Positions 1-64,000 of a DNA stretch of 64,000 nucleotides are shown in pieces. The DNA is from an uncultured Saprospiraceae bacterium. GTDB taxonomy: Bacteria > Bacteroidota > Bacteroidia > Chitinophagales > Saprospiraceae. The number at the start of each line of letters is the position of its first letter. The first letter of the stretch is position 1. A model generated the notes under the pieces. It made no database searches and was not told the origin of the DNA. It was given only the letters and a program-made list of their open reading frames with translations. The position numbers were made by a program, and so were the translations under genes. The stretch is from the NCBI GenBank assembly GCA_937929945.1, contig CALFUK010000163.1, positions 1 through 64,000 of the forward strand, read 5' to 3'.

Positions 1-63
1 GTCAGGGCTGTCCGTCTTTACCAAATTTATAAATGATACATAGTCCTCATTCGTATGCAGCAC
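1..63 (-). CDS. Possible N-terminal end of an unidentified gene running off the window
   Basis: A reading frame on the minus strand is open from the window edge back to a GTG at 61-63 and further to a stop near 105. From the GTG it gives only 21 residues starting VLHTNEDYVSFINLV. A TTG a few codons upstream is another possible start. It lies 45 bp downstream of the S24 repressor gene on the same strand, so it could be co-transcribed with it. The visible part is too short to assign a family and it may be chance. Confidence 0.2.
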   Translation of the reverse strand, partial: MLHTNEDYVSFINLVKTDSPD

Positions 64-108
64 ATTGAATACTAACAACCATCTCTCGAATAAGCACCTT
101 AAGTAAGC

Positions 109-867
109 TTATGACACATTTAACTTTTCATGTATACCTGATACTTTTCGCTGGATGTCATTGATCTTCTCTTCCATCATATAATTGAATGTGGCCTTGC
201 TATCAGAGAAGCTGAGATGGGCATAGTATTGCCAGATCTCATCTATCTCCTCGAAGCTGATGCTGTAAGGCAGGTAGACGTCATTGTCCGAGATAAGGGT
301 AAGTTGTTTTTTCTTTTTGTCCAGACGCACTCGCTTATAGACCAGCCCGTCAGTCTTACTGACGATAATGTAGGTCCGATCATCCTTCATGTCTGCCAGC
401 CGCTCTACATACTGAGAAATGATAATGCTCCCTGGCTCTACGGGCAGCATGGAGTCTCCCTTGATCTCAAAGCCTCGGAATGTCCCTTGCGGAATGTTCG
501 GAAATAAAATCTTAGGCAGATCGCGGATGTATTCTGGATCTTGGTAGCTATCCAAATATCCTGCTTCAGCCTTGGTGTCTACCAACTCTATATTCCCTTG
601 ATTATCCTTATCCACTGAGATGGCTAAGATCCTGAGCTCTTTATTCTTCATGATCTCTAAGTCTCTGTGACTCAGATTAGTCCTGACGAGATGGTCTATC
701 GAGACATCAAAATGATCAGCCAGCATCACCAGCATGGCCAAACTGGGCTCCGTCTTCCCTCGCTCGTAATCCCCCAAAGTGGTTCGGGGTAGATCCATTG
801 CATCTGCTAGGTCCTTTTGGGATAGTTTGTGCTTATGGCGTAGGTACTTTAGATTAATATCAAGCAT
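109..867 (-). CDS. XRE-family HTH repressor with S24 (LexA/CI-like) peptidase domain
   Basis: The 252-residue protein joins an N-terminal XRE helix-turn-helix (about residues 5-62) to a C-terminal S24 domain (about 95-215). The S24 nucleophile is visible as S139 in the KGDSM motif, with the general-base lysine K178 in the VYKRV strand. An Ala-Gly pair at 102-103 sits where LexA/CI-type repressors cut themselves. The length and layout fit the self-cleaving repressor family, which typically controls phage or stress genes after RecA activation. An inverted repeat overlaps its own promoter region (937-956), suggesting autoregulation. No phage or UmuDC genes are visible nearby, so the regulon is unknown. 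Domain assignment is firm; autocleavage is inferred from conserved residues. Confidence 0.9.
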   Translation of the reverse strand: MLDINLKYLRHKHKLSQKDLADAMDLPRTTLGDYERGKTEPSLAMLVMLADHFDVSIDHLVRTNLSHRDLEIMKNKELRILAISVDKDNQGNIELVDTKAEAGYLDSYQDPEYIRDLPKILFPNIPQGTFRGFEIKGDSMLPVEPGSIIISQYVERLADMKDDRTYIIVSKTDGLVYKRVRLDKKKKQLTLISDNDVYLPYSISFEEIDEIWQYYAHLSFSDSKATFNYMMEEKINDIQRKVSGIHEKLNVS

Positions 868-913
868 ACCGCTGTGATTATGATGTGGATGAATCTAATG
901 GCTGTATAGACCA

Positions 914-956
914 CAAATATAGTTAATGTTGGATTAATCGACTTAATAATGTCGAT
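914..956 (-). promoter_or_regulatory. Putative promoter and operator of the S24 repressor gene
   Basis: On the minus strand TATATTTG (914-921) matches the Bacteroidetes -7 consensus TAnnTTTG and would start transcription about 40 nt before the repressor ATG. Just upstream a perfect inverted repeat, ATCGAC-N8-GTCGAT, spans 937-956, where the -33 element should be; no TTTG -33 is seen. A dimeric repressor bound here would block its own promoter. The element lies in the 199-bp gap to the divergent gene at 1067, so it could affect both. Confidence 0.4.
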
Positions 957-1066
957 ATTTCAGTCTTATTTGAATATTACTATAGATTGATTTTATCTAA
1001 AAAGGGCTTGTTCCAGTTCAGACACACTGCCCATTTTTAGTTAAATTAAGGCCTATATCGATTCGC

Positions 1067-3787
1067 ATGTTAAAAAATACGTCCATCATCATCGTATGTT
1101 TAGGAATCCTCATTGGGTGCAATAATGACTCTTCAGATACAATCGACTTCAGCAGCCAGGTGAAACCCATCATCAATGCGAAGTGCATCAGCTGTCATGG
1201 TGGAGTGAAGCAGCAGGCAGGATTCAGCCTCCTCTTTGAAGAAGAAGCAATCGCTAAGCTGCCATCAGGAGCCCATGGCATCGTCAGAGGCAATGCGCAA
1301 AAATCAGAAATGATCAAGCGACTCACGGCTGAAGATCCAGAAGAAAGAATGCCCTACCAAGAAGAACCACTGAGCGAAGAAGAAATAGATATTCTGACAC
1401 GATGGGTAGACCAAGGCGCAACGTGGGGCGAACACTGGGCGTATCAAAGCATCGAGTCACCCCAGATACCAGCACCCTCAGCTGCATGGGGACACACCGA
1501 TGTGGACAGCTATATCAGTCAGGTAATGGAAGAGCAGGAGCTCGCACCTTCAGCACAGGCCTCACCAGAAGCCATACTTAGACGATCAGCTCTCGATATC
1601 ATAGGCATGCCCTTCTCATCAGACGCAGCGAATCTCTATCTCTCTGATCCCACGAAAGACCATTACGAAGCGCTGATTGACGATTTATTAGCCTCACCCC
1701 ACTATGGTGAGAAGTGGACCTCTATGTGGCTAGACATAGCTCGATACGCAGATACGAAAGGATACGAGAGAGATCAGCCCCGTGATATCTGGCGCTACCG
1801 AGACTGGCTGATCAAAGCCTTCAATCAAGACATGCCCTACGATCAATTCATCACCGAGCAGCTGGCAGGCGATCTACTAGGTCATCCGACTGATGACCAG
1901 TATCTCGCCACCGCCTTCCATCGGAATACCATGACCAATGACGAAGGGGGCACGGATAATGAAGAATTCAGAACTGCCGCTGTCCTTGACAGAGTCGCCA
2001 CGACCTGGGAAGGACTGATGGGTACGAGCTTCGCCTGTGTGCAGTGTCACAGCCATCCCTACGATCCATTCACCCACAAAGAGTTCTATGAATTCGCCGC
2101 TTTCTTTAATAATACCAGAGATGAAGACTCGCTGGATGACTACCCTAAAATCCGCCACTACGACGCAGCACAGCAACAAGATCTCTCTGAGATATCCTCT
2201 TATCTAAGTCAAAAAGTAGATGAAGCAGAACAGCAGAAAATCATCACCTTCATCAAGACACTGAGCCCTGCCAGAAATTCTCTGACCGCAGATTCTCTGA
2301 CGAACGCAGCATTAGGTGACACCAAATTCTTGGTGGTGAGAAATCACGCCACAGCCAGATTCAAAAATATAAACCTGACAGATAGAAATGAGCTCATCAT
2401 CAAATACAAGGTATTTGTCAGTGGAGGCACCTGTGAGATCAGGCTGGATCATCCTGAAGGAAAGGTCATCACCACGCTCCGATTTGATGAAGGTACAAAT
2501 GGCCAATGGCTCACGAATACCTTTCCAGTGAAGGAAACATCCGGAACACACGATCTCTTTTTCGTGTACGAACATCCCCGGCAGATAGATAATGATACAA
2601 ATATCAATCACGTCATGTTTGACTGGCTGCATTTCGATGCTGCCTTTCCGGGTGTAGAAACAGACGAAGGCTCTCAGATGTATGAGAAGTACTGGCAGCT
2701 GATCACCTCGGAGATACCCAGCACACCCATCATGATGGACAATCCAGAAGATATGTATCGGCCGACTCATGTATTTACCAGAGGCAGCTGGCTGGATCCT
2801 GGAGAAGAAGTCAGCGCTGGCACTCCAGCAAGCCTCAATCCCTACCCTACTGATGCCCCCATGAATCGCTTAGGGTTGGCGCAGTGGATGCTGGAGCCTA
2901 CACATCCACTGACCTCCAGGACGATCGTCAACCGAGTCTGGGAACAGCTCTTCGGTCGCGGCCTCGTAGAGACCTTAGAAGACATCGGAACACAAGGAGC
3001 CGCACCAACTCACCAAGGGCTCTTAGACTATCTGAGCTATCAGATGATGCACGAGTATGACTGGAGTCTCAAAAGATTAATCAAAGAAATAGTCACTTCT
3101 GAGGTGTACCTGCAAAGCACTAAGACCACGGAAGAACACCTGGAGAAAGATCCCTATAATCTCTACTATGCCAGAATGCCCAGAGTCAGGCTGTCAGCCG
3201 AGCAAATCAGAGATCAAGTCCTACTGGCATCAGGGCAGCTGAATGATCAGATGTATGGCCCTCCCGTGATGCCTTATCAGCCTGAAGGTGTGTGGCTGGC
3301 GCCCTATGATGGATCATCGTGGAAGATGAGTGATGATGATGAGCAGTACCGTAGAGCCGTATATACCTACTGGAAGCGGACCAGCCCCTATCCATCCATG
3401 CTGAGCTTTGATGGTGCAGAGAGAGAAGTATGCTCATCCAGAAGAATCCGGACTAACACTCCGCTGCAGGCACTGGTCACCCTGAATGATTCTGTGTACA
3501 TAGACATATCCAAAAAAATAGCCCAGAACGTATGGGATGAACAAGAAAGCATCGCATCCATGATCGATCAAGCCTATGAATCCGTCACTGGCGAAAGAAT
3601 CGATCAGCAGCGTCTGAGGGTCTTGACAGACCTACACCAAGAAGCGAGTCAAAAATATAGAAGCAATGCCAAAGCCAGACGGGCAATGTGTCAAGGTGTT
3701 AGCACGAATAAGGAAGCCTCATTCGCCGCCATGGTGCTCGTGTCCAATACCATCATAAACCTTGATGAAGTCATCACTAAAAGCTAA
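1067..3787 (+). CDS. Planctomycete-type cytochrome C / DUF1549 / DUF1553 lipoprotein with CBM6-like insert
   Basis: The 906-residue protein starts with a lipoprotein signal (lipobox LIGC, lipidated C18). A haem-binding CISCH motif follows (C40, C43, H44) in a PSCyt1-like domain. DUF1549 (PSCyt2) covers about residues 145-350 and holds a second CVQCH motif; DUF1553 (PSD1) covers about 620-870. Between them, about 420-530, is a beta-rich segment ending FDWLHFD, which resembles a carbohydrate-binding module of the CBM6 type. This architecture is best known from Planctomycetes, where it is paired with DUF1501 proteins as here, 6 bp downstream. The biochemical role is not established; a periplasmic or outer-membrane redox step on a carbohydrate or sulfated substrate is often guessed. 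Confidence 0.88.
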   Translation: MLKNTSIIIVCLGILIGCNNDSSDTIDFSSQVKPIINAKCISCHGGVKQQAGFSLLFEEEAIAKLPSGAHGIVRGNAQKSEMIKRLTAEDPEERMPYQEEPLSEEEIDILTRWVDQGATWGEHWAYQSIESPQIPAPSAAWGHTDVDSYISQVMEEQELAPSAQASPEAILRRSALDIIGMPFSSDAANLYLSDPTKDHYEALIDDLLASPHYGEKWTSMWLDIARYADTKGYERDQPRDIWRYRDWLIKAFNQDMPYDQFITEQLAGDLLGHPTDDQYLATAFHRNTMTNDEGGTDNEEFRTAAVLDRVATTWEGLMGTSFACVQCHSHPYDPFTHKEFYEFAAFFNNTRDEDSLDDYPKIRHYDAAQQQDLSEISSYLSQKVDEAEQQKIITFIKTLSPARNSLTADSLTNAALGDTKFLVVRNHATARFKNINLTDRNELIIKYKVFVSGGTCEIRLDHPEGKVITTLRFDEGTNGQWLTNTFPVKETSGTHDLFFVYEHPRQIDNDTNINHVMFDWLHFDAAFPGVETDEGSQMYEKYWQLITSEIPSTPIMMDNPEDMYRPTHVFTRGSWLDPGEEVSAGTPASLNPYPTDAPMNRLGLAQWMLEPTHPLTSRTIVNRVWEQLFGRGLVETLEDIGTQGAAPTHQGLLDYLSYQMMHEYDWSLKRLIKEIVTSEVYLQSTKTTEEHLEKDPYNLYYARMPRVRLSAEQIRDQVLLASGQLNDQMYGPPVMPYQPEGVWLAPYDGSSWKMSDDDEQYRRAVYTYWKRTSPYPSMLSFDGAEREVCSSRRIRTNTPLQALVTLNDSVYIDISKKIAQNVWDEQESIASMIDQAYESVTGERIDQQRLRVLTDLHQEASQKYRSNAKARRAMCQGVSTNKEASFAAMVLVSNTIINLDEVITKS

Positions 3788-3793
3788 AACCGG

Positions 3794-5281
3794 ATGTCCA
3801 AGATTAGAAATAACATTGCCAAAGAAGCGCTGCATTACCGCACTCAGCATAACACCAGAAGGCAGTTTCTCAAGACCAGTCTGATCGGGCTGGGTGGCAT
3901 GTCCATGGGTGCCTTGGTGCCTGGGCAAGCAGGTCTCGCACAAGGCTCTCATCACGGTATGTCAGACACGCTGCGTCAAGGCTTACGCCACCTGGCACCA
4001 AAAGCAAAGTCAGTCATCTACCTCCATATGGCTGGGGCACCCTCACAATTAGAATTATTCGATTACAAACCGGAGCTCGCTAAACTCGATGGGCAAGACT
4101 GCCCTGACTCACTGCTCAAGGGGAAAAAATTCGCCTTCATCCGAGGAGTACCTAAAATGCTGGGACCACAGGCTAGCTTCAGTCAGCACGGCGATTCAAG
4201 AGCCTGGGTCTCTAACTACATGCCGCATCTGGCTACGGTCGTAGATGATGTATCCTTCTTAAAAGGCGTCACCACGGACCAGTTCAATCATGCCCCAGCA
4301 CAGCTGCTGATGCATACAGGTGGAGCGCGGCTCGGGCGACCAAGCATAGGGTCTTGGGTGACCTACGGTCTCGGTACAGAGAATGAAGACCTGCCGGGCT
4401 TCGTGGTGCTCGTATCAGGCGGCAGTAACCCCAGTGCAGGCAAAAGCATCTGGGGCAGCGGATTCCTTCCCTCTGTATATCAGGGTGTGCAGTGCCGCTC
4501 CCACGGCGATCCTGTTCTCTTCTTGGAAAATCCCGAGGGCATCACTCGAGACATGCGGCGCGCCTCCATAGACGCCATCAATCAAATCAACGAAACAGAA
4601 TATCGAGAATACGGTGATCCAGAAACCCTCAGCCGCATCAGCCAATATGAGATGGCCTACCGTATGCAGATCTCTGTCCCCAGTGTAATGGACATCACTA
4701 AAGAGCCTGAATACATTCACCAGATGTATGGCACTGAGCCTGGTAAGGAATCCTTCGCAAATAATGCCCTACTCGCTCGTAAGCTGGTGGAAAAAGGAGT
4801 GAGGTTCGTACAGCTCTTTGACTGGGGCTGGGACAGCCACGGCACAGATGATAGCACGTCACTCGATGGAGGTCTATGGAATAAGTGCAAAGACACTGAT
4901 CAGGCCATCGCGGCGCTACTCAAAGACCTAAAGCAACGCGGACTGCTGGATGAGACTCTCGTGGTCTGGGGTGGAGAATTTGGCAGAACGCCGATGGCTG
5001 AAAATAGAGAAGGTAAGCCGATGGCATATAAAGGCCGAGATCATCATACCGAAGCCTTCACCATGTGGATGGCAGGCGGTGGAATTAAGAAAGGTGTAAC
5101 TCATGGCACCACTGATGAAGTCGGTTATTCAGTTACCGATGGTAAAGTAACTCCATTCGATATTCAGGCGACGATCTTACATCAGCTGGGATTTGATCAT
5201 GAGAAATTCACCTATGATTTTCAGGGTCGGCCGTTTCGACTGACTGATGTGGAGGGTGAGGTGATTCGGGAGATTGTATAG
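3794..5281 (+). CDS. DUF1501 (alkaline phosphatase/sulfatase-like fold) protein, Tat-exported
   Basis: The 495-residue product carries a twin-arginine signal, with R22-R23 in RRQFLKT followed by a glycine-rich hydrophobic stretch and an A-x-A-like cleavage region near residue 50. The rest matches DUF1501, a family with the sulfatase/phosphatase fold, including the conserved WDSHG and WGGEFGRTP segments that probably hold metal ligands. It starts 6 bp after the cytochrome-like gene and is surely co-transcribed. Tat export suggests folding with a cofactor or metal in the cytoplasm. The substrate is unknown. Confidence 0.9.
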   Translation: MSKIRNNIAKEALHYRTQHNTRRQFLKTSLIGLGGMSMGALVPGQAGLAQGSHHGMSDTLRQGLRHLAPKAKSVIYLHMAGAPSQLELFDYKPELAKLDGQDCPDSLLKGKKFAFIRGVPKMLGPQASFSQHGDSRAWVSNYMPHLATVVDDVSFLKGVTTDQFNHAPAQLLMHTGGARLGRPSIGSWVTYGLGTENEDLPGFVVLVSGGSNPSAGKSIWGSGFLPSVYQGVQCRSHGDPVLFLENPEGITRDMRRASIDAINQINETEYREYGDPETLSRISQYEMAYRMQISVPSVMDITKEPEYIHQMYGTEPGKESFANNALLARKLVEKGVRFVQLFDWGWDSHGTDDSTSLDGGLWNKCKDTDQAIAALLKDLKQRGLLDETLVVWGGEFGRTPMAENREGKPMAYKGRDHHTEAFTMWMAGGGIKKGVTHGTTDEVGYSVTDGKVTPFDIQATILHQLGFDHEKFTYDFQGRPFRLTDVEGEVIREIV

Positions 5282-5305
5282 CCCTTATTTTAGCCAGTGC
5301 ATAAA

Positions 5306-5369
5306 ATTTGCACAGATTTAAATAGTTTCATTAATACCATTATTAATGATTAGCCAAACCTGTGCAAAT
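5306..5369. terminator. Nested inverted repeat between convergent genes, probable bidirectional terminator
   Basis: An outer 10-bp inverted repeat (5306-5315 with 5360-5369, core TTTGCACAG/CTGTGCAAA) encloses a perfect 9-bp hairpin with a CCAT loop (5328-5349, arms TCATTAATA/TATTAATGA). The structure sits between the convergent stops at 5281 and 5417 and is followed by A/T-rich sequence on both sides, as expected for a two-way terminator. The outer arms are unusually long for that job, so a protein-binding site is an alternative. Confidence 0.5.
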
Positions 5370-5416
5370 AATAAATGTCTTAAAAAAACATAAACAAACG
5401 ATATACTATTGATCCA

Positions 5417-8041
5417 TCAATTGCTAAGTACATCTCCTTCACATCCTTCCAAATAAGTCTTCATATAATGTCCCGTCGGTGCATGAAATCCCGGTAACAG
5501 CCTGACTCGATTGCCAGCGTTTAATTTAAGTTCAGTATACTGGCCTCCGCTCAACACCTGTGTCGATGTCAGCTGTGTGCCAGCCTCATAGAACTGTTGA
5601 CCCTGTACATTTCCAGTCTTTGATAGAAAGTTAGCACAACTATTATAAGTATCTGCGGACCAGATTCCCCTGCCGAAAGTAGAAGCGTAGACTTTAGTAA
5701 AAGGTGGAACTCCTAGGTTATCAGGGTCACTGGATGCTAATTCTATTTCGGTGACAGCTACATTTGGCAGGCCATTATAAAAAGGTTGCCAGTTAGAGCT
5801 TCCAAAGGGGAGATAGTATATGCCAATAGATGTGCCTGCATAAACTCCATTGGTCTCATCTGTTTTGACACAGAAGATGGGTACGTTGGGTAGATCATGA
5901 GTCAGGTTATTGAAGGTATTACCCCCATTGTTCGTAAAGAAGACTTTACTATCTGAATCGATTCCACCAACAGATACATAAAATTTTGTAAAATCATTTC
6001 GGGAGACATCTATGTCAGTAATCTTTAAATTCGAATTATAACCAGCTGAAACTAAGTTATTTGTCAGATTCGTTTCTATTCCAGGTAAACCAAATGCTCC
6101 GTCCCACCTAGAAAGTCTTTGACCAGAACCGTTGTTACCAGCGAAATAAATTAATTTATCTCTATTTCTGCAGCTTGTTATACACCAATTTGCCGGACCA
6201 AATGCTACTTCTTCCCAATCAATCCCATTATTATCGCTGAAAAACAACCCATGCGAGTAACCAACATAAATTTCATCTTCATCAGCTGGACTCATCGCGA
6301 GCTTACCAAAAAATTCCTGATTGCCATCAACGCTTCTTGTACAGTTGTTAAAAATCTTATCTACACAAACAGATCTATTTACGGTATAATATATATCGTC
6401 ACCATTACCATCATCAACATCATATGGATGATCCGTCATTACATCGAATCCATCTCCACCGTTGTAATTAAAAAAAGTTGCGCCAGAACTCTGAACCATA
6501 ATCCCATTATCTTGAGCTCCGCCCCATAGCTTGCCATTATCGTCTTCTATTTCAAATTGGTAAAAAGTTGCAGCACTGAGACCATTGTAGAATGGAATCC
6601 AGTCAAAAGAGCTTACATCTCTTCTGTAAATTCCACCATCATTAGCACAAAATAATTGGTTGGTCAATGGATTGTAACTTAATTCGTGAATGTCAGGATG
6701 CATATAGTTGGCTTGAAAGGCATAATCCCAGTAAGCAGATACTTGACTCCATGAAAATCCTCCATTGATAGAGCGCCACACCACTAATCCACCAACAAAT
6801 ATTTCATTTTCATTAAGAGGATTGACGGCTATAGCAATATCATATCCAGATTGATCATTTGGAACATCTACACCTTGAGTACTGGAAAATAAGACTGGAG
6901 TTTGGGTTATTCTCGTAAAGGATTCTCCACTATTCCCCGAACTAAAAAAACCTTTGAACCTGTCTGGCTCGCCATCATTATTGTCATCTATGTTAGGGCC
7001 CGAGAAAAGGTATACTCGATTTGGATTATCTATTGTGGTGCCTATGACAATTCTTCCATTGGGCACAGCATTAAGTTCTGCATTTGTCTTTTCGGAAAAA
7101 TTTAAGCCGCCATCAGTAGATTTAAAAAATCTATTGACCCTTACCGCGTAGACAACATTTGGATTTCCGGGTTTGTACTTTATGTCCCTTACATCACCTA
7201 AAAGATTGCTCTGTGTCCAGCTTGCACCAGCATTTGTACTTCGGTAAACGCCTGATCCCGTTGCTGCTAATATGATATTAGGATTAGACGGGTGAATCAA
7301 TATGTCCCGACCTATTCTTCCATTTAAGCCACTTTGACTCCATGTCATCCCACCATCGGAGGATTTAAAAACACCATTATTACCTTGGCCATAATTCGTA
7401 CTACTAAAAAAAACAGGCCCATCATTTGTACTTCCTGACATCACATAAATTATATTTGGGTTATTAGGGTTTATTGCAATTCCTGCTACGCCTAATGAAG
7501 GCAAATACGATGTGAGAGGAACCCAGGAAGACCCTCCATTTACTGTTTTGAATAATCCTCCGAGTGGTGATCCTGCCCACATAATGTTTGCATCTGTAGG
7601 ATGGAAAGCTATATGATCAAAACGGCCTATTCCATCTACTACACCAAGGCTTGAGGTAGTGATGTTTAAAGGACCTTCCAAGACCCACGGATTTGGCTGA
7701 GCGCTTTTCAAATTCTTATCCTGAACTTTTAATTTTACGACGGCATCATAATCAATCTTAGCCCGGTTACCTGGTGTACCATCGGCATTCAAATAGAATT
7801 CGTCGATCCAAAACTTACGGTTAAGGTGCTTTAATTGTTTATTGACATGTTTAGTTTGACTTTTGTCTGAAGGATTTACCGTGATAGATAATTGATTGTA
7901 ATGATCTAATGAGATCTGCTTAATCTCTTGAAAATTAGTCTTTCCTTTTAGCTTTTTTTGTAACTCATCATCAAGATCTATTTGTGACCATATCGTCGTA
8001 GAGAGCAATCCTAAAAGTAGAAGTAGAATTATCTTTTTCAT
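5417..8041 (-). CDS. Secreted sortilin/BNR-repeat protein with coathanger-like C-terminal domain
   Basis: The 874-residue protein has a Sec signal peptide (about residues 1-19). It then holds many Asp-box-like BNR repeats of the form S-x-D-G-G-x-(S/T)-W, seen as NGGSSW, DGGMTW, NAGASW and NGGFSW, which form a VPS10/sortilin-type beta-propeller. The last 55 or so residues, with NAGNRVRLLPGFHA, resemble the coathanger-stack type domain of secreted Bacteroidetes proteins. No catalytic set for a sialidase or hydrolase is evident, so a binding or structural surface role is more likely. Its ATG overlaps the stop of the upstream gene by 4 bp (ATGA), so the two are translationally coupled. Confidence 0.85.
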   Translation of the reverse strand: MKKIILLLLLGLLSTTIWSQIDLDDELQKKLKGKTNFQEIKQISLDHYNQLSITVNPSDKSQTKHVNKQLKHLNRKFWIDEFYLNADGTPGNRAKIDYDAVVKLKVQDKNLKSAQPNPWVLEGPLNITTSSLGVVDGIGRFDHIAFHPTDANIMWAGSPLGGLFKTVNGGSSWVPLTSYLPSLGVAGIAINPNNPNIIYVMSGSTNDGPVFFSSTNYGQGNNGVFKSSDGGMTWSQSGLNGRIGRDILIHPSNPNIILAATGSGVYRSTNAGASWTQSNLLGDVRDIKYKPGNPNVVYAVRVNRFFKSTDGGLNFSEKTNAELNAVPNGRIVIGTTIDNPNRVYLFSGPNIDDNNDGEPDRFKGFFSSGNSGESFTRITQTPVLFSSTQGVDVPNDQSGYDIAIAVNPLNENEIFVGGLVVWRSINGGFSWSQVSAYWDYAFQANYMHPDIHELSYNPLTNQLFCANDGGIYRRDVSSFDWIPFYNGLSAATFYQFEIEDDNGKLWGGAQDNGIMVQSSGATFFNYNGGDGFDVMTDHPYDVDDGNGDDIYYTVNRSVCVDKIFNNCTRSVDGNQEFFGKLAMSPADEDEIYVGYSHGLFFSDNNGIDWEEVAFGPANWCITSCRNRDKLIYFAGNNGSGQRLSRWDGAFGLPGIETNLTNNLVSAGYNSNLKITDIDVSRNDFTKFYVSVGGIDSDSKVFFTNNGGNTFNNLTHDLPNVPIFCVKTDETNGVYAGTSIGIYYLPFGSSNWQPFYNGLPNVAVTEIELASSDPDNLGVPPFTKVYASTFGRGIWSADTYNSCANFLSKTGNVQGQQFYEAGTQLTSTQVLSGGQYTELKLNAGNRVRLLPGFHAPTGHYMKTYLEGCEGDVLSN

Positions 8042-9600
8042 AGCGAGTCGACTTTAGATGTTAGTGACTTAATCTCTTTCTGTAGCTCTATGATGTATAA
8101 GGTCAATTCCTCGATTTTTTCCATTTGCATTTTTTGCATTTCGCCAATTTCAATTCCCTTTTCCTCGATAACTGTCGCTGATGGAATACCAGGTAAATGC
8201 TTATACTCTGCTATGAATGATTCTACCTTGTCTAATGACAGAAGCTCATAAGTTTCATCAAAGACATAGTCAGGCCAATTACCTGACAGCTGAACCAGCA
8301 CCTCCTCCGTAGCAATCTTACCGTCTACTGCCAGTTTGTAACCATTAGGTAAAACGGTCGTCCCGATGGTCACACCCCCAGTTCCGCCTGTAGCATAGAA
8401 ATTAATTTCGTCAGTAGCAGAAATACGTAATGGCTCTGTCGATTGGATGCTATTATAAAATGAGTTAAAATTCATTTGTATTCTACTTGTTCCTAAGCCA
8501 TCTCCATCATTCGTATTGCCCTTGCCGAACTGTATGCCTCCAGATTGAGATAGGACCATGGCATGCTGATTGGTTATCGCTCTATTTCCTGTAGAACCGA
8601 TATAGAGATAATCTCCTAAGTCTCCTCTCCACGCTTTCTTCAACCAGGTTTGGTTTCTGTATGCCGTCGAAAAGTTAGGTTCTACATGCTGAAAATTAAA
8701 TCCCCATTTTGTCTGCAAATCTGGACTATCGAATCTAATAGTCGAGTCAAAGAAACTCAGTTTGGCATCACCACTAGGGATTCCCAGATTAAGTGAACTG
8801 GAGGTCTGCCAGATTCTACCCACTTTAGTAGTGGTGAAAGGCGGCTGACCTGGCAAGCCAAAGGAAGTCATATTTCTCAAACTAATGCCCGTGTCATTAT
8901 TAAGACTTCCAGAGCTACCCACAGTTAATTCATCAATACTTGATGAAGTACCAACACTCACATCTCCCGTCGTATAGTAAATATTCGATCCTGCTGTAGA
9001 CCAAGGTGTCGCTCCTCCTGATCCATTGCCACTCGTCAATGATTGCCATGAGCCTCCTACACGTCCTTGGATATCTGATCCGTTATATCTGATCGTCCCA
9101 TTGGATACTGACGAATTTACTGCTTGATCACCCAGCCTGATAGAACGCTGAAATTCAGCATTTCCATTTTTGTAAATGGTGAATGCATTAGCTCGATTAG
9201 AAGAATTAAGGCCATTCCCTACTTCAAATAAGGGATCGGTTAATGTCCAAACTGTCAGGTCTCCACCACCAAGACTATACTGACCAAATGAGCTTTCTGC
9301 AAATGAATTTGCCCATGTAGATCTGCCTGTGGCAAAACTATAATTTCCTCTTGCCTCAGTATCAACTCCAAATGCTCCAGAGGAGAATCCTACATTTTCT
9401 TGTATCCATTCTGTTGTATTTGTTTTGCCAGCTCGAAATGCTGCTCTTGAAGGATACCAAAGTAACTTAATGCCATTGGTCGTCGTATCCTTTCCAAATA
9501 AAACCGTATGATTTTCTGCCACATGTAGACCAGGCTGGTCTTGCCCTACTAAAGAATACGTATAGCCCAAAAAGGCAATCATAAAGATGTATTGTTTCAT
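8038..9600 (-). CDS. Secreted trimeric-adhesin/tail-fibre-like protein
   Basis: I take the ATG at 9600 because it begins a clear signal peptide (MKQYIFMIAFLGYTYS, cut near VGQ); an upstream ATG at 9627 would add nine residues that spoil it. About 60 residues in, segments such as NYSFATGRSTWANSF resemble YadA-head repeats. The middle is low-complexity, with the Gly/Ser-rich and IRYNGSDIQG elements common in fibre-like proteins. The C-terminal 90 residues contain a HLPGIPSA motif and a heptad coiled coil (about the last 45 residues) typical of trimerising Bacteroidetes surface proteins. It leads a two-gene unit with the BNR protein, so the two may form one surface structure. Confidence 0.75.
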   Translation of the reverse strand: MKQYIFMIAFLGYTYSLVGQDQPGLHVAENHTVLFGKDTTTNGIKLLWYPSRAAFRAGKTNTTEWIQENVGFSSGAFGVDTEARGNYSFATGRSTWANSFAESSFGQYSLGGGDLTVWTLTDPLFEVGNGLNSSNRANAFTIYKNGNAEFQRSIRLGDQAVNSSVSNGTIRYNGSDIQGRVGGSWQSLTSGNGSGGATPWSTAGSNIYYTTGDVSVGTSSSIDELTVGSSGSLNNDTGISLRNMTSFGLPGQPPFTTTKVGRIWQTSSSLNLGIPSGDAKLSFFDSTIRFDSPDLQTKWGFNFQHVEPNFSTAYRNQTWLKKAWRGDLGDYLYIGSTGNRAITNQHAMVLSQSGGIQFGKGNTNDGDGLGTSRIQMNFNSFYNSIQSTEPLRISATDEINFYATGGTGGVTIGTTVLPNGYKLAVDGKIATEEVLVQLSGNWPDYVFDETYELLSLDKVESFIAEYKHLPGIPSATVIEEKGIEIGEMQKMQMEKIEELTLYIIELQKEIKSLTSKVDSL

Positions 9601-9638
9601 AATTTTAGATTTAGTTATTACAGCCAATATCAGTTATC

Positions 9639-9720
9639 TCACACAGAATAATTTAGTCAATGAGTAAGCGGTCACCTTGGCTGTGTGAACGGTCAGTTTT
9701 TCATGGTAAGCGGTAATTTA
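9639..9720. repeat. Short degenerate direct repeats with an inverted pair, possible IS21-end remnant
   Basis: Three spaced copies of an AGCGGT/AACGGT core (near 9667, 9689 and 9709, the middle one extended as ACGGTCAGTTT) lie together, with an 8-bp inverted pair TCACACAG/CTGTGTGA at 9639-9646 and 9681-9688. Multiple GGTCAGTTT-like copies are a feature of IS21-family element ends, but no transposase gene is nearby. This is a suggestion by resemblance only. Confidence 0.25.
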
Positions 9721-9899
9721 GAAGAGGCTCGTCTGATGGTAGGATCAAGGCATCAGAGTTTATCTGAAAGATATATTGGATTGGGTGTGCCCTATGGCAT
9801 TCAGGCATAAATCTTACACGGATCAACTTTATACAAGAGTAAATGAAAATGTATACAGCTTCAAGCTCTGAGTATGTGGACACAATTGATCAAAAAGGA

Positions 9900-10082
9900 T
9901 TATCCATAATAATAGATCAATTTATGCCCGTCGCCCCAATAGCTTAAAAGCTTCGCATTAGACATAATCCATAGCACCTCTCCTACCTCTCTCATCAGGA
10001 CTGCAGCATGTTCTCCAGCGAAGTGAATGCGATGATGCTGATTACCAATGTCATCGGCAAATGCTTTTACAATCGTAAATAA
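9900..10082 (-). pseudogene. Orphan open frame without a start, possible gene remnant
   Basis: A minus-strand frame of 60 codons is open between a TGA near 10084 and TAA at 9900-9902. It lacks an upstream start and reads ADDIGNQHHRIHFAGEHA in its middle. The HFAGEHA segment resembles the conserved FAGEHT motif near the C-terminus of flavin amine oxidases, but the residues after it do not fit. It lies in the 502-bp stretch between the fibre-like gene and the vWA gene, which otherwise shows only short repeats. It may be a decayed gene end or coincidence. Confidence 0.25.
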
Positions 10083-10102
10083 TCATCAGAGCCAAATAGG
10101 TC

Positions 10103-12091
10103 CTATTTCTCAGCCAAGAAGCCATCACTCAGCTGTGCTGCCACTCGCATCAACCGAATACACTCTGCACGATAGCCGTGATTGTCCTTCGATCTTGCAC
10201 TCTCTGCTAACCTGATGATCTCCTCATACTTATATATTTGGGCATAAGCAGATTCTCTCAGCTTCATGCCGAAAGCCGCCACTGCTACCGCAAATCTCAC
10301 GTCCTTAGAAACATCATCTATACTTATTTCCTTACTGGATACAGTTAGTGATCGCGCCACACTCTTACTAGCTTCAGGAAGTTTATACCGATATTTAACA
10401 GTGGCCAATTCTTGATTCAAAATACCCGCGGGCTCTTTCTTGGCTTGTTGATATTGAAGGGCGTCTACTGAGCTCGCAAATTGGCTATGGCTACCGACGG
10501 GAATAATTTCGTAGAGTGCTGTCACCACATGCCCGCTCCCCACTTCACCAGCATCTTTCTTGTCATTATTAAAATCTTCTTTCTCCAGCATTCGATTTTC
10601 ATACCCGACTAATCGATACTGCTGAACATACGCTGGGTTAAATTCCACTTGAATTTTCACATCCTTCGCTACGGTGTGCATCGTCCCACCAAATTCTGAC
10701 ACCAGGACTTTCTGTGCCTCTTGAAGATTATCGATGTAGGCATGATTCCCATTTCCCCTATCTGCTAAGGTTTGCATCTGCTCATCTTTATAATTGCCCA
10801 TGCCATAGCCCAGTACCGAGAGGTAGACACCTGACTCGCTCTTTTTCTCAATCAGCGTCTTCAGGTCTTTGGCAGAATTCACTCCTACATTGAAGTCACC
10901 ATCACTTGCAAGAATGACTCGATTATTACCATCCTCGATAAAATGCTCGGTTGCGATATCATAGGCTGCCTCAATCCCTGCTGCTCCTGCTGTGGACCCT
11001 CCAGCACCTAGACCTTTGATGGCTTTCATTATTTTCTTTTTTTCAGCAGCCGAGGTAGACTCCAGCACTGTACCAGCATTACCAGCGTAGGTCACAATAG
11101 CGACACGATCTTCTGGGCGCAATTGATTCAGCAATAAATGGAAGGATGACTTAACCAAGGGTAGTTTGTTGGGTGCATTCATCGATCCTGATACGTCTAT
11201 GAGAAAGACAAGGTTAGAAGCGGGAAGCAGGTCCGTTTTTATCTTCTTCGCCTGCATACCGATGTGCAAGAGTCGATGTTCAGGATTCCATGGACAAGTG
11301 CTGAGACTGGATTGCACTGTGATGGGATCTGCTCCTTGGGGCTGTGCATAGTCATAATCAAAATCAAAATAATTAATCATCTCCTCGATTCTGACTGCAT
11401 CCGCTGGTGGGAGCTGACCATTATCGAGAAATCGTCTGACATTCGCATAAGCTGCTCGGTCCACATCGATAGAAAAAGTAGATAGTGCTTCGTCAGTCGG
11501 GCTTTGGAATTTGTTCTCTTTAATTGTGCCGTATTGTTCTGTCTGATTGATTTGAGGTGAATAATGATCTTGGTAAAAATAATTATGGTGTGAATAATTC
11601 TGACCTTGATTTTCACTGATTCCCGCTGAGACAGCTCTTACTTTACCAATATGGTTCACTCTTTTATGGGGCGTATTAGAATATCCCGTCACGACTACTT
11701 CATCCATCATAATACCTTGGGATAAAGTGACGAGGTGATGTTCTGCGTCTTTTGAAATATTGATCATCTTCGACTCAAATCCCGCATAGGTAATTTCTAA
11801 TTTCCAAGGTAAAGCCACAGCACTACTCAAAGCAAAGTCTCCATCAATATTAGTGGTCGTCCCTTCTGAGGTGCCTATGATATGAACGGCGGCACCGATG
11901 AGAGCCTCTCCATTTTCATCAGTTACTTTTCCTGTAGTACTGCAATGGAAACAAGAAGTATAAAAAATATCGGTACCGCAGCCAATAGCCAGATTGGATG
12001 CTGTCAAGTGACTTAAATAAGAGTGTCGACAACCAATAGATAATAACATGGATAAACAAAAACACCAAATAGACAGCAATTGAAATTTCAT
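10103..12091 (-). CDS. vWA (YfbK-type, DUF3520) lipoprotein with carboxypeptidase-regulatory N-domain
   Basis: Starting at the internal ATG at 12091 (a second ATG lies 9 bp upstream), the protein has a lipoprotein signal ending LSIGC. Numbering from the upstream ATG, a carboxypeptidase-regulatory-like domain spans about 55-140 and ends in the MDEVVVTGY motif usual before TonB-receptor plugs. A YfbK-type N-terminal vWA extension follows (about 200-285), then a vWA domain with the metal-binding DVSGS motif (D302, S304, S306), then DUF3520 (about 470-665). vWA domains bind protein partners through a metal. In Bacteroidetes such proteins often lie near ECF sigma factors, as here with the gene at 13648. 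The exact role is unknown; a cell-envelope assembly or signalling part is likely. Confidence 0.85.
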   Translation of the reverse strand: MKFQLLSIWCFCLSMLLSIGCRHSYLSHLTASNLAIGCGTDIFYTSCFHCSTTGKVTDENGEALIGAAVHIIGTSEGTTTNIDGDFALSSAVALPWKLEITYAGFESKMINISKDAEHHLVTLSQGIMMDEVVVTGYSNTPHKRVNHIGKVRAVSAGISENQGQNYSHHNYFYQDHYSPQINQTEQYGTIKENKFQSPTDEALSTFSIDVDRAAYANVRRFLDNGQLPPADAVRIEEMINYFDFDYDYAQPQGADPITVQSSLSTCPWNPEHRLLHIGMQAKKIKTDLLPASNLVFLIDVSGSMNAPNKLPLVKSSFHLLLNQLRPEDRVAIVTYAGNAGTVLESTSAAEKKKIMKAIKGLGAGGSTAGAAGIEAAYDIATEHFIEDGNNRVILASDGDFNVGVNSAKDLKTLIEKKSESGVYLSVLGYGMGNYKDEQMQTLADRGNGNHAYIDNLQEAQKVLVSEFGGTMHTVAKDVKIQVEFNPAYVQQYRLVGYENRMLEKEDFNNDKKDAGEVGSGHVVTALYEIIPVGSHSQFASSVDALQYQQAKKEPAGILNQELATVKYRYKLPEASKSVARSLTVSSKEISIDDVSKDVRFAVAVAAFGMKLRESAYAQIYKYEEIIRLAESARSKDNHGYRAECIRLMRVAAQLSDGFLAEK

Positions 12092-12169
12092 AACAAACAA
12101 GATTTTAGCATGACTGAATTCAAAATATAATTCGTAAGATGAGATGCAGGCGTTTATAAGATTACATAA

Positions 12170-12337
12170 ATGAGAAGACTAAACTTTATGGAGAGAAGGA
12201 AAAACTTATTTTCAATACCGTTCTTGATAGTGATGGGGATATCTATTGCAAATAGAGACTTTGTCCTTGCCCAAAGTCCCCTTTATAAAGAAATTATAAG
12301 GCGTCACCCTACAGTGATAGCTATAATTGACAGGTAG
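12170..12337 (+). CDS. Possible small secreted peptide (55 aa)
   Basis: An ATG frame of 55 codons reads as a positively charged N-terminus (MRRLNFMERRKN), a hydrophobic stretch (FSIPFLIVMGISI) and a polar tail after an LAQS site that resembles a signal-peptidase cut. It occupies most of the 305-bp gap between two minus-strand genes and is on the opposite strand to both. I recognise no family. It could be a real small exported peptide, the truncated start of a lost gene, or chance. Confidence 0.25.
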   Translation: MRRLNFMERRKNLFSIPFLIVMGISIANRDFVLAQSPLYKEIIRRHPTVIAIIDR

Positions 12338-12396
12338 TCTAGTAGCTCGATCATTCTAATTAATGAGCCTGCAAATCAATTTAAAAATTCCCTCAG

Positions 12397-13488
12397 TCAA
12401 AAATCTTCGACCCCAGCCAGCTCTAAGTGAGCTTCCAGTGACTCAATTAATTCATCAAATATTAAATGATAAAAATGCTTGGGATCACCATCAAGCTGCA
12501 CAGCCTCTAGCGCTTTGTAATAGGCCAGGCGCTTATTCAACTCACCCTTCAGAATAGCAATGGGAAATCCATGACGAAGAAGTATTAGATTCATAACTAA
12601 TCGTGATGTCCGACCATTACCGTCTATAAAGGGATGAATGGAAACCAATCTCTCATGCATCTCTGCCGCCAAAATCACCGGATGCAGCTGAGAGGCATGC
12701 CTCTGATAATACAAGAAGTAGTCCTCCATTAATTTATCAAGTAAGTATGGCTGCGGTGGTACATGCTGACTCCCTGAAATACGGACTGGCACATTACGAT
12801 ACACTCCAGCATTCTCTTTATCAATGCCTCTGAGCACCAAGCTGTGCAGCTCCCTCAAGACACGCTCACCGAATACCACCTCATCCTGGACCAAATCAAC
12901 AAGATAGCTGCTGGCATCAGCATGATTGATGGCCTCCAAATGCTCAGTCATAGATTTGCCACTGATGGTGATCCCCTTAGAAATGACCAGCTCCGTCTCT
13001 TGCAAGCTCAGCGTATTACCTTCTATACGATTACTCTCATAGGTGTACTGTAGTGAAAAGTACTGCTCCATCTTATCAAGCTGAGTGCCCTTCAATGGCT
13101 TATGGCTCTTCCATAGTATATGCAGCGAATCGATGCGATCTAATTTCTGCTGCAGTGACTGCCCTAACTCCACGACAGCAAAAGTCTTATGCTCTGATCG
13201 CAGGTACTCGACTCGATCCTCAGCCGCAATCATAGCATCCATAGCAATGTCAAGATCATAGCTGACCAGAGATACGATCTTCTCGGCGAGCCAAGCCTTC
13301 TTCAGTGTGAGTGGATCAATGGCATAGGCCTCTGCCAATGCAGCCATGTGCTTTTCGGCGGGAAGCCGCTGCCCATTTTCATATTTGCTGATGAGTGCCT
13401 GGTCAATGTGAGATGCCTTAACGACATCCCTCACCTTGAGCTGTAAGTTCTTTCTTTGATTCTTCAGTAGATTCGAGAAGGTTTTCAT
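12397..13488 (-). CDS. Fic-family adenylyltransferase-like protein with N-terminal XRE HTH
   Basis: The gene can be read from a TTG at 13536, but a promoter-like TAAATTTG lies inside that extension, so I prefer the ATG at 13488 (MKTFSNLL). Numbering from 13536, an XRE helix-turn-helix covers about 20-80 and the Fic domain about 155-365. The full Fic active-site motif HPFIDGNGR is present (H301-R309). An inhibitory helix of the S-x-x-x-E-G type precedes it (S168-E172-G173), so this is a class II, self-inhibited Fic enzyme. Fic enzymes transfer AMP or another nucleotide group to target hydroxyls. No antitoxin gene lies next to it, in keeping with the internal inhibitory helix. The HTH suggests it also binds DNA, perhaps its own promoter. 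Confidence 0.88.
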   Translation of the reverse strand: MKTFSNLLKNQRKNLQLKVRDVVKASHIDQALISKYENGQRLPAEKHMAALAEAYAIDPLTLKKAWLAEKIVSLVSYDLDIAMDAMIAAEDRVEYLRSEHKTFAVVELGQSLQQKLDRIDSLHILWKSHKPLKGTQLDKMEQYFSLQYTYESNRIEGNTLSLQETELVISKGITISGKSMTEHLEAINHADASSYLVDLVQDEVVFGERVLRELHSLVLRGIDKENAGVYRNVPVRISGSQHVPPQPYLLDKLMEDYFLYYQRHASQLHPVILAAEMHERLVSIHPFIDGNGRTSRLVMNLILLRHGFPIAILKGELNKRLAYYKALEAVQLDGDPKHFYHLIFDELIESLEAHLELAGVEDF

Positions 13489-13505
13489 GACATTATTATT
13501 CATGA

Positions 13506-13537
13506 CAAATTTAGTCATATTTTTCAGGACTTTCAAT
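13506..13537 (-). promoter_or_regulatory. Putative promoter of the Fic gene
   Basis: On the minus strand ATTG (13534-13537) and TAAATTTG (13506-13513) are separated by 20 bp, matching the Bacteroidetes TTTG/TAnnTTTG layout. Transcription would start near 13500, leaving a short leader before the ATG at 13488 and placing the upstream TTG outside the message. The same divergent gap also carries a palindrome GATTTATGTAAATC at 13592-13605, a possible operator for the HTH of the Fic protein or for the sigma gene. Confidence 0.45.
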
Positions 13538-13647
13538 ACCTTTCACATAATTCATTTTTACTAAAGTACTTTTTCAAAAAAAATTTACTTCGATTTATGT
13601 AAATCACGGCGCAAACTCATCTTAAGATTGTTGTAACTTCTCACGCA

Positions 13648-14211
13648 GTGAAATGGTATAAGTCAGCACATATCGAGTCATCAGATGAAAATCTACTCAG
13701 TCAATACCGACTGACTGGAGAGATGGACTATGTGTCAGACCTCTACAGCAAGTACGTGGAGCTCGTCTTTGGCCTTTGCCTCAAGTACCTACATGATGAA
13801 GAAAAAAGTAAGGATGCCGTGATGGATATCTATGAGCTGGTCGTCAAGAAAGTACAGGAGCACGAGGTAGATCACTTCAAGTCATGGCTCTATATCGTAT
13901 CAAAGAATCATTGTCTCGGTGTCCTGCGGAAAAAGAAAAAAGAGCTAGACAAAAAAGATAGCTATGCCAAGATCAACGGTCACGCAGTCTTCCACCCCTT
14001 TCAAGAAGATCTGAAAGAAGCACAGCTGCAGCAGCTGGAGTCTTGCATCGAGCACCTTATCGATACCCAGCAGACTTGCATCAAGATGTTCTACTTAGAT
14101 AAAAACTCGTACAAAGAAATAGCCAATCAGCTACAGATGAGCTGGTCCAGAATCAGATCACTGATTCAAAATGGCAGACGAAACCTTAAAATATGCATTG
14201 AGCAATCATGA
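13648..14211 (+). CDS. ECF-type RNA polymerase sigma-70 factor
   Basis: The 187-residue protein has sigma region 2 (about 35-105, with a YDxYE-like helix and FKSWLYIVSKNHCL) and region 4 (about 130-185, with YKEIANQLQMSWSRIRSLIQNGRRNL as the DNA-binding helix-turn-helix split across two helices). The start is GTG; conserved residues of the subfamily (DENLLSQY) begin about 12 residues in and there is no ATG before them. It overlaps the next gene by 4 bp (ATGA), a typical sigma/anti-sigma-like coupling. It probably drives this operon and envelope genes. Gene targets cannot be read from the window. Confidence 0.92.
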   Translation: MKWYKSAHIESSDENLLSQYRLTGEMDYVSDLYSKYVELVFGLCLKYLHDEEKSKDAVMDIYELVVKKVQEHEVDHFKSWLYIVSKNHCLGVLRKKKKELDKKDSYAKINGHAVFHPFQEDLKEAQLQQLESCIEHLIDTQQTCIKMFYLDKNSYKEIANQLQMSWSRIRSLIQNGRRNLKICIEQS

Positions 14212-15863
14212 CAGATCAAAGAAAAAGAGAATTACTCCAAGCTTACGCGGATGACACTATCTCGACAACAGATAGGCATCTACTAGAACGTGAGGCCTTA
14301 GATGATCCCTTCTTGTTTGAAGCCTTAGAGGGCTATGCTGTCGTTAATGATGCTAAGCTTAGTATTCTTTATCAGCCAGCAGCTGTAGTTCGCAAAGTAC
14401 AATTCAAAATAATCCTCACTGTCGCGGCCAGTCTAATGGCGCTAGCTGCTGTGGTCTTTGTCATGAGTGACCACCTTAGCTCGGATACCGACAAACTCCA
14501 AGTCAATATGGGCCGTACCGAAGAGGCATCAATAGATAAAGAAATAGCTATGCATGACATAGCTATGGAAGAGAGTCAACAGCCAGTTCTAGTGGACCAG
14601 CCAATGTCTGTTCCTCAAGAAGTAAATCAAACAAGAGCATCCAAGAAAAGAAATCTAAGGCAACCAACAAGTTCAGCCAGTGTAACGATAGATGACGAAG
14701 CTCCTCAGGATAATGAAATAAATCAAGCTATTCCTCTTGACCAAGCTATCTCTGTAGCTAATGCAAGCGCAACCACTGAAACTGAAGAGGCTGGTAAATC
14801 ATACGGAACAAGTTATTCGCGTCCTGACGATGACATTAAAAAGACAACTCCAGCAAGTAAAACTCAAAAAGAAGGCCTCTCGACTCTTCCCACTAAAGAC
14901 TTGAAAGACTACCAAATCAAGACTGGCTTAGCTGAACTACAGAGCCGAGTGATCAAAGGTCGAGTGACAGATATTAATGGTGAACCGCTAGTTGGTGCCC
15001 CCGTATCGATTGACGGAACAAATACTGCAACGCTTACGGATAAAACGGGGCTGTACGAGCTTCCTATAGCACCTTCGGATTCTCCTGTGATCGCTGTCAG
15101 CTATAATGGATTTATGGGTCAGAAAATACCCATGAGTCAATTTAGCTCTGATTCGTTTAATGTCATTTTAGAGCAAAACGGAATAGTGCTCGACGAAGTG
15201 GTAGTCCCTGGATATACCGGCCCTAATGCCAAGAGTTCTTCCATGATTTACCCCGATTCAGTTCGAAGGAAATCTACGATTAAAGACGACTATCAAAAAA
15301 GTGTAGTCAAAGGTACAGTAACTGATAATTATGGAGATCCGCTAATCGGAGCAGCAATACACCTAATTGGCTCTGAGATTGGGACTATCACAGATATACA
15401 TGGCGAATACGAACTAGTCATGGATAGCTCCAATCATCATGCCATCGAGGTGAGCTATACTGGATACTTAAGTGAGCAGGTCAATATCTCTGATCCTATC
15501 GAAACTTCTATATATGATGTCATCTTAGAAGAAGCCGTAACCCTTGATGAAATCGTCGTGACAGGATACCAGAAAAATGCAAGACGAGCCAAACCAAGCA
15601 TCACGGCATCACCTGAAATAGGATATGACAGTTTTCAGCAATTTATAGAAGAGAATATCAATCGACAACATTGTACAGCACAAGGCACTGTCACACTATC
15701 ATTTAGAATTAAGAAAAACGGCGAAATAAATAAAATAAAAATAGAGAAATCACTCCATCCAGCCTGCGACCAGGAAGCCATCAGATTATTGCAATCTGCT
15801 GGACGGTGGGCTACCATACCCTCTAGCAAAAGACATCATCAAGAGATTGAGATAAGCTTCTAG
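14208..15863 (+). CDS. Membrane protein with two carboxypeptidase-regulatory domains and a TonB C-terminal domain
   Basis: The 551-residue protein starts with a short cytoplasmic segment resembling anti-sigma N-termini (LLQAYADDTIST, about 1-60). A single membrane helix follows (about 66-86) and then a Ser/Thr/Glu-rich periplasmic linker. Two carboxypeptidase-regulatory-like domains lie at about 245-330 and 365-455, ending in LDEVVVPGY and LDEIVVTGY. A TonB C-terminal domain closes the protein (about 475-551). By position it is the partner of the ECF sigma factor. The TonB end would contact an outer-membrane receptor, and the N-terminus could hold the sigma factor. It lacks the FecR core, so the anti-sigma role is inference. 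The repeats match the N-domain of the vWA lipoprotein 2 kb away. Confidence 0.8.
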   Translation: MTDQRKRELLQAYADDTISTTDRHLLEREALDDPFLFEALEGYAVVNDAKLSILYQPAAVVRKVQFKIILTVAASLMALAAVVFVMSDHLSSDTDKLQVNMGRTEEASIDKEIAMHDIAMEESQQPVLVDQPMSVPQEVNQTRASKKRNLRQPTSSASVTIDDEAPQDNEINQAIPLDQAISVANASATTETEEAGKSYGTSYSRPDDDIKKTTPASKTQKEGLSTLPTKDLKDYQIKTGLAELQSRVIKGRVTDINGEPLVGAPVSIDGTNTATLTDKTGLYELPIAPSDSPVIAVSYNGFMGQKIPMSQFSSDSFNVILEQNGIVLDEVVVPGYTGPNAKSSSMIYPDSVRRKSTIKDDYQKSVVKGTVTDNYGDPLIGAAIHLIGSEIGTITDIHGEYELVMDSSNHHAIEVSYTGYLSEQVNISDPIETSIYDVILEEAVTLDEIVVTGYQKNARRAKPSITASPEIGYDSFQQFIEENINRQHCTAQGTVTLSFRIKKNGEINKIKIEKSLHPACDQEAIRLLQSAGRWATIPSSKRHHQEIEISF

Positions 15864-15869
15864 TGCAAG

Positions 15870-15900
15870 ACTGGAATTGATTGCTAGTCAATCATCCAGT
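15870..15900. terminator. Hairpin between convergent genes
   Basis: ACTGGA (15870-15875) pairs with TCCAGT (15895-15900), and an inner TGATTG/CAATCA stem lies next to it, separated by a 2-nt bulge. The hairpin lies 7 bp after the stop of the TonB-domain gene and before the convergent aminotransferase stop at 15963. There is no clear T-run after it, so terminator activity is uncertain. Confidence 0.35.
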
Positions 15901-15962
15901 TAATCCCCTAAGCAACAGTCTGAATTACAATCCACAAATTCTGTCTAAGTAAAATATTGGAC

Positions 15963-17369
15963 TCAACTCTTTACCTCCTGAAAAGCTGCTTCTAAAGCAG
16001 CAACGACGACATCAATCTCACTTTGTTGAATCACAAGCGGTGGCGAAATAATCAGCTTATTTCCTGAGGTCCGTATGATGGCACCATGATCTAAGGACTT
16101 TTGGTAAATGGCATTTACATATGGTTTAGCCATTGGGGTTTTCTTCTCTTTGTCTGAGACAAGTTCAATGGCTACCATTAAGCCTTTGCCTCTGACCTCT
16201 CCTACAGTCTCAAACTTATCCTCAAAGGGCTTTAATCTCTTCATCAGATACTCACCCTGTACCGCGGCATTATCAGGTAAGTTTTCGTCTTCGACAATTT
16301 TGAGAGATGCGATTGCTGCAGCACAGCCCAGCGGGTGACCAGAATACGTATATCCGTGAGCGATATTTCCAAAACCATCAGCATTTTGATGAAAAGCCTC
16401 GTCAATTTTTTCATTAAACATGGTAGCACCTAATGGAATGTAACCTGATGAAATACCTTTGGCCAAACACATGACATCTGGCTTCGTATCCCACCCTCTA
16501 GATCCAAACATACTACCAGTCCTACCGAATCCAGTGATGACCTCGTCAGCGATGAACAAGACACCATGTTTGTCACACACTTCTCTACATAAGGGAAAGA
16601 AATTTTCAGGCGGTACTATTACGCCACCAGCACCCTGCACCGGCTCAGCGATAAATGCTGCCACTGTATCCGCCCCTTGAAACTGAATCATTCGATCCAG
16701 TTGATCTGCTATTATTTCTCCCAGTCTTATGGGATCGTCATCAGTGTAGGGATTTCGGTATAACCAAGGTGAATCTAAGTGAAAGCAGCCCTGAAGCATT
16801 GGTTCATAAGCTCGCCTGAATCGGGAATTGCCATTTACAGATGCTGCACCAAAATGAGTACCATGGTACCCTTGTTTGAGTGAGATAAACTTATATCGAT
16901 CTTTGAATCCCAATATTTTCCAATACTGTCGCGCGATGCGTAAAGCAGTTTCCATAGCATCCGAGCCTCCTGAACTATAGAAGACACGCTTCATGTTTTC
17001 GTGCGCTGTCATTTCAATCAGCTTTCGAGACAGCTCAATTGATCTAGGATGTGACGTTCCTCGAAATGTAGAATAATATACTAACTCATCCATTTGGTCC
17101 ACTATTGCCTTCTTAATTTCTTCTCGCCCATAGCCACAGTTCACATTCCAAAGGCCACCGACTCCATCAACATATGTTTTTCCATCCACATCCTCTACAC
17201 GGACGCCATGCCCCGTCTTTATAATCAATGGCGGATTTTTTAATGAATCATTGGGATGGCCCATAGGATGCCATTGGTCCTTCCCATTCCACTCATTCCA
17301 CATCTCCTTTTGCAAATCTATCCTTACAAGATCTTTCTCTCCTGCTTCATTTATTTTTGAAAATTCCAT
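15963..17369 (-). CDS. Class III PLP-dependent aminotransferase (omega-amino acid type)
   Basis: The 468-residue enzyme has the class III fold with the PLP-binding lysine at K304 (CLAKGISSGY), the cofactor-ring aspartate D275 (ADEVITGFGRTG) and the HGYTYSGHPLGCAA segment of omega-amino acid:pyruvate transaminases. It would move an amino group from a terminal amine or omega-amino acid to pyruvate or another keto acid, giving an aldehyde. It is the last gene of the catabolic block, 4 bp after the HAD gene. Substrates such as beta-alanine, putrescine or taurine are all possible and cannot be told apart here. Confidence 0.88.
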   Translation of the reverse strand: MEFSKINEAGEKDLVRIDLQKEMWNEWNGKDQWHPMGHPNDSLKNPPLIIKTGHGVRVEDVDGKTYVDGVGGLWNVNCGYGREEIKKAIVDQMDELVYYSTFRGTSHPRSIELSRKLIEMTAHENMKRVFYSSGGSDAMETALRIARQYWKILGFKDRYKFISLKQGYHGTHFGAASVNGNSRFRRAYEPMLQGCFHLDSPWLYRNPYTDDDPIRLGEIIADQLDRMIQFQGADTVAAFIAEPVQGAGGVIVPPENFFPLCREVCDKHGVLFIADEVITGFGRTGSMFGSRGWDTKPDVMCLAKGISSGYIPLGATMFNEKIDEAFHQNADGFGNIAHGYTYSGHPLGCAAAIASLKIVEDENLPDNAAVQGEYLMKRLKPFEDKFETVGEVRGKGLMVAIELVSDKEKKTPMAKPYVNAIYQKSLDHGAIIRTSGNKLIISPPLVIQQSEIDVVVAALEAAFQEVKS

Positions 17370-17373
17370 ATGC

Positions 17374-18051
17374 TTAATTGCTTTTAAAAAATGATGGTTG
17401 ATTATTTAGATTAAGTACTCTGAGCACATATTCGTAACAGGCATCAGGCTGTGTAATGTCGAAGTGAAGCGTTCTGAGTCCACACTTCATAGCTCCCACT
17501 ATATTTCTGAGCTGATCATCGACAAAAAGGACCTCTGTCGGCTCTAATCGTAGTTCATCCAATGCTGTCTTATAAGCCCTTGGATCAGGTTTTAATATTT
17601 TAGAGTGAGTCGCATCATAAAAACTATCCAATTGCTTTCTGAATGGTAAGTTGTCTACAAAGGCTTTACCAGTAAATAATTCAATTTCATTGCTTAAAAT
17701 ACCTACTTTAAGCTCTGCCCGCTTAGCCAGTTCAATAGTTCTAACTGCTTGAGGTCTCAAAACTTTAGAATAATCAGTATCACCGCCCATTCCATTCAAT
17801 AAGTCTGGCATTGTCCAATTATCATGTCCTAGCAAAGCCCCAATTTCTTTAGCCCTTGTAGACCAATAATCTCGTTCGGTGATTTCATCTCTTTGCATCG
17901 ACATCCATAGCTCATCACTTGCTGGATCAAATGGACCTCTCCAAGTCAATGTCCCTTCTTCAAGTCCTAATGCATCCTCTGTCACCCGATGCCTTTCGAA
18001 TAAAGATTTACTAATGACGCTCCCAAAATCTAACAATAATGCTTTTATCAC
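17374..18051 (-). CDS. HAD-IA family hydrolase
   Basis: The 225-residue protein shows HAD motif I as LLDFGSV (nucleophile D8), motif II ILSNE, the motif III lysine in LKPDPRAY, and motif IV FVDDQLRN. Motif I has glycine where phosphatases usually have the second aspartate, as in the YihX and epoxide-hydrolase N-terminal subgroup, so phosphatase activity is likely but not certain. It starts with GTG overlapping the amine oxidase stop (GTGA). Sitting between amine oxidase and transaminase, it may remove a phosphate or similar group from a pathway intermediate. Confidence 0.82.
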   Translation of the reverse strand: MIKALLLDFGSVISKSLFERHRVTEDALGLEEGTLTWRGPFDPASDELWMSMQRDEITERDYWSTRAKEIGALLGHDNWTMPDLLNGMGGDTDYSKVLRPQAVRTIELAKRAELKVGILSNEIELFTGKAFVDNLPFRKQLDSFYDATHSKILKPDPRAYKTALDELRLEPTEVLFVDDQLRNIVGAMKCGLRTLHFDITQPDACYEYVLRVLNLNNQPSFFKSN

Positions 18052-19358
18052 CCTATTTTTGTTTTATATATTTTTCTTGCTGTGGAAATACCACTTTCTA
18101 TGGCTCCATCAATAAAACCCCTCCAGCCTTTGGCGATATCACCTCCGGAAAAAAAAACATTGCCTTCTGGAGTCAAGGCATTTTTAAAATATTTAGAAAA
18201 TTGTTGAGGTCTAAAATTCCCCCATGTTCCAAGTATATGGTCATCCTTTGACCAATCATGAAACTTGAAATCAAGGACCTTATACGCTTTGTCCCATCGA
18301 TTGATTTCCCGTTGAAGAGAATCAATAGTAATATCCTCCATCGGAAATTCTGGATTGCTGAAGGCAATAACTACAGATTTTTCATCACCAATCACATGAG
18401 GTAATACACTGAGTATCGGCGTATTAATAGAAGACCACCGGCTATCTTTAAATTTCCCCTTTAGCTCAATATATATCTTATGTCCCTTACCTGATAATTC
18501 TTCATTGGACAACTGAAGCTTTTCATCTGAAATTATTGGGTCAAATACAATATTTTTCCATGTATTCACTGGTGTAGCAATAAGGCAGTGTTCAGCTGAA
18601 TACGTACCCGTTGATGAAGACACTTCCACACCCGTTGATGTCTTTGATACCTTTGCCACTTTAGACTGAAGGACAAAATCAGCTTGGCTATCTTCAGCGA
18701 TACAATGAAGTAAATGAGTCGTGCCTTCCTTTATAGAAAATCGACTCAGGCTATCAGCATAAGTTTCGTCATGCGAATTGGCTAATGCGTACCATCTCAT
18801 TGCTTCAAGATAAGCCCCATTACTTGGCGCATTATTACACTGTATGCTTGTCGTCCTTAATAAAGTGATCTTCTGTAGTTTCGTTAATTCCAGCTGGTTG
18901 ACTCTATCCTCATTAGACAGTGAATCATACTTCTTGTACTCATCATTATAAAAAGGATTAAAAGGGTGTGGAAAAACTACTTTCGCTGGTTTTACATATT
19001 CTTGGAATGCTGCACTAATCTGTTTTGACTCCTCAGCTGTAAATTCAAACTTAAGTTCTCCATTGATCAAGAACCGAGTTTGCTGCATCGTGTTTGTTCT
19101 TGCATAATATGGCCTCTCCTTTACTGAAAGATGATACCTATTTATTTCATTCCATACATGTGGCTGACTCCAGTAGACATAGCCACCACCTAATTCGATC
19201 GGCACACCGTTCAGGTCAGCTGACCAAGCTCTACCACCTAAGCGCTCTTTTGCTTCCAGCACCAGTACAGATTTTCCTAATTGAGTTAACTCTCTGGCAG
19301 CTGACACACCGGTAAAACCACCACCCACTATAATCACATCGTATCTACTATTCGGCAT
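18048..19358 (-). CDS. FAD-dependent amine oxidase
   Basis: The 436-residue protein begins with the FAD-binding motif GGGFTG (residues 12-17), followed by the LEAKERLGGRAWS segment that marks the flavin monoamine oxidase family. The C-terminal FAD segment is FFSGGDIAKGWRGFIDGAIESG. There is no signal peptide, so it acts in the cytoplasm. It would oxidise an amine to the imine, which hydrolyses to an aldehyde and ammonia; the dehydrogenase encoded upstream could take the aldehyde on. It follows the permease gene by 2 bp and overlaps the HAD gene by 4 bp. Confidence 0.88.
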   Translation of the reverse strand: MPNSRYDVIIVGGGFTGVSAARELTQLGKSVLVLEAKERLGGRAWSADLNGVPIELGGGYVYWSQPHVWNEINRYHLSVKERPYYARTNTMQQTRFLINGELKFEFTAEESKQISAAFQEYVKPAKVVFPHPFNPFYNDEYKKYDSLSNEDRVNQLELTKLQKITLLRTTSIQCNNAPSNGAYLEAMRWYALANSHDETYADSLSRFSIKEGTTHLLHCIAEDSQADFVLQSKVAKVSKTSTGVEVSSSTGTYSAEHCLIATPVNTWKNIVFDPIISDEKLQLSNEELSGKGHKIYIELKGKFKDSRWSSINTPILSVLPHVIGDEKSVVIAFSNPEFPMEDITIDSLQREINRWDKAYKVLDFKFHDWSKDDHILGTWGNFRPQQFSKYFKNALTPEGNVFFSGGDIAKGWRGFIDGAIESGISTARKIYKTKIG

Positions 19359-19360
19359 TT

Positions 19361-20767
19361 CTAAGACTGTTGATTTAATAATTCCTCTGGCTCAATCGGC
19401 TTCCATAAATCTTCCCTCTGCCTTTTTAACCAAATAATTGAATATGCTGCACAAATCGCAAGCATGATGAAAAATGGGATATAAATCTGCGAAGCATTTA
19501 AGAAAGGAGGTGTCAAGTAAAAGAAGGTTATCATCAATCCGATAATAGCCAACAACTGAGGTATAGGATAGAGAGGTGCCTTAAATGGCCGATGCAAATC
19601 TGGCCGCCTCGTCCTTAAACGTATAACAGATATATTAACCAATAAATAAAAAAATATCCACGAACATATGGCTGCTAGAATGAGTACAAATACCCCATCG
19701 ATATCTGTACCTATTAAAAATGTGCCAACCATGGGGATTAATCCAATAAAGATAATGCCGATATAAGGCGTTTTATATTTTGGATGTTCTCTTGCGAAAA
19801 TAGAAGGCAACATTTTGTCCTTTGCCATACCTGACAATATTCTTGGGATGCTGGCGATGAGTAAATTGATGAGCGCTACAGTAGCAATAAATATGAGTAA
19901 TATAAAGCCCCATTTTCCAATGTCACCTAAGACTGCTTCTCCAAAAATAAGGGACGCCTCTGGTGTATCTAGCACTGTCGTTTGACTAGCCTCATCAATG
20001 ATCACGTTTGGCACTTGTCTAACGATACCCGCACCAAAAATCAACATGCCAATCAAAGACATTGTCATGCCCGTAAATAATGATCTAGGAATATCTCTAT
20101 TCGGATTTTTCATTTCAGGGGCTAATGGTGTCACGTACTCTGCGCCCACAAATAAAAAAAGTGTAAAACCTATCATACTAATAATGCTGCTCCAGTCATC
20201 CATGAGACTAAATCCACTCCAGAACCCCGTTAGATCTACCTTCGGTGCGATGAATAATCCCATAAGGCCCAAAATCACAAGTACCGCATACTTAAAATAG
20301 GACATCGCTATTTCTACTACAGCAAAGAGTTCTATGCCTCTGATGTTTATCAGCATACAAACGACAACAATAAACCAACCAATTATCCAAGACTGATCAA
20401 CAGGAATAAAATTCAAAAAAGGAAAGTTAGCTTGGGCAAATAATCCCGCTGCTGCTACCTCAGCAGATGATGCAAAGCAAGTCACAATCACATAGGCCGC
20501 TAGTGTGGCGGTCACACCCCAGAATCTACCCATACCAGCTGTCACATAGTCATACACTGCACCTTCTGTCGGAATAAAACTTGATAACTCAGCAAAGCTC
20601 GTAGCCTGACACATCATCAAAACATATGACAGAAGTAGACCAATAAAGAAAATAGGTGCATTGATATTAATCCCTTGTGTGATAGTGAGCAATGACGAAG
20701 CAATGAGCATTAATCCTAAGATCGACGCGATGCCAGTGGGTGTACCTAATTTACGAGTGTGATCCAT
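19361..20767 (-). CDS. APC-superfamily amino acid/amine permease
   Basis: The 468-residue protein has about 12 hydrophobic helices. The unwound first helix, with its substrate-backbone motif, is recognisable in the N-terminal GIASILGLML region, and the conserved PRILSGMAKDKMLP loop after helix 8 supports the APC assignment. It is an inner-membrane transporter, probably a proton symporter or exchanger. It lies 17 bp downstream of the Tm-1-like gene and 2 bp before the amine oxidase gene, so it likely imports the substrate of that enzyme. Confidence 0.9.
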   Translation of the reverse strand: MDHTRKLGTPTGIASILGLMLIASSLLTITQGININAPIFFIGLLLSYVLMMCQATSFAELSSFIPTEGAVYDYVTAGMGRFWGVTATLAAYVIVTCFASSAEVAAAGLFAQANFPFLNFIPVDQSWIIGWFIVVVCMLINIRGIELFAVVEIAMSYFKYAVLVILGLMGLFIAPKVDLTGFWSGFSLMDDWSSIISMIGFTLFLFVGAEYVTPLAPEMKNPNRDIPRSLFTGMTMSLIGMLIFGAGIVRQVPNVIIDEASQTTVLDTPEASLIFGEAVLGDIGKWGFILLIFIATVALINLLIASIPRILSGMAKDKMLPSIFAREHPKYKTPYIGIIFIGLIPMVGTFLIGTDIDGVFVLILAAICSWIFFYLLVNISVIRLRTRRPDLHRPFKAPLYPIPQLLAIIGLMITFFYLTPPFLNASQIYIPFFIMLAICAAYSIIWLKRQREDLWKPIEPEELLNQQS

Positions 20768-20784
20768 AACAAGTCCTTTATAGA

Positions 20785-22020
20785 TTATTCAGATTTAATT
20801 GTACCATCAGCTACCCAGGCATCAAATATTTCTAAAACCTTATCTACGAATGCTTGATCATTGATATGCGCATCCAGTTCTATAAGATCTATATGTTCAC
20901 CGATGTTTCCTTTCAGTTCTGCGTTAAAGACACTCAATGCCTCCTTATCATGAAATACTTCCCCTTCTCTATCCCATTCTATAAGGCCGTCATTGCATAA
21001 AATGAGCTTTACCTTGTCTTTGGATTTATTGACTTTTTGAGCTATATATCGGCCAGATTCTGCGACTTGATCTAAGCCAAGTGTGATTGATGCTATCAAT
21101 CTATTATGTGCATGATATGGTCGATCACTGTATTTTTCTGGCAGCTTCTGCCAAGTGGGAAAGTCAATAAAGAATGCTGCTCCAGGACAAATAATCTGCG
21201 GTATTCCAGCATTTCCTGCATTTTCTAATCTATCCTTACCAGAATTAACAATGGAGCCCCATAAGCCATTAATGACCTCTGGAACACTAAAATCCATGAC
21301 GGCAACAAATCGATTCTTTGATGATAAGTTTTCTAAGGCTCTTCCTCCTTGACCAGTGGTATGAAACACAGCTAATTCAAATCCTCTCTTTTCTAATTCT
21401 GGCTTTAGTATCTTCATATAGGTCAGTGCAGAACTGCCTAATGAAGACATCCCCACCACAGGCTTGTCAAACTTGGGCGTGACAACTCCCCTGGCAGCAC
21501 CCACGACAGCACCACATGCCTGACTCAATGAAGCTTTACAAATAGAATTCAAACCATACAATCCACCTGACCAAAGTATCATCATCAGATCAGGACTCAA
21601 CCTATCTGGTGGTATCAGGTGCGAGAAAGCAACGGTACTCACTATAAATTTTGGAAATCCAAAAGGCAATGCGTCGGCAACATCCAATGATAAATCTGTA
21701 CCCATTGTACCACCTAACATAATAACCCCATCTACTTTTCCTTCATCACATAATTGTCTACTCAGAATGCAGGCGCCTTCTGCCGTTTTAGTCATGGCCT
21801 TATTCTCATCACCTAGGTCTATGATAGCCTGATTACTCGTATTCGCCGCAGCAGCAATATCAAATCGTGATATATCAACTTCAAAAGTGGGATCTCCTAA
21901 AACTCCGACATCCATAACAATTGTACGTTCACCTAAATCTTCAATACAGTTTTTCATGAAGATTAATTCTTCCGATTTGGTATCACCTGTACCTATAATG
22001 AGAATTGTTTTCATATTCAT
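20785..22020 (-). CDS. Tm-1-like ATP-binding (UPF0261) protein
   Basis: The 411-residue protein matches UPF0261/Tm-1-like proteins, with the N-terminal GTGDTKSEEL motif, a glycine-rich LGGTMGTDLS loop and the conserved GMSSLGSSALTYMK segment. The plant relative Tm-1 binds ATP and blocks a viral replicase. Bacterial members are uncharacterised and often lie in catabolic operons. Here it sits between the permease and aldehyde dehydrogenase genes, so a metabolic role on the imported substrate is likely. The ATG follows directly after the repeat array. Confidence 0.85.
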   Translation of the reverse strand: MNMKTILIIGTGDTKSEELIFMKNCIEDLGERTIVMDVGVLGDPTFEVDISRFDIAAAANTSNQAIIDLGDENKAMTKTAEGACILSRQLCDEGKVDGVIMLGGTMGTDLSLDVADALPFGFPKFIVSTVAFSHLIPPDRLSPDLMMILWSGGLYGLNSICKASLSQACGAVVGAARGVVTPKFDKPVVGMSSLGSSALTYMKILKPELEKRGFELAVFHTTGQGGRALENLSSKNRFVAVMDFSVPEVINGLWGSIVNSGKDRLENAGNAGIPQIICPGAAFFIDFPTWQKLPEKYSDRPYHAHNRLIASITLGLDQVAESGRYIAQKVNKSKDKVKLILCNDGLIEWDREGEVFHDKEALSVFNAELKGNIGEHIDLIELDAHINDQAFVDKVLEIFDAWVADGTIKSE

Positions 22021-22201
22021 AAATTTTGTAACTAAATGCCTGTCAGCAAATAACTAAGTTCAATCATCCACTTGGGTATCTTAATTATCTACGTCATAGA
22101 CGTTTCATATTTTTAAATTTTGTAACTGAATCCTGACAGCAAATAGCTAATTGTAATCATCCACTTGGACCTCTTATTTATCTGCGCTACCGCCGCTTCA
22201 T
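22021..22201. repeat. Two-copy intergenic tandem repeat (locus A)
   Basis: Unit A1 (22021-22108, 88 bp) and diverged unit A2 (22109-22201, 93 bp) fill the gap between the aldehyde dehydrogenase stop and the Tm-1-like ATG. On the minus (sense) strand each unit begins with ATGAA plus a CG-containing codon, so it opens a tiny frame that stops after four codons (MKRL or MKRR). It contains a CATCC-AAGT-GGATG-type hairpin and ends in an AAATTT-rich leader before the next ATG. A1 differs from unit B1 of the other locus (41865) at only 2 of 68 positions. Unit length is not a multiple of three, so the array is not a protein repeat. Confidence 0.85.
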
Positions 22202-22222
22202 AAATTAAAATTAATGCATAAA

Positions 22223-23722
22223 CTAACTATAATGCAGGCAAACAGATTTAGCCTCGGTATAGGCATCAATTGCCGACCTACCTAATTCCTTACCAATACC
22301 ACTTTGTTTAAAACCGCCCAATGGCAAATTGGGATCTGATCTGACGGGAGAATTCACATATATGATACCTGCCTTTATTTGATCAATTAAGCGATGTGCC
22401 TTATGCAAATTCGAAGTCCAGATACTTGCTGAAAGACCATAGATCGTATCATTAGCTTTCCTGAGAAGATCATCAAAATCATCATAGGGCATAGCAGTGA
22501 TGACTGGACCAAAGATCTCTTCCGTTTCTACTGACACCTTCTTATTTTCGGTATTCGCAAAAATCGTAGGCTCTACGAAGTAGCCTTTTCCTTCGCCCTT
22601 ATGTCCTCCTGTGACCAGTTCTATATTGTCATTTTTACCCTCTTCAATGTACTGCATGACTTTCTTAAAATGATCTTCTGAGACCACTGGTCCTAACTTA
22701 GTATCAGGTCCAAAACCACTGCCAAGTTTCATGCTGGAGGCTATGCCAGCCATATCAGCGAGTGTATTGTCAAACTTAGCTTTTGGTAGAAATAATCTTG
22801 AGCCTGATACACATACTTGTCCTTGATTATAAAAAATGCCTTTGCAAATACCTCCAGGAACTTTTGTGTAATCCGCATCATCTAAAACCAAGACAGGATT
22901 TTTACCTCCTAATTCTAAAGTAAATGACTTAAGTCGTTTTGCAGCATTTTGTCCAATGATACGACCTGTGTCAGATGACCCAGTAAATGTGACCTTAGCT
23001 ACCGAAGGATGATGTATCATCGCTTGGCCCGTCTTGATGCCAGAACCAGTGACTACGTTAATCAAGCCTTTCGGAAAATGTGAAATACTAGTCGATAGCT
23101 CAGCTAATCTCAGGGCAGTCAATGGGGTGAACTCAGATGGCTTAAAAATCACAGCACAACCACACGCCAAGGCTGGAGCGATTTTCCACGCATACATCAT
23201 AATGGGCACATTCCACGGCGCTATGGCAGCCACAACACCTACGGGCTCCCTCTTCGTATATGCGAAGTGATCCCCGCCAGACAATGATACATCTAAAGTC
23301 GATCCTTCAATTTTAGTCGACCAACCAGCATAATATCTAAAACAATTGACTGCAGCACTCACTTCTTTCTTGGCATCACTGAATAGTTTACCGTGCTCTA
23401 AGACAAGTAATTGTGCCAATTCCTCCGCGTGTGCTTCGATAAGTGTAGCGTAATCAAAAAGAGCCTTTTCCTTTTGATTAGGAAGTACTTTCTTCCATTC
23501 CTTGATAGCTCGCACTGCCGCTTGAGCAGCAATATCTACGACTGGTTCACCAGCTTCTGCAATCGTTGCAATAGGCTCTTCTGAGTACGGATCGTGTACT
23601 GAGATCAGTTCGTTCGTCTGAGCTGCTAGGTATTCTCCATTGACAAATGAGCTATACTCCTTTCTAGCTAGGAAAGAGGATACCTCAGGATGAAGATCTA
23701 CGATATCATGTGCTACTGTCAT
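22223..23722 (-). CDS. NAD(P)-dependent aldehyde dehydrogenase (paralogue A)
   Basis: The 499-residue enzyme has the standard ALDH residues: N171 (APWNVP), general base E270 (TLELGGK) and nucleophile C304 (NQGQVCVSGSR). The C-terminal oligomerisation segment YVNSPVRSDPNLPLGG is shared almost word for word with the second dehydrogenase at 42143, so the two are paralogues. It would oxidise the aldehyde formed by the amine oxidase or transaminase to an acid. It overlaps the sulfatase stop by 4 bp (ATGA) and is followed by the repeat array. Confidence 0.93.
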   Translation of the reverse strand: MTVAHDIVDLHPEVSSFLARKEYSSFVNGEYLAAQTNELISVHDPYSEEPIATIAEAGEPVVDIAAQAAVRAIKEWKKVLPNQKEKALFDYATLIEAHAEELAQLLVLEHGKLFSDAKKEVSAAVNCFRYYAGWSTKIEGSTLDVSLSGGDHFAYTKREPVGVVAAIAPWNVPIMMYAWKIAPALACGCAVIFKPSEFTPLTALRLAELSTSISHFPKGLINVVTGSGIKTGQAMIHHPSVAKVTFTGSSDTGRIIGQNAAKRLKSFTLELGGKNPVLVLDDADYTKVPGGICKGIFYNQGQVCVSGSRLFLPKAKFDNTLADMAGIASSMKLGSGFGPDTKLGPVVSEDHFKKVMQYIEEGKNDNIELVTGGHKGEGKGYFVEPTIFANTENKKVSVETEEIFGPVITAMPYDDFDDLLRKANDTIYGLSASIWTSNLHKAHRLIDQIKAGIIYVNSPVRSDPNLPLGGFKQSGIGKELGRSAIDAYTEAKSVCLHYS

Positions 23723-25428
23723 TCTTCCGCTTTTGTTTGATTGTCATTCCAATATGATTCTGTAGCATATGCCGTCGGTCGATCTGGTAGAACGACTCCA
23801 TTTCTTTGTTCATATGTGGCCCAGCCCAAGATCAATTCTTCTAATTTTTCAGGATGTGATTGAGCTACATTGTGCTGTTGGCTTATATCTTCCTTAATAT
23901 TATACAGTTCCCAACTATTAGTCCCATACGGTTCTTCCATCCACTCGATTTTCCAATCTCCTTTTCTGACAGACCGACGTCCGTATAATTCCCAAGCATG
24001 TACATCATCTTCACTGTAGATAGATTCTGATTTGTCAGTGACATAAGATTGCATTGATTTGCCTTGTAAAGCATGCACTGGTCTATCATTATATAGCTTT
24101 CCAGGGTGTGGTACATTCGCTAATTCTAAGAATGTGGGCGCTAGATCAAGTATGGATACGAACTCATCTTTAATTGATCCACCCTCCATATTCCACTTTG
24201 GGTAATGCACGATTGCAGGCACACGTATGCCACCTTCTGTCGCAAAGGCTTTATACCACTTAAATGGCTGACTCACTGCTTGTGCCCAGCCTGCGCCTAA
24301 CTCTACATAAGAGTTGATACGTCCCATATTCTCATAGCTCGTATCGAATGAACGTTCCACCCATTCACCAGTATCTTCATAAGTTAGAATACTATTGCCC
24401 TCTGCGCCATTATCCGCTAGAAATATGATCATTGTATTTTCGTATTCACCAATGCTTTTTAAGTGCTCGATGACTCTTCCTGTATGATGATCTAATCGTT
24501 CTATCATGGCAGCATAGACTTCCATCGATTTACTCGATCTTAGTTTTTCATCATCGCTCAAGTCGCTCCAGGGTCTAACATTTGGGGTTAATGATGCTAT
24601 GTCTGATGTAAGCGGGATTATGCCTTTCTCTTTGGCGGCTTTTAGTCTCCTTGTTGCGAGTACTTCGTAGCCATCATTATATTGATCCTTATACAAATCA
24701 ATATGTTCATCCTTGACTTGTAGTGGCCAATGAGGTGCTGTAAAAGATAAAAAGTGGAAAAAAGGTTTTTCGGCTTCTTGGCTTTCATTGATATATTCTA
24801 TTGCCCTATCAGCGTAGTACTGGCTAGAATAAAAATCATGGTGAAGCGTATCTACAAATGTGCTGTCTTCTATATAGGTTGCCTCGTCAAAATATGAAAG
24901 AAACGGTTGTTTATCATGAAAATGCCCTCCTGCACCGCGCATCAAACAGAAAGATCTGGTAAAGCCTCGGTTAACAGGCCATTGTTCTATTTTTGACTGA
25001 TTTGCCATATGCCATTTGCCTGCGATAGAAGTATGATACCCAGCATCTTTGAGCAGCTGGCTAAAGGGTACAATGTCAAAATTGAGATAACCCTCATATC
25101 CCTTTTTCCCCTTCTGATTCTCTGCCCAATCACCAGCCATGGTACCAAAACCACTTAAATGTGCTGACACACCAGAGAGCAACATCGCCCTTGCAGGTGA
25201 ACATGTGGGTGCTGTACAAAACGACGAAAATCTACTGCCGCTCGAAGCTAACGCGTCGATGTGAGGAGTACGGATCTCACTGCCATAACATCCTAAATCC
25301 GTGTAACCAAGATCGTCGGCAACAATAAGGAGAATATTAGGACGCTTTACATTCTCAGAAGACGGCTGACATTGTATTAAACAGACAATTGAAACACATA
25401 GAAAACTATGAAGACTCAAATATTTCAT
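23719..25428 (-). CDS. Type I sulfatase, lipoprotein
   Basis: I use the ATG at 25428; an in-frame ATG at 25440 adds four residues. A lipoprotein signal ends LIQC (C24 in the longer numbering), so the enzyme is anchored in a membrane facing the periplasm or the outside. The formylglycine motif C-S-P-A-R (C80-R84) is intact, and the metal-binding ADDLGYTDLGCYG segment lies at 41-53. Type I sulfatases hydrolyse sulfate esters after the cysteine is converted to formylglycine; no maturase gene is in the window. Length and C-terminal subdomain are normal. It lies between the TonB receptor and the dehydrogenase genes, suggesting a sulfated substrate. Confidence 0.93.
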   Translation of the reverse strand: MKYLSLHSFLCVSIVCLIQCQPSSENVKRPNILLIVADDLGYTDLGCYGSEIRTPHIDALASSGSRFSSFCTAPTCSPARAMLLSGVSAHLSGFGTMAGDWAENQKGKKGYEGYLNFDIVPFSQLLKDAGYHTSIAGKWHMANQSKIEQWPVNRGFTRSFCLMRGAGGHFHDKQPFLSYFDEATYIEDSTFVDTLHHDFYSSQYYADRAIEYINESQEAEKPFFHFLSFTAPHWPLQVKDEHIDLYKDQYNDGYEVLATRRLKAAKEKGIIPLTSDIASLTPNVRPWSDLSDDEKLRSSKSMEVYAAMIERLDHHTGRVIEHLKSIGEYENTMIIFLADNGAEGNSILTYEDTGEWVERSFDTSYENMGRINSYVELGAGWAQAVSQPFKWYKAFATEGGIRVPAIVHYPKWNMEGGSIKDEFVSILDLAPTFLELANVPHPGKLYNDRPVHALQGKSMQSYVTDKSESIYSEDDVHAWELYGRRSVRKGDWKIEWMEEPYGTNSWELYNIKEDISQQHNVAQSHPEKLEELILGWATYEQRNGVVLPDRPTAYATESYWNDNQTKAEE

Positions 25429-25529
25429 TTTCAAATACAATCAAAATAACATTTAGTTTGTACATATATGGGGGACGGGAAATTTAAATATCTATCAGCT
25501 GATCAGCTATAAATAAATAAACTTAGAGA

Positions 25530-25558
25530 AGACTTGCCTATATATAGAAGGCAAGTCT
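25530..25558 (-). terminator. Hairpin between the TonB receptor and sulfatase genes
   Basis: A perfect 9-bp inverted repeat (AGACTTGCC at 25530-25538, GGCAAGTCT at 25550-25558) lies 59 bp after the receptor stop on the minus strand and is followed by T-rich sequence. It could end or attenuate transcription, giving more receptor than downstream enzymes. A palindrome AGCTGATCAGCT (25497-25508) lies just beyond it. Confidence 0.45.
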
Positions 25559-25616
25559 CTCAAGTATCCTTTTTATCAGCCAAGCGTACAACTTTTTCTT
25601 GGCCTATATCAATTCC

Positions 25617-28343
25617 TTAAAACTTATATTTTAGACTTACGCCTAAAGTCATTGGTCTACTTGCCTGGTATCTTCTTCTACCAAAAGGCACTGCTCCTAA
25701 AGAAGTAATATCTCCATAGTTAGCAATTGTATTGGTTAGATTTTTAGAGAATAAGGCAATTTCATAATTGTCATTCGTATATCCAATTCTCGCATTTAAC
25801 ATGGTAAAGGCATCAAATACGAATTCTTGTTGGTTTTCTGGATCAAAGGTATTCAATCGGTCTCCTGTATGTTGTAAATCTAATCGAGCATACATGCCTG
25901 CTGACTCATTTATACTCTTCGAGTATTGAATGCCGGCACTAGCTGTTAATTCTGGCACATTTAAAATGCGGTCGCCTGATTCTGATCCTGTCAGATTACT
26001 ACCCTCATCTATTTGGGCTTTCGTGTATCCTAAAGCTCCATTGACTTCAAAGCTAGAACTAAGTTTTCCTCGTAATTCTACTTCGACTCCAGTCATGGTA
26101 GCTTTTCCTACATTGTCTATAAAAAGGAATCCAGATGGCAAGAATACGCGTTGCTGAAGATTATCCCAGACACTATGGAATAATGACGCATTAAAAATCA
26201 TTCTTCCATTTGACAAAGTATTCTTTGACCCAACTTCGTAAGTCCATATGGCGTCAGATTCAAACGTTGGGGGTGCTTGATCGAGACCTAAAGCAGCAAG
26301 GTCTCCACCTGCGAAGCTAATAGGTACTACAGGATTCAATCCACCTAAACGATATCCTCGGGCCGCATTCGCATATAAAGTAGAGTTAGGACCTGCTTTA
26401 TAGGTAATGTTTAGTTTAGGGTTGATGCCTGAGTCAGATGTTTTCTCAGGTTCTGACAAGACACCATTACCGACGAACCCTCCAATTAATTGACTAAAAT
26501 CTTGAGATGCATTAAAATATCTTAAACCTGCAGTAATCGAAATCTTATCACTAACATCATAATATGCTTCTCCGAATAAGGCGACTTCATTCGTTGTCAC
26601 ATCAGTATCTTGTGAATACCATATACCATCAATACTACCAATAAAGCCTGCAAGTCCTAATAAATTAGCTTTCACAGGATCTGGTACAGGAAAGTTATCA
26701 GCAATAAATGTGACATTGGAGGCTAGGCCGCCAAGGTATTCATCTCTTTCTTGGCTGACATCGAATTTCGCAGTCTCTGAGCTGTAAAATAGTCCACCAG
26801 TGAAATTGAATTTACCTGAGCTATTAGATGAATATCTAAGCTCTTCGACAATCTTACTTAGATTACCTCTTCTATCTATAAATTCCGGATAGTACTGAAC
26901 GCCTTCTGAAAAATCTACAAATCCTCCATCAGGAAACCAACTTGCAATTTGCATATTAGTAGGACCAGAATTTTCTCTTTCCGTCAAGTCTTCGATATCT
27001 CTTTGGTTCACCTGATTGTAAGAGAAGCTATTGACTAGTTCTCCGTTACCTAAGTTAAACTTGGTGAGGAGACCTCCATGTAAAAGATCTAATTCGTAGG
27101 TTTCATCTAATCCACCTATCCTGTATTGGGTAAAATTATCAGGTCTAAAATCAGAGAAATCATAGCCATCACCTATCGTTTTCTGGTAGATAAACTTAGG
27201 GATGATCGTGATATCTTCATTTGGATAAAATCCGATACCCACATTGACACCGTAGCTTCTTTCATCATTAATATTATCTCTTCTGGTTTCTCCAGCGTTC
27301 CATCCACCTTGAGAATCCACACCTGTATCTATCAGACTAATTTCTGTGGGACCCAAATCCCAAGGAATGCTTGGCGAGCCTGGATTCTCATCATGATCCC
27401 AGGTACCTGGACCAGGGTGGCTCTCTAAGCCAGTTCCTGTATTGAGACCAAATCCATTGAAATGGGTCTGTCTGATTCTATCATATACACCAGACTTTAA
27501 ATTATAGAAGGCGCCTACCCGCAAAGCAGATTTATCAGACGCTAATGGGATATTATAAATACCTTGTACATTATAGTCAAGAGCACCTTCTGTGACTTTT
27601 GCTACTGATACATCTATTTCTCCTTCCGTTTTATATGCATTTGGCTTTTTGGTGATGACTTTTACCGCGCCACCCATGGTCGAAGATCCATAGAGGGTAC
27701 CCTGTGGCCCTCTTAATACCTCTACTCGCTCTACATCGAATAACTTTGGATCAGCAAATTCTGGTAGTGGGGTATCATCTAAATACATCGCCGTTGTCTT
27801 ATCTCCAGAGACACCTCTGATAGCAATATTCGAACCTGACGATCGACCGTCACCAAAACCTACATTTCCACCACCTCCTGACGCAGTCACACTCAGATTC
27901 GGAATGGAAGAAAAATAATCTTTGGATTCGAATGCACCCGTCCGTTGTAGCGTTGTGGGACTTAGCGTACTGATACTTTGCGGTACAGACTGAGAGGCTT
28001 GAGATCTCTTATTGGCTGTCACGACTATATCCTCTAATTGTAACGCATCAAGTGCAAGTGCTATGTTGTGCGTTTCTGTCCCGCCAGTATTAGACACTGT
28101 AATCGACTGGGAGCTATACCCTGTATAACTAATATTAATAATGGCGTCCTTTTGGATAACAATTTCATATGATCCATCTATGTTAGAGATGGTTCCTGTG
28201 GACGTGCCTGCCACGGCAATATTGGCACCAATCAATGATTCGCCAGAGCCTGCATCTGTAATAATACCTGATACTGTCGTCTGAGAAAATAGACAAAAAG
28301 GTATGATAATTAAGGCTAAAATAAAATACAGTTTATTTCTCAT
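25617..28343 (-). CDS. TonB-dependent outer-membrane receptor
   Basis: The 908-residue protein has a signal peptide (about 1-20), a carboxypeptidase-regulatory-like domain (about 22-100), a TonB plug (about 115-240, with RGVSGDKTTAMYLDD and LRGPQGTLYG) and a 22-strand barrel ending in the aromatic YKF. The plug is of the classic siderophore/small-ligand type and not SusC: there is no SusD gene next to it and the MNIRG-type SusC plug signature is absent. It would import the substrate of the catabolic block across the outer membrane. The AraC regulator gene lies 229 bp upstream on the same strand. Confidence 0.92.
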   Translation of the reverse strand: MRNKLYFILALIIIPFCLFSQTTVSGIITDAGSGESLIGANIAVAGTSTGTISNIDGSYEIVIQKDAIINISYTGYSSQSITVSNTGGTETHNIALALDALQLEDIVVTANKRSQASQSVPQSISTLSPTTLQRTGAFESKDYFSSIPNLSVTASGGGGNVGFGDGRSSGSNIAIRGVSGDKTTAMYLDDTPLPEFADPKLFDVERVEVLRGPQGTLYGSSTMGGAVKVITKKPNAYKTEGEIDVSVAKVTEGALDYNVQGIYNIPLASDKSALRVGAFYNLKSGVYDRIRQTHFNGFGLNTGTGLESHPGPGTWDHDENPGSPSIPWDLGPTEISLIDTGVDSQGGWNAGETRRDNINDERSYGVNVGIGFYPNEDITIIPKFIYQKTIGDGYDFSDFRPDNFTQYRIGGLDETYELDLLHGGLLTKFNLGNGELVNSFSYNQVNQRDIEDLTERENSGPTNMQIASWFPDGGFVDFSEGVQYYPEFIDRRGNLSKIVEELRYSSNSSGKFNFTGGLFYSSETAKFDVSQERDEYLGGLASNVTFIADNFPVPDPVKANLLGLAGFIGSIDGIWYSQDTDVTTNEVALFGEAYYDVSDKISITAGLRYFNASQDFSQLIGGFVGNGVLSEPEKTSDSGINPKLNITYKAGPNSTLYANAARGYRLGGLNPVVPISFAGGDLAALGLDQAPPTFESDAIWTYEVGSKNTLSNGRMIFNASLFHSVWDNLQQRVFLPSGFLFIDNVGKATMTGVEVELRGKLSSSFEVNGALGYTKAQIDEGSNLTGSESGDRILNVPELTASAGIQYSKSINESAGMYARLDLQHTGDRLNTFDPENQQEFVFDAFTMLNARIGYTNDNYEIALFSKNLTNTIANYGDITSLGAVPFGRRRYQASRPMTLGVSLKYKF

Positions 28344-28514
28344 AATCTAAAATGTAAGCATAGTACAACTAGTTGCTGGCATAGCAATACACCAACTATA
28401 AAACTGAATTATACCGTTGTTAAAAAATATTTATTATCAGTATAGAAAAATTGACAAACTATCTATCTGACTTATCGAATTATTGAATGGTAAAGTAAGT
28501 AATCAACAAAGCCT

Positions 28515-28551
28515 AAAAATGACACAAAACTGAACTAAATATGTCATTTTT
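28515..28551. promoter_or_regulatory. Inverted repeat between the AraC gene and the TonB receptor gene
   Basis: Perfect 10-bp arms AAAAATGACA (28515-28524) and TGTCATTTTT (28542-28551) are separated by 17 bp. The repeat lies 21 bp after the AraC stop and about 170 bp before the receptor start. Read as RNA it can form a hairpin ending in U5, so it may terminate the araC message. Read as DNA it resembles a dimer operator. I cannot decide between the two. Confidence 0.45.
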
Positions 28552-28572
28552 GTGCATAGCCGTGGGTTTTGA

Positions 28573-29412
28573 TTAGCGCAGAATACTTCGTTGGTATTCT
28601 AAAGGTGTCTTGGATGTGTGATGCTTAAACACTCTTGAAAAATAAGTCGCAGTTTCGAATCCTACTTGAAAAGCGATGTCTTTTAAATTTCCATTGGATA
28701 CAGCAAGTAGGCGCTTAGATTCCAGAATGATTCTCTCCTTGATAACGAGCTTTGCTGATTTCTTTGTAAATAGTTTTACTGTCTCTGACAGTTTTCTTCT
28801 CCTGATACCCATGGCGAGTGCATAAAATTCTACATTATGGTGTGTATGAAAATTTTGTTCTACAAGTAAGAGAAACTGATAATAGACATACTTTTCCTTT
28901 TTCTCCGTGTTACCCATTTTAATACTGACTATCTCTCTGCTCTTACGTTCTAATCTAAATAAAAGTGCCAGCAAGATGTGCTGGATGATATCTCTTCTAC
29001 CAAAAGAATTCATTTTCCTAGTGTATTCAAATTGCAATTGATCCAAAAGGTCTGTGTATTGTTTTATTTCATGCTTAGCTAATTGGAAGTAACCTACATC
29101 AGCAATGTAACCATACAGAGATGAATAGAAATTATCGGAAAAATAGTCATTAACAGGAGGAATAAACTCATTAGAGTATTGGATGACCTTACCATTAATC
29201 TTGCTACCCTCCATGAGGTGGTATATCATACCCTTATTGATCAGATAGAATGACTCTGGTTGAATTTCAATTTTTACATTATCAATGCTGTGATACCCGG
29301 TGCCATCTTTTATCCAGAGTACTTTTTGATAGTCAGGTCGATACGGCTTATACCATGGGTTAGGATCAATATCTGCTATAGAAAAATGATATGTTGGATG
29401 GCTGCTTACCAA
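28573..29412 (-). CDS. AraC-family transcriptional regulator
   Basis: The 279-residue protein has an N-terminal cupin-like sensor (about 10-120) and a C-terminal double helix-turn-helix (about 180-279). The latter carries LKDIAFQVGFETATYFSRVF and the HHTSKTPLEYQ signature of the AraC/XylS family. The start is a TTG at 29412; no ATG lies near the expected N-terminus and a stop precedes it by eight codons. By position it should regulate the receptor-to-transaminase block in response to its substrate. Confidence 0.88.
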   Translation of the reverse strand: MVSSHPTYHFSIADIDPNPWYKPYRPDYQKVLWIKDGTGYHSIDNVKIEIQPESFYLINKGMIYHLMEGSKINGKVIQYSNEFIPPVNDYFSDNFYSSLYGYIADVGYFQLAKHEIKQYTDLLDQLQFEYTRKMNSFGRRDIIQHILLALLFRLERKSREIVSIKMGNTEKKEKYVYYQFLLLVEQNFHTHHNVEFYALAMGIRRRKLSETVKLFTKKSAKLVIKERIILESKRLLAVSNGNLKDIAFQVGFETATYFSRVFKHHTSKTPLEYQRSILR

Positions 29413-29745
29413 TTCAAAGTCTATTTTTCAAATCATAAAATCATTATGCCTGACCAAAATAATTTTAATCTCGCAAAATGAAAATTGATTTAAAGATAAA
29501 ACTTGATACGGGCTGCTTCCTATAATTGAGCCTCTTTTAATCAGAAGATAGTCATACTAAAGTTGGTTTTAACTCAGAATACTTGCATGACAACCCAATG
29601 ATATAGGTCATATTTACCAGTGCATCCATACCATGGTGGAGAGCTAGTTCCCTTTTTCAGTCGTACTGATTCTACACGCCATCCTCACGGCTTTAGGATA
29701 ATCCCCGCCAGAGCAGTTTACTTCACTATTGCATTCAGAAATTCA
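29413..29745. other. Intergenic stretch upstream of the AraC gene
   Basis: This 333-bp stretch lies between the AraC start and the stop of the efflux adaptor gene, both on the minus strand. It must hold the araC promoter. The left half is A/T-rich; the right half has more G/C. I find no convincing gene, RNA or strong hairpin in it. Confidence 0.5.
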
Positions 29746-31023
29746 TTAGCCATTTCCATTATCCTCTACTTCGTTTGCATTAGGGTCAGTCCGCTTCTTG
29801 ATTGATGAGGTCGTATCAATGCCAGAGACAACCTCAGTATAAAGACCATCAGAAATTCCAACTTCGATTTCGAGCTTCTCGTATTCTTGGTCACCCTTCT
29901 TAATTTCTACAAATGTAGTGTCACCCGAATAGATGATGTCTCTTTCCTGTACGGAGACGACCTGGTCCTTGCGCTCTAAGATGACATCAGCATTAGCGCT
30001 GTAGCCCGCTCTGAGGAATACATCATCAGGTACATCTGTGATGGCTGCTTTAATTTCAAACTTCACAGTGCCTTCTTCCTCCACACCTTTAGGAGATATG
30101 AATTCGAGCATCGCTGCGAATGTGGTGTCTACTACAGCTCCCACCGTCACGACGAGCGGCATCCCAGCATTCAGCTTTCCCACATCTGCCTCGTCTACTT
30201 TCCCTTCGAATATCAGGTTACTCATATCAGCCACAGTCGCTACACTTGTCCCTTCATTAAAAGTATTGCGCTCGATGACGGAGCTGCCTTCTTCTACTGG
30301 TATATCCAGTACCATACCATTCACGGTAGAGACGATGATGTTAGAGACTTGCTTCGAATTTTTCGTAGCACCTTCTCTCAGCAGCTGAAGATTGCTGATG
30401 GCTGCTTCCAGCTCTTGCCTTCTGATATCCAGCTCTGTCGCAAACTGGCTGACGGTATTCTGGGCCGTAATTTTAGAATTTTCGTATTGGGATTTCCGCA
30501 GCTCGAAGTCAAGCTTGAACTGATTGTACTCCGTCTCAGATATCACACCTTCTTCTAGCAGTTGTCTGTTTCTTTCTTCTTCCTTGATCGCGATATCATA
30601 AGAGACCTTGGCCTGATCCACATCGAGATTTTTAGCATTCAGATTCCGTTGTCTCTCCAGTTCTCTTTCGGATTCTTTCATTCTGATTCTGGCGAGTTCT
30701 ACATTGGACTGAGCACTATTGATATTCACCTCAGAAGGAATCAGCTTTATTTTAGCCAGCTTCTGCCCCTTAGTCACCATAGCTCCCTCCTCCACGTAGA
30801 GCTTCTCCACGACGCCAGACACCTGAGGCTTGATATTGATTTCTCTTCGGGGCTTGATGGACCCTGTCGCCACTGCTTTTTTCAGCACATCTCTGATTTC
30901 AGGTTTTACGCTTTCGTATTTGATCGGGTCAGTCGTATTCTGCTTGTAGAAATAGAATATCAATATTCCCGTCAGCGCGACTAAGAATACAGCCGTCCCG
31001 ATTAAGCATCCTTTATTTTTCAT
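29746..31023 (-). CDS. MacA/RND-type periplasmic adaptor (membrane fusion protein)
   Basis: The ATG at 31023 starts a membrane anchor (MKNKGCLIGTAVFLVALTG) and is preferred to an upstream ATG at 31044. The protein then has a split lipoyl-like domain, a long alpha-helical hairpin rich in Glu/Arg heptads (about 85-215), a beta-barrel and a membrane-proximal domain, as in MacA and HlyD-type adaptors. It would bridge the inner-membrane permeases to an outer-membrane TolC channel; no TolC gene is in the window. It heads a four-gene export unit with the downstream-listed permeases and ATPase, although it is transcribed last. Confidence 0.9.
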   Translation of the reverse strand: MKNKGCLIGTAVFLVALTGILIFYFYKQNTTDPIKYESVKPEIRDVLKKAVATGSIKPRREINIKPQVSGVVEKLYVEEGAMVTKGQKLAKIKLIPSEVNINSAQSNVELARIRMKESERELERQRNLNAKNLDVDQAKVSYDIAIKEEERNRQLLEEGVISETEYNQFKLDFELRKSQYENSKITAQNTVSQFATELDIRRQELEAAISNLQLLREGATKNSKQVSNIIVSTVNGMVLDIPVEEGSSVIERNTFNEGTSVATVADMSNLIFEGKVDEADVGKLNAGMPLVVTVGAVVDTTFAAMLEFISPKGVEEEGTVKFEIKAAITDVPDDVFLRAGYSANADVILERKDQVVSVQERDIIYSGDTTFVEIKKGDQEYEKLEIEVGISDGLYTEVVSGIDTTSSIKKRTDPNANEVEDNGNG

Positions 31024-31122
31024 AATTGAATTTTTGTAACACAATAACTTTCAGTGAATAAATAGGCCTCATCAATCAGAAGAATGACCTAATTATCGAT
31101 TTGGTTTTTTAATTTTTGATCC

Positions 31123-32382
31123 TTATTCATCTTTCAGAGCAATGACTGGATTAACCTTAGACGCTTGTATCGCAGGCACCAATCCAGCAATGAGACCAGC
31201 TATCACTAATACCGTCATAGCGAAAATGCCCACGCCTACATTTACCTCTGGATTATAAAAATTTTGTGCATCTATATCATTGGCATACATCAAGTAGCTG
31301 ATGCCACCAATGATCAGTGACCCAATAGCCAGACCGAGATAGCCCGATAATGCTGTGATGAAAACAGACTCCGTAATGATCATATTGATGATCGATCCTG
31401 GTGTCGCTCCGAGGGCTTTTCTGATACCAATTTCCTTAGTCCGCTCCTTCACGATGATCAGCATAATATTACTCACGCCGACAATGCCAGCGATCAGGGT
31501 ACCAATACCCACAAACCACAGAAAGAGTTTGATGCCCAAGAACAAATTACCCATCTGCGTAAATGCCTTCTGAAGATTGAACCCGCCTACGGCTTCTATG
31601 TCATCAGGGTGCGCATGATGCCTTGATTTCAGCATGGCCTTCACTTGATCTTCGATCTCAGCGACCCTGTATTCTTCCTTCACCAGGCAGGCAAAGTAGT
31701 CGATCTCTCCTCTCGTACCAAATGCCTGATCCATCGTGGTCAGTGGGATGACAGCTGACTCTGTGTCATCTCGATTCCATGGCTTCATTTGCTCTGGCCC
31801 AAAGGTCCCTACAACTTTGAAGTCCACACCACGGACCCTGATGTGCTTCCCGATCGGGTCTTCATCTCCGAATAGCACTTTCTCGATTTTTGTACCGATG
31901 ACAATCACCTTTCTTCTATCTGTGAGATCAGCGGCATTGATATACCTCCCCTTGTGCACCACCAGGGCACTGACTCTTGGCATCTCAGTCTGTTCTCCTC
32001 GTATCTGAAATGATTCTTGTACTTCCTTATAGGTGATCGGCTGGCTGCCCAGATGAGAGCGCGGAGCTAGACCCTCTATCTGATGCAGGTCTCTCTTCAG
32101 AGCGTGCAGGTCATCCTGATTAAATCGGAGTCTTCTGCCAGCCGCATAGCCATCATATGGCTTAGTGGTACGCTGGGGCCAGACATACATGACATTACTG
32201 GCAGAACTGCCAAAATCTCGCATCACACCATTCTCCAGTCCCTTACCCATACCCAGCAAAAAGACAAGCATAAATATACCCCAGAAGACACCCAGAGCGG
32301 TGAGGAAGGTTCTTAGCTTATTTTTTCTGATGGTAGCAAATATCTCCTGCCACTTATCTCTATCTATGATTTTGAATGCCAT
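31123..32382 (-). CDS. MacB-like ABC transporter permease (second copy)
   Basis: The 419-residue protein has one N-terminal membrane helix (about 20-45), a MacB_PCD periplasmic domain (about 50-260) and three C-terminal FtsX helices with the ERTKEIGIRKALGATP coupling motif. It lacks an ATPase domain. It is a paralogue of the permease encoded just upstream (32385), 2 bp apart, and both share the N-terminal KNKLRTFLTALGVFWGIFML-type sequence. The pair probably forms a heterodimer powered by the ATPase at 33601. Confidence 0.92.
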   Translation of the reverse strand: MAFKIIDRDKWQEIFATIRKNKLRTFLTALGVFWGIFMLVFLLGMGKGLENGVMRDFGSSASNVMYVWPQRTTKPYDGYAAGRRLRFNQDDLHALKRDLHQIEGLAPRSHLGSQPITYKEVQESFQIRGEQTEMPRVSALVVHKGRYINAADLTDRRKVIVIGTKIEKVLFGDEDPIGKHIRVRGVDFKVVGTFGPEQMKPWNRDDTESAVIPLTTMDQAFGTRGEIDYFACLVKEEYRVAEIEDQVKAMLKSRHHAHPDDIEAVGGFNLQKAFTQMGNLFLGIKLFLWFVGIGTLIAGIVGVSNIMLIIVKERTKEIGIRKALGATPGSIINMIITESVFITALSGYLGLAIGSLIIGGISYLMYANDIDAQNFYNPEVNVGVGIFAMTVLVIAGLIAGLVPAIQASKVNPVIALKDE

Positions 32383-32384
32383 GT

Positions 32385-33608
32385 TTAGTCGGATTTCATT
32401 GCGATTACAGGATTAATTCGGGCAGCCTTGATGGCTGGTATAAGCCCTGCAAGAGCACCAGACAAAACCAAGACCAAAGTGGCAATCAGGACCACGGACA
32501 AGTCCACGTGAGGTGTCCTGAAAAAATCTGACTTGATCCCGCTCAGTGAGCCGATGATCAAAATACCGAATGCCACACCGACGAATCCAGCCAATGCTGT
32601 GATAAATATGGATTCTTGCAGGATCATCATAATGATTGACCAGGGTGTCGCTCCGAGCGACTTTCTGATGCCGATCTCTCGAGTCCGGTCCTTGACTATG
32701 ATGAGCATGATATTACTTACCCCAATCACTCCAGCGATCATACTGAAGATGCCCACCATCCAGATGATCCCCTGAATAGCCAGCATCAAGCCGGCAAATT
32801 CTTCATAGTCCTTGGCATTATTCTCTGACCAGATAGCCCTTCGGTCCTTCACACTAAAATTTTTGCGTGCCGCAAAAGCAGCATAGACCTGATCCTCTAT
32901 CTGAGTCACTTCACTGACACTCATTCCTTTGGTGGTAAACATGATTCGATTCAATCTCTGATTACCAGAATATACCCTTTGAGCCGTCGTGATCGGGATG
33001 TAGATGTTTTTCATCACCCAGTCATCAATGTCGTAAAATGTGCCCACGACTGTATAGGCTATATCATCTACTATGATCTGCTTACCGATAGCGTCCTCGT
33101 CTTCAAATAGATTCTTCTTCACGATATCTCCGATGATGCATACCTTATTATATGTGTGTAAGTCTTTGTCTGTGATGAATCTACCCTGAGTGACAGTGAT
33201 ATTTTCCATCGTCTTGAAGGCAGGATGAATAGAGTTAATCGAGTAGGCCAGGCTCTTATCCTTGTACTTCACCTTTCGGTCTCCCGATATAAAGAACCGA
33301 CCCGTGATCTCATCTACACCTTCGAAGTGATCTTTGAGAAAGTCATAATCAGAATTATCAAATCTGATCCTTCTACCCTTATTCAGGCCATTGTGCGGAA
33401 GGGACGTTCTACCTGGAGACAGCCAGATGCTGTTCGTGGCTACATCGGAGAATTCATGTTTGATAGAGTTGAATAATCCATTACCTGCACCCATCAGTAG
33501 TACCAACATGAAGATCCCCCAAAATACGCCAAAGGCTGTGAGTGCTGTTCTGAGCTTATGCCGATTGATCGATTCGAATATCTCGGCCCACTTATCCAGA
33601 TCAAACAT
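32385..33608 (-). CDS. MacB-like ABC transporter permease (first copy)
   Basis: The 407-residue protein has the same layout as its neighbour: N-terminal helix, MacB_PCD periplasmic domain, and three FtsX helices with DRTREIGIRKSLGATP. Its start overlaps the ATPase stop by 8 bp, so the two are translationally coupled. The mechanotransmission type of MacB family moves substrates from the periplasm outward with MacA and TolC, typically macrolides, toxins or lipoproteins. The substrate is unknown. Confidence 0.92.
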   Translation of the reverse strand: MFDLDKWAEIFESINRHKLRTALTAFGVFWGIFMLVLLMGAGNGLFNSIKHEFSDVATNSIWLSPGRTSLPHNGLNKGRRIRFDNSDYDFLKDHFEGVDEITGRFFISGDRKVKYKDKSLAYSINSIHPAFKTMENITVTQGRFITDKDLHTYNKVCIIGDIVKKNLFEDEDAIGKQIIVDDIAYTVVGTFYDIDDWVMKNIYIPITTAQRVYSGNQRLNRIMFTTKGMSVSEVTQIEDQVYAAFAARKNFSVKDRRAIWSENNAKDYEEFAGLMLAIQGIIWMVGIFSMIAGVIGVSNIMLIIVKDRTREIGIRKSLGATPWSIIMMILQESIFITALAGFVGVAFGILIIGSLSGIKSDFFRTPHVDLSVVLIATLVLVLSGALAGLIPAIKAARINPVIAMKSD

Positions 33609-34281
33609 GGGCCATCTTATTTTCTATGAGTCCGTCCTTAATGTGAATGATACGACCAGTCGATTCTGCTACCTCCTGTTCGTGCGTGACAATGATAAAT
33701 GTGATTCCTTCTTCCGTATTAAATTTTCTAAAGATATCCATCACTTCATCAGAAGTCTTAGAGTCCAGCGCTCCCGTAGGCTCATCCGCTAAGATGACTT
33801 TGGGGTTGCTGATCAGAGCTCTGGCAATAGCCACACGCTGCTGCTGTCCCCCCGACATTTGATTGGGGTAGTGATTCGCCCAGTCTCTCAGCCCGACTTG
33901 AGCCAGGTATTCTGTGGCTAGTTCCTGCCTCTCTTGTCGCGGCACCTTTTGGTAGTATAAAGGTAGAGCGACATTCTCCTTAGCCGTTTTGAATGGTAGT
34001 AAATTAAATGACTGGAAGACAAATCCGATGAAGTTATTCCTGTAATTGGCCTGTTTTGCTTGTGATAAGTCTTTGATCAGATTCCCATCCAGTAGGTATT
34101 CACCCTCGTCATAGTCATCCAGAATGCCCAATATATTGAGCAAAGTCGACTTACCTGAGCCAGATTGTCCCATAATTGAAACAAATTCTCCCGTCTCTAT
34201 GGTCAGATCTATACCCTTCAACACGTGAAGATTGGTAAATTCTGTCTTGTAGGACTTGTTGATGTTATTCAGTTGAATCAT
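33601..34281 (-). CDS. ABC transporter ATP-binding protein (MacB/LolD type)
   Basis: The ATG at 34281 (MIQLNNINKSYK) fits the normal N-terminus; a frame open to 34329 adds 16 unconserved residues. Walker A is GQSGSGKST, the signature is MSGGQQQRVAIARAL, and Walker B is VILADEPTGALD, with the switch histidine in IIVTHE. It is first in the export operon and powers the two FtsX-type permeases. Confidence 0.95.
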   Translation of the reverse strand: MIQLNNINKSYKTEFTNLHVLKGIDLTIETGEFVSIMGQSGSGKSTLLNILGILDDYDEGEYLLDGNLIKDLSQAKQANYRNNFIGFVFQSFNLLPFKTAKENVALPLYYQKVPRQERQELATEYLAQVGLRDWANHYPNQMSGGQQQRVAIARALISNPKVILADEPTGALDSKTSDEVMDIFRKFNTEEGITFIIVTHEQEVAESTGRIIHIKDGLIENKMAHV

Positions 34282-34491
34282 GCTAATCAATTGACGACAA
34301 AACAATGAAAAAGGTTGCAATGACTCCAAAAATATAGATCAACGCAGTGAGAATTAAGACGTAAACACATCAATCGGCTCTCTTTTCGGCAAAAGTTTTA
34401 ACATTTTATAAACAATTTTGACCCTCTGCCGTGACCTAAGAAGGATATAGCGTCAGTATAGTATTATTTAAACTAAAATACTTTCAAAACC

Positions 34492-35301
34492 ATGGATTTC
34501 AACATTGCAGAAAAAATACCGACTTATATTGACGCGGCTATAGGGTTTGCGCCCAAGATCATAGCAGCACTTCTTATCTTCTATATAGGGTTCTGGATCG
34601 TCAAGAGAATCGTCAACCTGATTGGAAAAATGATGGAGCGTAGTGGTGTAGACAGAGATCTTCAACCATTTCTAAAATCATTAGTAGCCGTTCTACTAAA
34701 AGTAATGGTCGTAATCACAGCTGCTGGAGCTGTAGGTATGGATATTACTGCTTTTGCTGCCTTAATTGCTGGTGCTGGTCTTGCCATAGGTGCTGCACTT
34801 TCAGGCACATTAGGTCACTTCGCTTCAGGCGTTATGATTCTATTATTCAAGCCTTACAGAGTAGGAGACTTAGTTGATATCCAAGGGACTGTCGGCCATG
34901 TATCTGAAATCCAAGTATTCAATACTATCATCAATACCCTCGATAACAAAAAGGTAATCATGCCAAATGGTATCGCTACCAGTGGAATCATGACTAACCT
35001 GACAGCTAATGGAAAGCTAAGAGTTGATCTTAACGTAGCTATGCCATACGAAGAGGATTTTGAAAAAGTAAAAGGAATCATCCAAGGTGCATTAAACAAT
35101 GTATCAGAGAGATTACCTGACGAGCCAACAGTTGAAATCGAAAAATTCGATGAAAATAATGTCCTACTTGCAGTCCGTCCATATGCGACAGATGCTACTT
35201 ACTGGGATGTCTATTTCAACTCATACAGCGAGATCAAAAAGGCTCTTGGAGCTGCAGGAATCACTGTAGCATATCCTACAAGAAGAGTCAAAAACGTATA
35301 A
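34492..35301 (+). CDS. Small-conductance mechanosensitive channel (MscS family)
   Basis: The 269-residue protein is of the short E. coli MscS type, with three N-terminal helices (about 15-130). The pore helix is Gly/Ala-rich (AALIAGAGLAIGAALSGTLG), and a beta domain with the PYRVGDLVDIQG motif follows. It opens under membrane tension to release osmolytes during hypo-osmotic shock. It is a single gene, divergent from the ABC operon, with its own strong terminator. Confidence 0.95.
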   Translation: MDFNIAEKIPTYIDAAIGFAPKIIAALLIFYIGFWIVKRIVNLIGKMMERSGVDRDLQPFLKSLVAVLLKVMVVITAAGAVGMDITAFAALIAGAGLAIGAALSGTLGHFASGVMILLFKPYRVGDLVDIQGTVGHVSEIQVFNTIINTLDNKKVIMPNGIATSGIMTNLTANGKLRVDLNVAMPYEEDFEKVKGIIQGALNNVSERLPDEPTVEIEKFDENNVLLAVRPYATDATYWDVYFNSYSEIKKALGAAGITVAYPTRRVKNV

Positions 35302-35336
35302 TCCGAATACCAACATATCTCATAAACTCAATCCCG

Positions 35337-35367
35337 ATCCCGGCATTCCCAAATGCCGGGATTTTTT
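35337..35367 (+). terminator. Rho-independent terminator of the mscS-like gene
   Basis: A perfect 11-bp stem (35337-35347 with 35352-35362, arms ATCCCGGCATT/AATGCCGGGAT) closed by a CCCA loop is followed by a run of six T. It lies 36 bp after the stop. Confidence 0.92.
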
Positions 35368-35460
35368 ATGTAGATAGATACCCTACACAAAAATACACTG
35401 TGCATTCATAGCAAAATCTAGAAAGCATTTTTACACAGATCTTACAGAATAGTAAACAGG

Positions 35461-36057
35461 CTATACCTTGTTCTTAGAAAAAATCCCAAATAACTCCTTA
35501 CCCATACGTGCATCGATCGAGTTGTGACAATCTTCAAACACATGTACAGCAAAGTAAGAAGCTAAATAAGTCAAATACTCCTCTTTGCTTCCTCCATAAG
35601 GAGGCTTGACCCGAGCATCTAAAGGATAATTAAACCATAAACCAACGAGCTTCCCAGCTGGCTTCAATAATTGATTCATCTGACGCGCATAGCGAGCCCT
35701 GTTATCCACTGTGGGTTCAAACGAACAAAAGAAGGTCTGCTCCAAAATCAGATCAAACTGGCCTTCGTATTCAAAAAAATCTCCATGGATAGCGTGTTGA
35801 TCAGGAAATGAAGGCAGCCTTCGTTTCAATGCTTGCAGCGGCTCAGTGGAAATATCTAAGACAAATACATTGTGAAAGCCTTGCTTATGTAAGTACTCTG
35901 CTTCGTATGCATTGCCCGCACCTGGTATAAGTATCTTGATATCTTGGTCGGTGAGCTGGTCTATGTAAGTCTTCAGTGGTGTAGAAGGAGCACCGATATC
36001 CCAGCCAGTGAGGTGCTCGCGATACCGATTCGTCCAATAATCTTCTAAGGCTTTCAT
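35461..36057 (-). CDS. Thiopurine-methyltransferase-like SAM-dependent methyltransferase
   Basis: The 198-residue protein has the TPMT-family N-terminus (YWTNRYREHLTGWDIG with the conserved W-D-x-G) and SAM motif I LIPGAGNAYE (about 43-52), followed by VFVLDIS and the family segment EQTFFCSF. Bacterial members methylate small S, Se, Te or halide acceptors, and some have unknown substrates. It stands alone between the MscS terminator and the trhO gene. Confidence 0.85.
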   Translation of the reverse strand: MKALEDYWTNRYREHLTGWDIGAPSTPLKTYIDQLTDQDIKILIPGAGNAYEAEYLHKQGFHNVFVLDISTEPLQALKRRLPSFPDQHAIHGDFFEYEGQFDLILEQTFFCSFEPTVDNRARYARQMNQLLKPAGKLVGLWFNYPLDARVKPPYGGSKEEYLTYLASYFAVHVFEDCHNSIDARMGKELFGIFSKNKV

Positions 36058-36141
36058 AAAGGTTCAATTTTCAAGCAATAATCAAGTCAGCACATCTAGA
36101 TATTTTAATCGTCCAAGACAATAGACCTTAGAACGAGTCAT

Positions 36142-37191
36142 TTAGCCCAGATCTAATTGATCATGTTGATGCAGGGCCTTGTATCGGCCCTTGCCAAATT
36201 TTGTTCCATTGAATTGCAGACTGGTCTTGAGGCGACTCCGATCTTCATCTGGGAGCTGATTAAAATCCTTGCACTTTAGTGAGCAGGTAGATTCGTATTT
36301 AGCCTTGCATTCTTCACACTGGATGAACAGGATATGGCAGCCGTCATTGATGCAGTTCACATGAGTATCACAAGCAGCACCGCACTGATGGCATTTAGAG
36401 ATCACCTCGTTCGAGATTCGCTCTCCGAGCCGCTCATCAAAGACAAAATTTTTACCCTTGAACTTATTCTCCAGTCCCTGCTCCTCTACCTTCCTGCTGT
36501 ACTCTATGATGCCACCATCCAGTTGATGCACATTATGATAGCCCTTGTGCTTAAACCAGGCACTGGCCTTCTCGCACCTGATGCCACCTGTGCAATACAT
36601 GGCGATATTCTTATCATACTGACCATCCAGAATGTCTTCTACGATAGGCAGAGACTCTCTAAAGGTCTCCACATCAGGACAAATGGCATTTTCAAAATGA
36701 CCAACCTCAGACTCATAGTGATTCCGCATATCGATCAGGATGGTATCCTCTGACTCAATGAGTGCATTAAATTCCTTGGCGCTGACATGCGTACCCCGAT
36801 CTGTTACGTCGAATGCATCATCATCCAGCCCGTCTGCTACGATCTTCTTTTTGATTTTAACATCCAGCTTGTAGAATGATTTGCCATCATCTTCTATGGC
36901 AATATTCAGCCTGATTCCTTCTAGAAATGTGATGTCATACAGGCACGCCTGTAGTGTCTCAAGCATGGCATTAGGTACAGAAATCTGTCCATTGATACCC
37001 TCCTGAGCTACATAAATCCTACCATACACTCCGATCTCAGCGAGTACAGAGTATAGATGATCTCTGAAGAATGCAGTATTGGGAATATGTGCGTACTGGT
37101 AGAAGGATAGCGTAGTTCTTTCTTCTTGGCTCTGATGCAGTTGCTGCCTGAGGACTTCTTTATTGACCTTGTTATGTAACTGTTTACTCAT
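36142..37191 (-). CDS. trhO: tRNA uridine(34) hydroxylase (rhodanese-like, YceA family)
   Basis: The ATG at 37191 (MSKQLHNKVN) is preferred to an in-frame ATG at 37224. The protein has the YceA N-terminal acylphosphatase-like domain, a rhodanese domain with active loop CTGGIR (C211 in the longer numbering) followed by C217, and a Cys-rich C-terminus with several CxxC pairs that probably binds zinc. TrhO adds oxygen to U34 of certain tRNAs, the first step to 5-methoxy/carboxymethoxyuridine. It is monocistronic. Confidence 0.92.
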   Translation of the reverse strand: MSKQLHNKVNKEVLRQQLHQSQEERTTLSFYQYAHIPNTAFFRDHLYSVLAEIGVYGRIYVAQEGINGQISVPNAMLETLQACLYDITFLEGIRLNIAIEDDGKSFYKLDVKIKKKIVADGLDDDAFDVTDRGTHVSAKEFNALIESEDTILIDMRNHYESEVGHFENAICPDVETFRESLPIVEDILDGQYDKNIAMYCTGGIRCEKASAWFKHKGYHNVHQLDGGIIEYSRKVEEQGLENKFKGKNFVFDERLGERISNEVISKCHQCGAACDTHVNCINDGCHILFIQCEECKAKYESTCSLKCKDFNQLPDEDRSRLKTSLQFNGTKFGKGRYKALHQHDQLDLG

Positions 37192-37224
37192 GTGATAATC
37201 AATTGCAGGTTGATCGTGATGCAT

Positions 37225-37546
37225 TAAGTAAGCGATAAAAATGCAAATATACAGTCATTCATATTTGCTAATGAGTATAAGCCAGAGAATTATTTCTTAA
37301 GCACCTGTACAGCTTGAAATCCATTCACCAAATATTGAATTCATATAAGATCATATGACTGACTTAACAAATATGTAGAAGCTTTCAACTGATTTATACA
37401 TTTCGTTAAAATAGCTCTCGATATGTGAAAAGTCAAAATAATTGATATTTTGGGACTTCTAATCGGCAAATAACACTATGCCAATACCCTACAAATGAAC
37501 TTTTTACAGGGGTAAACCGTATTATAAATGCATTAAACTGCGTACA
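37225..37546. other. Divergent intergenic region between trhO and the dksA-like gene
   Basis: This 322-bp region must hold two outward promoters. It contains an imperfect hairpin at 37430-37458 (AAGTC-AAAATA, loop ATTGA, TATTTT-GG-GACTT, a 2-nt bulge) about 90 bp before the dksA-like ATG. I find no convincing open frame or RNA gene in it. The hairpin could be a leader structure or an operator. Confidence 0.4.
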
Positions 37547-37921
37547 ATGCCAAAGAAAAAGACCAGGTATACAGACCGAGAGCTAGCTACTTTTGAAAAA
37601 CTAATCAATGTAAAAATTGAAAAAGCCAGAAGTCAGCTGGAATTCTACATGAACCAAATCAAGGAAATCGCCGACAATCCTGACTCTAAAATCAAAGGGC
37701 TGGACGATGGCAACTCCACCTCAGAGAATGAACGCCTCTACACCATGGCCAATCGGCAACGCAAACACATACAACACTTAGAGAATGCAAAGCTGAGAAT
37801 TCAAAATAAAGTCTTCGGTATCTGCCGCGAGACGGGTAAGCTCATTTCGAAAGAAAGACTAAAGGCTGTACCACACGCCACACTCAGCATAGAGGCCAAA
37901 CAAGAGGCAAATCGGAGATAG
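37547..37921 (+). CDS. TraR/DksA-family protein with degenerate zinc finger
   Basis: The 124-residue protein has the DksA-type coiled coil (about 10-85) and a C-terminal segment FGICRETGKLISKERLKAVPHATLS. Only one of the four zinc cysteines is left, as is usual for the Bacteroidetes version. DksA-like proteins enter the RNA polymerase secondary channel and tune transcription with ppGpp. The gene lies 92 bp before lspA on the same strand, a common arrangement in this phylum. Confidence 0.9.
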   Translation: MPKKKTRYTDRELATFEKLINVKIEKARSQLEFYMNQIKEIADNPDSKIKGLDDGNSTSENERLYTMANRQRKHIQHLENAKLRIQNKVFGICRETGKLISKERLKAVPHATLSIEAKQEANRR

Positions 37922-38013
37922 CACTGTACCTTTCGTCAGTTGCTTCATTCATTCTGTCTAACTATCTGCACTAAGCATGATAAATTTCTATTTTTGGGCT
38001 TCAAATAGATGAA

Positions 38014-38706
38014 TTGAAGAAATCAACCATACTTATTCTCATCATACTAGCGGTACTCGTCGTAGATCAGTGGCTTAAGTTTTATATTAAGACAACATTT
38101 CAGTACGGACACGGATTCGACATCATGGGACTGAGCTGGGCTAAAATCCACTTCGTGGAAAATGAAGGCATGGCATTTGGCATCACCTTCGGAGGTTCTA
38201 CAGGAAAGCTCTTCCTAAGTCTATTCCGCATTATCATGGTAGGCTTCTTAGCCTACATGATCAATAAACTGATGAAAGAGGGTGAATCAATGGGGCTGCT
38301 CATCAGCTTTGCACTGATCATCGCTGGAGCGATTGGTAATATCATTGACAGTGTCTTCTATGGCGTGATCTTCTCTGAGTCAGGCTATACCCTTCCCACG
38401 GCCGTGTTTATGCCAGAGGGTGGTGGCTATGCGCCGATGCTTTTTGGCAAAGTCGTCGACATGTTTTACTTTCCCATGATTGATACGATACTCCCTGACT
38501 GGGTACCATTCTGGGGTGGCGAGTCCTTCCGTTTTTTCAAGCCCGTATTCAATGTAGCAGATTCTGCCATTTCGATAGGAGTGGTCAGTATCCTCATCTT
38601 TCATCGCAAATTCTTTAAGGGGGAAGCAAAGGAAACCAAGCCTGATGCCGCTGCCTTATCAGCAACAGCAGTTGCTTCAGAGACATCTCATCAAGAGGAA
38701 GAGTGA
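38014..38706 (+). CDS. lspA: Lipoprotein signal peptidase (signal peptidase II)
   Basis: The start is a TTG: the ATG 5 bp upstream is out of frame and stops after two codons. The 230-residue protein has four membrane helices and the catalytic aspartates D149 (VVDMFYFP) and D183 (NVADSAI), with the conserved GNIID (D112). A longer periplasmic loop and a C-terminal tail make it bigger than the 165-residue E. coli enzyme, as usual for Bacteroidetes. It removes signal peptides of prolipoproteins such as those encoded at 1067, 10103 and 23719. Confidence 0.95.
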   Translation: MKKSTILILIILAVLVVDQWLKFYIKTTFQYGHGFDIMGLSWAKIHFVENEGMAFGITFGGSTGKLFLSLFRIIMVGFLAYMINKLMKEGESMGLLISFALIIAGAIGNIIDSVFYGVIFSESGYTLPTAVFMPEGGGYAPMLFGKVVDMFYFPMIDTILPDWVPFWGGESFRFFKPVFNVADSAISIGVVSILIFHRKFFKGEAKETKPDAAALSATAVASETSHQEEE

Positions 38707-38780
38707 AAAGGATTCTGGTTCAAGATGGCCCTCATAACTGAATGTTCCTACATTTCAGTCAGATAACAAGATAATTACCG

Positions 38781-40238
38781 CTACGTCAAATACCAGCGGC
38801 TCACCACCTCAGCAATCTCCTCATCAGAAGGATATTGCTCCAGGATCATACCGGCGTATAGATCAGCTGTAGTAGGATCAGTCTGAAGGCTACCTGCCTG
38901 ATGCAGGGCCGCCTCATCCTGCACATCCACTTGGTATATCTCATCAATGTGTAAGGGGATAAACTGGCGATGCTTCAGTATTTTCCGAAAGACAAACTCA
39001 TAGACATCTGGATCATAGGGCGGCTGACCGTCCATCGGAATACTTCTGCCATAGTCATTGGCAATGCCGCAGATTCTTTTCCAGAGCATCAACATCACAG
39101 ATGGCTTGGCTCCTGACCACACCTTGGCATCTTCAGCTATTTGGGCAGCACGGTCAGCTTCTATTTTTGCTCTGACTCTGATGGACGGAATCGGACAAAT
39201 GACCTGAAAGGCACTGCTGCTCAAAAACAACTCCAGCTCCTTATCAGATTGCACCTGGGCTAACTCTATAAACCGATGACCAACTAAAGGCGCTTCTATC
39301 AATAGTAACTGAGACTTATCTTCTTGGTGTGACTCCATCCACGCTTTCACTGTGGCCAAGAGCCATGCGCCCGCAGACAGTTTGACTCCATCATGGACGA
39401 CACCATCCCCCATCGGAAACCGCTCTTCTATCAGCGGTGTCTCAAAAGCTTTGCGTGCCACATCCCACTGAATGACCGTCACCTTACGCCCTTCTGATGC
39501 GGCAGTGTGCTTAAACTGATTGATGTAGAGACTCTTGCCCACACCAGGCAAGCCAGAGAAAACAACAGCCTTGGCACTGACAGCAGCCTGCCGCAACGTC
39601 TGAAATACGAGGCTGCTTTCCGGAATAATATTCAGATCGCTATCCTCCAGTGAGAATGCTTTATTGGATCTCAGGCCCATCTTCCTGCCATGCTCTTTAA
39701 AATACTCTTCCATAAGGGGTGTCTTGAGGCTGATGGTATTTTGCAGTTCTATGATATCCACGGTATGAGCCTCTGTGTCATAGATGGCAAAGGTAGCTCG
39801 CTTAGTCTTACTGGCGGCGATCTCACCAGGATTGACCACCCAGCAGTCACCGGTCTGATCCACTGCCTCTATATGATTGTGCCCGTAGAAGACAGCATCA
39901 TACTTTCCTGACTGAGCCATGGGTACGGCCAGATCATCATAATGAGAGATAAATATATGCCTACCGCCCAGCTCTATAAAGTCATAGGTATTGGTACTGA
40001 TCGTCAGCTGGCTATTGTCTCTCATGGCTGCCTGTACTATCTCTACCCGCTCCCCATCATTATTCCCCCAAATCATAAATACGGGTATATCTTGAGTCGC
40101 TAATAACTTAGCTATGCCGCTATTCATCAAATCCCCCAAGCAAAGAATCTGCTCAATGTCATGCTGCTCCATGGCCTGCAGTGCTAAGATCAGATTATGA
40201 AAATTCTCGTGTATGTCTGAGATGATGGCGATTTTCAT
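38781..40238 (-). CDS. Fusion of YfcE-type metallophosphoesterase and P-loop NTPase/kinase-like domain
   Basis: The 485-residue protein starts with a calcineurin-like phosphoesterase domain (about 1-165) with all metal motifs: D8-x-H10, GD36, GNND around 58-61, H99 and GH120-N-H122. After a linker comes a P-loop domain (about 215-480) with Walker A GLPGVGKS (229-236) and a possible Walker B LLLIEAPL. The C-terminal half resembles small-molecule or polynucleotide kinases but I cannot place it. Phosphatase plus P-loop resembles end-healing Pnkp enzymes in reverse order; this is only analogy. Its ATG directly follows the stop of the ThDP-enzyme gene with no gap, so the two are co-expressed. Confidence 0.78.
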   Translation of the reverse strand: MKIAIISDIHENFHNLILALQAMEQHDIEQILCLGDLMNSGIAKLLATQDIPVFMIWGNNDGERVEIVQAAMRDNSQLTISTNTYDFIELGGRHIFISHYDDLAVPMAQSGKYDAVFYGHNHIEAVDQTGDCWVVNPGEIAASKTKRATFAIYDTEAHTVDIIELQNTISLKTPLMEEYFKEHGRKMGLRSNKAFSLEDSDLNIIPESSLVFQTLRQAAVSAKAVVFSGLPGVGKSLYINQFKHTAASEGRKVTVIQWDVARKAFETPLIEERFPMGDGVVHDGVKLSAGAWLLATVKAWMESHQEDKSQLLLIEAPLVGHRFIELAQVQSDKELELFLSSSAFQVICPIPSIRVRAKIEADRAAQIAEDAKVWSGAKPSVMLMLWKRICGIANDYGRSIPMDGQPPYDPDVYEFVFRKILKHRQFIPLHIDEIYQVDVQDEAALHQAGSLQTDPTTADLYAGMILEQYPSDEEIAEVVSRWYLT

Positions 40239-41864
40239 TTACCTGATTTTTGCTAGTGCTTTGAATCGATTGGTGCTGGGTAGCCCCGTACCCATGGGTA
40301 CTTCTATGACTGTGGGCAGACTCTCCCCTTTGGCATTCTGAATGGCCTGGCGCATGGCATCAAAATCATCCACTCGCACTGCATTCGCACCGAATGACTG
40401 AGCCATTTTCACAAAATCTGGATTGTGTAGATCCGTCGCAATGACTCGATTGTCGTATAAATTCTCTTGCATGTCTCGCACATTGCCATACAGGTTATTA
40501 TTAAAGAGCAGGAGGATGACGCCTATCTTATGCTGCACGGCCGTAGCCAGCTCCTGCACACCAAACATGAATCCGCCATCACCCGCCACAGAGATAACTG
40601 GCACATCAGGCCGAGCTACCTTAGCCCCGAGCGCCGTCTGAAATCCCCAACCGAGAGTGCCCATAAACCCCGTACAAAGATAAGTCCGAGGTAAATATGC
40701 ATCATAGACAATTCGACTAGCGAAGCCCACTTGGGTCAATTCATCAACTAATATACCATCATCTGGCAGCTCGTCTCGAATGATATTCAAGATGGTGGAC
40801 TGCGGCTCCAGATAGGCCGTTTTTTCATTCCATGATTGGCGAAAGGCTGCCATCTCAGTTGCCTTAGAAAGCCTTGGCGTAGTAATATGAGCAAGCTTAT
40901 CTAATAGAGCACTGGAAGCCTGGGCTGCATCAGCTGTGATACTGAGTGTCGGCTCTATGATTCTATTGTGAGCGGTCTCATCAATATTAATGCTGATGTA
41001 TTTTAGATGATCATCCACACCCCACTTGCTCAGTGGCATCCTGGCATGACTTCCTATGCTAATGACAACATCAGCCTCTGCCCAAAGCTCATGCGCTGCT
41101 GGCACGGGAAAACTGAGATGATGCCTGTTGGATAGGATTCCCTTACCAGTCCTGTAAGCGAAAGTTGGTGCCTGGAGAAATTCTGCTAGGGCCTGGACCT
41201 GAGTACTCGCCTCCATGGCTCCGCCGCTGACAAAAATCAATGGATGCTTTGCGCCCGCGATCATATCTGCCGCCTGGGCAATGGCTGAGTCATCCAGCTC
41301 CGGCAGGATGGTCTGCGCTGGCTGATAAGTAGAAAAATCAATCTCAGCACTGGCGGACAAGACGTCCATAGACACTTCGACTCCCACGGGGCGCGGTCTA
41401 CCATTTTGCAGCTGATGAAAGGCCCGCGCCATGATCGCTGGCACCTCTTCAGGGGATGTGGCCCGCTCAGCCCATTTAGTCAGCTGTCGCTGGATGGCCA
41501 GTTGATCCGGTATCTCATGCAGTACGCCTCGGCCCTTGCCTTGAGCCTTCTGCGGTATCTGACCCACTAGTGAGAGCACTTTAGCATTCAGCCCCCAAGC
41601 AGTGGCTAAAGCCGCTGAGCTATTGAGAAAACCTGGACCCGGCACCACACTACTCACGCCCACCTTCCCCGAAGCGAGGTTATAGCCTAAGGCCATATAG
41701 CCTGCCGCTTGCTCATGGCGTGTATGGATGACCTTTATTTCATCCCGATAATCATACAGTGCATTATATAGCCAGTCATTCTGTACACCAGGCAATCCGA
41801 AAATCGTATCGACGCCCTCTTTGATCAGACTCCTGACTACTGCTTGTCCTCCTGTTAATTTCAT
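40239..41864 (-). CDS. ThDP-dependent enzyme of the acetolactate synthase/decarboxylase family
   Basis: The 541-residue protein has the three-domain layout of POX/ALS-type enzymes: PYR domain with catalytic glutamate E51 (RHEQAAG), a central domain, and PP domain with the ThDP motif starting GDGGFMF and ending NNNLYG (about 430-460). Such enzymes decarboxylate 2-oxo acids or join the resulting activated aldehyde to another molecule. The quinone-binding tail of pyruvate oxidase is not evident. Followed by the phosphoesterase fusion and preceded by an aldehyde dehydrogenase gene, it might make an aldehyde that the dehydrogenase oxidises. The ATG directly abuts the repeat array. Confidence 0.87.
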   Translation of the reverse strand: MKLTGGQAVVRSLIKEGVDTIFGLPGVQNDWLYNALYDYRDEIKVIHTRHEQAAGYMALGYNLASGKVGVSSVVPGPGFLNSSAALATAWGLNAKVLSLVGQIPQKAQGKGRGVLHEIPDQLAIQRQLTKWAERATSPEEVPAIMARAFHQLQNGRPRPVGVEVSMDVLSASAEIDFSTYQPAQTILPELDDSAIAQAADMIAGAKHPLIFVSGGAMEASTQVQALAEFLQAPTFAYRTGKGILSNRHHLSFPVPAAHELWAEADVVISIGSHARMPLSKWGVDDHLKYISINIDETAHNRIIEPTLSITADAAQASSALLDKLAHITTPRLSKATEMAAFRQSWNEKTAYLEPQSTILNIIRDELPDDGILVDELTQVGFASRIVYDAYLPRTYLCTGFMGTLGWGFQTALGAKVARPDVPVISVAGDGGFMFGVQELATAVQHKIGVILLLFNNNLYGNVRDMQENLYDNRVIATDLHNPDFVKMAQSFGANAVRVDDFDAMRQAIQNAKGESLPTVIEVPMGTGLPSTNRFKALAKIR

Positions 41865-42142
41865 ATGTTTAAATTTCAGGGTGAAATGCCAATCAGCAAA
41901 TAACTAAGTTCAATCATCCACTTGGATGTCTTAATTATCTACGTCATAGACGTTTCATATGTTTAAATTTTAGAACTGAATGCCAATCAGCAAATAACTA
42001 AGTTTAATCATCCGCTTGGGTGTATTAATTATCTACGTCATAAACGTTTCATATGTTTTATCTTTAAAATAAAATGCCATGTTGCTGATATCTAAGCTTT
42101 ACTCATCTGCTCCGGTGGCTTATCTATCTACTTCATAGCAGC
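41865..42142. repeat. Three-copy intergenic tandem repeat (locus B)
   Basis: Units B1 (41865-41958) and B2 (41959-42052) are each 94 bp and differ at few positions; B3 (42053-42142) is strongly diverged and abuts the aldehyde dehydrogenase stop. On the sense (minus) strand each good unit opens with ATGAAACGT, a four-codon frame ending in TGA, then a TCTA-TGACG-TAGA dyad, a CATCC/GGATG hairpin and an AAATTTAAACAT leader before the next ATG. The array ends exactly at the start codon of the ThDP-enzyme gene. It is the same family as the array at 22021-22201. Confidence 0.88.
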
Positions 42143-43663
42143 TTAAAATACAATATTGACAGACTTCAATGTGGTATAATTATACACGCCCGTCTTGCCT
42201 AATTCTCTTCCGATGCCAGAATGCTTGTAGCCCCCCAATGGCAGATTTGGATCTGAGCGCACTGGCGAATTGACGTAGACTACACCCGCTTGTAATCGAT
42301 TGATCATGGTCATTGCTTTAGAGATATCTTGAGTCCACACTGTGGCAGCCAGTCCCATCGAAGAATCATTAGCTTTCTCCAGCGCATCTTCCAGGTCATC
42401 AAAAGGTACGGCAACGAGCACAGGGCCAAATATTTCTTCTTCAATGATGGTCTGCTGATGATCCGTGGCGCTAAAGACCGTGGGCTGCATGTAGTATCCT
42501 TTCTCCATGGGATTACGCCCTCCTGACAGTAGCTGAGCGCCGTCCTTTTTGCCTTGGTCAATATAAGCCTGTACCGTCTGTAAATGGCTCTTAGATACTA
42601 AAGGCCCCAAATCAGCCGTCTCATCAAAACCATGTGAAATCTTCATAGACTCCCCAGCATGGCAGATATCAGTCAACACCCGATCAAACGACTTCTTCTG
42701 AATGTATACGCGCGATCCTGCGACACAGACCTGGCCCTGGTTTCTAAAAATACCCGCAGCTATTCCTTTGGCCGTTTCAGCCTGGTCTATCATATCATCA
42801 AAGACCACAGCTGGTGACTTACCGCCCAGCTCCAGCGATACTCCGGTGATATTCTCCATGGCCGCTTTGCCTATCAGCTTGCCCGTGTGAGTAGACCCAG
42901 TAAAGGTTATTTTTTTCACATCAGGATGACTTGTCAGCGCAGCACCTGTAGTAGCGCCATCACCCGTCACCACATTGAGCACGCCAGGTGGTAGGCCAGC
43001 TTCTATAGCCAGCTCTGCTAGTAGTAGGGCTGAGAGTGGTGTCTCCTCTGAGGGTTTGAGGACCACGGTGCAGCCTGCTGCTAAGGCTGGAGCCACCTTC
43101 CATGATGCTATGGATACGGGAAAATTCCATGGTACCACCGCTGCTACCACACCTATGGGCTCTCTGCGAGTGAGTGCAAAATTCTGCTTGCCTCCCTTTT
43201 GCGGCTGGGACAGGTCCAGGGTCTCACCTTCTATCTTCGTGGTCCAGCCAGCATAATACCGAAATGTCTTCGCAGCACCTCCGGCATCTGAGCTTCTGGA
43301 ATCCTTGATTAATTTTCCATTTTCTAAAGTGACAAGCTGTGCAATGGTCTCTGTATGCTCCTCGATCAAGTCTGCATATCGATATAAGATCTTACCGCGA
43401 TCATCTGGACTCATCCTCCGCCAGGGGCTGGCGTGATGAAAGGCCTTCAGCGCAGAAGCCACTGCCGCATCCACATCATCCGCACTACCAAGAGACACTC
43501 TACCGATGACATCCTCAGTGGCAGAATTGATCACCGCAATTTGCTGGTCTGTAGAACCACTTTGATACGCACCATGTATAAAGTGTTTATGGTTCTGCAA
43601 AGCCAAAAATTCGCTGAGTCTCGTTGTAAGTGCCGCCGTATCATTCATTTTGGATTCTATCAT
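42143..43663 (-). CDS. NAD(P)-dependent aldehyde dehydrogenase (paralogue B)
   Basis: The 506-residue enzyme has N180 (VPWNFP), general base E278 (SLELGGK) and nucleophile C313 (NQGQVCVAGSR), and shares the YVNSPVRSDPNLPLGG C-terminal segment with paralogue A at 22223. An in-frame ATG at 43648 is an alternative start. It is the first gene of a minus-strand unit with the ThDP enzyme and phosphoesterase fusion, separated from them by the repeat array. The aldehyde substrate is unknown. Confidence 0.93.
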   Translation of the reverse strand: MIESKMNDTAALTTRLSEFLALQNHKHFIHGAYQSGSTDQQIAVINSATEDVIGRVSLGSADDVDAAVASALKAFHHASPWRRMSPDDRGKILYRYADLIEEHTETIAQLVTLENGKLIKDSRSSDAGGAAKTFRYYAGWTTKIEGETLDLSQPQKGGKQNFALTRREPIGVVAAVVPWNFPVSIASWKVAPALAAGCTVVLKPSEETPLSALLLAELAIEAGLPPGVLNVVTGDGATTGAALTSHPDVKKITFTGSTHTGKLIGKAAMENITGVSLELGGKSPAVVFDDMIDQAETAKGIAAGIFRNQGQVCVAGSRVYIQKKSFDRVLTDICHAGESMKISHGFDETADLGPLVSKSHLQTVQAYIDQGKKDGAQLLSGGRNPMEKGYYMQPTVFSATDHQQTIIEEEIFGPVLVAVPFDDLEDALEKANDSSMGLAATVWTQDISKAMTMINRLQAGVVYVNSPVRSDPNLPLGGYKHSGIGRELGKTGVYNYTTLKSVNIVF

Positions 43664-44055
43664 TTATTATTTGAACGCATCTACTATTCCATCAGAAGTC
43701 TTGAATGTAGTGCCACCCTAAGTGTGATTTTTCAAAGGCTTTAGAGCCTTTCAAAGTTAAACACGTGACTGGACTTTAAATTGCACATTAACACAAGAAT
43801 TCATGCACTTATTCCAGCCACAGTAGCCTAGCTCCATGAGCTGACTCAGGCCATTTTCCCTCACCCTCCACTAAAAGATCATCGTGAAAAAAGATAGCCA
43901 ACCAGGCCCTTACACCTCCCCACAGAGGCCAGCTGATAACTTACTGATAACTAAAGCGTACCTTACGCCTACATTTTGATTTGGTACGGCTACTATCTCC
44001 CATCTATTAGCTTGCTTGATTAGGACGCGACTCTATCACATCTCAAGCAATACAA
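43664..44055. other. Divergent intergenic region upstream of aldehyde dehydrogenase B
   Basis: This 392-bp region separates divergent genes and should contain both promoters. It holds a perfect hairpin AAAGGCT-TTAG-AGCCTTT at 43734-43751, about 70 bp upstream of the dehydrogenase start, which may be an operator or leader structure. I see no open frame with family features. Confidence 0.4.
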
Positions 44056-45618
44056 ATGGATACCACTTTATTCGAAATCGAATCGTTTCAACCATTCTCA
44101 AAGAGTCTCATCTGGCAGCTCAATCGGGACTACTACCAAGAAGAAGGCATCGAAGCCTGGAGTAGTGGAGAGGTACCTCATGCCATTACCAGTAATTCGC
44201 TCGCAGGTAAAACTTATGCCGAACTCATATTGGGGTTTTTACAAGATCTATCCGTTAGAGGCAAGACGAAAGAAACGGTATACATTCTTGAGCTTGGTGC
44301 AGGCCATGGTCGGCTGGCTTTCCACATCTTAAGACACTTAGAAAAGTTACTGCAATATCAACATGCTGATCTGCCTGATTACTGCTATATACTCAGTGAT
44401 ATAGCGGAAAAGAACTTAGAATTCTTTAGAGACCATCCACAGCTATCTTCGTATTACGAAAGTGGTCGTTTAGATTATGCCTATTATGACGCCATCGGGG
44501 ATAATGGATTACATTTACGCTACGCAGATCGCTATATTAAAACCAAAGAATTAGATCAACCTCTACTAGCTATTGCCAATTATTTCTTTGACTCACTTCC
44601 AAATGATCTTTTTCAAATCAAAGAAAATACAATTAAGGCTTGCTCCATAGCTCTTCATTCGACTGAGCCACCGAAAGAAACTAAGGTCAATTTATTATTA
44701 AAAACACTACAATTAAGCTACGAAAAATCAACCGCTAAAACTCCTTATTACGTATCCAGCATTCATAATGAAATACTCGAGCATTACCGAAAACATATAA
44801 ATGACAGCTATTTATTTTTTCCAGAGAAAAGCATGATGTGTCTAACCAATCTAAGATCATTATCAACCGGCGGCCTTATGCTACTAAGCATGGATAAAGG
44901 ATTTCATAAATTAGCTAAGATCGACAACCAAGCGAAACCCGAGTTCATCACACACGGTAGTTTTTCTGTCTGGGTGAATTATCATGCCCTAGGTAGCTAT
45001 TGTGAGAAGGTGGGTGGCGAGGCTTTGTTTCCCAGTAATTCTACCTTTCATCTGCAAGTCGGATGCTTACTCTTTCTAGAAGAGGCAACAAGCTACCAAG
45101 CTACTCACGCCGCTTATCAACGCTACGTAGATGATTTCGGACCCGATGATTTTAATAGCATAAAAAAACTCAGCTACGCGAATATATCGAGCTTCTCACT
45201 AATGCAATTATTAGCCTTAGTCAGACTGAGCCTCTATGATTCGACTCTGTTCTTAAAGGTGTTACCCAGAATTAAAACACTGGTCAAAACCATAAACTAT
45301 ACTGACCGAGAAAGGTTAGCGCAAACCATGCAGGAAATTTGGGAGATGTATTTTAATATCGAAGAGAGGCAAGACCTGGCGTTGAATATTGCAGGCGTCT
45401 TTTTTGATCTGGCCTATTATGAGCAAGCACTCCAATTCTACCAGTATTCTACAGAAGCCTATGGCAAAGAAGCAGACACTATGTATAATCGACTGCTATG
45501 CCATTACCAGCTGAGGCAGGATGTTCTGTTTAGCGAAGCGCTGCTGGAAGCAGAGCAGCTTTTTCCCAAATCTACATTATTCGAGAGCTTGCACAGGCTG
45601 GACTTAGAGGCTAAATAA
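44056..45618 (+). CDS. SAM-dependent methyltransferase-like protein with TPR-like C-terminus
   Basis: The 520-residue protein has SAM motif I YILELGAGHGRLAF (about 76-89) followed by the acidic strand-end YCYILSDIAEKNLEFF, resembling the MidA/NDUFAF7-type methyltransferases (PF02636). The last 120 residues (about 400-520) are helical repeats resembling TPRs (YYEQALQFYQYSTEAYG). MidA-type enzymes methylate a protein arginine in complex I assembly; this protein is longer and its target is unknown. It is alone on the plus strand and convergent with the exopolysaccharide operon. Confidence 0.7.
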   Translation: MDTTLFEIESFQPFSKSLIWQLNRDYYQEEGIEAWSSGEVPHAITSNSLAGKTYAELILGFLQDLSVRGKTKETVYILELGAGHGRLAFHILRHLEKLLQYQHADLPDYCYILSDIAEKNLEFFRDHPQLSSYYESGRLDYAYYDAIGDNGLHLRYADRYIKTKELDQPLLAIANYFFDSLPNDLFQIKENTIKACSIALHSTEPPKETKVNLLLKTLQLSYEKSTAKTPYYVSSIHNEILEHYRKHINDSYLFFPEKSMMCLTNLRSLSTGGLMLLSMDKGFHKLAKIDNQAKPEFITHGSFSVWVNYHALGSYCEKVGGEALFPSNSTFHLQVGCLLFLEEATSYQATHAAYQRYVDDFGPDDFNSIKKLSYANISSFSLMQLLALVRLSLYDSTLFLKVLPRIKTLVKTINYTDRERLAQTMQEIWEMYFNIEERQDLALNIAGVFFDLAYYEQALQFYQYSTEAYGKEADTMYNRLLCHYQLRQDVLFSEALLEAEQLFPKSTLFESLHRLDLEAK

Positions 45619-45636
45619 GAGTTGTCTTTTAATGTA

Positions 45637-45662
45637 TCGCAGCTTGAATCACATAGCTGCGA
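45637..45662. terminator. Hairpin at the convergent end of the exopolysaccharide operon
   Basis: A perfect 8-bp inverted repeat (TCGCAGCT at 45637-45644, AGCTGCGA at 45655-45662) overlaps the last codons of the final operon gene and lies 19 bp after the methyltransferase stop. On the minus strand it is followed by an A/T-rich run. It may terminate one or both messages. Confidence 0.35.
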
Positions 45663-46764
45663 CGATGTCGAAGATATCCTGAGCGATCTTCTGATCATCA
45701 AATTCTAAGAGTACCTTCTGTCTACCGTATTGGCCCATAACCAGCTGTTCTGCTGTACCGTTCCTTATGAACTTCACCATCGCCTGATGTAGAGCAGCAC
45801 TGTCTTTGACAGGAACCAAGTATCCATTCAAGCCCTCCTCTACAGCCTCTCTGCAGCCCGCCGTATCAGTGGTGATGATGGGCTTTTCCATCGCCATGGC
45901 CTCTGTCAGTGATCTAGCTATAGCCTCCCGATATGAGGGCAGTACAATGCAATCAGAATGGCGGATATATTCTCTCACATCAGCTGCGTAGCCCTTATAA
46001 ATCACAGAGTCACTATTGACCCATTTGATAAGGTCGTCCTTCTTTACAGCGGCAGGGTTCTTATCATCAATATCTCCGATGATCCAAAACTCAGCATTAG
46101 GATGGATGACCTTCACACTACTGGCAGCCTCTACAAATTCTTTGATTCCTTTATCATAAAGTAGACGGCCCACAAAGCTAAAGATTGTTTTCTCTTGAAA
46201 TTCTCCATTTGGCATGGGTCGAAAATGAGCTGTATCCACACCACAGCCTTTGATAGAAATACTTTTATCTGCCGAGACTAATCCCTTCTGTATAAACAGC
46301 TCTCTGTCCTCCAAATTTTCAAAAATGACCTGCTGATGATAGCCACAAGCCAGCTTATATAGTCGCTTAGTCAGCTGTCTGATAAATCCCTGATGTAAAA
46401 AAGAATAGCCTAATCCCGTGATGATGCCTACGGAAGGAATGCCCCTAATCTTAGAGGCAATCGCTCCATAAATATTTGGCTTGATCGTATAATGGATGGT
46501 GATGTCAGGTCGGTACTGCTTGTAGTAATGGAGCAGCTCCATGGTGAGCCTGATGTCCTGTATCGGATTCGTCCCATCGCGATTGAGATGATTAATCGCC
46601 ACATGCGTCACCTCAGGAAAATTAGTTTGGTATTCTATATATTTATCAATGGGTGAAAAGACGATGACCTCGTAGCCTTCATCCAAAAATTTGCGAATCA
46701 CATTCAATCGGAAATTATAGATATTCCAAGTGGTATTCGCTACAATGGCGATTCGCTTAGTCAC
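45649..46764 (-). CDS. Family 4 glycosyltransferase (CapM/PglA-like)
   Basis: The 371-residue protein has the GT-B fold of GT4: N-terminal acceptor domain (IAIVANTTWNIYNFRLN, with TGLGYSF near 118) and C-terminal nucleotide-sugar domain with FVGRLLYDKGI and the E-x7-E motif in the SYREAIARSLTEAMA region. The N-terminal TIHYTIKPNIYG segment is typical of capsule transferases of the CapM/PglA type, which add HexNAc residues to lipid-linked sugars. It is the last gene of the exopolysaccharide operon, 21 bp after manC. Confidence 0.9.
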   Translation of the reverse strand: MTKRIAIVANTTWNIYNFRLNVIRKFLDEGYEVIVFSPIDKYIEYQTNFPEVTHVAINHLNRDGTNPIQDIRLTMELLHYYKQYRPDITIHYTIKPNIYGAIASKIRGIPSVGIITGLGYSFLHQGFIRQLTKRLYKLACGYHQQVIFENLEDRELFIQKGLVSADKSISIKGCGVDTAHFRPMPNGEFQEKTIFSFVGRLLYDKGIKEFVEAASSVKVIHPNAEFWIIGDIDDKNPAAVKKDDLIKWVNSDSVIYKGYAADVREYIRHSDCIVLPSYREAIARSLTEAMAMEKPIITTDTAGCREAVEEGLNGYLVPVKDSAALHQAMVKFIRNGTAEQLVMGQYGRQKVLLEFDDQKIAQDIFDIVAAM

Positions 46765-46785
46765 AAGTATATTTCAAAGTATCGA

Positions 46786-47865
46786 TTATAAATCTTTCAC
46801 TTGGCTGACCACTGCTTTAATCTCTTGTTCCAATCCTTTGGGATAGATCAGAAGCGCACCTGGCTCATCCACGACAATAAAATCTTTCAGTCCTTTGACA
46901 ACGATAATCCGCTCACTCGTCGCTCGGATAAGCGAATCAGATACATCATCAATATACTGCTTATTCGCCTGTACTACATTCCCGTGTTCATCCTTCTCCA
47001 GATAGTCATGAAGCGAATTCCATGTGCCCAGGTCTGACCACCCTAAGACACACGGAATGGTATAGACACAATCAGACTTTTCTAAAATAGCATAGTCCAC
47101 GGAGATGCTCTCCGTCTGCGGATATACCTCATCAATATAAGCCTGCTCATCAGGCCCATTATACTTTTCTGGCTGCTGATTTAATACCTCCAAGATCGCA
47201 GGTGCATTATCAGCAAAGCTCTGCATGACCGTCTGCACACTCCAGACAAAGATTCCCGCATTCCACACATACTCTCCAGAATCAACATACTGCTGAGCTG
47301 TCTGCACATCTGGCTTTTCGGTAAAGCGCTCTACATGGTATATACCTGATGACTCCAATGCAGCATCCTGTCCCTCTATTTTTTTAATATACCCATAGCC
47401 AGTATCTGGCCGAGAGGGTGAGATGCCTAGCGTGACAATTGCCTTTTCTCGTGCAGCAAAGCTCATAGCCTGCAGTAGCTTATCGCAGAATAAATCCTCC
47501 TTCAGGATGACCGCGTCTGAAGGTAATACAGCAAAGACACCTTCAGAATTCATGGCGTTAATGCGTAGTGCCGCATAGGCTATACAAGGTGCTGTGTTAT
47601 TGCGGCTCGGCTCCAGTAGCACCTGTGATTCATTAATCTCAGGCAGATGCTCCAAGCAGAGTGATTTGTATCTCTGGTTCGTAGCAATCAGTATATTTTC
47701 TGCTGGCACCACCCGATTCACTCGCTCAAATGTCAATCGGATCAAAGACTTTCCAATATTTAATATATCCAAAAACTGCTTCGGCATTTCCTCTTTTGAC
47801 GCGGGCCAAAACCTTGAGCCGACTCCGCCTGCCATGATCACGATGTAATAATTTTGATTACTCAT
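46786..47865 (-). CDS. manC: Mannose-1-phosphate guanylyltransferase
   Basis: The 359-residue protein has the nucleotidyltransferase signature MAGGVGSRFWP followed by the PKQFLDI motif, and EKP in RFTEKPD. It makes GDP-mannose from mannose-1-phosphate and GTP. It lacks the C-terminal phosphomannose isomerase domain of bifunctional enzymes. Its place in the operon suggests mannose or a GDP-mannose-derived sugar in the polymer. Confidence 0.93.
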   Translation of the reverse strand: MSNQNYYIVIMAGGVGSRFWPASKEEMPKQFLDILNIGKSLIRLTFERVNRVVPAENILIATNQRYKSLCLEHLPEINESQVLLEPSRNNTAPCIAYAALRINAMNSEGVFAVLPSDAVILKEDLFCDKLLQAMSFAAREKAIVTLGISPSRPDTGYGYIKKIEGQDAALESSGIYHVERFTEKPDVQTAQQYVDSGEYVWNAGIFVWSVQTVMQSFADNAPAILEVLNQQPEKYNGPDEQAYIDEVYPQTESISVDYAILEKSDCVYTIPCVLGWSDLGTWNSLHDYLEKDEHGNVVQANKQYIDDVSDSLIRATSERIIVVKGLKDFIVVDEPGALLIYPKGLEQEIKAVVSQVKDL

Positions 47866-47918
47866 TTTATTCTATTTTTTTTATTAATAATTATCGTTTT
47901 GATTGCTGAATAACGCTA

Positions 47919-49130
47919 TTAACTCTCCACAGCTTTACTAATAACATGTAGCATGTCATTCGCTAATTTTATTCGGTCATGATCTTTAGCCAGCCTCAGA
48001 CCACCCTGCTGACATTGCTGATAAAATGCTGGATCTTCCATCAGCCTACTCAGCTTAGCCTTAAAATCAGCTCCATCCTCTGGTTGGAAAGCGATGCCAG
48101 CCTGATATGATTCTATGATAGATTTAGCCTCACCCTCCAAGCCCAACAATATTGGCTTCTGAAGCGCTGCATTTTCAAATATTTTAGAAGGAATCACCTT
48201 TTTGAATGCGTCAGATTTTTTCAGATTGATCAGAGCAATATCAAGTACAGATATATAACTATAAATATCTTTTTTTGGTACTGCATCTAAGATGATGACA
48301 TGATCCAGTTCTAATTCTCTTTTTAATCGAATCAGATCATGTCTGGCGGCACCATCTCCTATAATGAATAAAACAACTTTTTCTATATTCTTAATCGAGC
48401 GGAGAATAAAATCCAAGCCATGCGCCATGCCCAGTGTACCTAAGTAGCCTATGACTATATGATCCTCAGCAATGCCATGATCTACGCGCAGCGTAGCCGC
48501 AGCGTCAGTGACATCTGACTGGCTCATGTCTATCCCATTTCGGACCACATGGATTTTCTCAGCACAAATGCCTCTGGCTACCATATCAGTCTTAAAACTA
48601 TCGGATACCACCACAATCCGCTTCGCCCTTCGATAGAGAAATAATTCTACTTTTTCTAACCCCGCAATTAATGACCTATTTTCGATAGCACCTACGGCCA
48701 GGATAGATTCAGGCCAGAGGTCTCGCACTTCGAATATCCAAGGCCTTTGTTTGCACAGGCTGAGTAGGTAGCCAGAGATTGCAGTGAAGAACTGTGGTGA
48801 AGTGGCTACAATAACATCTGTCTTTATAAATAAGCCTCTCCAAAAGGCCATCATGGCAAAGCTCAAAAAATCAATAATCCTAATCAACGTACCCCGATTA
48901 GAAGCAATCCAGCTCCACACTCTAATCACACGGATACCATCCATTTGCTCAGTCTGAGACAACTTATTCTTATAGCCGCTGTATACTTTGCCTTGAGGAA
49001 AATTAGGTGCACAGGTCAGCACTGTCACGTCGTGCCCTTGGACAGTCCACTCCGTACAATGATCATATGTCCGGCTGGCAGGTGCATTCACCTCAGGCGG
49101 AAAATTATCTGATAAAAAAAGGATTCTCAA
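47919..49130 (-). CDS. Family 4 glycosyltransferase (WbuB-like)
   Basis: The 403-residue protein has the WbuB-type N-terminus ILFLSDNFPPEVNAPASRT and VLTCAPNFPQGKVY, a conserved FEVRDLWPESI segment, and the C-terminal donor domain with GYLGTLGMAHGLD. WbuB transfers an N-acetylated amino sugar such as fucosamine in O-antigen synthesis; the sugar here is unknown. It overlaps the wecB stop by 4 bp, which suggests that the WecB product, ManNAc, could be its donor. Confidence 0.9.
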   Translation of the reverse strand: MRILFLSDNFPPEVNAPASRTYDHCTEWTVQGHDVTVLTCAPNFPQGKVYSGYKNKLSQTEQMDGIRVIRVWSWIASNRGTLIRIIDFLSFAMMAFWRGLFIKTDVIVATSPQFFTAISGYLLSLCKQRPWIFEVRDLWPESILAVGAIENRSLIAGLEKVELFLYRRAKRIVVVSDSFKTDMVARGICAEKIHVVRNGIDMSQSDVTDAAATLRVDHGIAEDHIVIGYLGTLGMAHGLDFILRSIKNIEKVVLFIIGDGAARHDLIRLKRELELDHVIILDAVPKKDIYSYISVLDIALINLKKSDAFKKVIPSKIFENAALQKPILLGLEGEAKSIIESYQAGIAFQPEDGADFKAKLSRLMEDPAFYQQCQQGGLRLAKDHDRIKLANDMLHVISKAVES

Positions 49131-50224
49131 TAGTCTAAATTGGCAATGATGTGAGCAATTCTATCCGCAGTCTTCCCGTCCCAATACAGCGGAATGACAC
49201 TCTCTTTGCGCTCACCAGAAAGTATATTTTTCAGTACCGCATTCACTCTTTCAGGATCCAGATTATCAATCAATACATTCGTACCCAGATCAACAGTCAC
49301 AGGCCTCTCCGTGGAGATCCGAAAAGTGATGCATGGCACATTGAGATAGCTAGTCTCCTCTTGTATCCCCCCAGAGTCCGTCACCACGGCTGCGGCAGTC
49401 TGGATTAAATTCAGAAATTCTAAGTAGCCCAAGGGCTCTTCTACAATTACATTTTGCATAGTTGCAAGCGTATCCCAAAGTCCGTGGCTGATCAATTGTT
49501 TTTGCGTGCGGGGATGTACGGGGAAGACCACCGTTTTGTATGTCGCTATGAGTTCAATCATTTTTATGATTGATAGTAGGCCTGCCTTGTGATCTACATT
49601 GGACGGTCGGTGCATCGTCATCAGGACATAAGAATGATCCGTGATTTTCAGCTTAGACTTGATGGTCGCTTGAGCTGCCTTATCAGCGAGATGGATCAGG
49701 TTATCAATCATCAGATTACCCACATAGAATACCTTCTCCGGCGGCACACCCTCCACTGCCAAATGATCAATCGCTGACTGCTCCGTCACAAATAAATAGT
49801 CAGAAATACAATCCGTCACTAAACGATTAATCTCTTCGGACATACGCCTGTCATGACTCCTCAGCCCAGCCTCTACATGGATTAGTTTAATCCCCATTTT
49901 TACTGCTGTGATGGAGCAAGCCGCCGTCGCGTTCACATCACCCACGACGAGGACCATGTCTGGGCGTTCATCTGAGAGCACTTTCTCAAAAGCCATCATG
50001 ACCGCTGCTTTCTGATAAGTATGGCTGCCCCCTCCGATACCCAGATTATAATCAGGTTTTGGTATATCCAGCTGGGTAAAAAAGATATGGCTCATCTTTT
50101 CATCATAGTGCTGCCCCGTGTGTAAAATGATGTGCTCTATATCAGGATAGCCAGCAAAGGCTCTGTGCAAGGGAGCTAACTTCATAAAGTTTGGCCGGGC
50201 ACCGACCACACTGATTATTTTCAT
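49127..50224 (-). CDS. wecB: Non-hydrolysing UDP-GlcNAc 2-epimerase
   Basis: The 365-residue protein has the family N-terminus VVGARPNFMKLAPL, the VVGDVNATAA motif, HVEAGLRSHDRRMSEEINR and the C-terminal TDSGGIQEE. It interconverts UDP-GlcNAc and UDP-ManNAc. No UDP-ManNAc dehydrogenase is in the operon, so ManNAc itself, or ManNAcA made elsewhere, may enter the polymer. It overlaps both neighbours by 4 bp. Confidence 0.95.
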   Translation of the reverse strand: MKIISVVGARPNFMKLAPLHRAFAGYPDIEHIILHTGQHYDEKMSHIFFTQLDIPKPDYNLGIGGGSHTYQKAAVMMAFEKVLSDERPDMVLVVGDVNATAACSITAVKMGIKLIHVEAGLRSHDRRMSEEINRLVTDCISDYLFVTEQSAIDHLAVEGVPPEKVFYVGNLMIDNLIHLADKAAQATIKSKLKITDHSYVLMTMHRPSNVDHKAGLLSIIKMIELIATYKTVVFPVHPRTQKQLISHGLWDTLATMQNVIVEEPLGYLEFLNLIQTAAAVVTDSGGIQEETSYLNVPCITFRISTERPVTVDLGTNVLIDNLDPERVNAVLKNILSGERKESVIPLYWDGKTADRIAHIIANLDY

Positions 50225-51798
50225 GCCCGCTTAGTAATTTTGGTCAGTAACTCTTTGGCAAAGCTAATTTCTGCTTTCACTGCAGTGACTCTTTGGTTAT
50301 AGCCTGTGGCATATTGATAGTCTAATAGCTTGATATCCGTAGATCCTTCAATGTCTATGACACATGTACGCAACTTGATTTGCAAGCCAGATAGCCGAGG
50401 CTGATCATCTGGGTGAAAATGTAAGTATGCCTTGCAATCTAAATCCTTGGCACTGTCCACTTGGTCATGTATCAGTAGACCATCATTCAGCATCTCTACC
50501 CGCCGCTGATGGGTAGCTCCTACATGATCGTATCCATTATGTGCCGCCTCTGCGTTATTCTTTTCCTGCTTGGTGATGCTGACCTCAGCTCTTCTCCCCA
50601 CTCGAAAGCTAGCCCATACATCTGAGCTATTCAGTTCATTCACTGTCACCGTATTATGAGCGGCTGTGGACCTCTCATAGTCACGCTCAGTACCTGGCAG
50701 GTATATAGATGTGCCAGCCTCGGTGAGTACTTCTTGATGATTGATCCAAAGGAGCACCTGTAGTGTGTCCGCATGTGCGTGACCTGGCTGATATGCAGGG
50801 CCTATCTCTCCAGCATCAAACATGCTTATTAGATCACCACTTATCATCTTGAAGTATCCAGAATCACTAAGCGGCAGATACTGCTGCGCAATACCCAGCG
50901 ACTTCGCATAGTCGTCCAGCACATAAGGACTGTGAGCCTGCTGCGGAAATGAATCATTCACCATCATGATGTCTTTACCCTGAGTCATATGAAACATCCA
51001 AGAGAGCATCCTCTCCACCACTTCCTTAATCTGATTCTTTAGTTCAGCTGACTCAAAAAATGCATTCTGGCTGATCAAATTATAACTATCCAATAAGCGA
51101 CTTAATATGATATTATGGTACATAGGACTCCGCTCTACGTGGGCTCCATCAGTTAAAATTTGTACTGGCAGCTGCTCGGATAATAAGGTCCGCGCAGTAT
51201 GCCAGAACTCCTCATCCTGAAGATGATAAGCGCCGAATAAGAGAGCAAAGGCATTCTCCAAGAGGTGATTGCCCATGATGTGAAATTCTAAGCGCTTCTT
51301 CACTGAGAGACACTGCTGTCCGATCCACTCATCTATCAGCTCATCTTCATTTCTGTGCTGACTGAAGAATTTTACCACATTAATAATGCGCAATGAAGTA
51401 GGATAGGGTTCGCTGCCATCCTGAAGTGACTTATAGTTTGAAGCATGGTCTTGGATTAAGGATTTTATAAGAGCTGGATCAATCCCGTCTTGCTGGGCAA
51501 AATCAAAATAATTTAAATGGTAATTCCATAATTTACCATGCTGCATTTCATTCCAATCCACTGCCCTGCTGAAGCGATGGCTCTGATTTAAAAAAGAGAA
51601 ATGAAGCTTACCCATGATGGCTGAGTGTGTCGCAGGGAAAGATCTCATGCTGATGTAAGCTGGCCTATCACGCATGCTGTATTGATAATTCAGCTGTACT
51701 CGATTCAGGTATTGATAGTACAGCCTGTAGTAGATCTGCTTAGCCTTCAAATGCCTGATCGTATGATAATATCTGGATAGCTGATTACTCAATATCAA
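50221..51798 (-). CDS. Heparinase II/III-family protein of the exopolysaccharide cluster
   Basis: The 525-residue protein has an N-terminal alpha/alpha toroid (about 60-300) and the heparinase II/III C-terminal beta domain with GHAHADTLQVLLWI and AAHNTVTVN (about 330-520). There is no signal peptide, so it seems cytoplasmic or non-classically placed, unlike catabolic lyases. In exopolysaccharide clusters such proteins occur next to oxidoreductase fusions, as here, and may cut or modify a uronic-acid-containing polymer. The start is TTG at 51798, or a TTG 6 bp downstream, overlapping the oxidoreductase by 14 or 8 bp. Confidence 0.87.
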   Translation of the reverse strand: MILSNQLSRYYHTIRHLKAKQIYYRLYYQYLNRVQLNYQYSMRDRPAYISMRSFPATHSAIMGKLHFSFLNQSHRFSRAVDWNEMQHGKLWNYHLNYFDFAQQDGIDPALIKSLIQDHASNYKSLQDGSEPYPTSLRIINVVKFFSQHRNEDELIDEWIGQQCLSVKKRLEFHIMGNHLLENAFALLFGAYHLQDEEFWHTARTLLSEQLPVQILTDGAHVERSPMYHNIILSRLLDSYNLISQNAFFESAELKNQIKEVVERMLSWMFHMTQGKDIMMVNDSFPQQAHSPYVLDDYAKSLGIAQQYLPLSDSGYFKMISGDLISMFDAGEIGPAYQPGHAHADTLQVLLWINHQEVLTEAGTSIYLPGTERDYERSTAAHNTVTVNELNSSDVWASFRVGRRAEVSITKQEKNNAEAAHNGYDHVGATHQRRVEMLNDGLLIHDQVDSAKDLDCKAYLHFHPDDQPRLSGLQIKLRTCVIDIEGSTDIKLLDYQYATGYNQRVTAVKAEISFAKELLTKITKRA

Positions 51799-53890
51799 CC
51801 CATTGTTTAGAGATCAGACTTTGGGGAATGGCCAAGGTCGCAGCAGTCGAATTAATAATTTCTGCAAATGGAATGATCGGATCACCACCATGTTTGATCA
51901 TATCGACAAAAGCTTGTAGTTCATTTTGGTGCCCCTTGTCTTGTGAGAATTTTTTAGATTTTTTATTGATGCCATAAAAGTCAATTCTTCTGAAATTATC
52001 AATCACGATGGACCTGCCCCCCTGATGTATTTCAATTCTTTCCTTAGCATGTGACTTATGTCCATTCGATAGATACTGGATAGACGCTTGTGAGCCATTA
52101 CGACAGGTCAGCAGAACGCTCACATTATCATTCAGCAGATGCTCATCAGCAGCTAAGCCATTACCTACGACCCGCTCAATGAGACTGCCCGTAATACCAA
52201 TCACCAAATCCACAAAGTGACAAAGCTCTCCGATAATTCGACCGCCACCAATATCTCGATCCTGCGTCCAGTGGCTTTTATCAATATGACCCGCATTGAT
52301 GGTCATGATTAGATTCATCGGTTGCTGAGAAAGTACAGCCTGAGCCTCCCTCACTGCAGGGGCGAACCTCCGATTATAACCCACAGTCAGCGACTTAGCG
52401 CCATCTTGGTACGCCTCTCTGATCTGATCTAACTCTGCCTGAGTCATCGCTAAAGGTTTCTCCACAAAGACATGCTTTTGCGCCTGCAGTCCTGCGATGA
52501 CCTGCTGCGCATGTAGGTGGTGCCTGGTCGTGATGACAAGAGCATCCACCTGATCATCAGCGAGTACCTGATCAAAGTCAGTCGTTGCCTGAGCTATATT
52601 ATACTTCTTGGCCAGCCGGACCGCAGAAAGTCCATCTGCGCTGGTAATGTACTTTATATCAACCTTCGCTTTTCCAAGCATCGGACAGATCATAGCATCA
52701 GAAAAATTTCCTGCTCCTATGATTGCTATGGCTCCAGTGCCTGTTGCAAATGTCCTCGTGTCAATCTGTAGGGTGGTGCTCATCTTTCGATCCTCATGAC
52801 TAAAGCGCAGCAGCGATGCCATGGACTGGCCATTAGAAAGGTGATCGTAGACCGCAGCGTATTGTTCTATCTCTACCTCTTGCGAGATGAGCGGTGATAA
52901 GATGAGCTGACCAGATGCCATAGCACCCAGCACGGCGGCAAAATTTCGCTTCTCTGTCCAGCGCACGAAGCCTATAGGATAGTCCATACCCTTCAGCTCG
53001 TATTCCGCCTCATATCGGCCAGGGCCATAAGAGCACGATACCTGAAAGGTCAACTCTTTCTCATAAAAATCCGACCTTTTAATATCCAATCCTACAACAC
53101 CCAACAATACAATTCTGCCTCGCTTTCGGCTGATCTGAGCCGCCTGCGCTATGATCTCATCACTCCTCGAAGAAGCGGTGATCAAGACCGCATCAGCGCC
53201 ATGTTGCTTAGTCATATTCTGGATGACTACTTGCGCTTCATCAGAGTGAAAGGCAGCCACACCAAAGGCCTGAGCCATCTCAATCCGCTCCTGATTAATA
53301 TCAAAGCCAATGACTTGACATCCATTAGCACGTAACAATTGAATGGCTATTTGTCCGATCAGGCCCAGACCCATCACCACGACTGTCTCTCCAAAACTGG
53401 GATTGATCAATCTAATACCCTGTAAGGCTATGGCTGCAATCACAGTGAAGGCAGCATCACGATCAGCCACTTCATCAGGAATAATAGCCGATAAATTTTC
53501 AGGGACACACACATACTCGGCATGACGACCATTGCTGATGACCCGATCTCCAAGGCTGAATGAGTGAACACCCTCTCCCACTTCTATCACGACGCCACAG
53601 CTACTGTAGCCTAAGGGGATGGGCTGATTCAGTTTGCGTCGTACTGCATTCATCGTCGGCTTAATACCATCGCTCTTGAACTTATTCATGACCTGCCTGA
53701 CCTTATCGGGTTGCTGCTTCGCTTTTTGTAAGTAGCTGGCCTTACCAAAATCTACCAACATGCGTTCTGTTCCTGGTGATATCGCTGAGTATGTATTTCT
53801 AATTAAAATACATCCTGGCTGGCACATGGGTGCTGGTACATCTTCCAAATAAGTTTTGCCGTTCTTTAGGTCTTGGATGATCTGCTTCAT
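51785..53890 (-). CDS. Bi-domain oxidoreductase: MDR alcohol dehydrogenase-like fused to Gfo/Idh/MocA
   Basis: The 701-residue protein has an N-terminal MDR domain (about 1-350) with Rossmann motif GLGLIGQ (174-180), and a C-terminal Gfo/Idh/MocA domain (about 380-700) with GAGNFSDAMI and the catalytic-lysine motif VEKPLAMT. The MDR part has serine (S38 in SAISPGTE) where catalytic zinc cysteine normally sits, and lacks the four-cysteine structural zinc loop, so it may be zinc-independent. Such fusions lie beside heparinase-like genes in polysaccharide clusters. The pair could perform a redox-linked epimerisation or dehydration of a sugar nucleotide or polymer end; the reaction is unknown. 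Confidence 0.9.
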   Translation of the reverse strand: MKQIIQDLKNGKTYLEDVPAPMCQPGCILIRNTYSAISPGTERMLVDFGKASYLQKAKQQPDKVRQVMNKFKSDGIKPTMNAVRRKLNQPIPLGYSSCGVVIEVGEGVHSFSLGDRVISNGRHAEYVCVPENLSAIIPDEVADRDAAFTVIAAIALQGIRLINPSFGETVVVMGLGLIGQIAIQLLRANGCQVIGFDINQERIEMAQAFGVAAFHSDEAQVVIQNMTKQHGADAVLITASSRSDEIIAQAAQISRKRGRIVLLGVVGLDIKRSDFYEKELTFQVSCSYGPGRYEAEYELKGMDYPIGFVRWTEKRNFAAVLGAMASGQLILSPLISQEVEIEQYAAVYDHLSNGQSMASLLRFSHEDRKMSTTLQIDTRTFATGTGAIAIIGAGNFSDAMICPMLGKAKVDIKYITSADGLSAVRLAKKYNIAQATTDFDQVLADDQVDALVITTRHHLHAQQVIAGLQAQKHVFVEKPLAMTQAELDQIREAYQDGAKSLTVGYNRRFAPAVREAQAVLSQQPMNLIMTINAGHIDKSHWTQDRDIGGGRIIGELCHFVDLVIGITGSLIERVVGNGLAADEHLLNDNVSVLLTCRNGSQASIQYLSNGHKSHAKERIEIHQGGRSIVIDNFRRIDFYGINKKSKKFSQDKGHQNELQAFVDMIKHGGDPIIPFAEIINSTAATLAIPQSLISKQWVDIE

Positions 53891-53893
53891 AAG

Positions 53894-54874
53894 CTATTGT
53901 AATCCGTATTCCTGATATATTTCTTTCAATCGATGATATGCATTCTCTGGCCCTTGCATTTGATCTGGTGACAAATCAATCTCTTCCAAGAGATTCTTGA
54001 GAGTGGCTAAATCATGGACATCAAATAGGTGACATTCTGCTGGCCTATCTGTGCAGCTGGTAGCCAGCACAGGTGTGTGGAGGTAAAGAGCTTCCTTCAC
54101 CGAAATCGAATCGCCATCCGTCGTCGTACACCTAATAAAAACATCCGATGCTCTAATGACGGGAATAAAATCATGCGGCTCCGCAATGAATAAAATACCA
54201 TCTGGTATATATATGCCCTCACGCTGGAGGTACTCTAGATTATGCGCAGTCGGGTCTGACACGATTAGTGCATGTCCTGGTATGTTCTGCCAATATTTCA
54301 CCAGCTGTGATATCTGATAAATTTCTCTTCCTTCCTGATCTAAGGCGTAGTCAAATGCATTAGTACAGCATACCACTTTAAATCTAGCTTTTAAGTTTTC
54401 TAATTTTTTTTTGATTGGCTTAGGCAATTCCTCTGAATTCACTGGAGGGAGAAATGCGGATATTTTTTCTGTCTTTGTATGTAGTACTGTGGCTATCTCA
54501 TAGCTTCTTTGATTAAGCACTAATGGTTTGGATACACTTTTAATAGCTATATCATGCAGCCGCTTTTTTGTACCTGAATATCTGTCAATGTCCCTATGCA
54601 CAGTCATAATGGTAGGCTTACCTAACATCTTGCCCAGCGTCGCTAATGCATATTGAGCAAGCGGATTAGAAAAATGGATGTGTATCACCTCAGCTTGATA
54701 AATAGGCAATAGCCAGGTCAATATATTTTTTCCAATGATGCGGTGCGCTATATTATCTGCCAGCAAGTGCTCATGCAGCCTCTGGATGTGCCGTGTCACA
54801 CCACCAATGGGTGGTGGCTGCTGACCAAAAATAATCAGTGATCTATTCAGCTGACTGGTTGATTTCTTTCGCAC
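53894..54874 (-). CDS. Family 4-like glycosyltransferase, short form
   Basis: The 326-residue protein has the GT-B N-terminus FGQQPPPIGGVTRHIQRL and a C-terminal segment with RCTTTDGDSISVKEALYL resembling the donor-binding E-x7-E region. It is shorter than neighbours and the N-terminal donor loop is abbreviated. The start is GTG at 54874, overlapping the beta-helix gene by 32 bp, the longest overlap in the operon; no later canonical start preserves the glycine-rich N-terminal loop. It likely adds one sugar of the repeat unit. Confidence 0.83.
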   Translation of the reverse strand: MRKKSTSQLNRSLIIFGQQPPPIGGVTRHIQRLHEHLLADNIAHRIIGKNILTWLLPIYQAEVIHIHFSNPLAQYALATLGKMLGKPTIMTVHRDIDRYSGTKKRLHDIAIKSVSKPLVLNQRSYEIATVLHTKTEKISAFLPPVNSEELPKPIKKKLENLKARFKVVCCTNAFDYALDQEGREIYQISQLVKYWQNIPGHALIVSDPTAHNLEYLQREGIYIPDGILFIAEPHDFIPVIRASDVFIRCTTTDGDSISVKEALYLHTPVLATSCTDRPAECHLFDVHDLATLKNLLEEIDLSPDQMQGPENAYHRLKEIYQEYGLQ

Positions 54875-56477
54875 CTGGCCAGTGAGCAGGGATTGATATA
54901 ATAAATTTATTTCGAATGGCAGTTTTCGTACGACTCATGCTCTCGGCGCGGGTATTCTTCCAGCTTCGGTGCTCAGGTATTTTCATATCTCGATTGTCAC
55001 CAGACAAGCCAATGAAGCGATTACCCTGATAGTCTATCCCATCTCTCGCACGACCGTAAGAACTGGATAAGATACCTTTGGAGATGAATGTATTATTGTA
55101 AAATGTAGATTCTCTTGGATTATATTCTGGCTTCTCCGCGCTGCCTATATTAAGTACATCATCTAAGGCGAAAAAACGATTGTTGTAGATATGTACATCA
55201 GCTGAAATATCTCTTGGACTTAGATTGGTGAACTTCAGCGTCTTACCATTCCGATAACTCAGTCTCTTTGACTTCATAGCTCTTCTGATGACTTGCGGCG
55301 GATTATTCATGATCAAATCATTCTGGTAAATGTACACTGGCCCCTGTCTCACAGGCACCAAGCTAATACCCACAAAGGAGCAACTTACTTCATTGTGATG
55401 AATCACATTATTTGGAGTATTACCTTCTATTTCAATTGCATCATCCCGGAGTTCACTCAGGGTGTTGTGGGCTATTTCCACATCATTTGTCGTACTTACG
55501 ATTCCATTGAAGTAGCCATATACATCATTATCTTGTATCACTATCTTCCCAGCTCCATTCTTAGAGGCAAAGATGGCAGAAGTCTCCATGTATGCGGCGG
55601 ATGATTTTTTCGCTTTCATCACTTTTGATATATCACGTCGGCTCAAGTTCATTTTTTCGGTTATACCAGTCTTCTGAAATTCCCAGGGCATCTCTTCTAA
55701 ATACTGGTTTAACACATTACGTTCTATGTATAACTCGCCGCTCTTTATGCTATTGACCATGATACCACTGTGAGAATTTATTATTTTAATATTCTTGATC
55801 GTGGACCTCTTACCTCGCAACTGATTAATGATGATCCCATATCGACCACCATGCTTGAAGGTGATATTCTTTGTTTCTCCTCCATCAATGATAAGATCTC
55901 CGACATTATAGACTTCTAATATCCTGCGGTCAGTCACGTAGAGTCGCTCACTATTCGGATCAGTCTCAGAGGCTATAAAGATACGGCCCTGATCGAAGTA
56001 TGCACCTCTCACTGCTTCATCCATCGCATACTGATAATCAAATGATACCCTATCACGATAGGTAAAATATAGACCATCGTTCTCATCAGCTATATACCCA
56101 TAAGTGAGCCCCTTCGGCTTTTTACGATACTTAGGATAGGGCGCAGAATAGACGGTATATTTTCTGCCTGATGATTGATGGGTCCTGGTGTATTCCTGGC
56201 GCCATTGAATCTCATTATGGTAATATTCTGGATAGGCTGCTGTGATCTTGACTGGAGTTTCGTCAAGAGCTACGATCGTGAGTCCACTTTTTTTAATAAC
56301 TAAAGATTCAAAATATAGACCACCTGCAATCTTGATGACATCTCCTGGTTTTGCCTCGTCAATCGCCTCTTGTATAGAAATAGATGAGGGCCTGACGATG
56401 ATATCCTTTGCCACAGTATCCGCAGCCCCAATGGCCAGCATGAAAACCAGAATCAATAATTGTCTTAGATGTGTCAT
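54843..56477 (-). CDS. Secreted right-handed parallel beta-helix protein (polysaccharide lyase/epimerase-like)
   Basis: The 544-residue protein has a Sec signal peptide (about 1-23). It then has beta-helix coils rich in N, I, V and G, seen in DNDVYGYFNGIVSTTNDVEIAHN and NVIHHNEVSCSFVGISL segments split over many turns. The fold is shared with chondroitinase B, alginate lyases and C5-epimerases. In an exopolysaccharide operon a periplasmic lyase or epimerase that trims or modifies the growing polymer is the usual role. No catalytic set could be assigned by eye. It overlaps the acetyltransferase stop by 4 bp. Confidence 0.85.
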   Translation of the reverse strand: MTHLRQLLILVFMLAIGAADTVAKDIIVRPSSISIQEAIDEAKPGDVIKIAGGLYFESLVIKKSGLTIVALDETPVKITAAYPEYYHNEIQWRQEYTRTHQSSGRKYTVYSAPYPKYRKKPKGLTYGYIADENDGLYFTYRDRVSFDYQYAMDEAVRGAYFDQGRIFIASETDPNSERLYVTDRRILEVYNVGDLIIDGGETKNITFKHGGRYGIIINQLRGKRSTIKNIKIINSHSGIMVNSIKSGELYIERNVLNQYLEEMPWEFQKTGITEKMNLSRRDISKVMKAKKSSAAYMETSAIFASKNGAGKIVIQDNDVYGYFNGIVSTTNDVEIAHNTLSELRDDAIEIEGNTPNNVIHHNEVSCSFVGISLVPVRQGPVYIYQNDLIMNNPPQVIRRAMKSKRLSYRNGKTLKFTNLSPRDISADVHIYNNRFFALDDVLNIGSAEKPEYNPRESTFYNNTFISKGILSSSYGRARDGIDYQGNRFIGLSGDNRDMKIPEHRSWKNTRAESMSRTKTAIRNKFIISIPAHWPGAKEINQSAE

Positions 56478-57007
56478 CGTTGATATAACTTTTTCCGATG
56501 CTCTTTTAGTTCTTCTTGTGAGAAACGATCTCTAATTATTTTTGCCGGCACACCTGCCACAATTGTATTGGCAGCTACGTCCACTCTGACTAATGCACCA
56601 GCTGCTACGATCGCGCCCTCACCGATGGTTACACCTTTTAAAATGGTAGCAGTAGCACCTATCCACACATCATCATGAATGATGATCGGCTGATCGTCTT
56701 CACTCCGCTTCTGCTTCACATCTTTCATATATGCACCTACCACTGAAGTATTATGATCACCTGTAATCATCGTCACTTTAGGACCAATCATGACCTTGCT
56801 GCCTATGGTGATATGGCTGAGCGTAGCGGATAAGTGAGCTCCCTCTGCGATGAATACATCATCGCCAACTGTGATGTTCTGATAAGTATATACACCATAT
56901 GGATCAAAAATAAAATTTGTTCCTGTGGCTTTGAATGCCGACTTCAAGGCCAGCATCTTCAGCCGACGCCTCACTTTGGTGTACAATATGACAACCCCGC
57001 TAAGCAT
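56474..57007 (-). CDS. Hexapeptide-repeat (LbH) O-acetyltransferase
   Basis: The 177-residue protein shows left-handed beta-helix hexapeptides (IGSKVMIGPKVTM, IGEGAIVAAGALV) and the WIGATATIL catalytic-loop region with H in GDHNTSV. The C-terminal GVPAKIIRD is typical of maltose/galactoside O-acetyltransferases and WbbJ. It would O-acetylate a sugar of the polymer using acetyl-CoA. It overlaps the preceding transferase by 8 bp. Confidence 0.92.
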   Translation of the reverse strand: MLSGVVILYTKVRRRLKMLALKSAFKATGTNFIFDPYGVYTYQNITVGDDVFIAEGAHLSATLSHITIGSKVMIGPKVTMITGDHNTSVVGAYMKDVKQKRSEDDQPIIIHDDVWIGATATILKGVTIGEGAIVAAGALVRVDVAANTIVAGVPAKIIRDRFSQEELKEHRKKLYQR

Positions 57008-58121
57008 GACCTAATATTTGATTCACAATACGATCATAACTTTGAAAAAACCGATCTTCCGAAAAATGTGTCTCTGCGTATGACCTTGCATGGTGACTGA
57101 TCCTATTAATTTGCTCATCACTCAGCTCGTAAAATTTCACTATTTTATCAGCTAAGTCCCGAGGTGATTGGTGATCAAATAAAAATCCATTCTTTTCTTC
57201 GTCTAAGAGGATGGGATGATCCAAGACATCGCTCGCTATCACGGGAAGGCCTGATGACAAAGCCTCACAGATCACATTGGGCAGTCCCTCTCTGAATGAA
57301 GGATGCACCAGTGCATCATGATCCAAGTATTCAGATCTGATATCTCGCTTGGGCTCCTTCCAAGTCCAGTGACTTGCTAAATCGTTTACCTTTATGGCCA
57401 CTTCCATTTTTTCAATATATGCTTTCCTCTCTGGTATTGCATATACCTTACTTCCAATCCAGGTCACAGACATATTGAGCTTAGCTCTCCGTTTTAACTC
57501 TATCATCGCTTCTACCACACACATGCCATTCTTATACGGACTGACACTAGCCACACACAGCAATTTTTGCATCTTGCTTTTTGCCGAAGTAGGAGCAGTA
57601 TAATATTCTAAATCAACCATATTGTAAATGGTAGACATAGAGACTTCACTATTGATTCTCTTTCTGATGATCCTCTCTCTTTCGTGATGTGAGTTACTCG
57701 TGGCATGACTCGACTTATAATGCGTATACCGCTTCATCCAATACGTTAGAGAGAACTGCTTTTCAAAACTGATAAATCTTTCAGAAACTAATAACGGCAC
57801 CTTCAACCCATATCGTCTCAAAGCTATGCTGACGTAAAAGCTCGGCGTCTGTAAGAATGAAATAACCATATCATGTGCACCTTGTTTTAGTAAGCCTCCA
57901 ATAGCAGCCACCACCTCCATACCTACCTTAGTCCTTTTCTCTGAATGGGTAATTGGGATATGATGCGTCTCTAATCTCGGCTTAAAAAAATCAGATTGAT
58001 GATAAGTGAATACCTCGACCTCATCACCATTTTTCTTGAATAGCGTGGCAAGCAGCGTAAGCTGATTCTGTGCTCCTCCCGAGCCGAGACTATCAATGAC
58101 AAAAAGTATTTTTCTAGACAA
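57000..58121 (-). CDS. Family 4 glycosyltransferase
   Basis: The 373-residue protein has the GT4 N-terminus FVIDSLGSGGAQNQLTLLA and a C-terminal donor domain with HPSFREGLPNVICEALSSGLP, whose E-x7-E glutamates are visible (FREGLPNVICEA). It transfers one sugar to the lipid-linked repeat unit. The donor is unknown. It overlaps the epimerase gene by 8 bp and the acetyltransferase gene by 8 bp. Confidence 0.93.
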   Translation of the reverse strand: MSRKILFVIDSLGSGGAQNQLTLLATLFKKNGDEVEVFTYHQSDFFKPRLETHHIPITHSEKRTKVGMEVVAAIGGLLKQGAHDMVISFLQTPSFYVSIALRRYGLKVPLLVSERFISFEKQFSLTYWMKRYTHYKSSHATSNSHHERERIIRKRINSEVSMSTIYNMVDLEYYTAPTSAKSKMQKLLCVASVSPYKNGMCVVEAMIELKRRAKLNMSVTWIGSKVYAIPERKAYIEKMEVAIKVNDLASHWTWKEPKRDIRSEYLDHDALVHPSFREGLPNVICEALSSGLPVIASDVLDHPILLDEEKNGFLFDHQSPRDLADKIVKFYELSDEQINRISHHARSYAETHFSEDRFFQSYDRIVNQILGHA

Positions 58122-59079
58122 GTCCTTGTTTCATCATTTCCAGATACCATAATTTGAACTGGAGAATACCATATTCTATCTTGGTATTTGGCTCATATCC
58201 TAATAACTTTCTCGCTTTAGTGATATCTGCATTAGTGATTTTTACATCTCCTGGTTGCTGTCCCTGTCGGTCAATGATAGGCTCCTTTCCTACCACCTCT
58301 TCAATTACCGATATAAGCTGGCTCAGCTGAACAGTCCTCTGATTTCCCAGATTAAATACCTCATACAAACTGGCTGAATACTTCAGTGCAGCCACTATCC
58401 CTGATATGATATCATCTACATAAGTGTAATCTCTGGCAGTCGATCCATCTCCATAGACAGGTATGACCTCTCCCTTAATCATTTTGGCTACAAACTTATG
58501 TATCGCTAAGTCAGGTCGCTGTCGAGGACCATATACAGTGAAGAACCTCAAGGCGAGAAACTGTATTCCAAATAACTCCGCATAGACATGACCTAATAGT
58601 TCGCCAGACACTTTAGAGCTGGCATAAGGGCTGATTGGCTGTAGTACATGATCAGACTCCTGCCAAGGACAGTTAGGATTAATCCCATAGACACTACTGG
58701 ATGATCCATAGATAAACTTCTGAATGCCACAGTGTCTTGCTATTTCCAACATATTCTGTGTGCCACCCACATTGACATTTTGATATCCGATGGGATCAAT
58801 GATAGATGGACGCACCCCAGCCTTAGCGGCTAAATGGATAATGCCATCTATTCCTCCATCCTTAGCCACCTTCAATACATCCTGATAGTTCTCTATATCG
58901 CATTCGTATAAAGTGAATGACTGATGGCTTTTCGCAGCGCTCAGATTATTTTCTTTGATGGCTTTGGCATAGAAGCCATCGAAACTATCAATCCCGATAA
59001 CGCTGTGTCCATTTGACAACAATCGTTCTGCCAGATGACTGCCGATAAATCCGGCAACTCCTGTGATGAGATAATTCAC
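58114..59079 (-). CDS. NAD-dependent sugar-nucleotide epimerase (UDP-glucose/UDP-glucuronate 4-epimerase type)
   Basis: The 321-residue extended SDR has the NAD motif GVAGFIGSHLAERL at the N-terminus, the active-site Y-x-x-x-K in SPYASSKVSGE, and the GPRQRPDLAIHKF segment found in UDP-glucuronate and UDP-glucose 4-epimerases. It would supply a galactose- or galacturonate-type donor. The substrate cannot be fixed from sequence alone. It overlaps the Wzy gene by 4 bp. Confidence 0.9.
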   Translation of the reverse strand: MNYLITGVAGFIGSHLAERLLSNGHSVIGIDSFDGFYAKAIKENNLSAAKSHQSFTLYECDIENYQDVLKVAKDGGIDGIIHLAAKAGVRPSIIDPIGYQNVNVGGTQNMLEIARHCGIQKFIYGSSSSVYGINPNCPWQESDHVLQPISPYASSKVSGELLGHVYAELFGIQFLALRFFTVYGPRQRPDLAIHKFVAKMIKGEVIPVYGDGSTARDYTYVDDIISGIVAALKYSASLYEVFNLGNQRTVQLSQLISVIEEVVGKEPIIDRQGQQPGDVKITNADITKARKLLGYEPNTKIEYGILQFKLWYLEMMKQGLV

Positions 59080-60377
59080 TCTTTATATTTTCTTTGATAA
59101 AAGGCCAGGTAACCCAAAATAACGCCAAATAAACAGTTGCTGATCCTGTCATCCAGAGCTGTATGTGCCGTGCCAGCTACCCTAATGATATAGATGAATA
59201 TGATGCACATACATAGTACATACATAGAAGTATCACCTATTCTAAAAGACTTGATCGTCATGGATAAAATCAGTGCTACATACATGATAAATGGTACTAT
59301 TCCAGATTCGCCCAAAATGAGTAAAAAGGTATTATGGACTCCAATGTGCTTTCCGTTCACAGGTATATCATAATGATGAAATGAGGTCAGTCCATTGCCC
59401 AAAAATGGATGCTCACTGATCAGATTGAAACCGATGGAAAATAGTGTGGATCTTTCCGAAGTCGTAGCTTCCGTAAATTCTCCTGATAAAAAGGCTAAGG
59501 TGCGCTGAAGTCTGAGCACCTGCCCCCAATTAAGCTGATCCATGATTTCTGAAAATCGTAACATGATAGTTAAAACAGCGAAAACACTGATGGCAAAAAA
59601 ACCAATACAAAGCCTTCTCTGGCTGCGTGTGATATAGCGAAAGCGAATCATAAGTAATCCAAAGAAAAGTAATAACACCAATGGAAAAGTAATCAGTCCC
59701 GCCTTAGAAAAAGTCAGAAATACAGCGTAGAATAATACAGGAATCAGCAGAAAATAACCAATCCTACGGTAGTTCTCAGCCTTAATCATAAAAGCTAAGA
59801 CAAATGCAAAAGTATATAGCACGAGTGCAGATGCCATATTAGGGTTAGCAAAGAGTCCACTAGCTCTATCTTCATCTACAGCAAACTGAAACATGCCCAT
59901 AGATGAAATGAGTATGAGTCCCACACCGACGCACATGAAAAAGAAAATTCTTTTAATCAGAGAATCGTACTCTCCATTATACAGTGCCCAAGTGGTCAAT
60001 TTATAAAATGTCAAAATGATGATCACAGATGATAAATAGCCCCTGACTGTCAGCAAATAATTATTGCCTGCATAGATATCCTCTGCGTATAGAATGTACG
60101 AAATAGAAGATATATATAAATACAAGATGTAGAAGGCTGTAAATAGCCACAGGAGCAGGCTTTCTTTCTCATACTGCCGATTAAATAATGCCGCCGTAAT
60201 GAAAGCACACAACATTAGTATCACTGGTGATAGTGGCGCGACGATTCCAAAGTAGAAATTAAATACACCATTTAAATTGCCAAAAATGATCAACACTAAT
60301 AGAAAAGACGCAAAATTAAGATAGTTGAACCTTTGCAAAACGAATAATCTTCCAATACCTGTGAACAGACTATGCAC
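59076..60377 (-). CDS. Wzy-type O-antigen/exopolysaccharide polymerase or ligase
   Basis: The 433-residue protein has about 11-12 membrane helices and a long periplasmic loop with RSTLFSIGFNLISEHPFLGNG, the Wzy_C/WaaL signature region. It would polymerise lipid-linked repeat units in the periplasm, or ligate them to a carrier. In this operon, following Wzx, the polymerase role is more likely. It overlaps the flippase gene by 8 bp. Confidence 0.9.
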   Translation of the reverse strand: MHSLFTGIGRLFVLQRFNYLNFASFLLVLIIFGNLNGVFNFYFGIVAPLSPVILMLCAFITAALFNRQYEKESLLLWLFTAFYILYLYISSISYILYAEDIYAGNNYLLTVRGYLSSVIIILTFYKLTTWALYNGEYDSLIKRIFFFMCVGVGLILISSMGMFQFAVDEDRASGLFANPNMASALVLYTFAFVLAFMIKAENYRRIGYFLLIPVLFYAVFLTFSKAGLITFPLVLLLFFGLLMIRFRYITRSQRRLCIGFFAISVFAVLTIMLRFSEIMDQLNWGQVLRLQRTLAFLSGEFTEATTSERSTLFSIGFNLISEHPFLGNGLTSFHHYDIPVNGKHIGVHNTFLLILGESGIVPFIMYVALILSMTIKSFRIGDTSMYVLCMCIIFIYIIRVAGTAHTALDDRISNCLFGVILGYLAFYQRKYKE

Positions 60378-61776
60378 GTGGTTTAGACTTTAAGATGTAT
60401 TGTCTGGTCAGATTCCAATGAAATGTCAAACCATCTAATTTTAATGCATAACTGATCAGCAAATAGATAGCACTACATGATAAGAAACTGACAAGCAAGT
60501 AAATAAATGAGCTATCAAAATGTAGGACTTTATTCATCCCATAGCTGACTGATGATATCACCACCAAGCCTATAAAGAAGTAGGGGCTGATGATGCTGAG
60601 GTACTCTTTCGATGAATAGGAAAGCCTGCTGTCACAATAATAAAAATATATGGTGGCCTCAACTGCTCGAATCACGATAAGTGAAATGATCATCCAATAA
60701 AGATTAATATCCGCTAATAAGATAATCACAAATATCTTAATGATATTGACGATGACGTCAATACGAAATACCTCTTTGGACTTACCCTTAGCTAATAATA
60801 AATAATTAGTCGGAACCCTGATCAAATAAAAAATAGCCATGATACTGAACAGGCTAAAATACGGAGCAGAATCAACCCACTGTGCCCCATATACGAATTC
60901 GATCAAAGGGCTGGCATTATAAATAAGAAATATTAGAAAGGGAATGAACACAAATGAAATACTCGAATATATACGCCTCATCAAACGCTGCATCTCCACC
61001 TGGCTATCTTGTAGAGAGGACATGGAGGTGAATAAAGGTTTCATAATAAAATTAGAGGGTAGACGCTGGCTCAGTTCGCTTAGATTTTTACCCTTGTCAT
61101 AGAGCCCCAAAAGGGTCGTATCAAAATATTTGGCGATCAATAACGAGTCCAGACGCTGAGATATGTGATAAATAAAATTAGAACTGAAGATATACTTACT
61201 GTATTCTATCAGTCCCGATAGACTTCTGAAGCTAAATGTCAATTTAGGTATCCAGCCCACCGCTGTGCAGATCATACACATCTGGATGGCGGCAATGATG
61301 ATATTCTGATATACCAGACTCATTAAACCTATTCCTCTGAGTGCTAACATGACCGCGACCGTACCAGCTACCAGCTTCGCAGTAATAAGAAAGAAATTTA
61401 ATTTTTTAAAATCCAGATTCTTCTTGAGCTTTATCTTTTGGATGTGCATCAGCCCATCCAGGACGTACATAGCTGAAAAATACTTAGCGACTAAAGTCAA
61501 TTGTACTTGATCATAAAAGTGGGCTATCGATGAGGCGCTGACATACAGTAAGGCTGCAAAGAATAGACTAAGTCCAAAAATAATAAAGAAAGCAGCTGAG
61601 TAAGCCTCATCATTCACTTCTTGCCTCTGTATGATGGCGGTATCAAGACCAAAGCGAATGATCTCCTGTGAAAGAATGTAGAGTACCATGACGATGGCCA
61701 CTGTACCAAAATCTGACGGCGTCAGAAGCCTTGCTAAAACGACAGAAAAACTTAAGGTGATGACGATATCTGCCAA
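60370..61776 (-). CDS. Wzx-type polysaccharide flippase (WzxC-like)
   Basis: The product is a polytopic (about 12-14 helices) MATE/PST-type exporter with the conserved VVLARLLTPSDFGTVAIV segment near the start. It flips lipid-linked repeat units across the inner membrane. The only canonical in-frame start is TTG at 61776. The frame is open upstream to a stop at 61849-61851, however, and the untranslated part reads RDKSVIAVLWNSAGG, which matches the start of the first helix in relatives. No ATG, GTG or TTG lies in that stretch, only CTG (61831-61833), ATC and others. The true start is therefore uncertain. Confidence 0.88.
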   Translation of the reverse strand: MADIVITLSFSVVLARLLTPSDFGTVAIVMVLYILSQEIIRFGLDTAIIQRQEVNDEAYSAAFFIIFGLSLFFAALLYVSASSIAHFYDQVQLTLVAKYFSAMYVLDGLMHIQKIKLKKNLDFKKLNFFLITAKLVAGTVAVMLALRGIGLMSLVYQNIIIAAIQMCMICTAVGWIPKLTFSFRSLSGLIEYSKYIFSSNFIYHISQRLDSLLIAKYFDTTLLGLYDKGKNLSELSQRLPSNFIMKPLFTSMSSLQDSQVEMQRLMRRIYSSISFVFIPFLIFLIYNASPLIEFVYGAQWVDSAPYFSLFSIMAIFYLIRVPTNYLLLAKGKSKEVFRIDVIVNIIKIFVIILLADINLYWMIISLIVIRAVEATIYFYYCDSRLSYSSKEYLSIISPYFFIGLVVISSVSYGMNKVLHFDSSFIYLLVSFLSCSAIYLLISYALKLDGLTFHWNLTRQYILKSKPRA

Positions 61777-61854
61777 TCCACCAGCACTATTCCATAAAAC
61801 AGCGATGACAGACTTATCTCGTAGAGAGCTCAGAAAATGTGTGCGTAATTAGCT

Positions 61855-63126
61855 TTAGATGACCATACCAGCTGCGACAGTGCTATTCGTGCCTTCGTCG
61901 ATCAGAATGATACTACCCGTGATTCTATTTTTGCGATACGCATCAGTGAATAAAGGCTTCGTTGTCCTGAGGACTACTCTTGCCATATCATTCATATTGA
62001 TGGTCATATCTTCCAGTTCTCGGTGCAGCGTATTGATATCCAGTTTGTATCTGATTTCCTTGACCACACATCTCACATCTTGGGAGGTATGCTTTAGCGC
62101 GTACTTACCATTCGCTTGTAGTGGTTTGTTATTATCAAACCAACACAGCATCACTTCGATGTCTTGGCCGATGTCCGGCTTGTTATTAGGTCTGACGATC
62201 ATATCGCCCCTGCTCAAATCAAGCTTATCCTCTACCAATACAGTGACAGACTCTGGCGGGTGAGCCTCGTTCTGCTCCCCGTCAGGCCCCATGATCTTGG
62301 TGATCTTGGTGGTAAAACCTGTCGGAAGCAATAAGACTTCATCCCCTTTCTTTAGGACTCCTCCAGCTACTCTTCCTGCATATCCTCTGTAGTCGTGATG
62401 TTCATCCGTATTAGGTCTGATCACGAATTGTACAGGGAATCTCACATCAATGAAGTTATGATCACTCGATATATGCACATTCTCAAGAAAATACATTAGC
62501 GTAGGTCCTTCATACCATGATGTCTTGTCTGATCGATTGACTACATTATCACCTATCAACGCAGAGATTGGAATGAAGTGAATGTCTTTCACATCCAGCT
62601 TAGTGGCAAATTTTTCAAATTGATCTTGAATCTCATCATAGCGGGTCTGATCATAATCGACCAGATCCATTTTATTAATACATACCACAACGTGAGGTAT
62701 CTGAAGCAGACTGGCAATGATAGCGTGTCTTCTGGTTTGTTCTACCACACCATTACGGGCGTCAATCAGAATCAAGGCTACATTAGCCGTAGAGGCTCCC
62801 GTCACCATGTTTCTGGTGTACTGGATGTGGCCAGGTGTGTCAGCTATGATAAATTTACGCTTGGGCGTGGAGAAATAACGGTAGGCTACATCAATGGTAA
62901 TCCCTTGCTCCCTCTCTGCCTTAAGGCCATCTGTGAGTAAGGCCAAATTGACCCCCTCCTCTCCTCTTCTTTCGGTCGTCTCCTTTAGCTGATCGTATTG
63001 ATCTTGGAAGATTGACTTACTATCATATAGCATGCGACCGATTAGAGTTGACTTACCATCATCTACTGATCCTGCTGTAGTGAACCTTAATAGTTCTGAT
63101 TCCTCGTATTTATATACTTCACTCAT
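61855..63126 (-). CDS. cysN: Sulfate adenylyltransferase GTPase subunit
   Basis: The 423-residue protein has EF-Tu-type GTPase motifs: G1 GSVDDGKS (19-26), DTPGH and NKMD. The beta-barrel domains follow, and there is no APS kinase extension. With CysD it makes APS from sulfate and ATP using GTP energy. It lies 23 bp after cysD and about 78 bp before the flippase gene on the same strand, so it may be expressed with the polysaccharide operon and could supply activated sulfate for polymer sulfation. Assimilation is the other role. Confidence 0.95.
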   Translation of the reverse strand: MSEVYKYEESELLRFTTAGSVDDGKSTLIGRMLYDSKSIFQDQYDQLKETTERRGEEGVNLALLTDGLKAEREQGITIDVAYRYFSTPKRKFIIADTPGHIQYTRNMVTGASTANVALILIDARNGVVEQTRRHAIIASLLQIPHVVVCINKMDLVDYDQTRYDEIQDQFEKFATKLDVKDIHFIPISALIGDNVVNRSDKTSWYEGPTLMYFLENVHISSDHNFIDVRFPVQFVIRPNTDEHHDYRGYAGRVAGGVLKKGDEVLLLPTGFTTKITKIMGPDGEQNEAHPPESVTVLVEDKLDLSRGDMIVRPNNKPDIGQDIEVMLCWFDNNKPLQANGKYALKHTSQDVRCVVKEIRYKLDINTLHRELEDMTINMNDMARVVLRTTKPLFTDAYRKNRITGSIILIDEGTNSTVAAGMVI

Positions 63127-63149
63127 GGTTTTTCTTTTTTAAGTAGATC

Positions 63150-64000
63150 TTAGAAATAGCCTTCTTTCTTACGGTCCTCCATACTAGTCTCACTACGTTT
63201 GTCATCAGTCCTACCTCCTCTTTCGGTCATTCTGGTAGTCGCTATCTCCTGTATGATATCTTCTACCGTAGCAGCGTCAGACTCCCAGACCCCTGTGCAG
63301 GTCATATCACCGATGGTTCGGCATCTGACTTGAGCTTTAAAGACTTCCTCTTCTGGCTTCTTATCTAAATATTCAGAATCAGCCAATAATGTCCCATCTC
63401 GTTTGATGACATCCCTCTCATGGGAGAGGTATAGATTAGGCAGTGGGACATTCTCCATAGCGAGATATTGCCACACATCCAGCTCTGTCCAATTAGATAT
63501 AGGGAAGACTCTGAAGTGCTCTCCAAAGTTCTTTCGCCCGTTAAACAGGTTCCATAGCTCTGGTCTTTGGTTTTTAGGATCCCACTGACCAAACTCATCT
63601 CTGTGCGAGAAGAATCTTTCTTTGGCTCTGGCTTTTTCTTCGTCTCTTCGACCACCACCCATGGCAGCGTCATACTTACCTTTCTCTAATTCGTCGAGTA
63701 AAGTATAGATTTGGAGGCCATTTCGACTGGAATTGAAGCCTTGCTCTTCGACGACATGCCCATTATCAATAGCATCCTGGACATAGCCTACATTAAGCTT
63801 GAGACCATACTTTTCGACCAATAAATCCCTAAATTTTAAAGTCTCAGGGAAGTTATGTCCTGTATCAACGTGGAGAAGTGGGAATGGCACTCTCGCAGGA
63901 GCAAATGCCTTTACAGCAAGATATACCATCAAAATACTGTCTTTACCTCCAGAGAAAAGAATGACGGGCTTCTCAAACTGAGCCGCCACTTCTCTGAGTA
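63150..64000 (-). CDS. cysD: Sulfate adenylyltransferase small subunit, N-terminus beyond the window
   Basis: The frame shows LREVAAQFEKPVILFSGGKDS at the window edge; the PP-loop SGGKDS binds ATP, and the remaining length and C-terminal TERGGRTDD segment match CysD. The window cuts the first 20-25 residues (LREVAAQ continues upstream), so an internal GTG near 63989 is not the true start. It catalyses the adenylyl transfer to sulfate with CysN. Confidence 0.95.
   Translation of the reverse strand, partial: LREVAAQFEKPVILFSGGKDSILMVYLAVKAFAPARVPFPLLHVDTGHNFPETLKFRDLLVEKYGLKLNVGYVQDAIDNGHVVEEQGFNSSRNGLQIYTLLDELEKGKYDAAMGGGRRDEEKARAKERFFSHRDEFGQWDPKNQRPELWNLFNGRKNFGEHFRVFPISNWTELDVWQYLAMENVPLPNLYLSHERDVIKRDGTLLADSEYLDKKPEEEVFKAQVRCRTIGDMTCTGVWESDAATVEDIIQEIATTRMTERGGRTDDKRSETSMEDRKKEGYF

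Follow-up and report, generated by a model that had tools for sequence, protein, structure and literature searches.

A YfcE-type phosphoesterase fused to a kinase-like P-loop domain, predicted to serve aromatic amino acid catabolism in Saprospiraceae

In a 64,000-nucleotide stretch of DNA from an uncultured Saprospiraceae bacterium (the window, meaning the whole stretch analysed), a gene was found that encodes a YfcE-type metallophosphoesterase domain and a kinase-like P-loop domain on a single chain. Its gene context makes it very probable that the fusion serves the catabolism of aromatic amino acids to homoprotocatechuate, the amino acid degraded being most likely tyrosine. The protein may, with about even confidence, be proposed to act there as a bifunctional enzyme that combines a small-molecule hydroxyl kinase with a phosphoesterase. 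Judged by profile searches, the P-loop domain appears to constitute a new family, for which neither Pfam nor NCBIfam has a model.

The fusion protein and its two halves

The sequence-only reading of this gene had described a single-chain YfcE-like phosphoesterase and P-loop kinase-like domain, joined to the gene of a ThDP enzyme with no gap, and both statements were borne out. One open reading frame (Table 1) encodes a 485-aa product in which the YfcE-type domain is followed by a linker and then by the P-loop domain, and because eight other loci carry an intact fusion, an assembly or frameshift artefact can be dismissed. In an AF2 model of the full fusion, built from 9 sequences, residues 174-194 of the linker are helical; with a mean pLDDT of 71 and a pTM of 0.55, the packing of the domains is not readable from this model. 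The architecture was not found described in the literature searched, which took in few subscription journals.

Table 1. Features of the fusion gene and its upstream neighbours in the window
Feature	Coordinates	Strand	Basis
Whole fusion gene, 485 aa + stop	38781..40238	minus	ORF and translation; 8 further intact fusions
YfcE-type metallophosphoesterase domain, residues 1-165	39744..40238	minus	TIGR00040 over cut-off, PF12850, PF00149, MJ0936
Linker, residues 166-200	39639..39743	minus	matches C-terminal tail (..GFRS..) of separate YfcE genes
P-loop domain, kinase-like, residues 201-485 (start approximate)	38784..39638	minus	AF2 model; 29-sequence alignment A2
Walker A GLPGVGKS, residues 229-236	39531..39554	minus	G60, P62, G65, K66 and S67 of A2 invariant, 29/29
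DxxR (D259-V-A-R262) after second strand; may serve as base and anchor of the acceptor site	39453..39464	minus	invariant, 29/29
E315, Walker B-like glutamate, end of third strand (LLLIEAPLVG)	39294..39296	minus	invariant, 29/29
R356 and R363, helix after strand 4; putative lid residues	39150..39173	minus	invariant, 29/29; helix in model
ThDP-dependent decarboxylase-like enzyme, 541 aa, abuts fusion gene upstream, no gap	40239..41864	minus	NF006122 (PRK08266)
Aldehyde dehydrogenase, 506 aa, upstream of ThDP gene	42143..43663	minus	PF00171; orthologues beside HpaD/HpaE

The N-terminal half scored 74.7 bits against the TIGR00040 yfcE model (cut-off 56.25), which places it in that family, and 100.5 bits against PF12850 (E 1.2e-28), while its best PDB match was to the structures of MJ0936 (E 4e-19). 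The phosphoesterase metal motifs had been said to be intact, and D8, H10, G35-D36, H99, G119-H120 and H122 were indeed all present. With N59 and D61, the metal and catalytic residues D8, H10, D36, H99, H120 and H122 make up eight checked positions, all of them invariant in the window protein and 11 separate YfcE genes; in all 9 fused homologues the metal-site residues were likewise unchanged. The YfcE half is thus predicted to be an enzyme of the phosphodiesterase family.

The Walker A motif of the C-terminal half lies where the sequence-only reading had put it. Its further claim that this half belongs to no recognised family held in Pfam, NCBIfam, PHROGs (searched with the C-terminal half) and PDB sequences, and no known family already described in such an architecture was found. 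The one match over a curated cut-off was to PF03308 (MeaB; 24.1 bits against 23.1), confined to residues 207-278 in the Walker A region, beyond which no Pfam or NCBIfam family exceeded its cut-off. The MeaB equivalog TIGR00750 reached 25.1 bits of the 240.75 needed (residues 206-265 only) and the PSTK equivalog TIGR03574 12 bits of 290.5, and a Pfam search of the window protein gave no AAA_33 match. A phage origin was considered and rejected, as the C-terminal half was unmatched in phage records and gave only E-values of 0.07-0.09 in PHROGs. Five plasmid records were matched, two through the P-loop half and three through the YfcE half.

Walker A, an acceptor-site DxxR and lid arginines are the defining features of P-loop hydroxyl kinases, and this set was present in all 29 sequences of the P-loop alignment, from which a divergent alphaproteobacterial subgroup had been left out. 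The profile of this alignment gave weak matches to adenylate kinase (E 2.1e-4), seryl-tRNA kinase (PSTK; 0.0012) and APS kinase (0.011), and at these weak E-values D259 and R262 were set on the D-x-x-R-x-x-F of seryl-tRNA kinase and the D-x-A-R of APS kinase. The domain is real and kinase-like, as had been stated; that it acts as a kinase we infer from these features as probable. The subgroup left out (L122, L123 and L124, at about 8.7-9.7 kb) consists of divergent homologues adjoining an MFS transporter gene in genomes with HpaD over cut-off; L123, the one sequence of the three that was inspected, has D-A-G-L in place of the DxxR of other homologues.

An AF2 model of the P-loop domain (mean pLDDT 87.7, pTM 0.84) showed a kinase/GTPase core, for which the structural matches were Get3 (Z 9.7), adenylate kinase (8.8), PFKFB2 (8.6), seryl-tRNA kinase (8.5) and polynucleotide kinase (8.2), the Get3-type ATPases and adenylate kinase being nearly tied with no clear winner; the best Foldseek E-value was 6.6e-4. 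As Get3 and ArsA chains head this list and MeaB, a GTPase chaperone family, is just over its cut-off, the domain could instead resemble MeaB, CooC or Get3 in function. It would then be an ATPase or GTPase serving as activator or chaperone, by which an enzyme of the pathway (the ThDP decarboxylase or the dioxygenase, for instance) is loaded or repaired, with YfcE as a helper hydrolase. That the domain is closely tied in its occurrence to a single enzyme, the ThDP decarboxylase, would suit such a role. Against it, the MeaB match is limited to the surroundings of Walker A and falls far below the equivalog cut-off, and the DxxR, the lid arginines and a glutamate rather than an aspartate in strand 3 are better suited to hydroxyl kinases. 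We regard a chaperone or activator as rather unlikely, and the hydroxyl kinase is preferred.

Distribution, gene context and the homoprotocatechuate pathway

The neighbouring ThDP enzyme is a member of the NF006122 (PRK08266) subfamily, with 705.8 bits against a cut-off of 571. The aldehyde dehydrogenase upstream, likely the first gene of the run, had phenylacetaldehyde dehydrogenase StyD as its best NCBIfam model (620.8 bits, under the cut-off of 850), and its orthologues sit in hpa clusters of other genomes, in two of which (G530 and G541) the orthologue lies beside HpaD and HpaE. The window's own genome (G000) encodes HpaD on contig C199 at 1504-2379 (370.4 bits against a cut-off of 321.4), together with HpaF-like and HpaG-like proteins and an aromatic-acid transporter, and on another contig than the window an aminotransferase 50% identical to that of locus L014. 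Elsewhere in the window, at 15963-25440 on the minus strand, lies an amine or amino acid catabolic run with a class III aminotransferase, a flavin amine oxidase, an amino acid permease, a UPF0261 protein, a second aldehyde dehydrogenase, a sulfatase and a HAD hydrolase, the last sharing 47% identity with the HAD protein at the rhizobial locus.

A scan covering 84,980 species genomes yielded 28 loci with the P-loop domain, and genome samples of 40, 395, 150 and 198 were also searched for it. The 28 loci belong to Saprospiraceae and other Bacteroidota, roseobacters and their relatives, a Rhizobium, one further proteobacterium and a member of the Dehalococcoidia; stand-alone P-loop genes occur in Saprospiraceae, roseobacters, Rhizobium/Agrobacterium and Chloroflexota, and the family is present in at least three phyla. 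The two halves are fused as in the window at eight loci (L008-L015) and encoded by abutting genes, 0-6 bp apart, at seven (L017-L021, L024 and L025), giving 15 of 28 in which they are fused or abutting; at the other 13 the P-loop gene has no adjoining YfcE gene. In 20 of the 28 stretches there was a ThDP gene from the subfamily of the window's own, and two of the eight stretches without one (L018 and L029) begin at a contig end that lies under 200 bp from the P-loop gene.

The tail of the separate YfcE genes runs on into the linker of the fusions. In a 37-row tree a single change separates the fused from the separate sets (support 93/90), so the tree is consistent with a single fusion event in Saprospiraceae. 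One stand-alone P-loop gene (L016:7896-8873, genome G002) was placed among the fused clade, and its genome lacks ThDP, YfcE and HpaD orthologues; it is probably the remnant of a lost module.

Co-occurrence was assessed in 150 genomes of the window's family, the Saprospiraceae. The P-loop domain was present in eight (E <1e-100), a match of E 2.8e-4 in G512 being left out of this count. Orthologues of ThDP (at least 64% identity, the next match at 33%) and of YfcE (at least 63%, the next at 36%) each occurred in seven, and HpaD of at least 300 bits in eight, the next match having 191 bits; the HpaD of G443, counted among the eight, is below the curated cut-off and is split over two contigs as two partial matches, of which one begins at a contig end. 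The ThDP and YfcE sets are the same seven genomes, all of which also have the P-loop domain and HpaD, and the only exceptions were G002 (P-loop domain only) and G500 (HpaD only). Fisher p-values for the gene pairs ranged from 2e-10 to 3e-12 when the relatedness of the genomes is ignored. In G441 the ThDP gene is in the hpa cluster on another contig than YfcE and the P-loop gene, and in G443 the P-loop gene is on another contig than ThDP and YfcE; linkage alone therefore does not account for the co-occurrence. In the alphaproteobacterial family of L027, HpaD over cut-off was found in 12 of 12 domain carriers (seven from the genome sample and five via the loci, these five placed in the family by name; the weak carriers G675 and G735, E 1e-4 to 1e-3, not counted) as compared with 2 of 15 non-carriers. 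No HpaD over cut-off was found in three other genomes with the P-loop domain: a Rhizobium, one unplaced proteobacterial MAG and the member of the Chloroflexota.

The co-occurrence bears on two further explanations. Two unrelated housekeeping enzymes might share an operon with the decarboxylase, their fusion being functionally meaningless; stand-alone P-loop copies without YfcE exist (L016, L022, L023 and L026), and gaps of a few base pairs would make accidental fusion easy, yet the three-way co-occurrence in 7 of 150 genomes, two of them with unlinked parts, makes this explanation very improbable. The sequence-only reading had likened the pair to RNA/DNA end-repair enzymes or to a nucleotide-metabolism switch, and a reversed counterpart of bacterial Pnkp (kinase plus calcineurin-type phosphatase) would agree with the presence of the DxxR in T4 PNK and of polynucleotide kinase chains (4jt2, 2ia5 and 1yj5; Z 7.8-8.2) among the structural matches. 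No ligase domain or repair gene was recognised in the protein (Pfam and NCBIfam) or among the annotated neighbours, AAA_33 is missing from the Pfam matches, and the neighbouring and co-occurring genes encode an aminotransferase, aldehyde dehydrogenases, the ThDP decarboxylase and enzymes of the homoprotocatechuate pathway. Nucleic-acid repair was rejected on this context, and we give it scarcely any probability; a role in nucleotide metabolism likewise found no support there. From the joint occurrence of ThDP, YfcE, P-loop domain and HpaD it follows that the fusion should be assigned to aromatic amino acid catabolism, in line with the metabolic link that had been drawn from the ThDP gene.

The clusters themselves comprise HpaF-like, HpaD, ThDP, aldehyde dehydrogenase, HpaE, HpaH and HpaI in G441; an HpaD end, an aminotransferase, ThDP, YfcE and a succinate-semialdehyde dehydrogenase in G443; and HpaF, HpaD, HpaE, HpaH, HpaI, an AraC-type regulator nearest HpaA, a gene of 364 aa and an aminotransferase in G001. 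Read together, the neighbours would spell a route from aromatic amino acid via arylpyruvate, arylacetaldehyde and arylacetate to homoprotocatechuate cleavage. A tryptophan-to-auxin (indole-3-acetate) route was first read from an aromatic amino acid (Trp/Tyr) permease near L014, L012 and L016, an M20 amidohydrolase among the neighbours at P-loop loci and kynurenine-pathway genes adjoining L018, and was set aside: tyrosine is the better reading because HpaD, HpaE, HpaH and HpaI lie in or around the clusters along with a biopterin-type aromatic amino acid hydroxylase (at L019, with the same protein cluster at L021 and L025 and a 78% identical protein in G441). Tryptophan may be an additional substrate, given the kynurenine-pathway genes. 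Genomes of the fused type repeatedly have a sulfatase gene, placed either upstream of the fusion or ThDP gene or within the hpa cluster (L008:77-1540, L012:3-476, L014:3397-4830 and L163:5976-7439), and a Ruegeria has one as well (L029:2462-4282); the sulfatases may supply sulfated aromatic substrates.

HpaB was tried as a part of the module and dropped: PF03241 matched just 3 of the 7 genomes that have the module, and 23 in the whole sample of 150. As HpaB is missing by this model in G441, G443, G530 and G541, another ring hydroxylase would be needed there. A conserved 364-aa protein (L130:8565-9659, L132:3836-4930, L024:5693-6787 and L166:7706-8800) is encoded between ThDP and YfcE in L024, G541 and G530, and within the hpa cluster of G001. 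Neither Pfam nor NCBIfam gave a match to this protein, and its profile, searched against the PDB up to E 10, gave a single, non-significant match (E 1.2) to heme-dependent L-tyrosine hydroxylase, in which the aligned stretches (VIRPxM, GFSGT, IHxxIAxRMV and SLLQE) look more than random. The protein is a candidate for replacing HpaB as ring hydroxylase in G530 and G541.

Proposed function and the phosphatase partner

In the function we propose, the C-terminal domain would be a kinase that uses ATP to phosphorylate a hydroxyl group of a small molecule: Walker A would bind ATP, D259 and R262 would bind and activate the acceptor, and R356 and R363 would form a lid on the phosphates. The YfcE domain at the N-terminus would then hydrolyse the phosphorylated product or a side-product, and the pair would serve the route of aminotransferase, ThDP decarboxylase, arylacetaldehyde dehydrogenase and HpaD meta-cleavage. 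The acceptor might be an intermediate of phenolic or enol type; a cofactor, for instance thiamine, is another candidate. Whether both halves act on the same small molecule is, in our estimate, an evenly balanced question.

Three observations underlie the notion that one compound is made and removed by the pair: the halves are fused, their genes adjoin where they are separate, and some alphaproteobacteria have a HAD hydrolase in the place of YfcE, with a HAD gene beside the P-loop gene at L006, L007/L031, L033, L035 and L126. The HAD hydrolase as a general phosphatase partner was upheld in part only, being absent beside the P-loop gene at seven loci (L027, L028, L029, L030, L032, L034 and L125); of 9 genomes searched for a HAD homologue, 2 had none and another 5 gave only a weak match. 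Most roseobacter loci have neither HAD nor YfcE adjoining the P-loop gene, which weakens the make-and-remove idea. At L007 (Rhizobium sp. 32-5/1) the aminotransferase (7310-8376) and ThDP (8379-9988) genes are each split into overlapping reading frames and therefore look frameshifted or mis-sequenced.

Opposing activities on one polypeptide, partnered with one enzyme set, would also fit an AceK-like protein kinase/phosphatase switch, with the ThDP decarboxylase or some other enzyme of the pathway as its reversibly phosphorylated target. YfcE-type enzymes, however, are known as phosphodiesterases and not as protein phosphatases, and the many roseobacters without a phosphatase half would have no reverse arm; such a switch is accordingly improbable in our judgement. 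Returning to the small-molecule kinase, a broader and distinctly tentative proposal is that a phosphorylated compound is either an intermediate or a gatekeeper of tyrosine-to-homoprotocatechuate catabolism in Saprospiraceae and roseobacters. The new P-loop kinase family would make this compound, and phosphatases that are not orthologous to each other, YfcE in Bacteroidota and HAD in some alphaproteobacteria, would remove it; in some genomes without HpaB the 364-aa neighbour would hydroxylate the ring, giving a DOPA route. If true, a catabolic pathway for aromatic compounds that has been well studied contains a phosphorylation step, or a control by phosphorylation, that has gone unrecognised, and the P-loop family responsible for it is spread over three or more phyla. 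The fused gene permits substrate matching, since the product of the kinase half should be the substrate of the phosphoesterase half.

Comparison with known systems

Bacterial Pnkp likewise pairs a P-loop kinase with a calcineurin-type phosphoesterase, and the kinase of CthPnkp is among the structural matches to the P-loop model; the window fusion differs in its reversed order, its lack of a ligase and its catabolic context. PFKFB (6-phosphofructo-2-kinase/fructose-2,6-bisphosphatase) also has a kinase and a phosphatase in one chain and shares the adenylate-kinase-like core (Z 8.6). Its phosphatase is a histidine phosphatase of another fold and its domain order is opposite to that of the window fusion. 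It has no sequence match to the window protein. PSTK, the O-phosphoseryl-tRNA(Sec) kinase, and APS kinase share with the P-loop half the Walker A motif, the profile-aligned D-x-x-R after strand 2 and a similar core fold, whereas only the first 50-odd residues align and the C-terminal half differs.

The YfcE/MJ0936 phosphodiesterase family (TIGR00040) is matched by the N-terminal 165 residues, over cut-off and with the full metal site, to which the window protein adds a C-terminal tail and the fused P-loop domain; against the E. coli yfcE equivalog PRK09453 it is below cut-off (64.9 against 117). To our knowledge, the classical homoprotocatechuate (4-hydroxyphenylacetate) meta-cleavage pathway has no kinase or YfcE-type member, and we know of no step in it that needs a kinase. 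The likeness to this pathway lies in the genes themselves, with HpaD, HpaE, HpaH, HpaI and HpaF found with or beside those for the ThDP enzyme, the aldehyde dehydrogenase and the aminotransferase.
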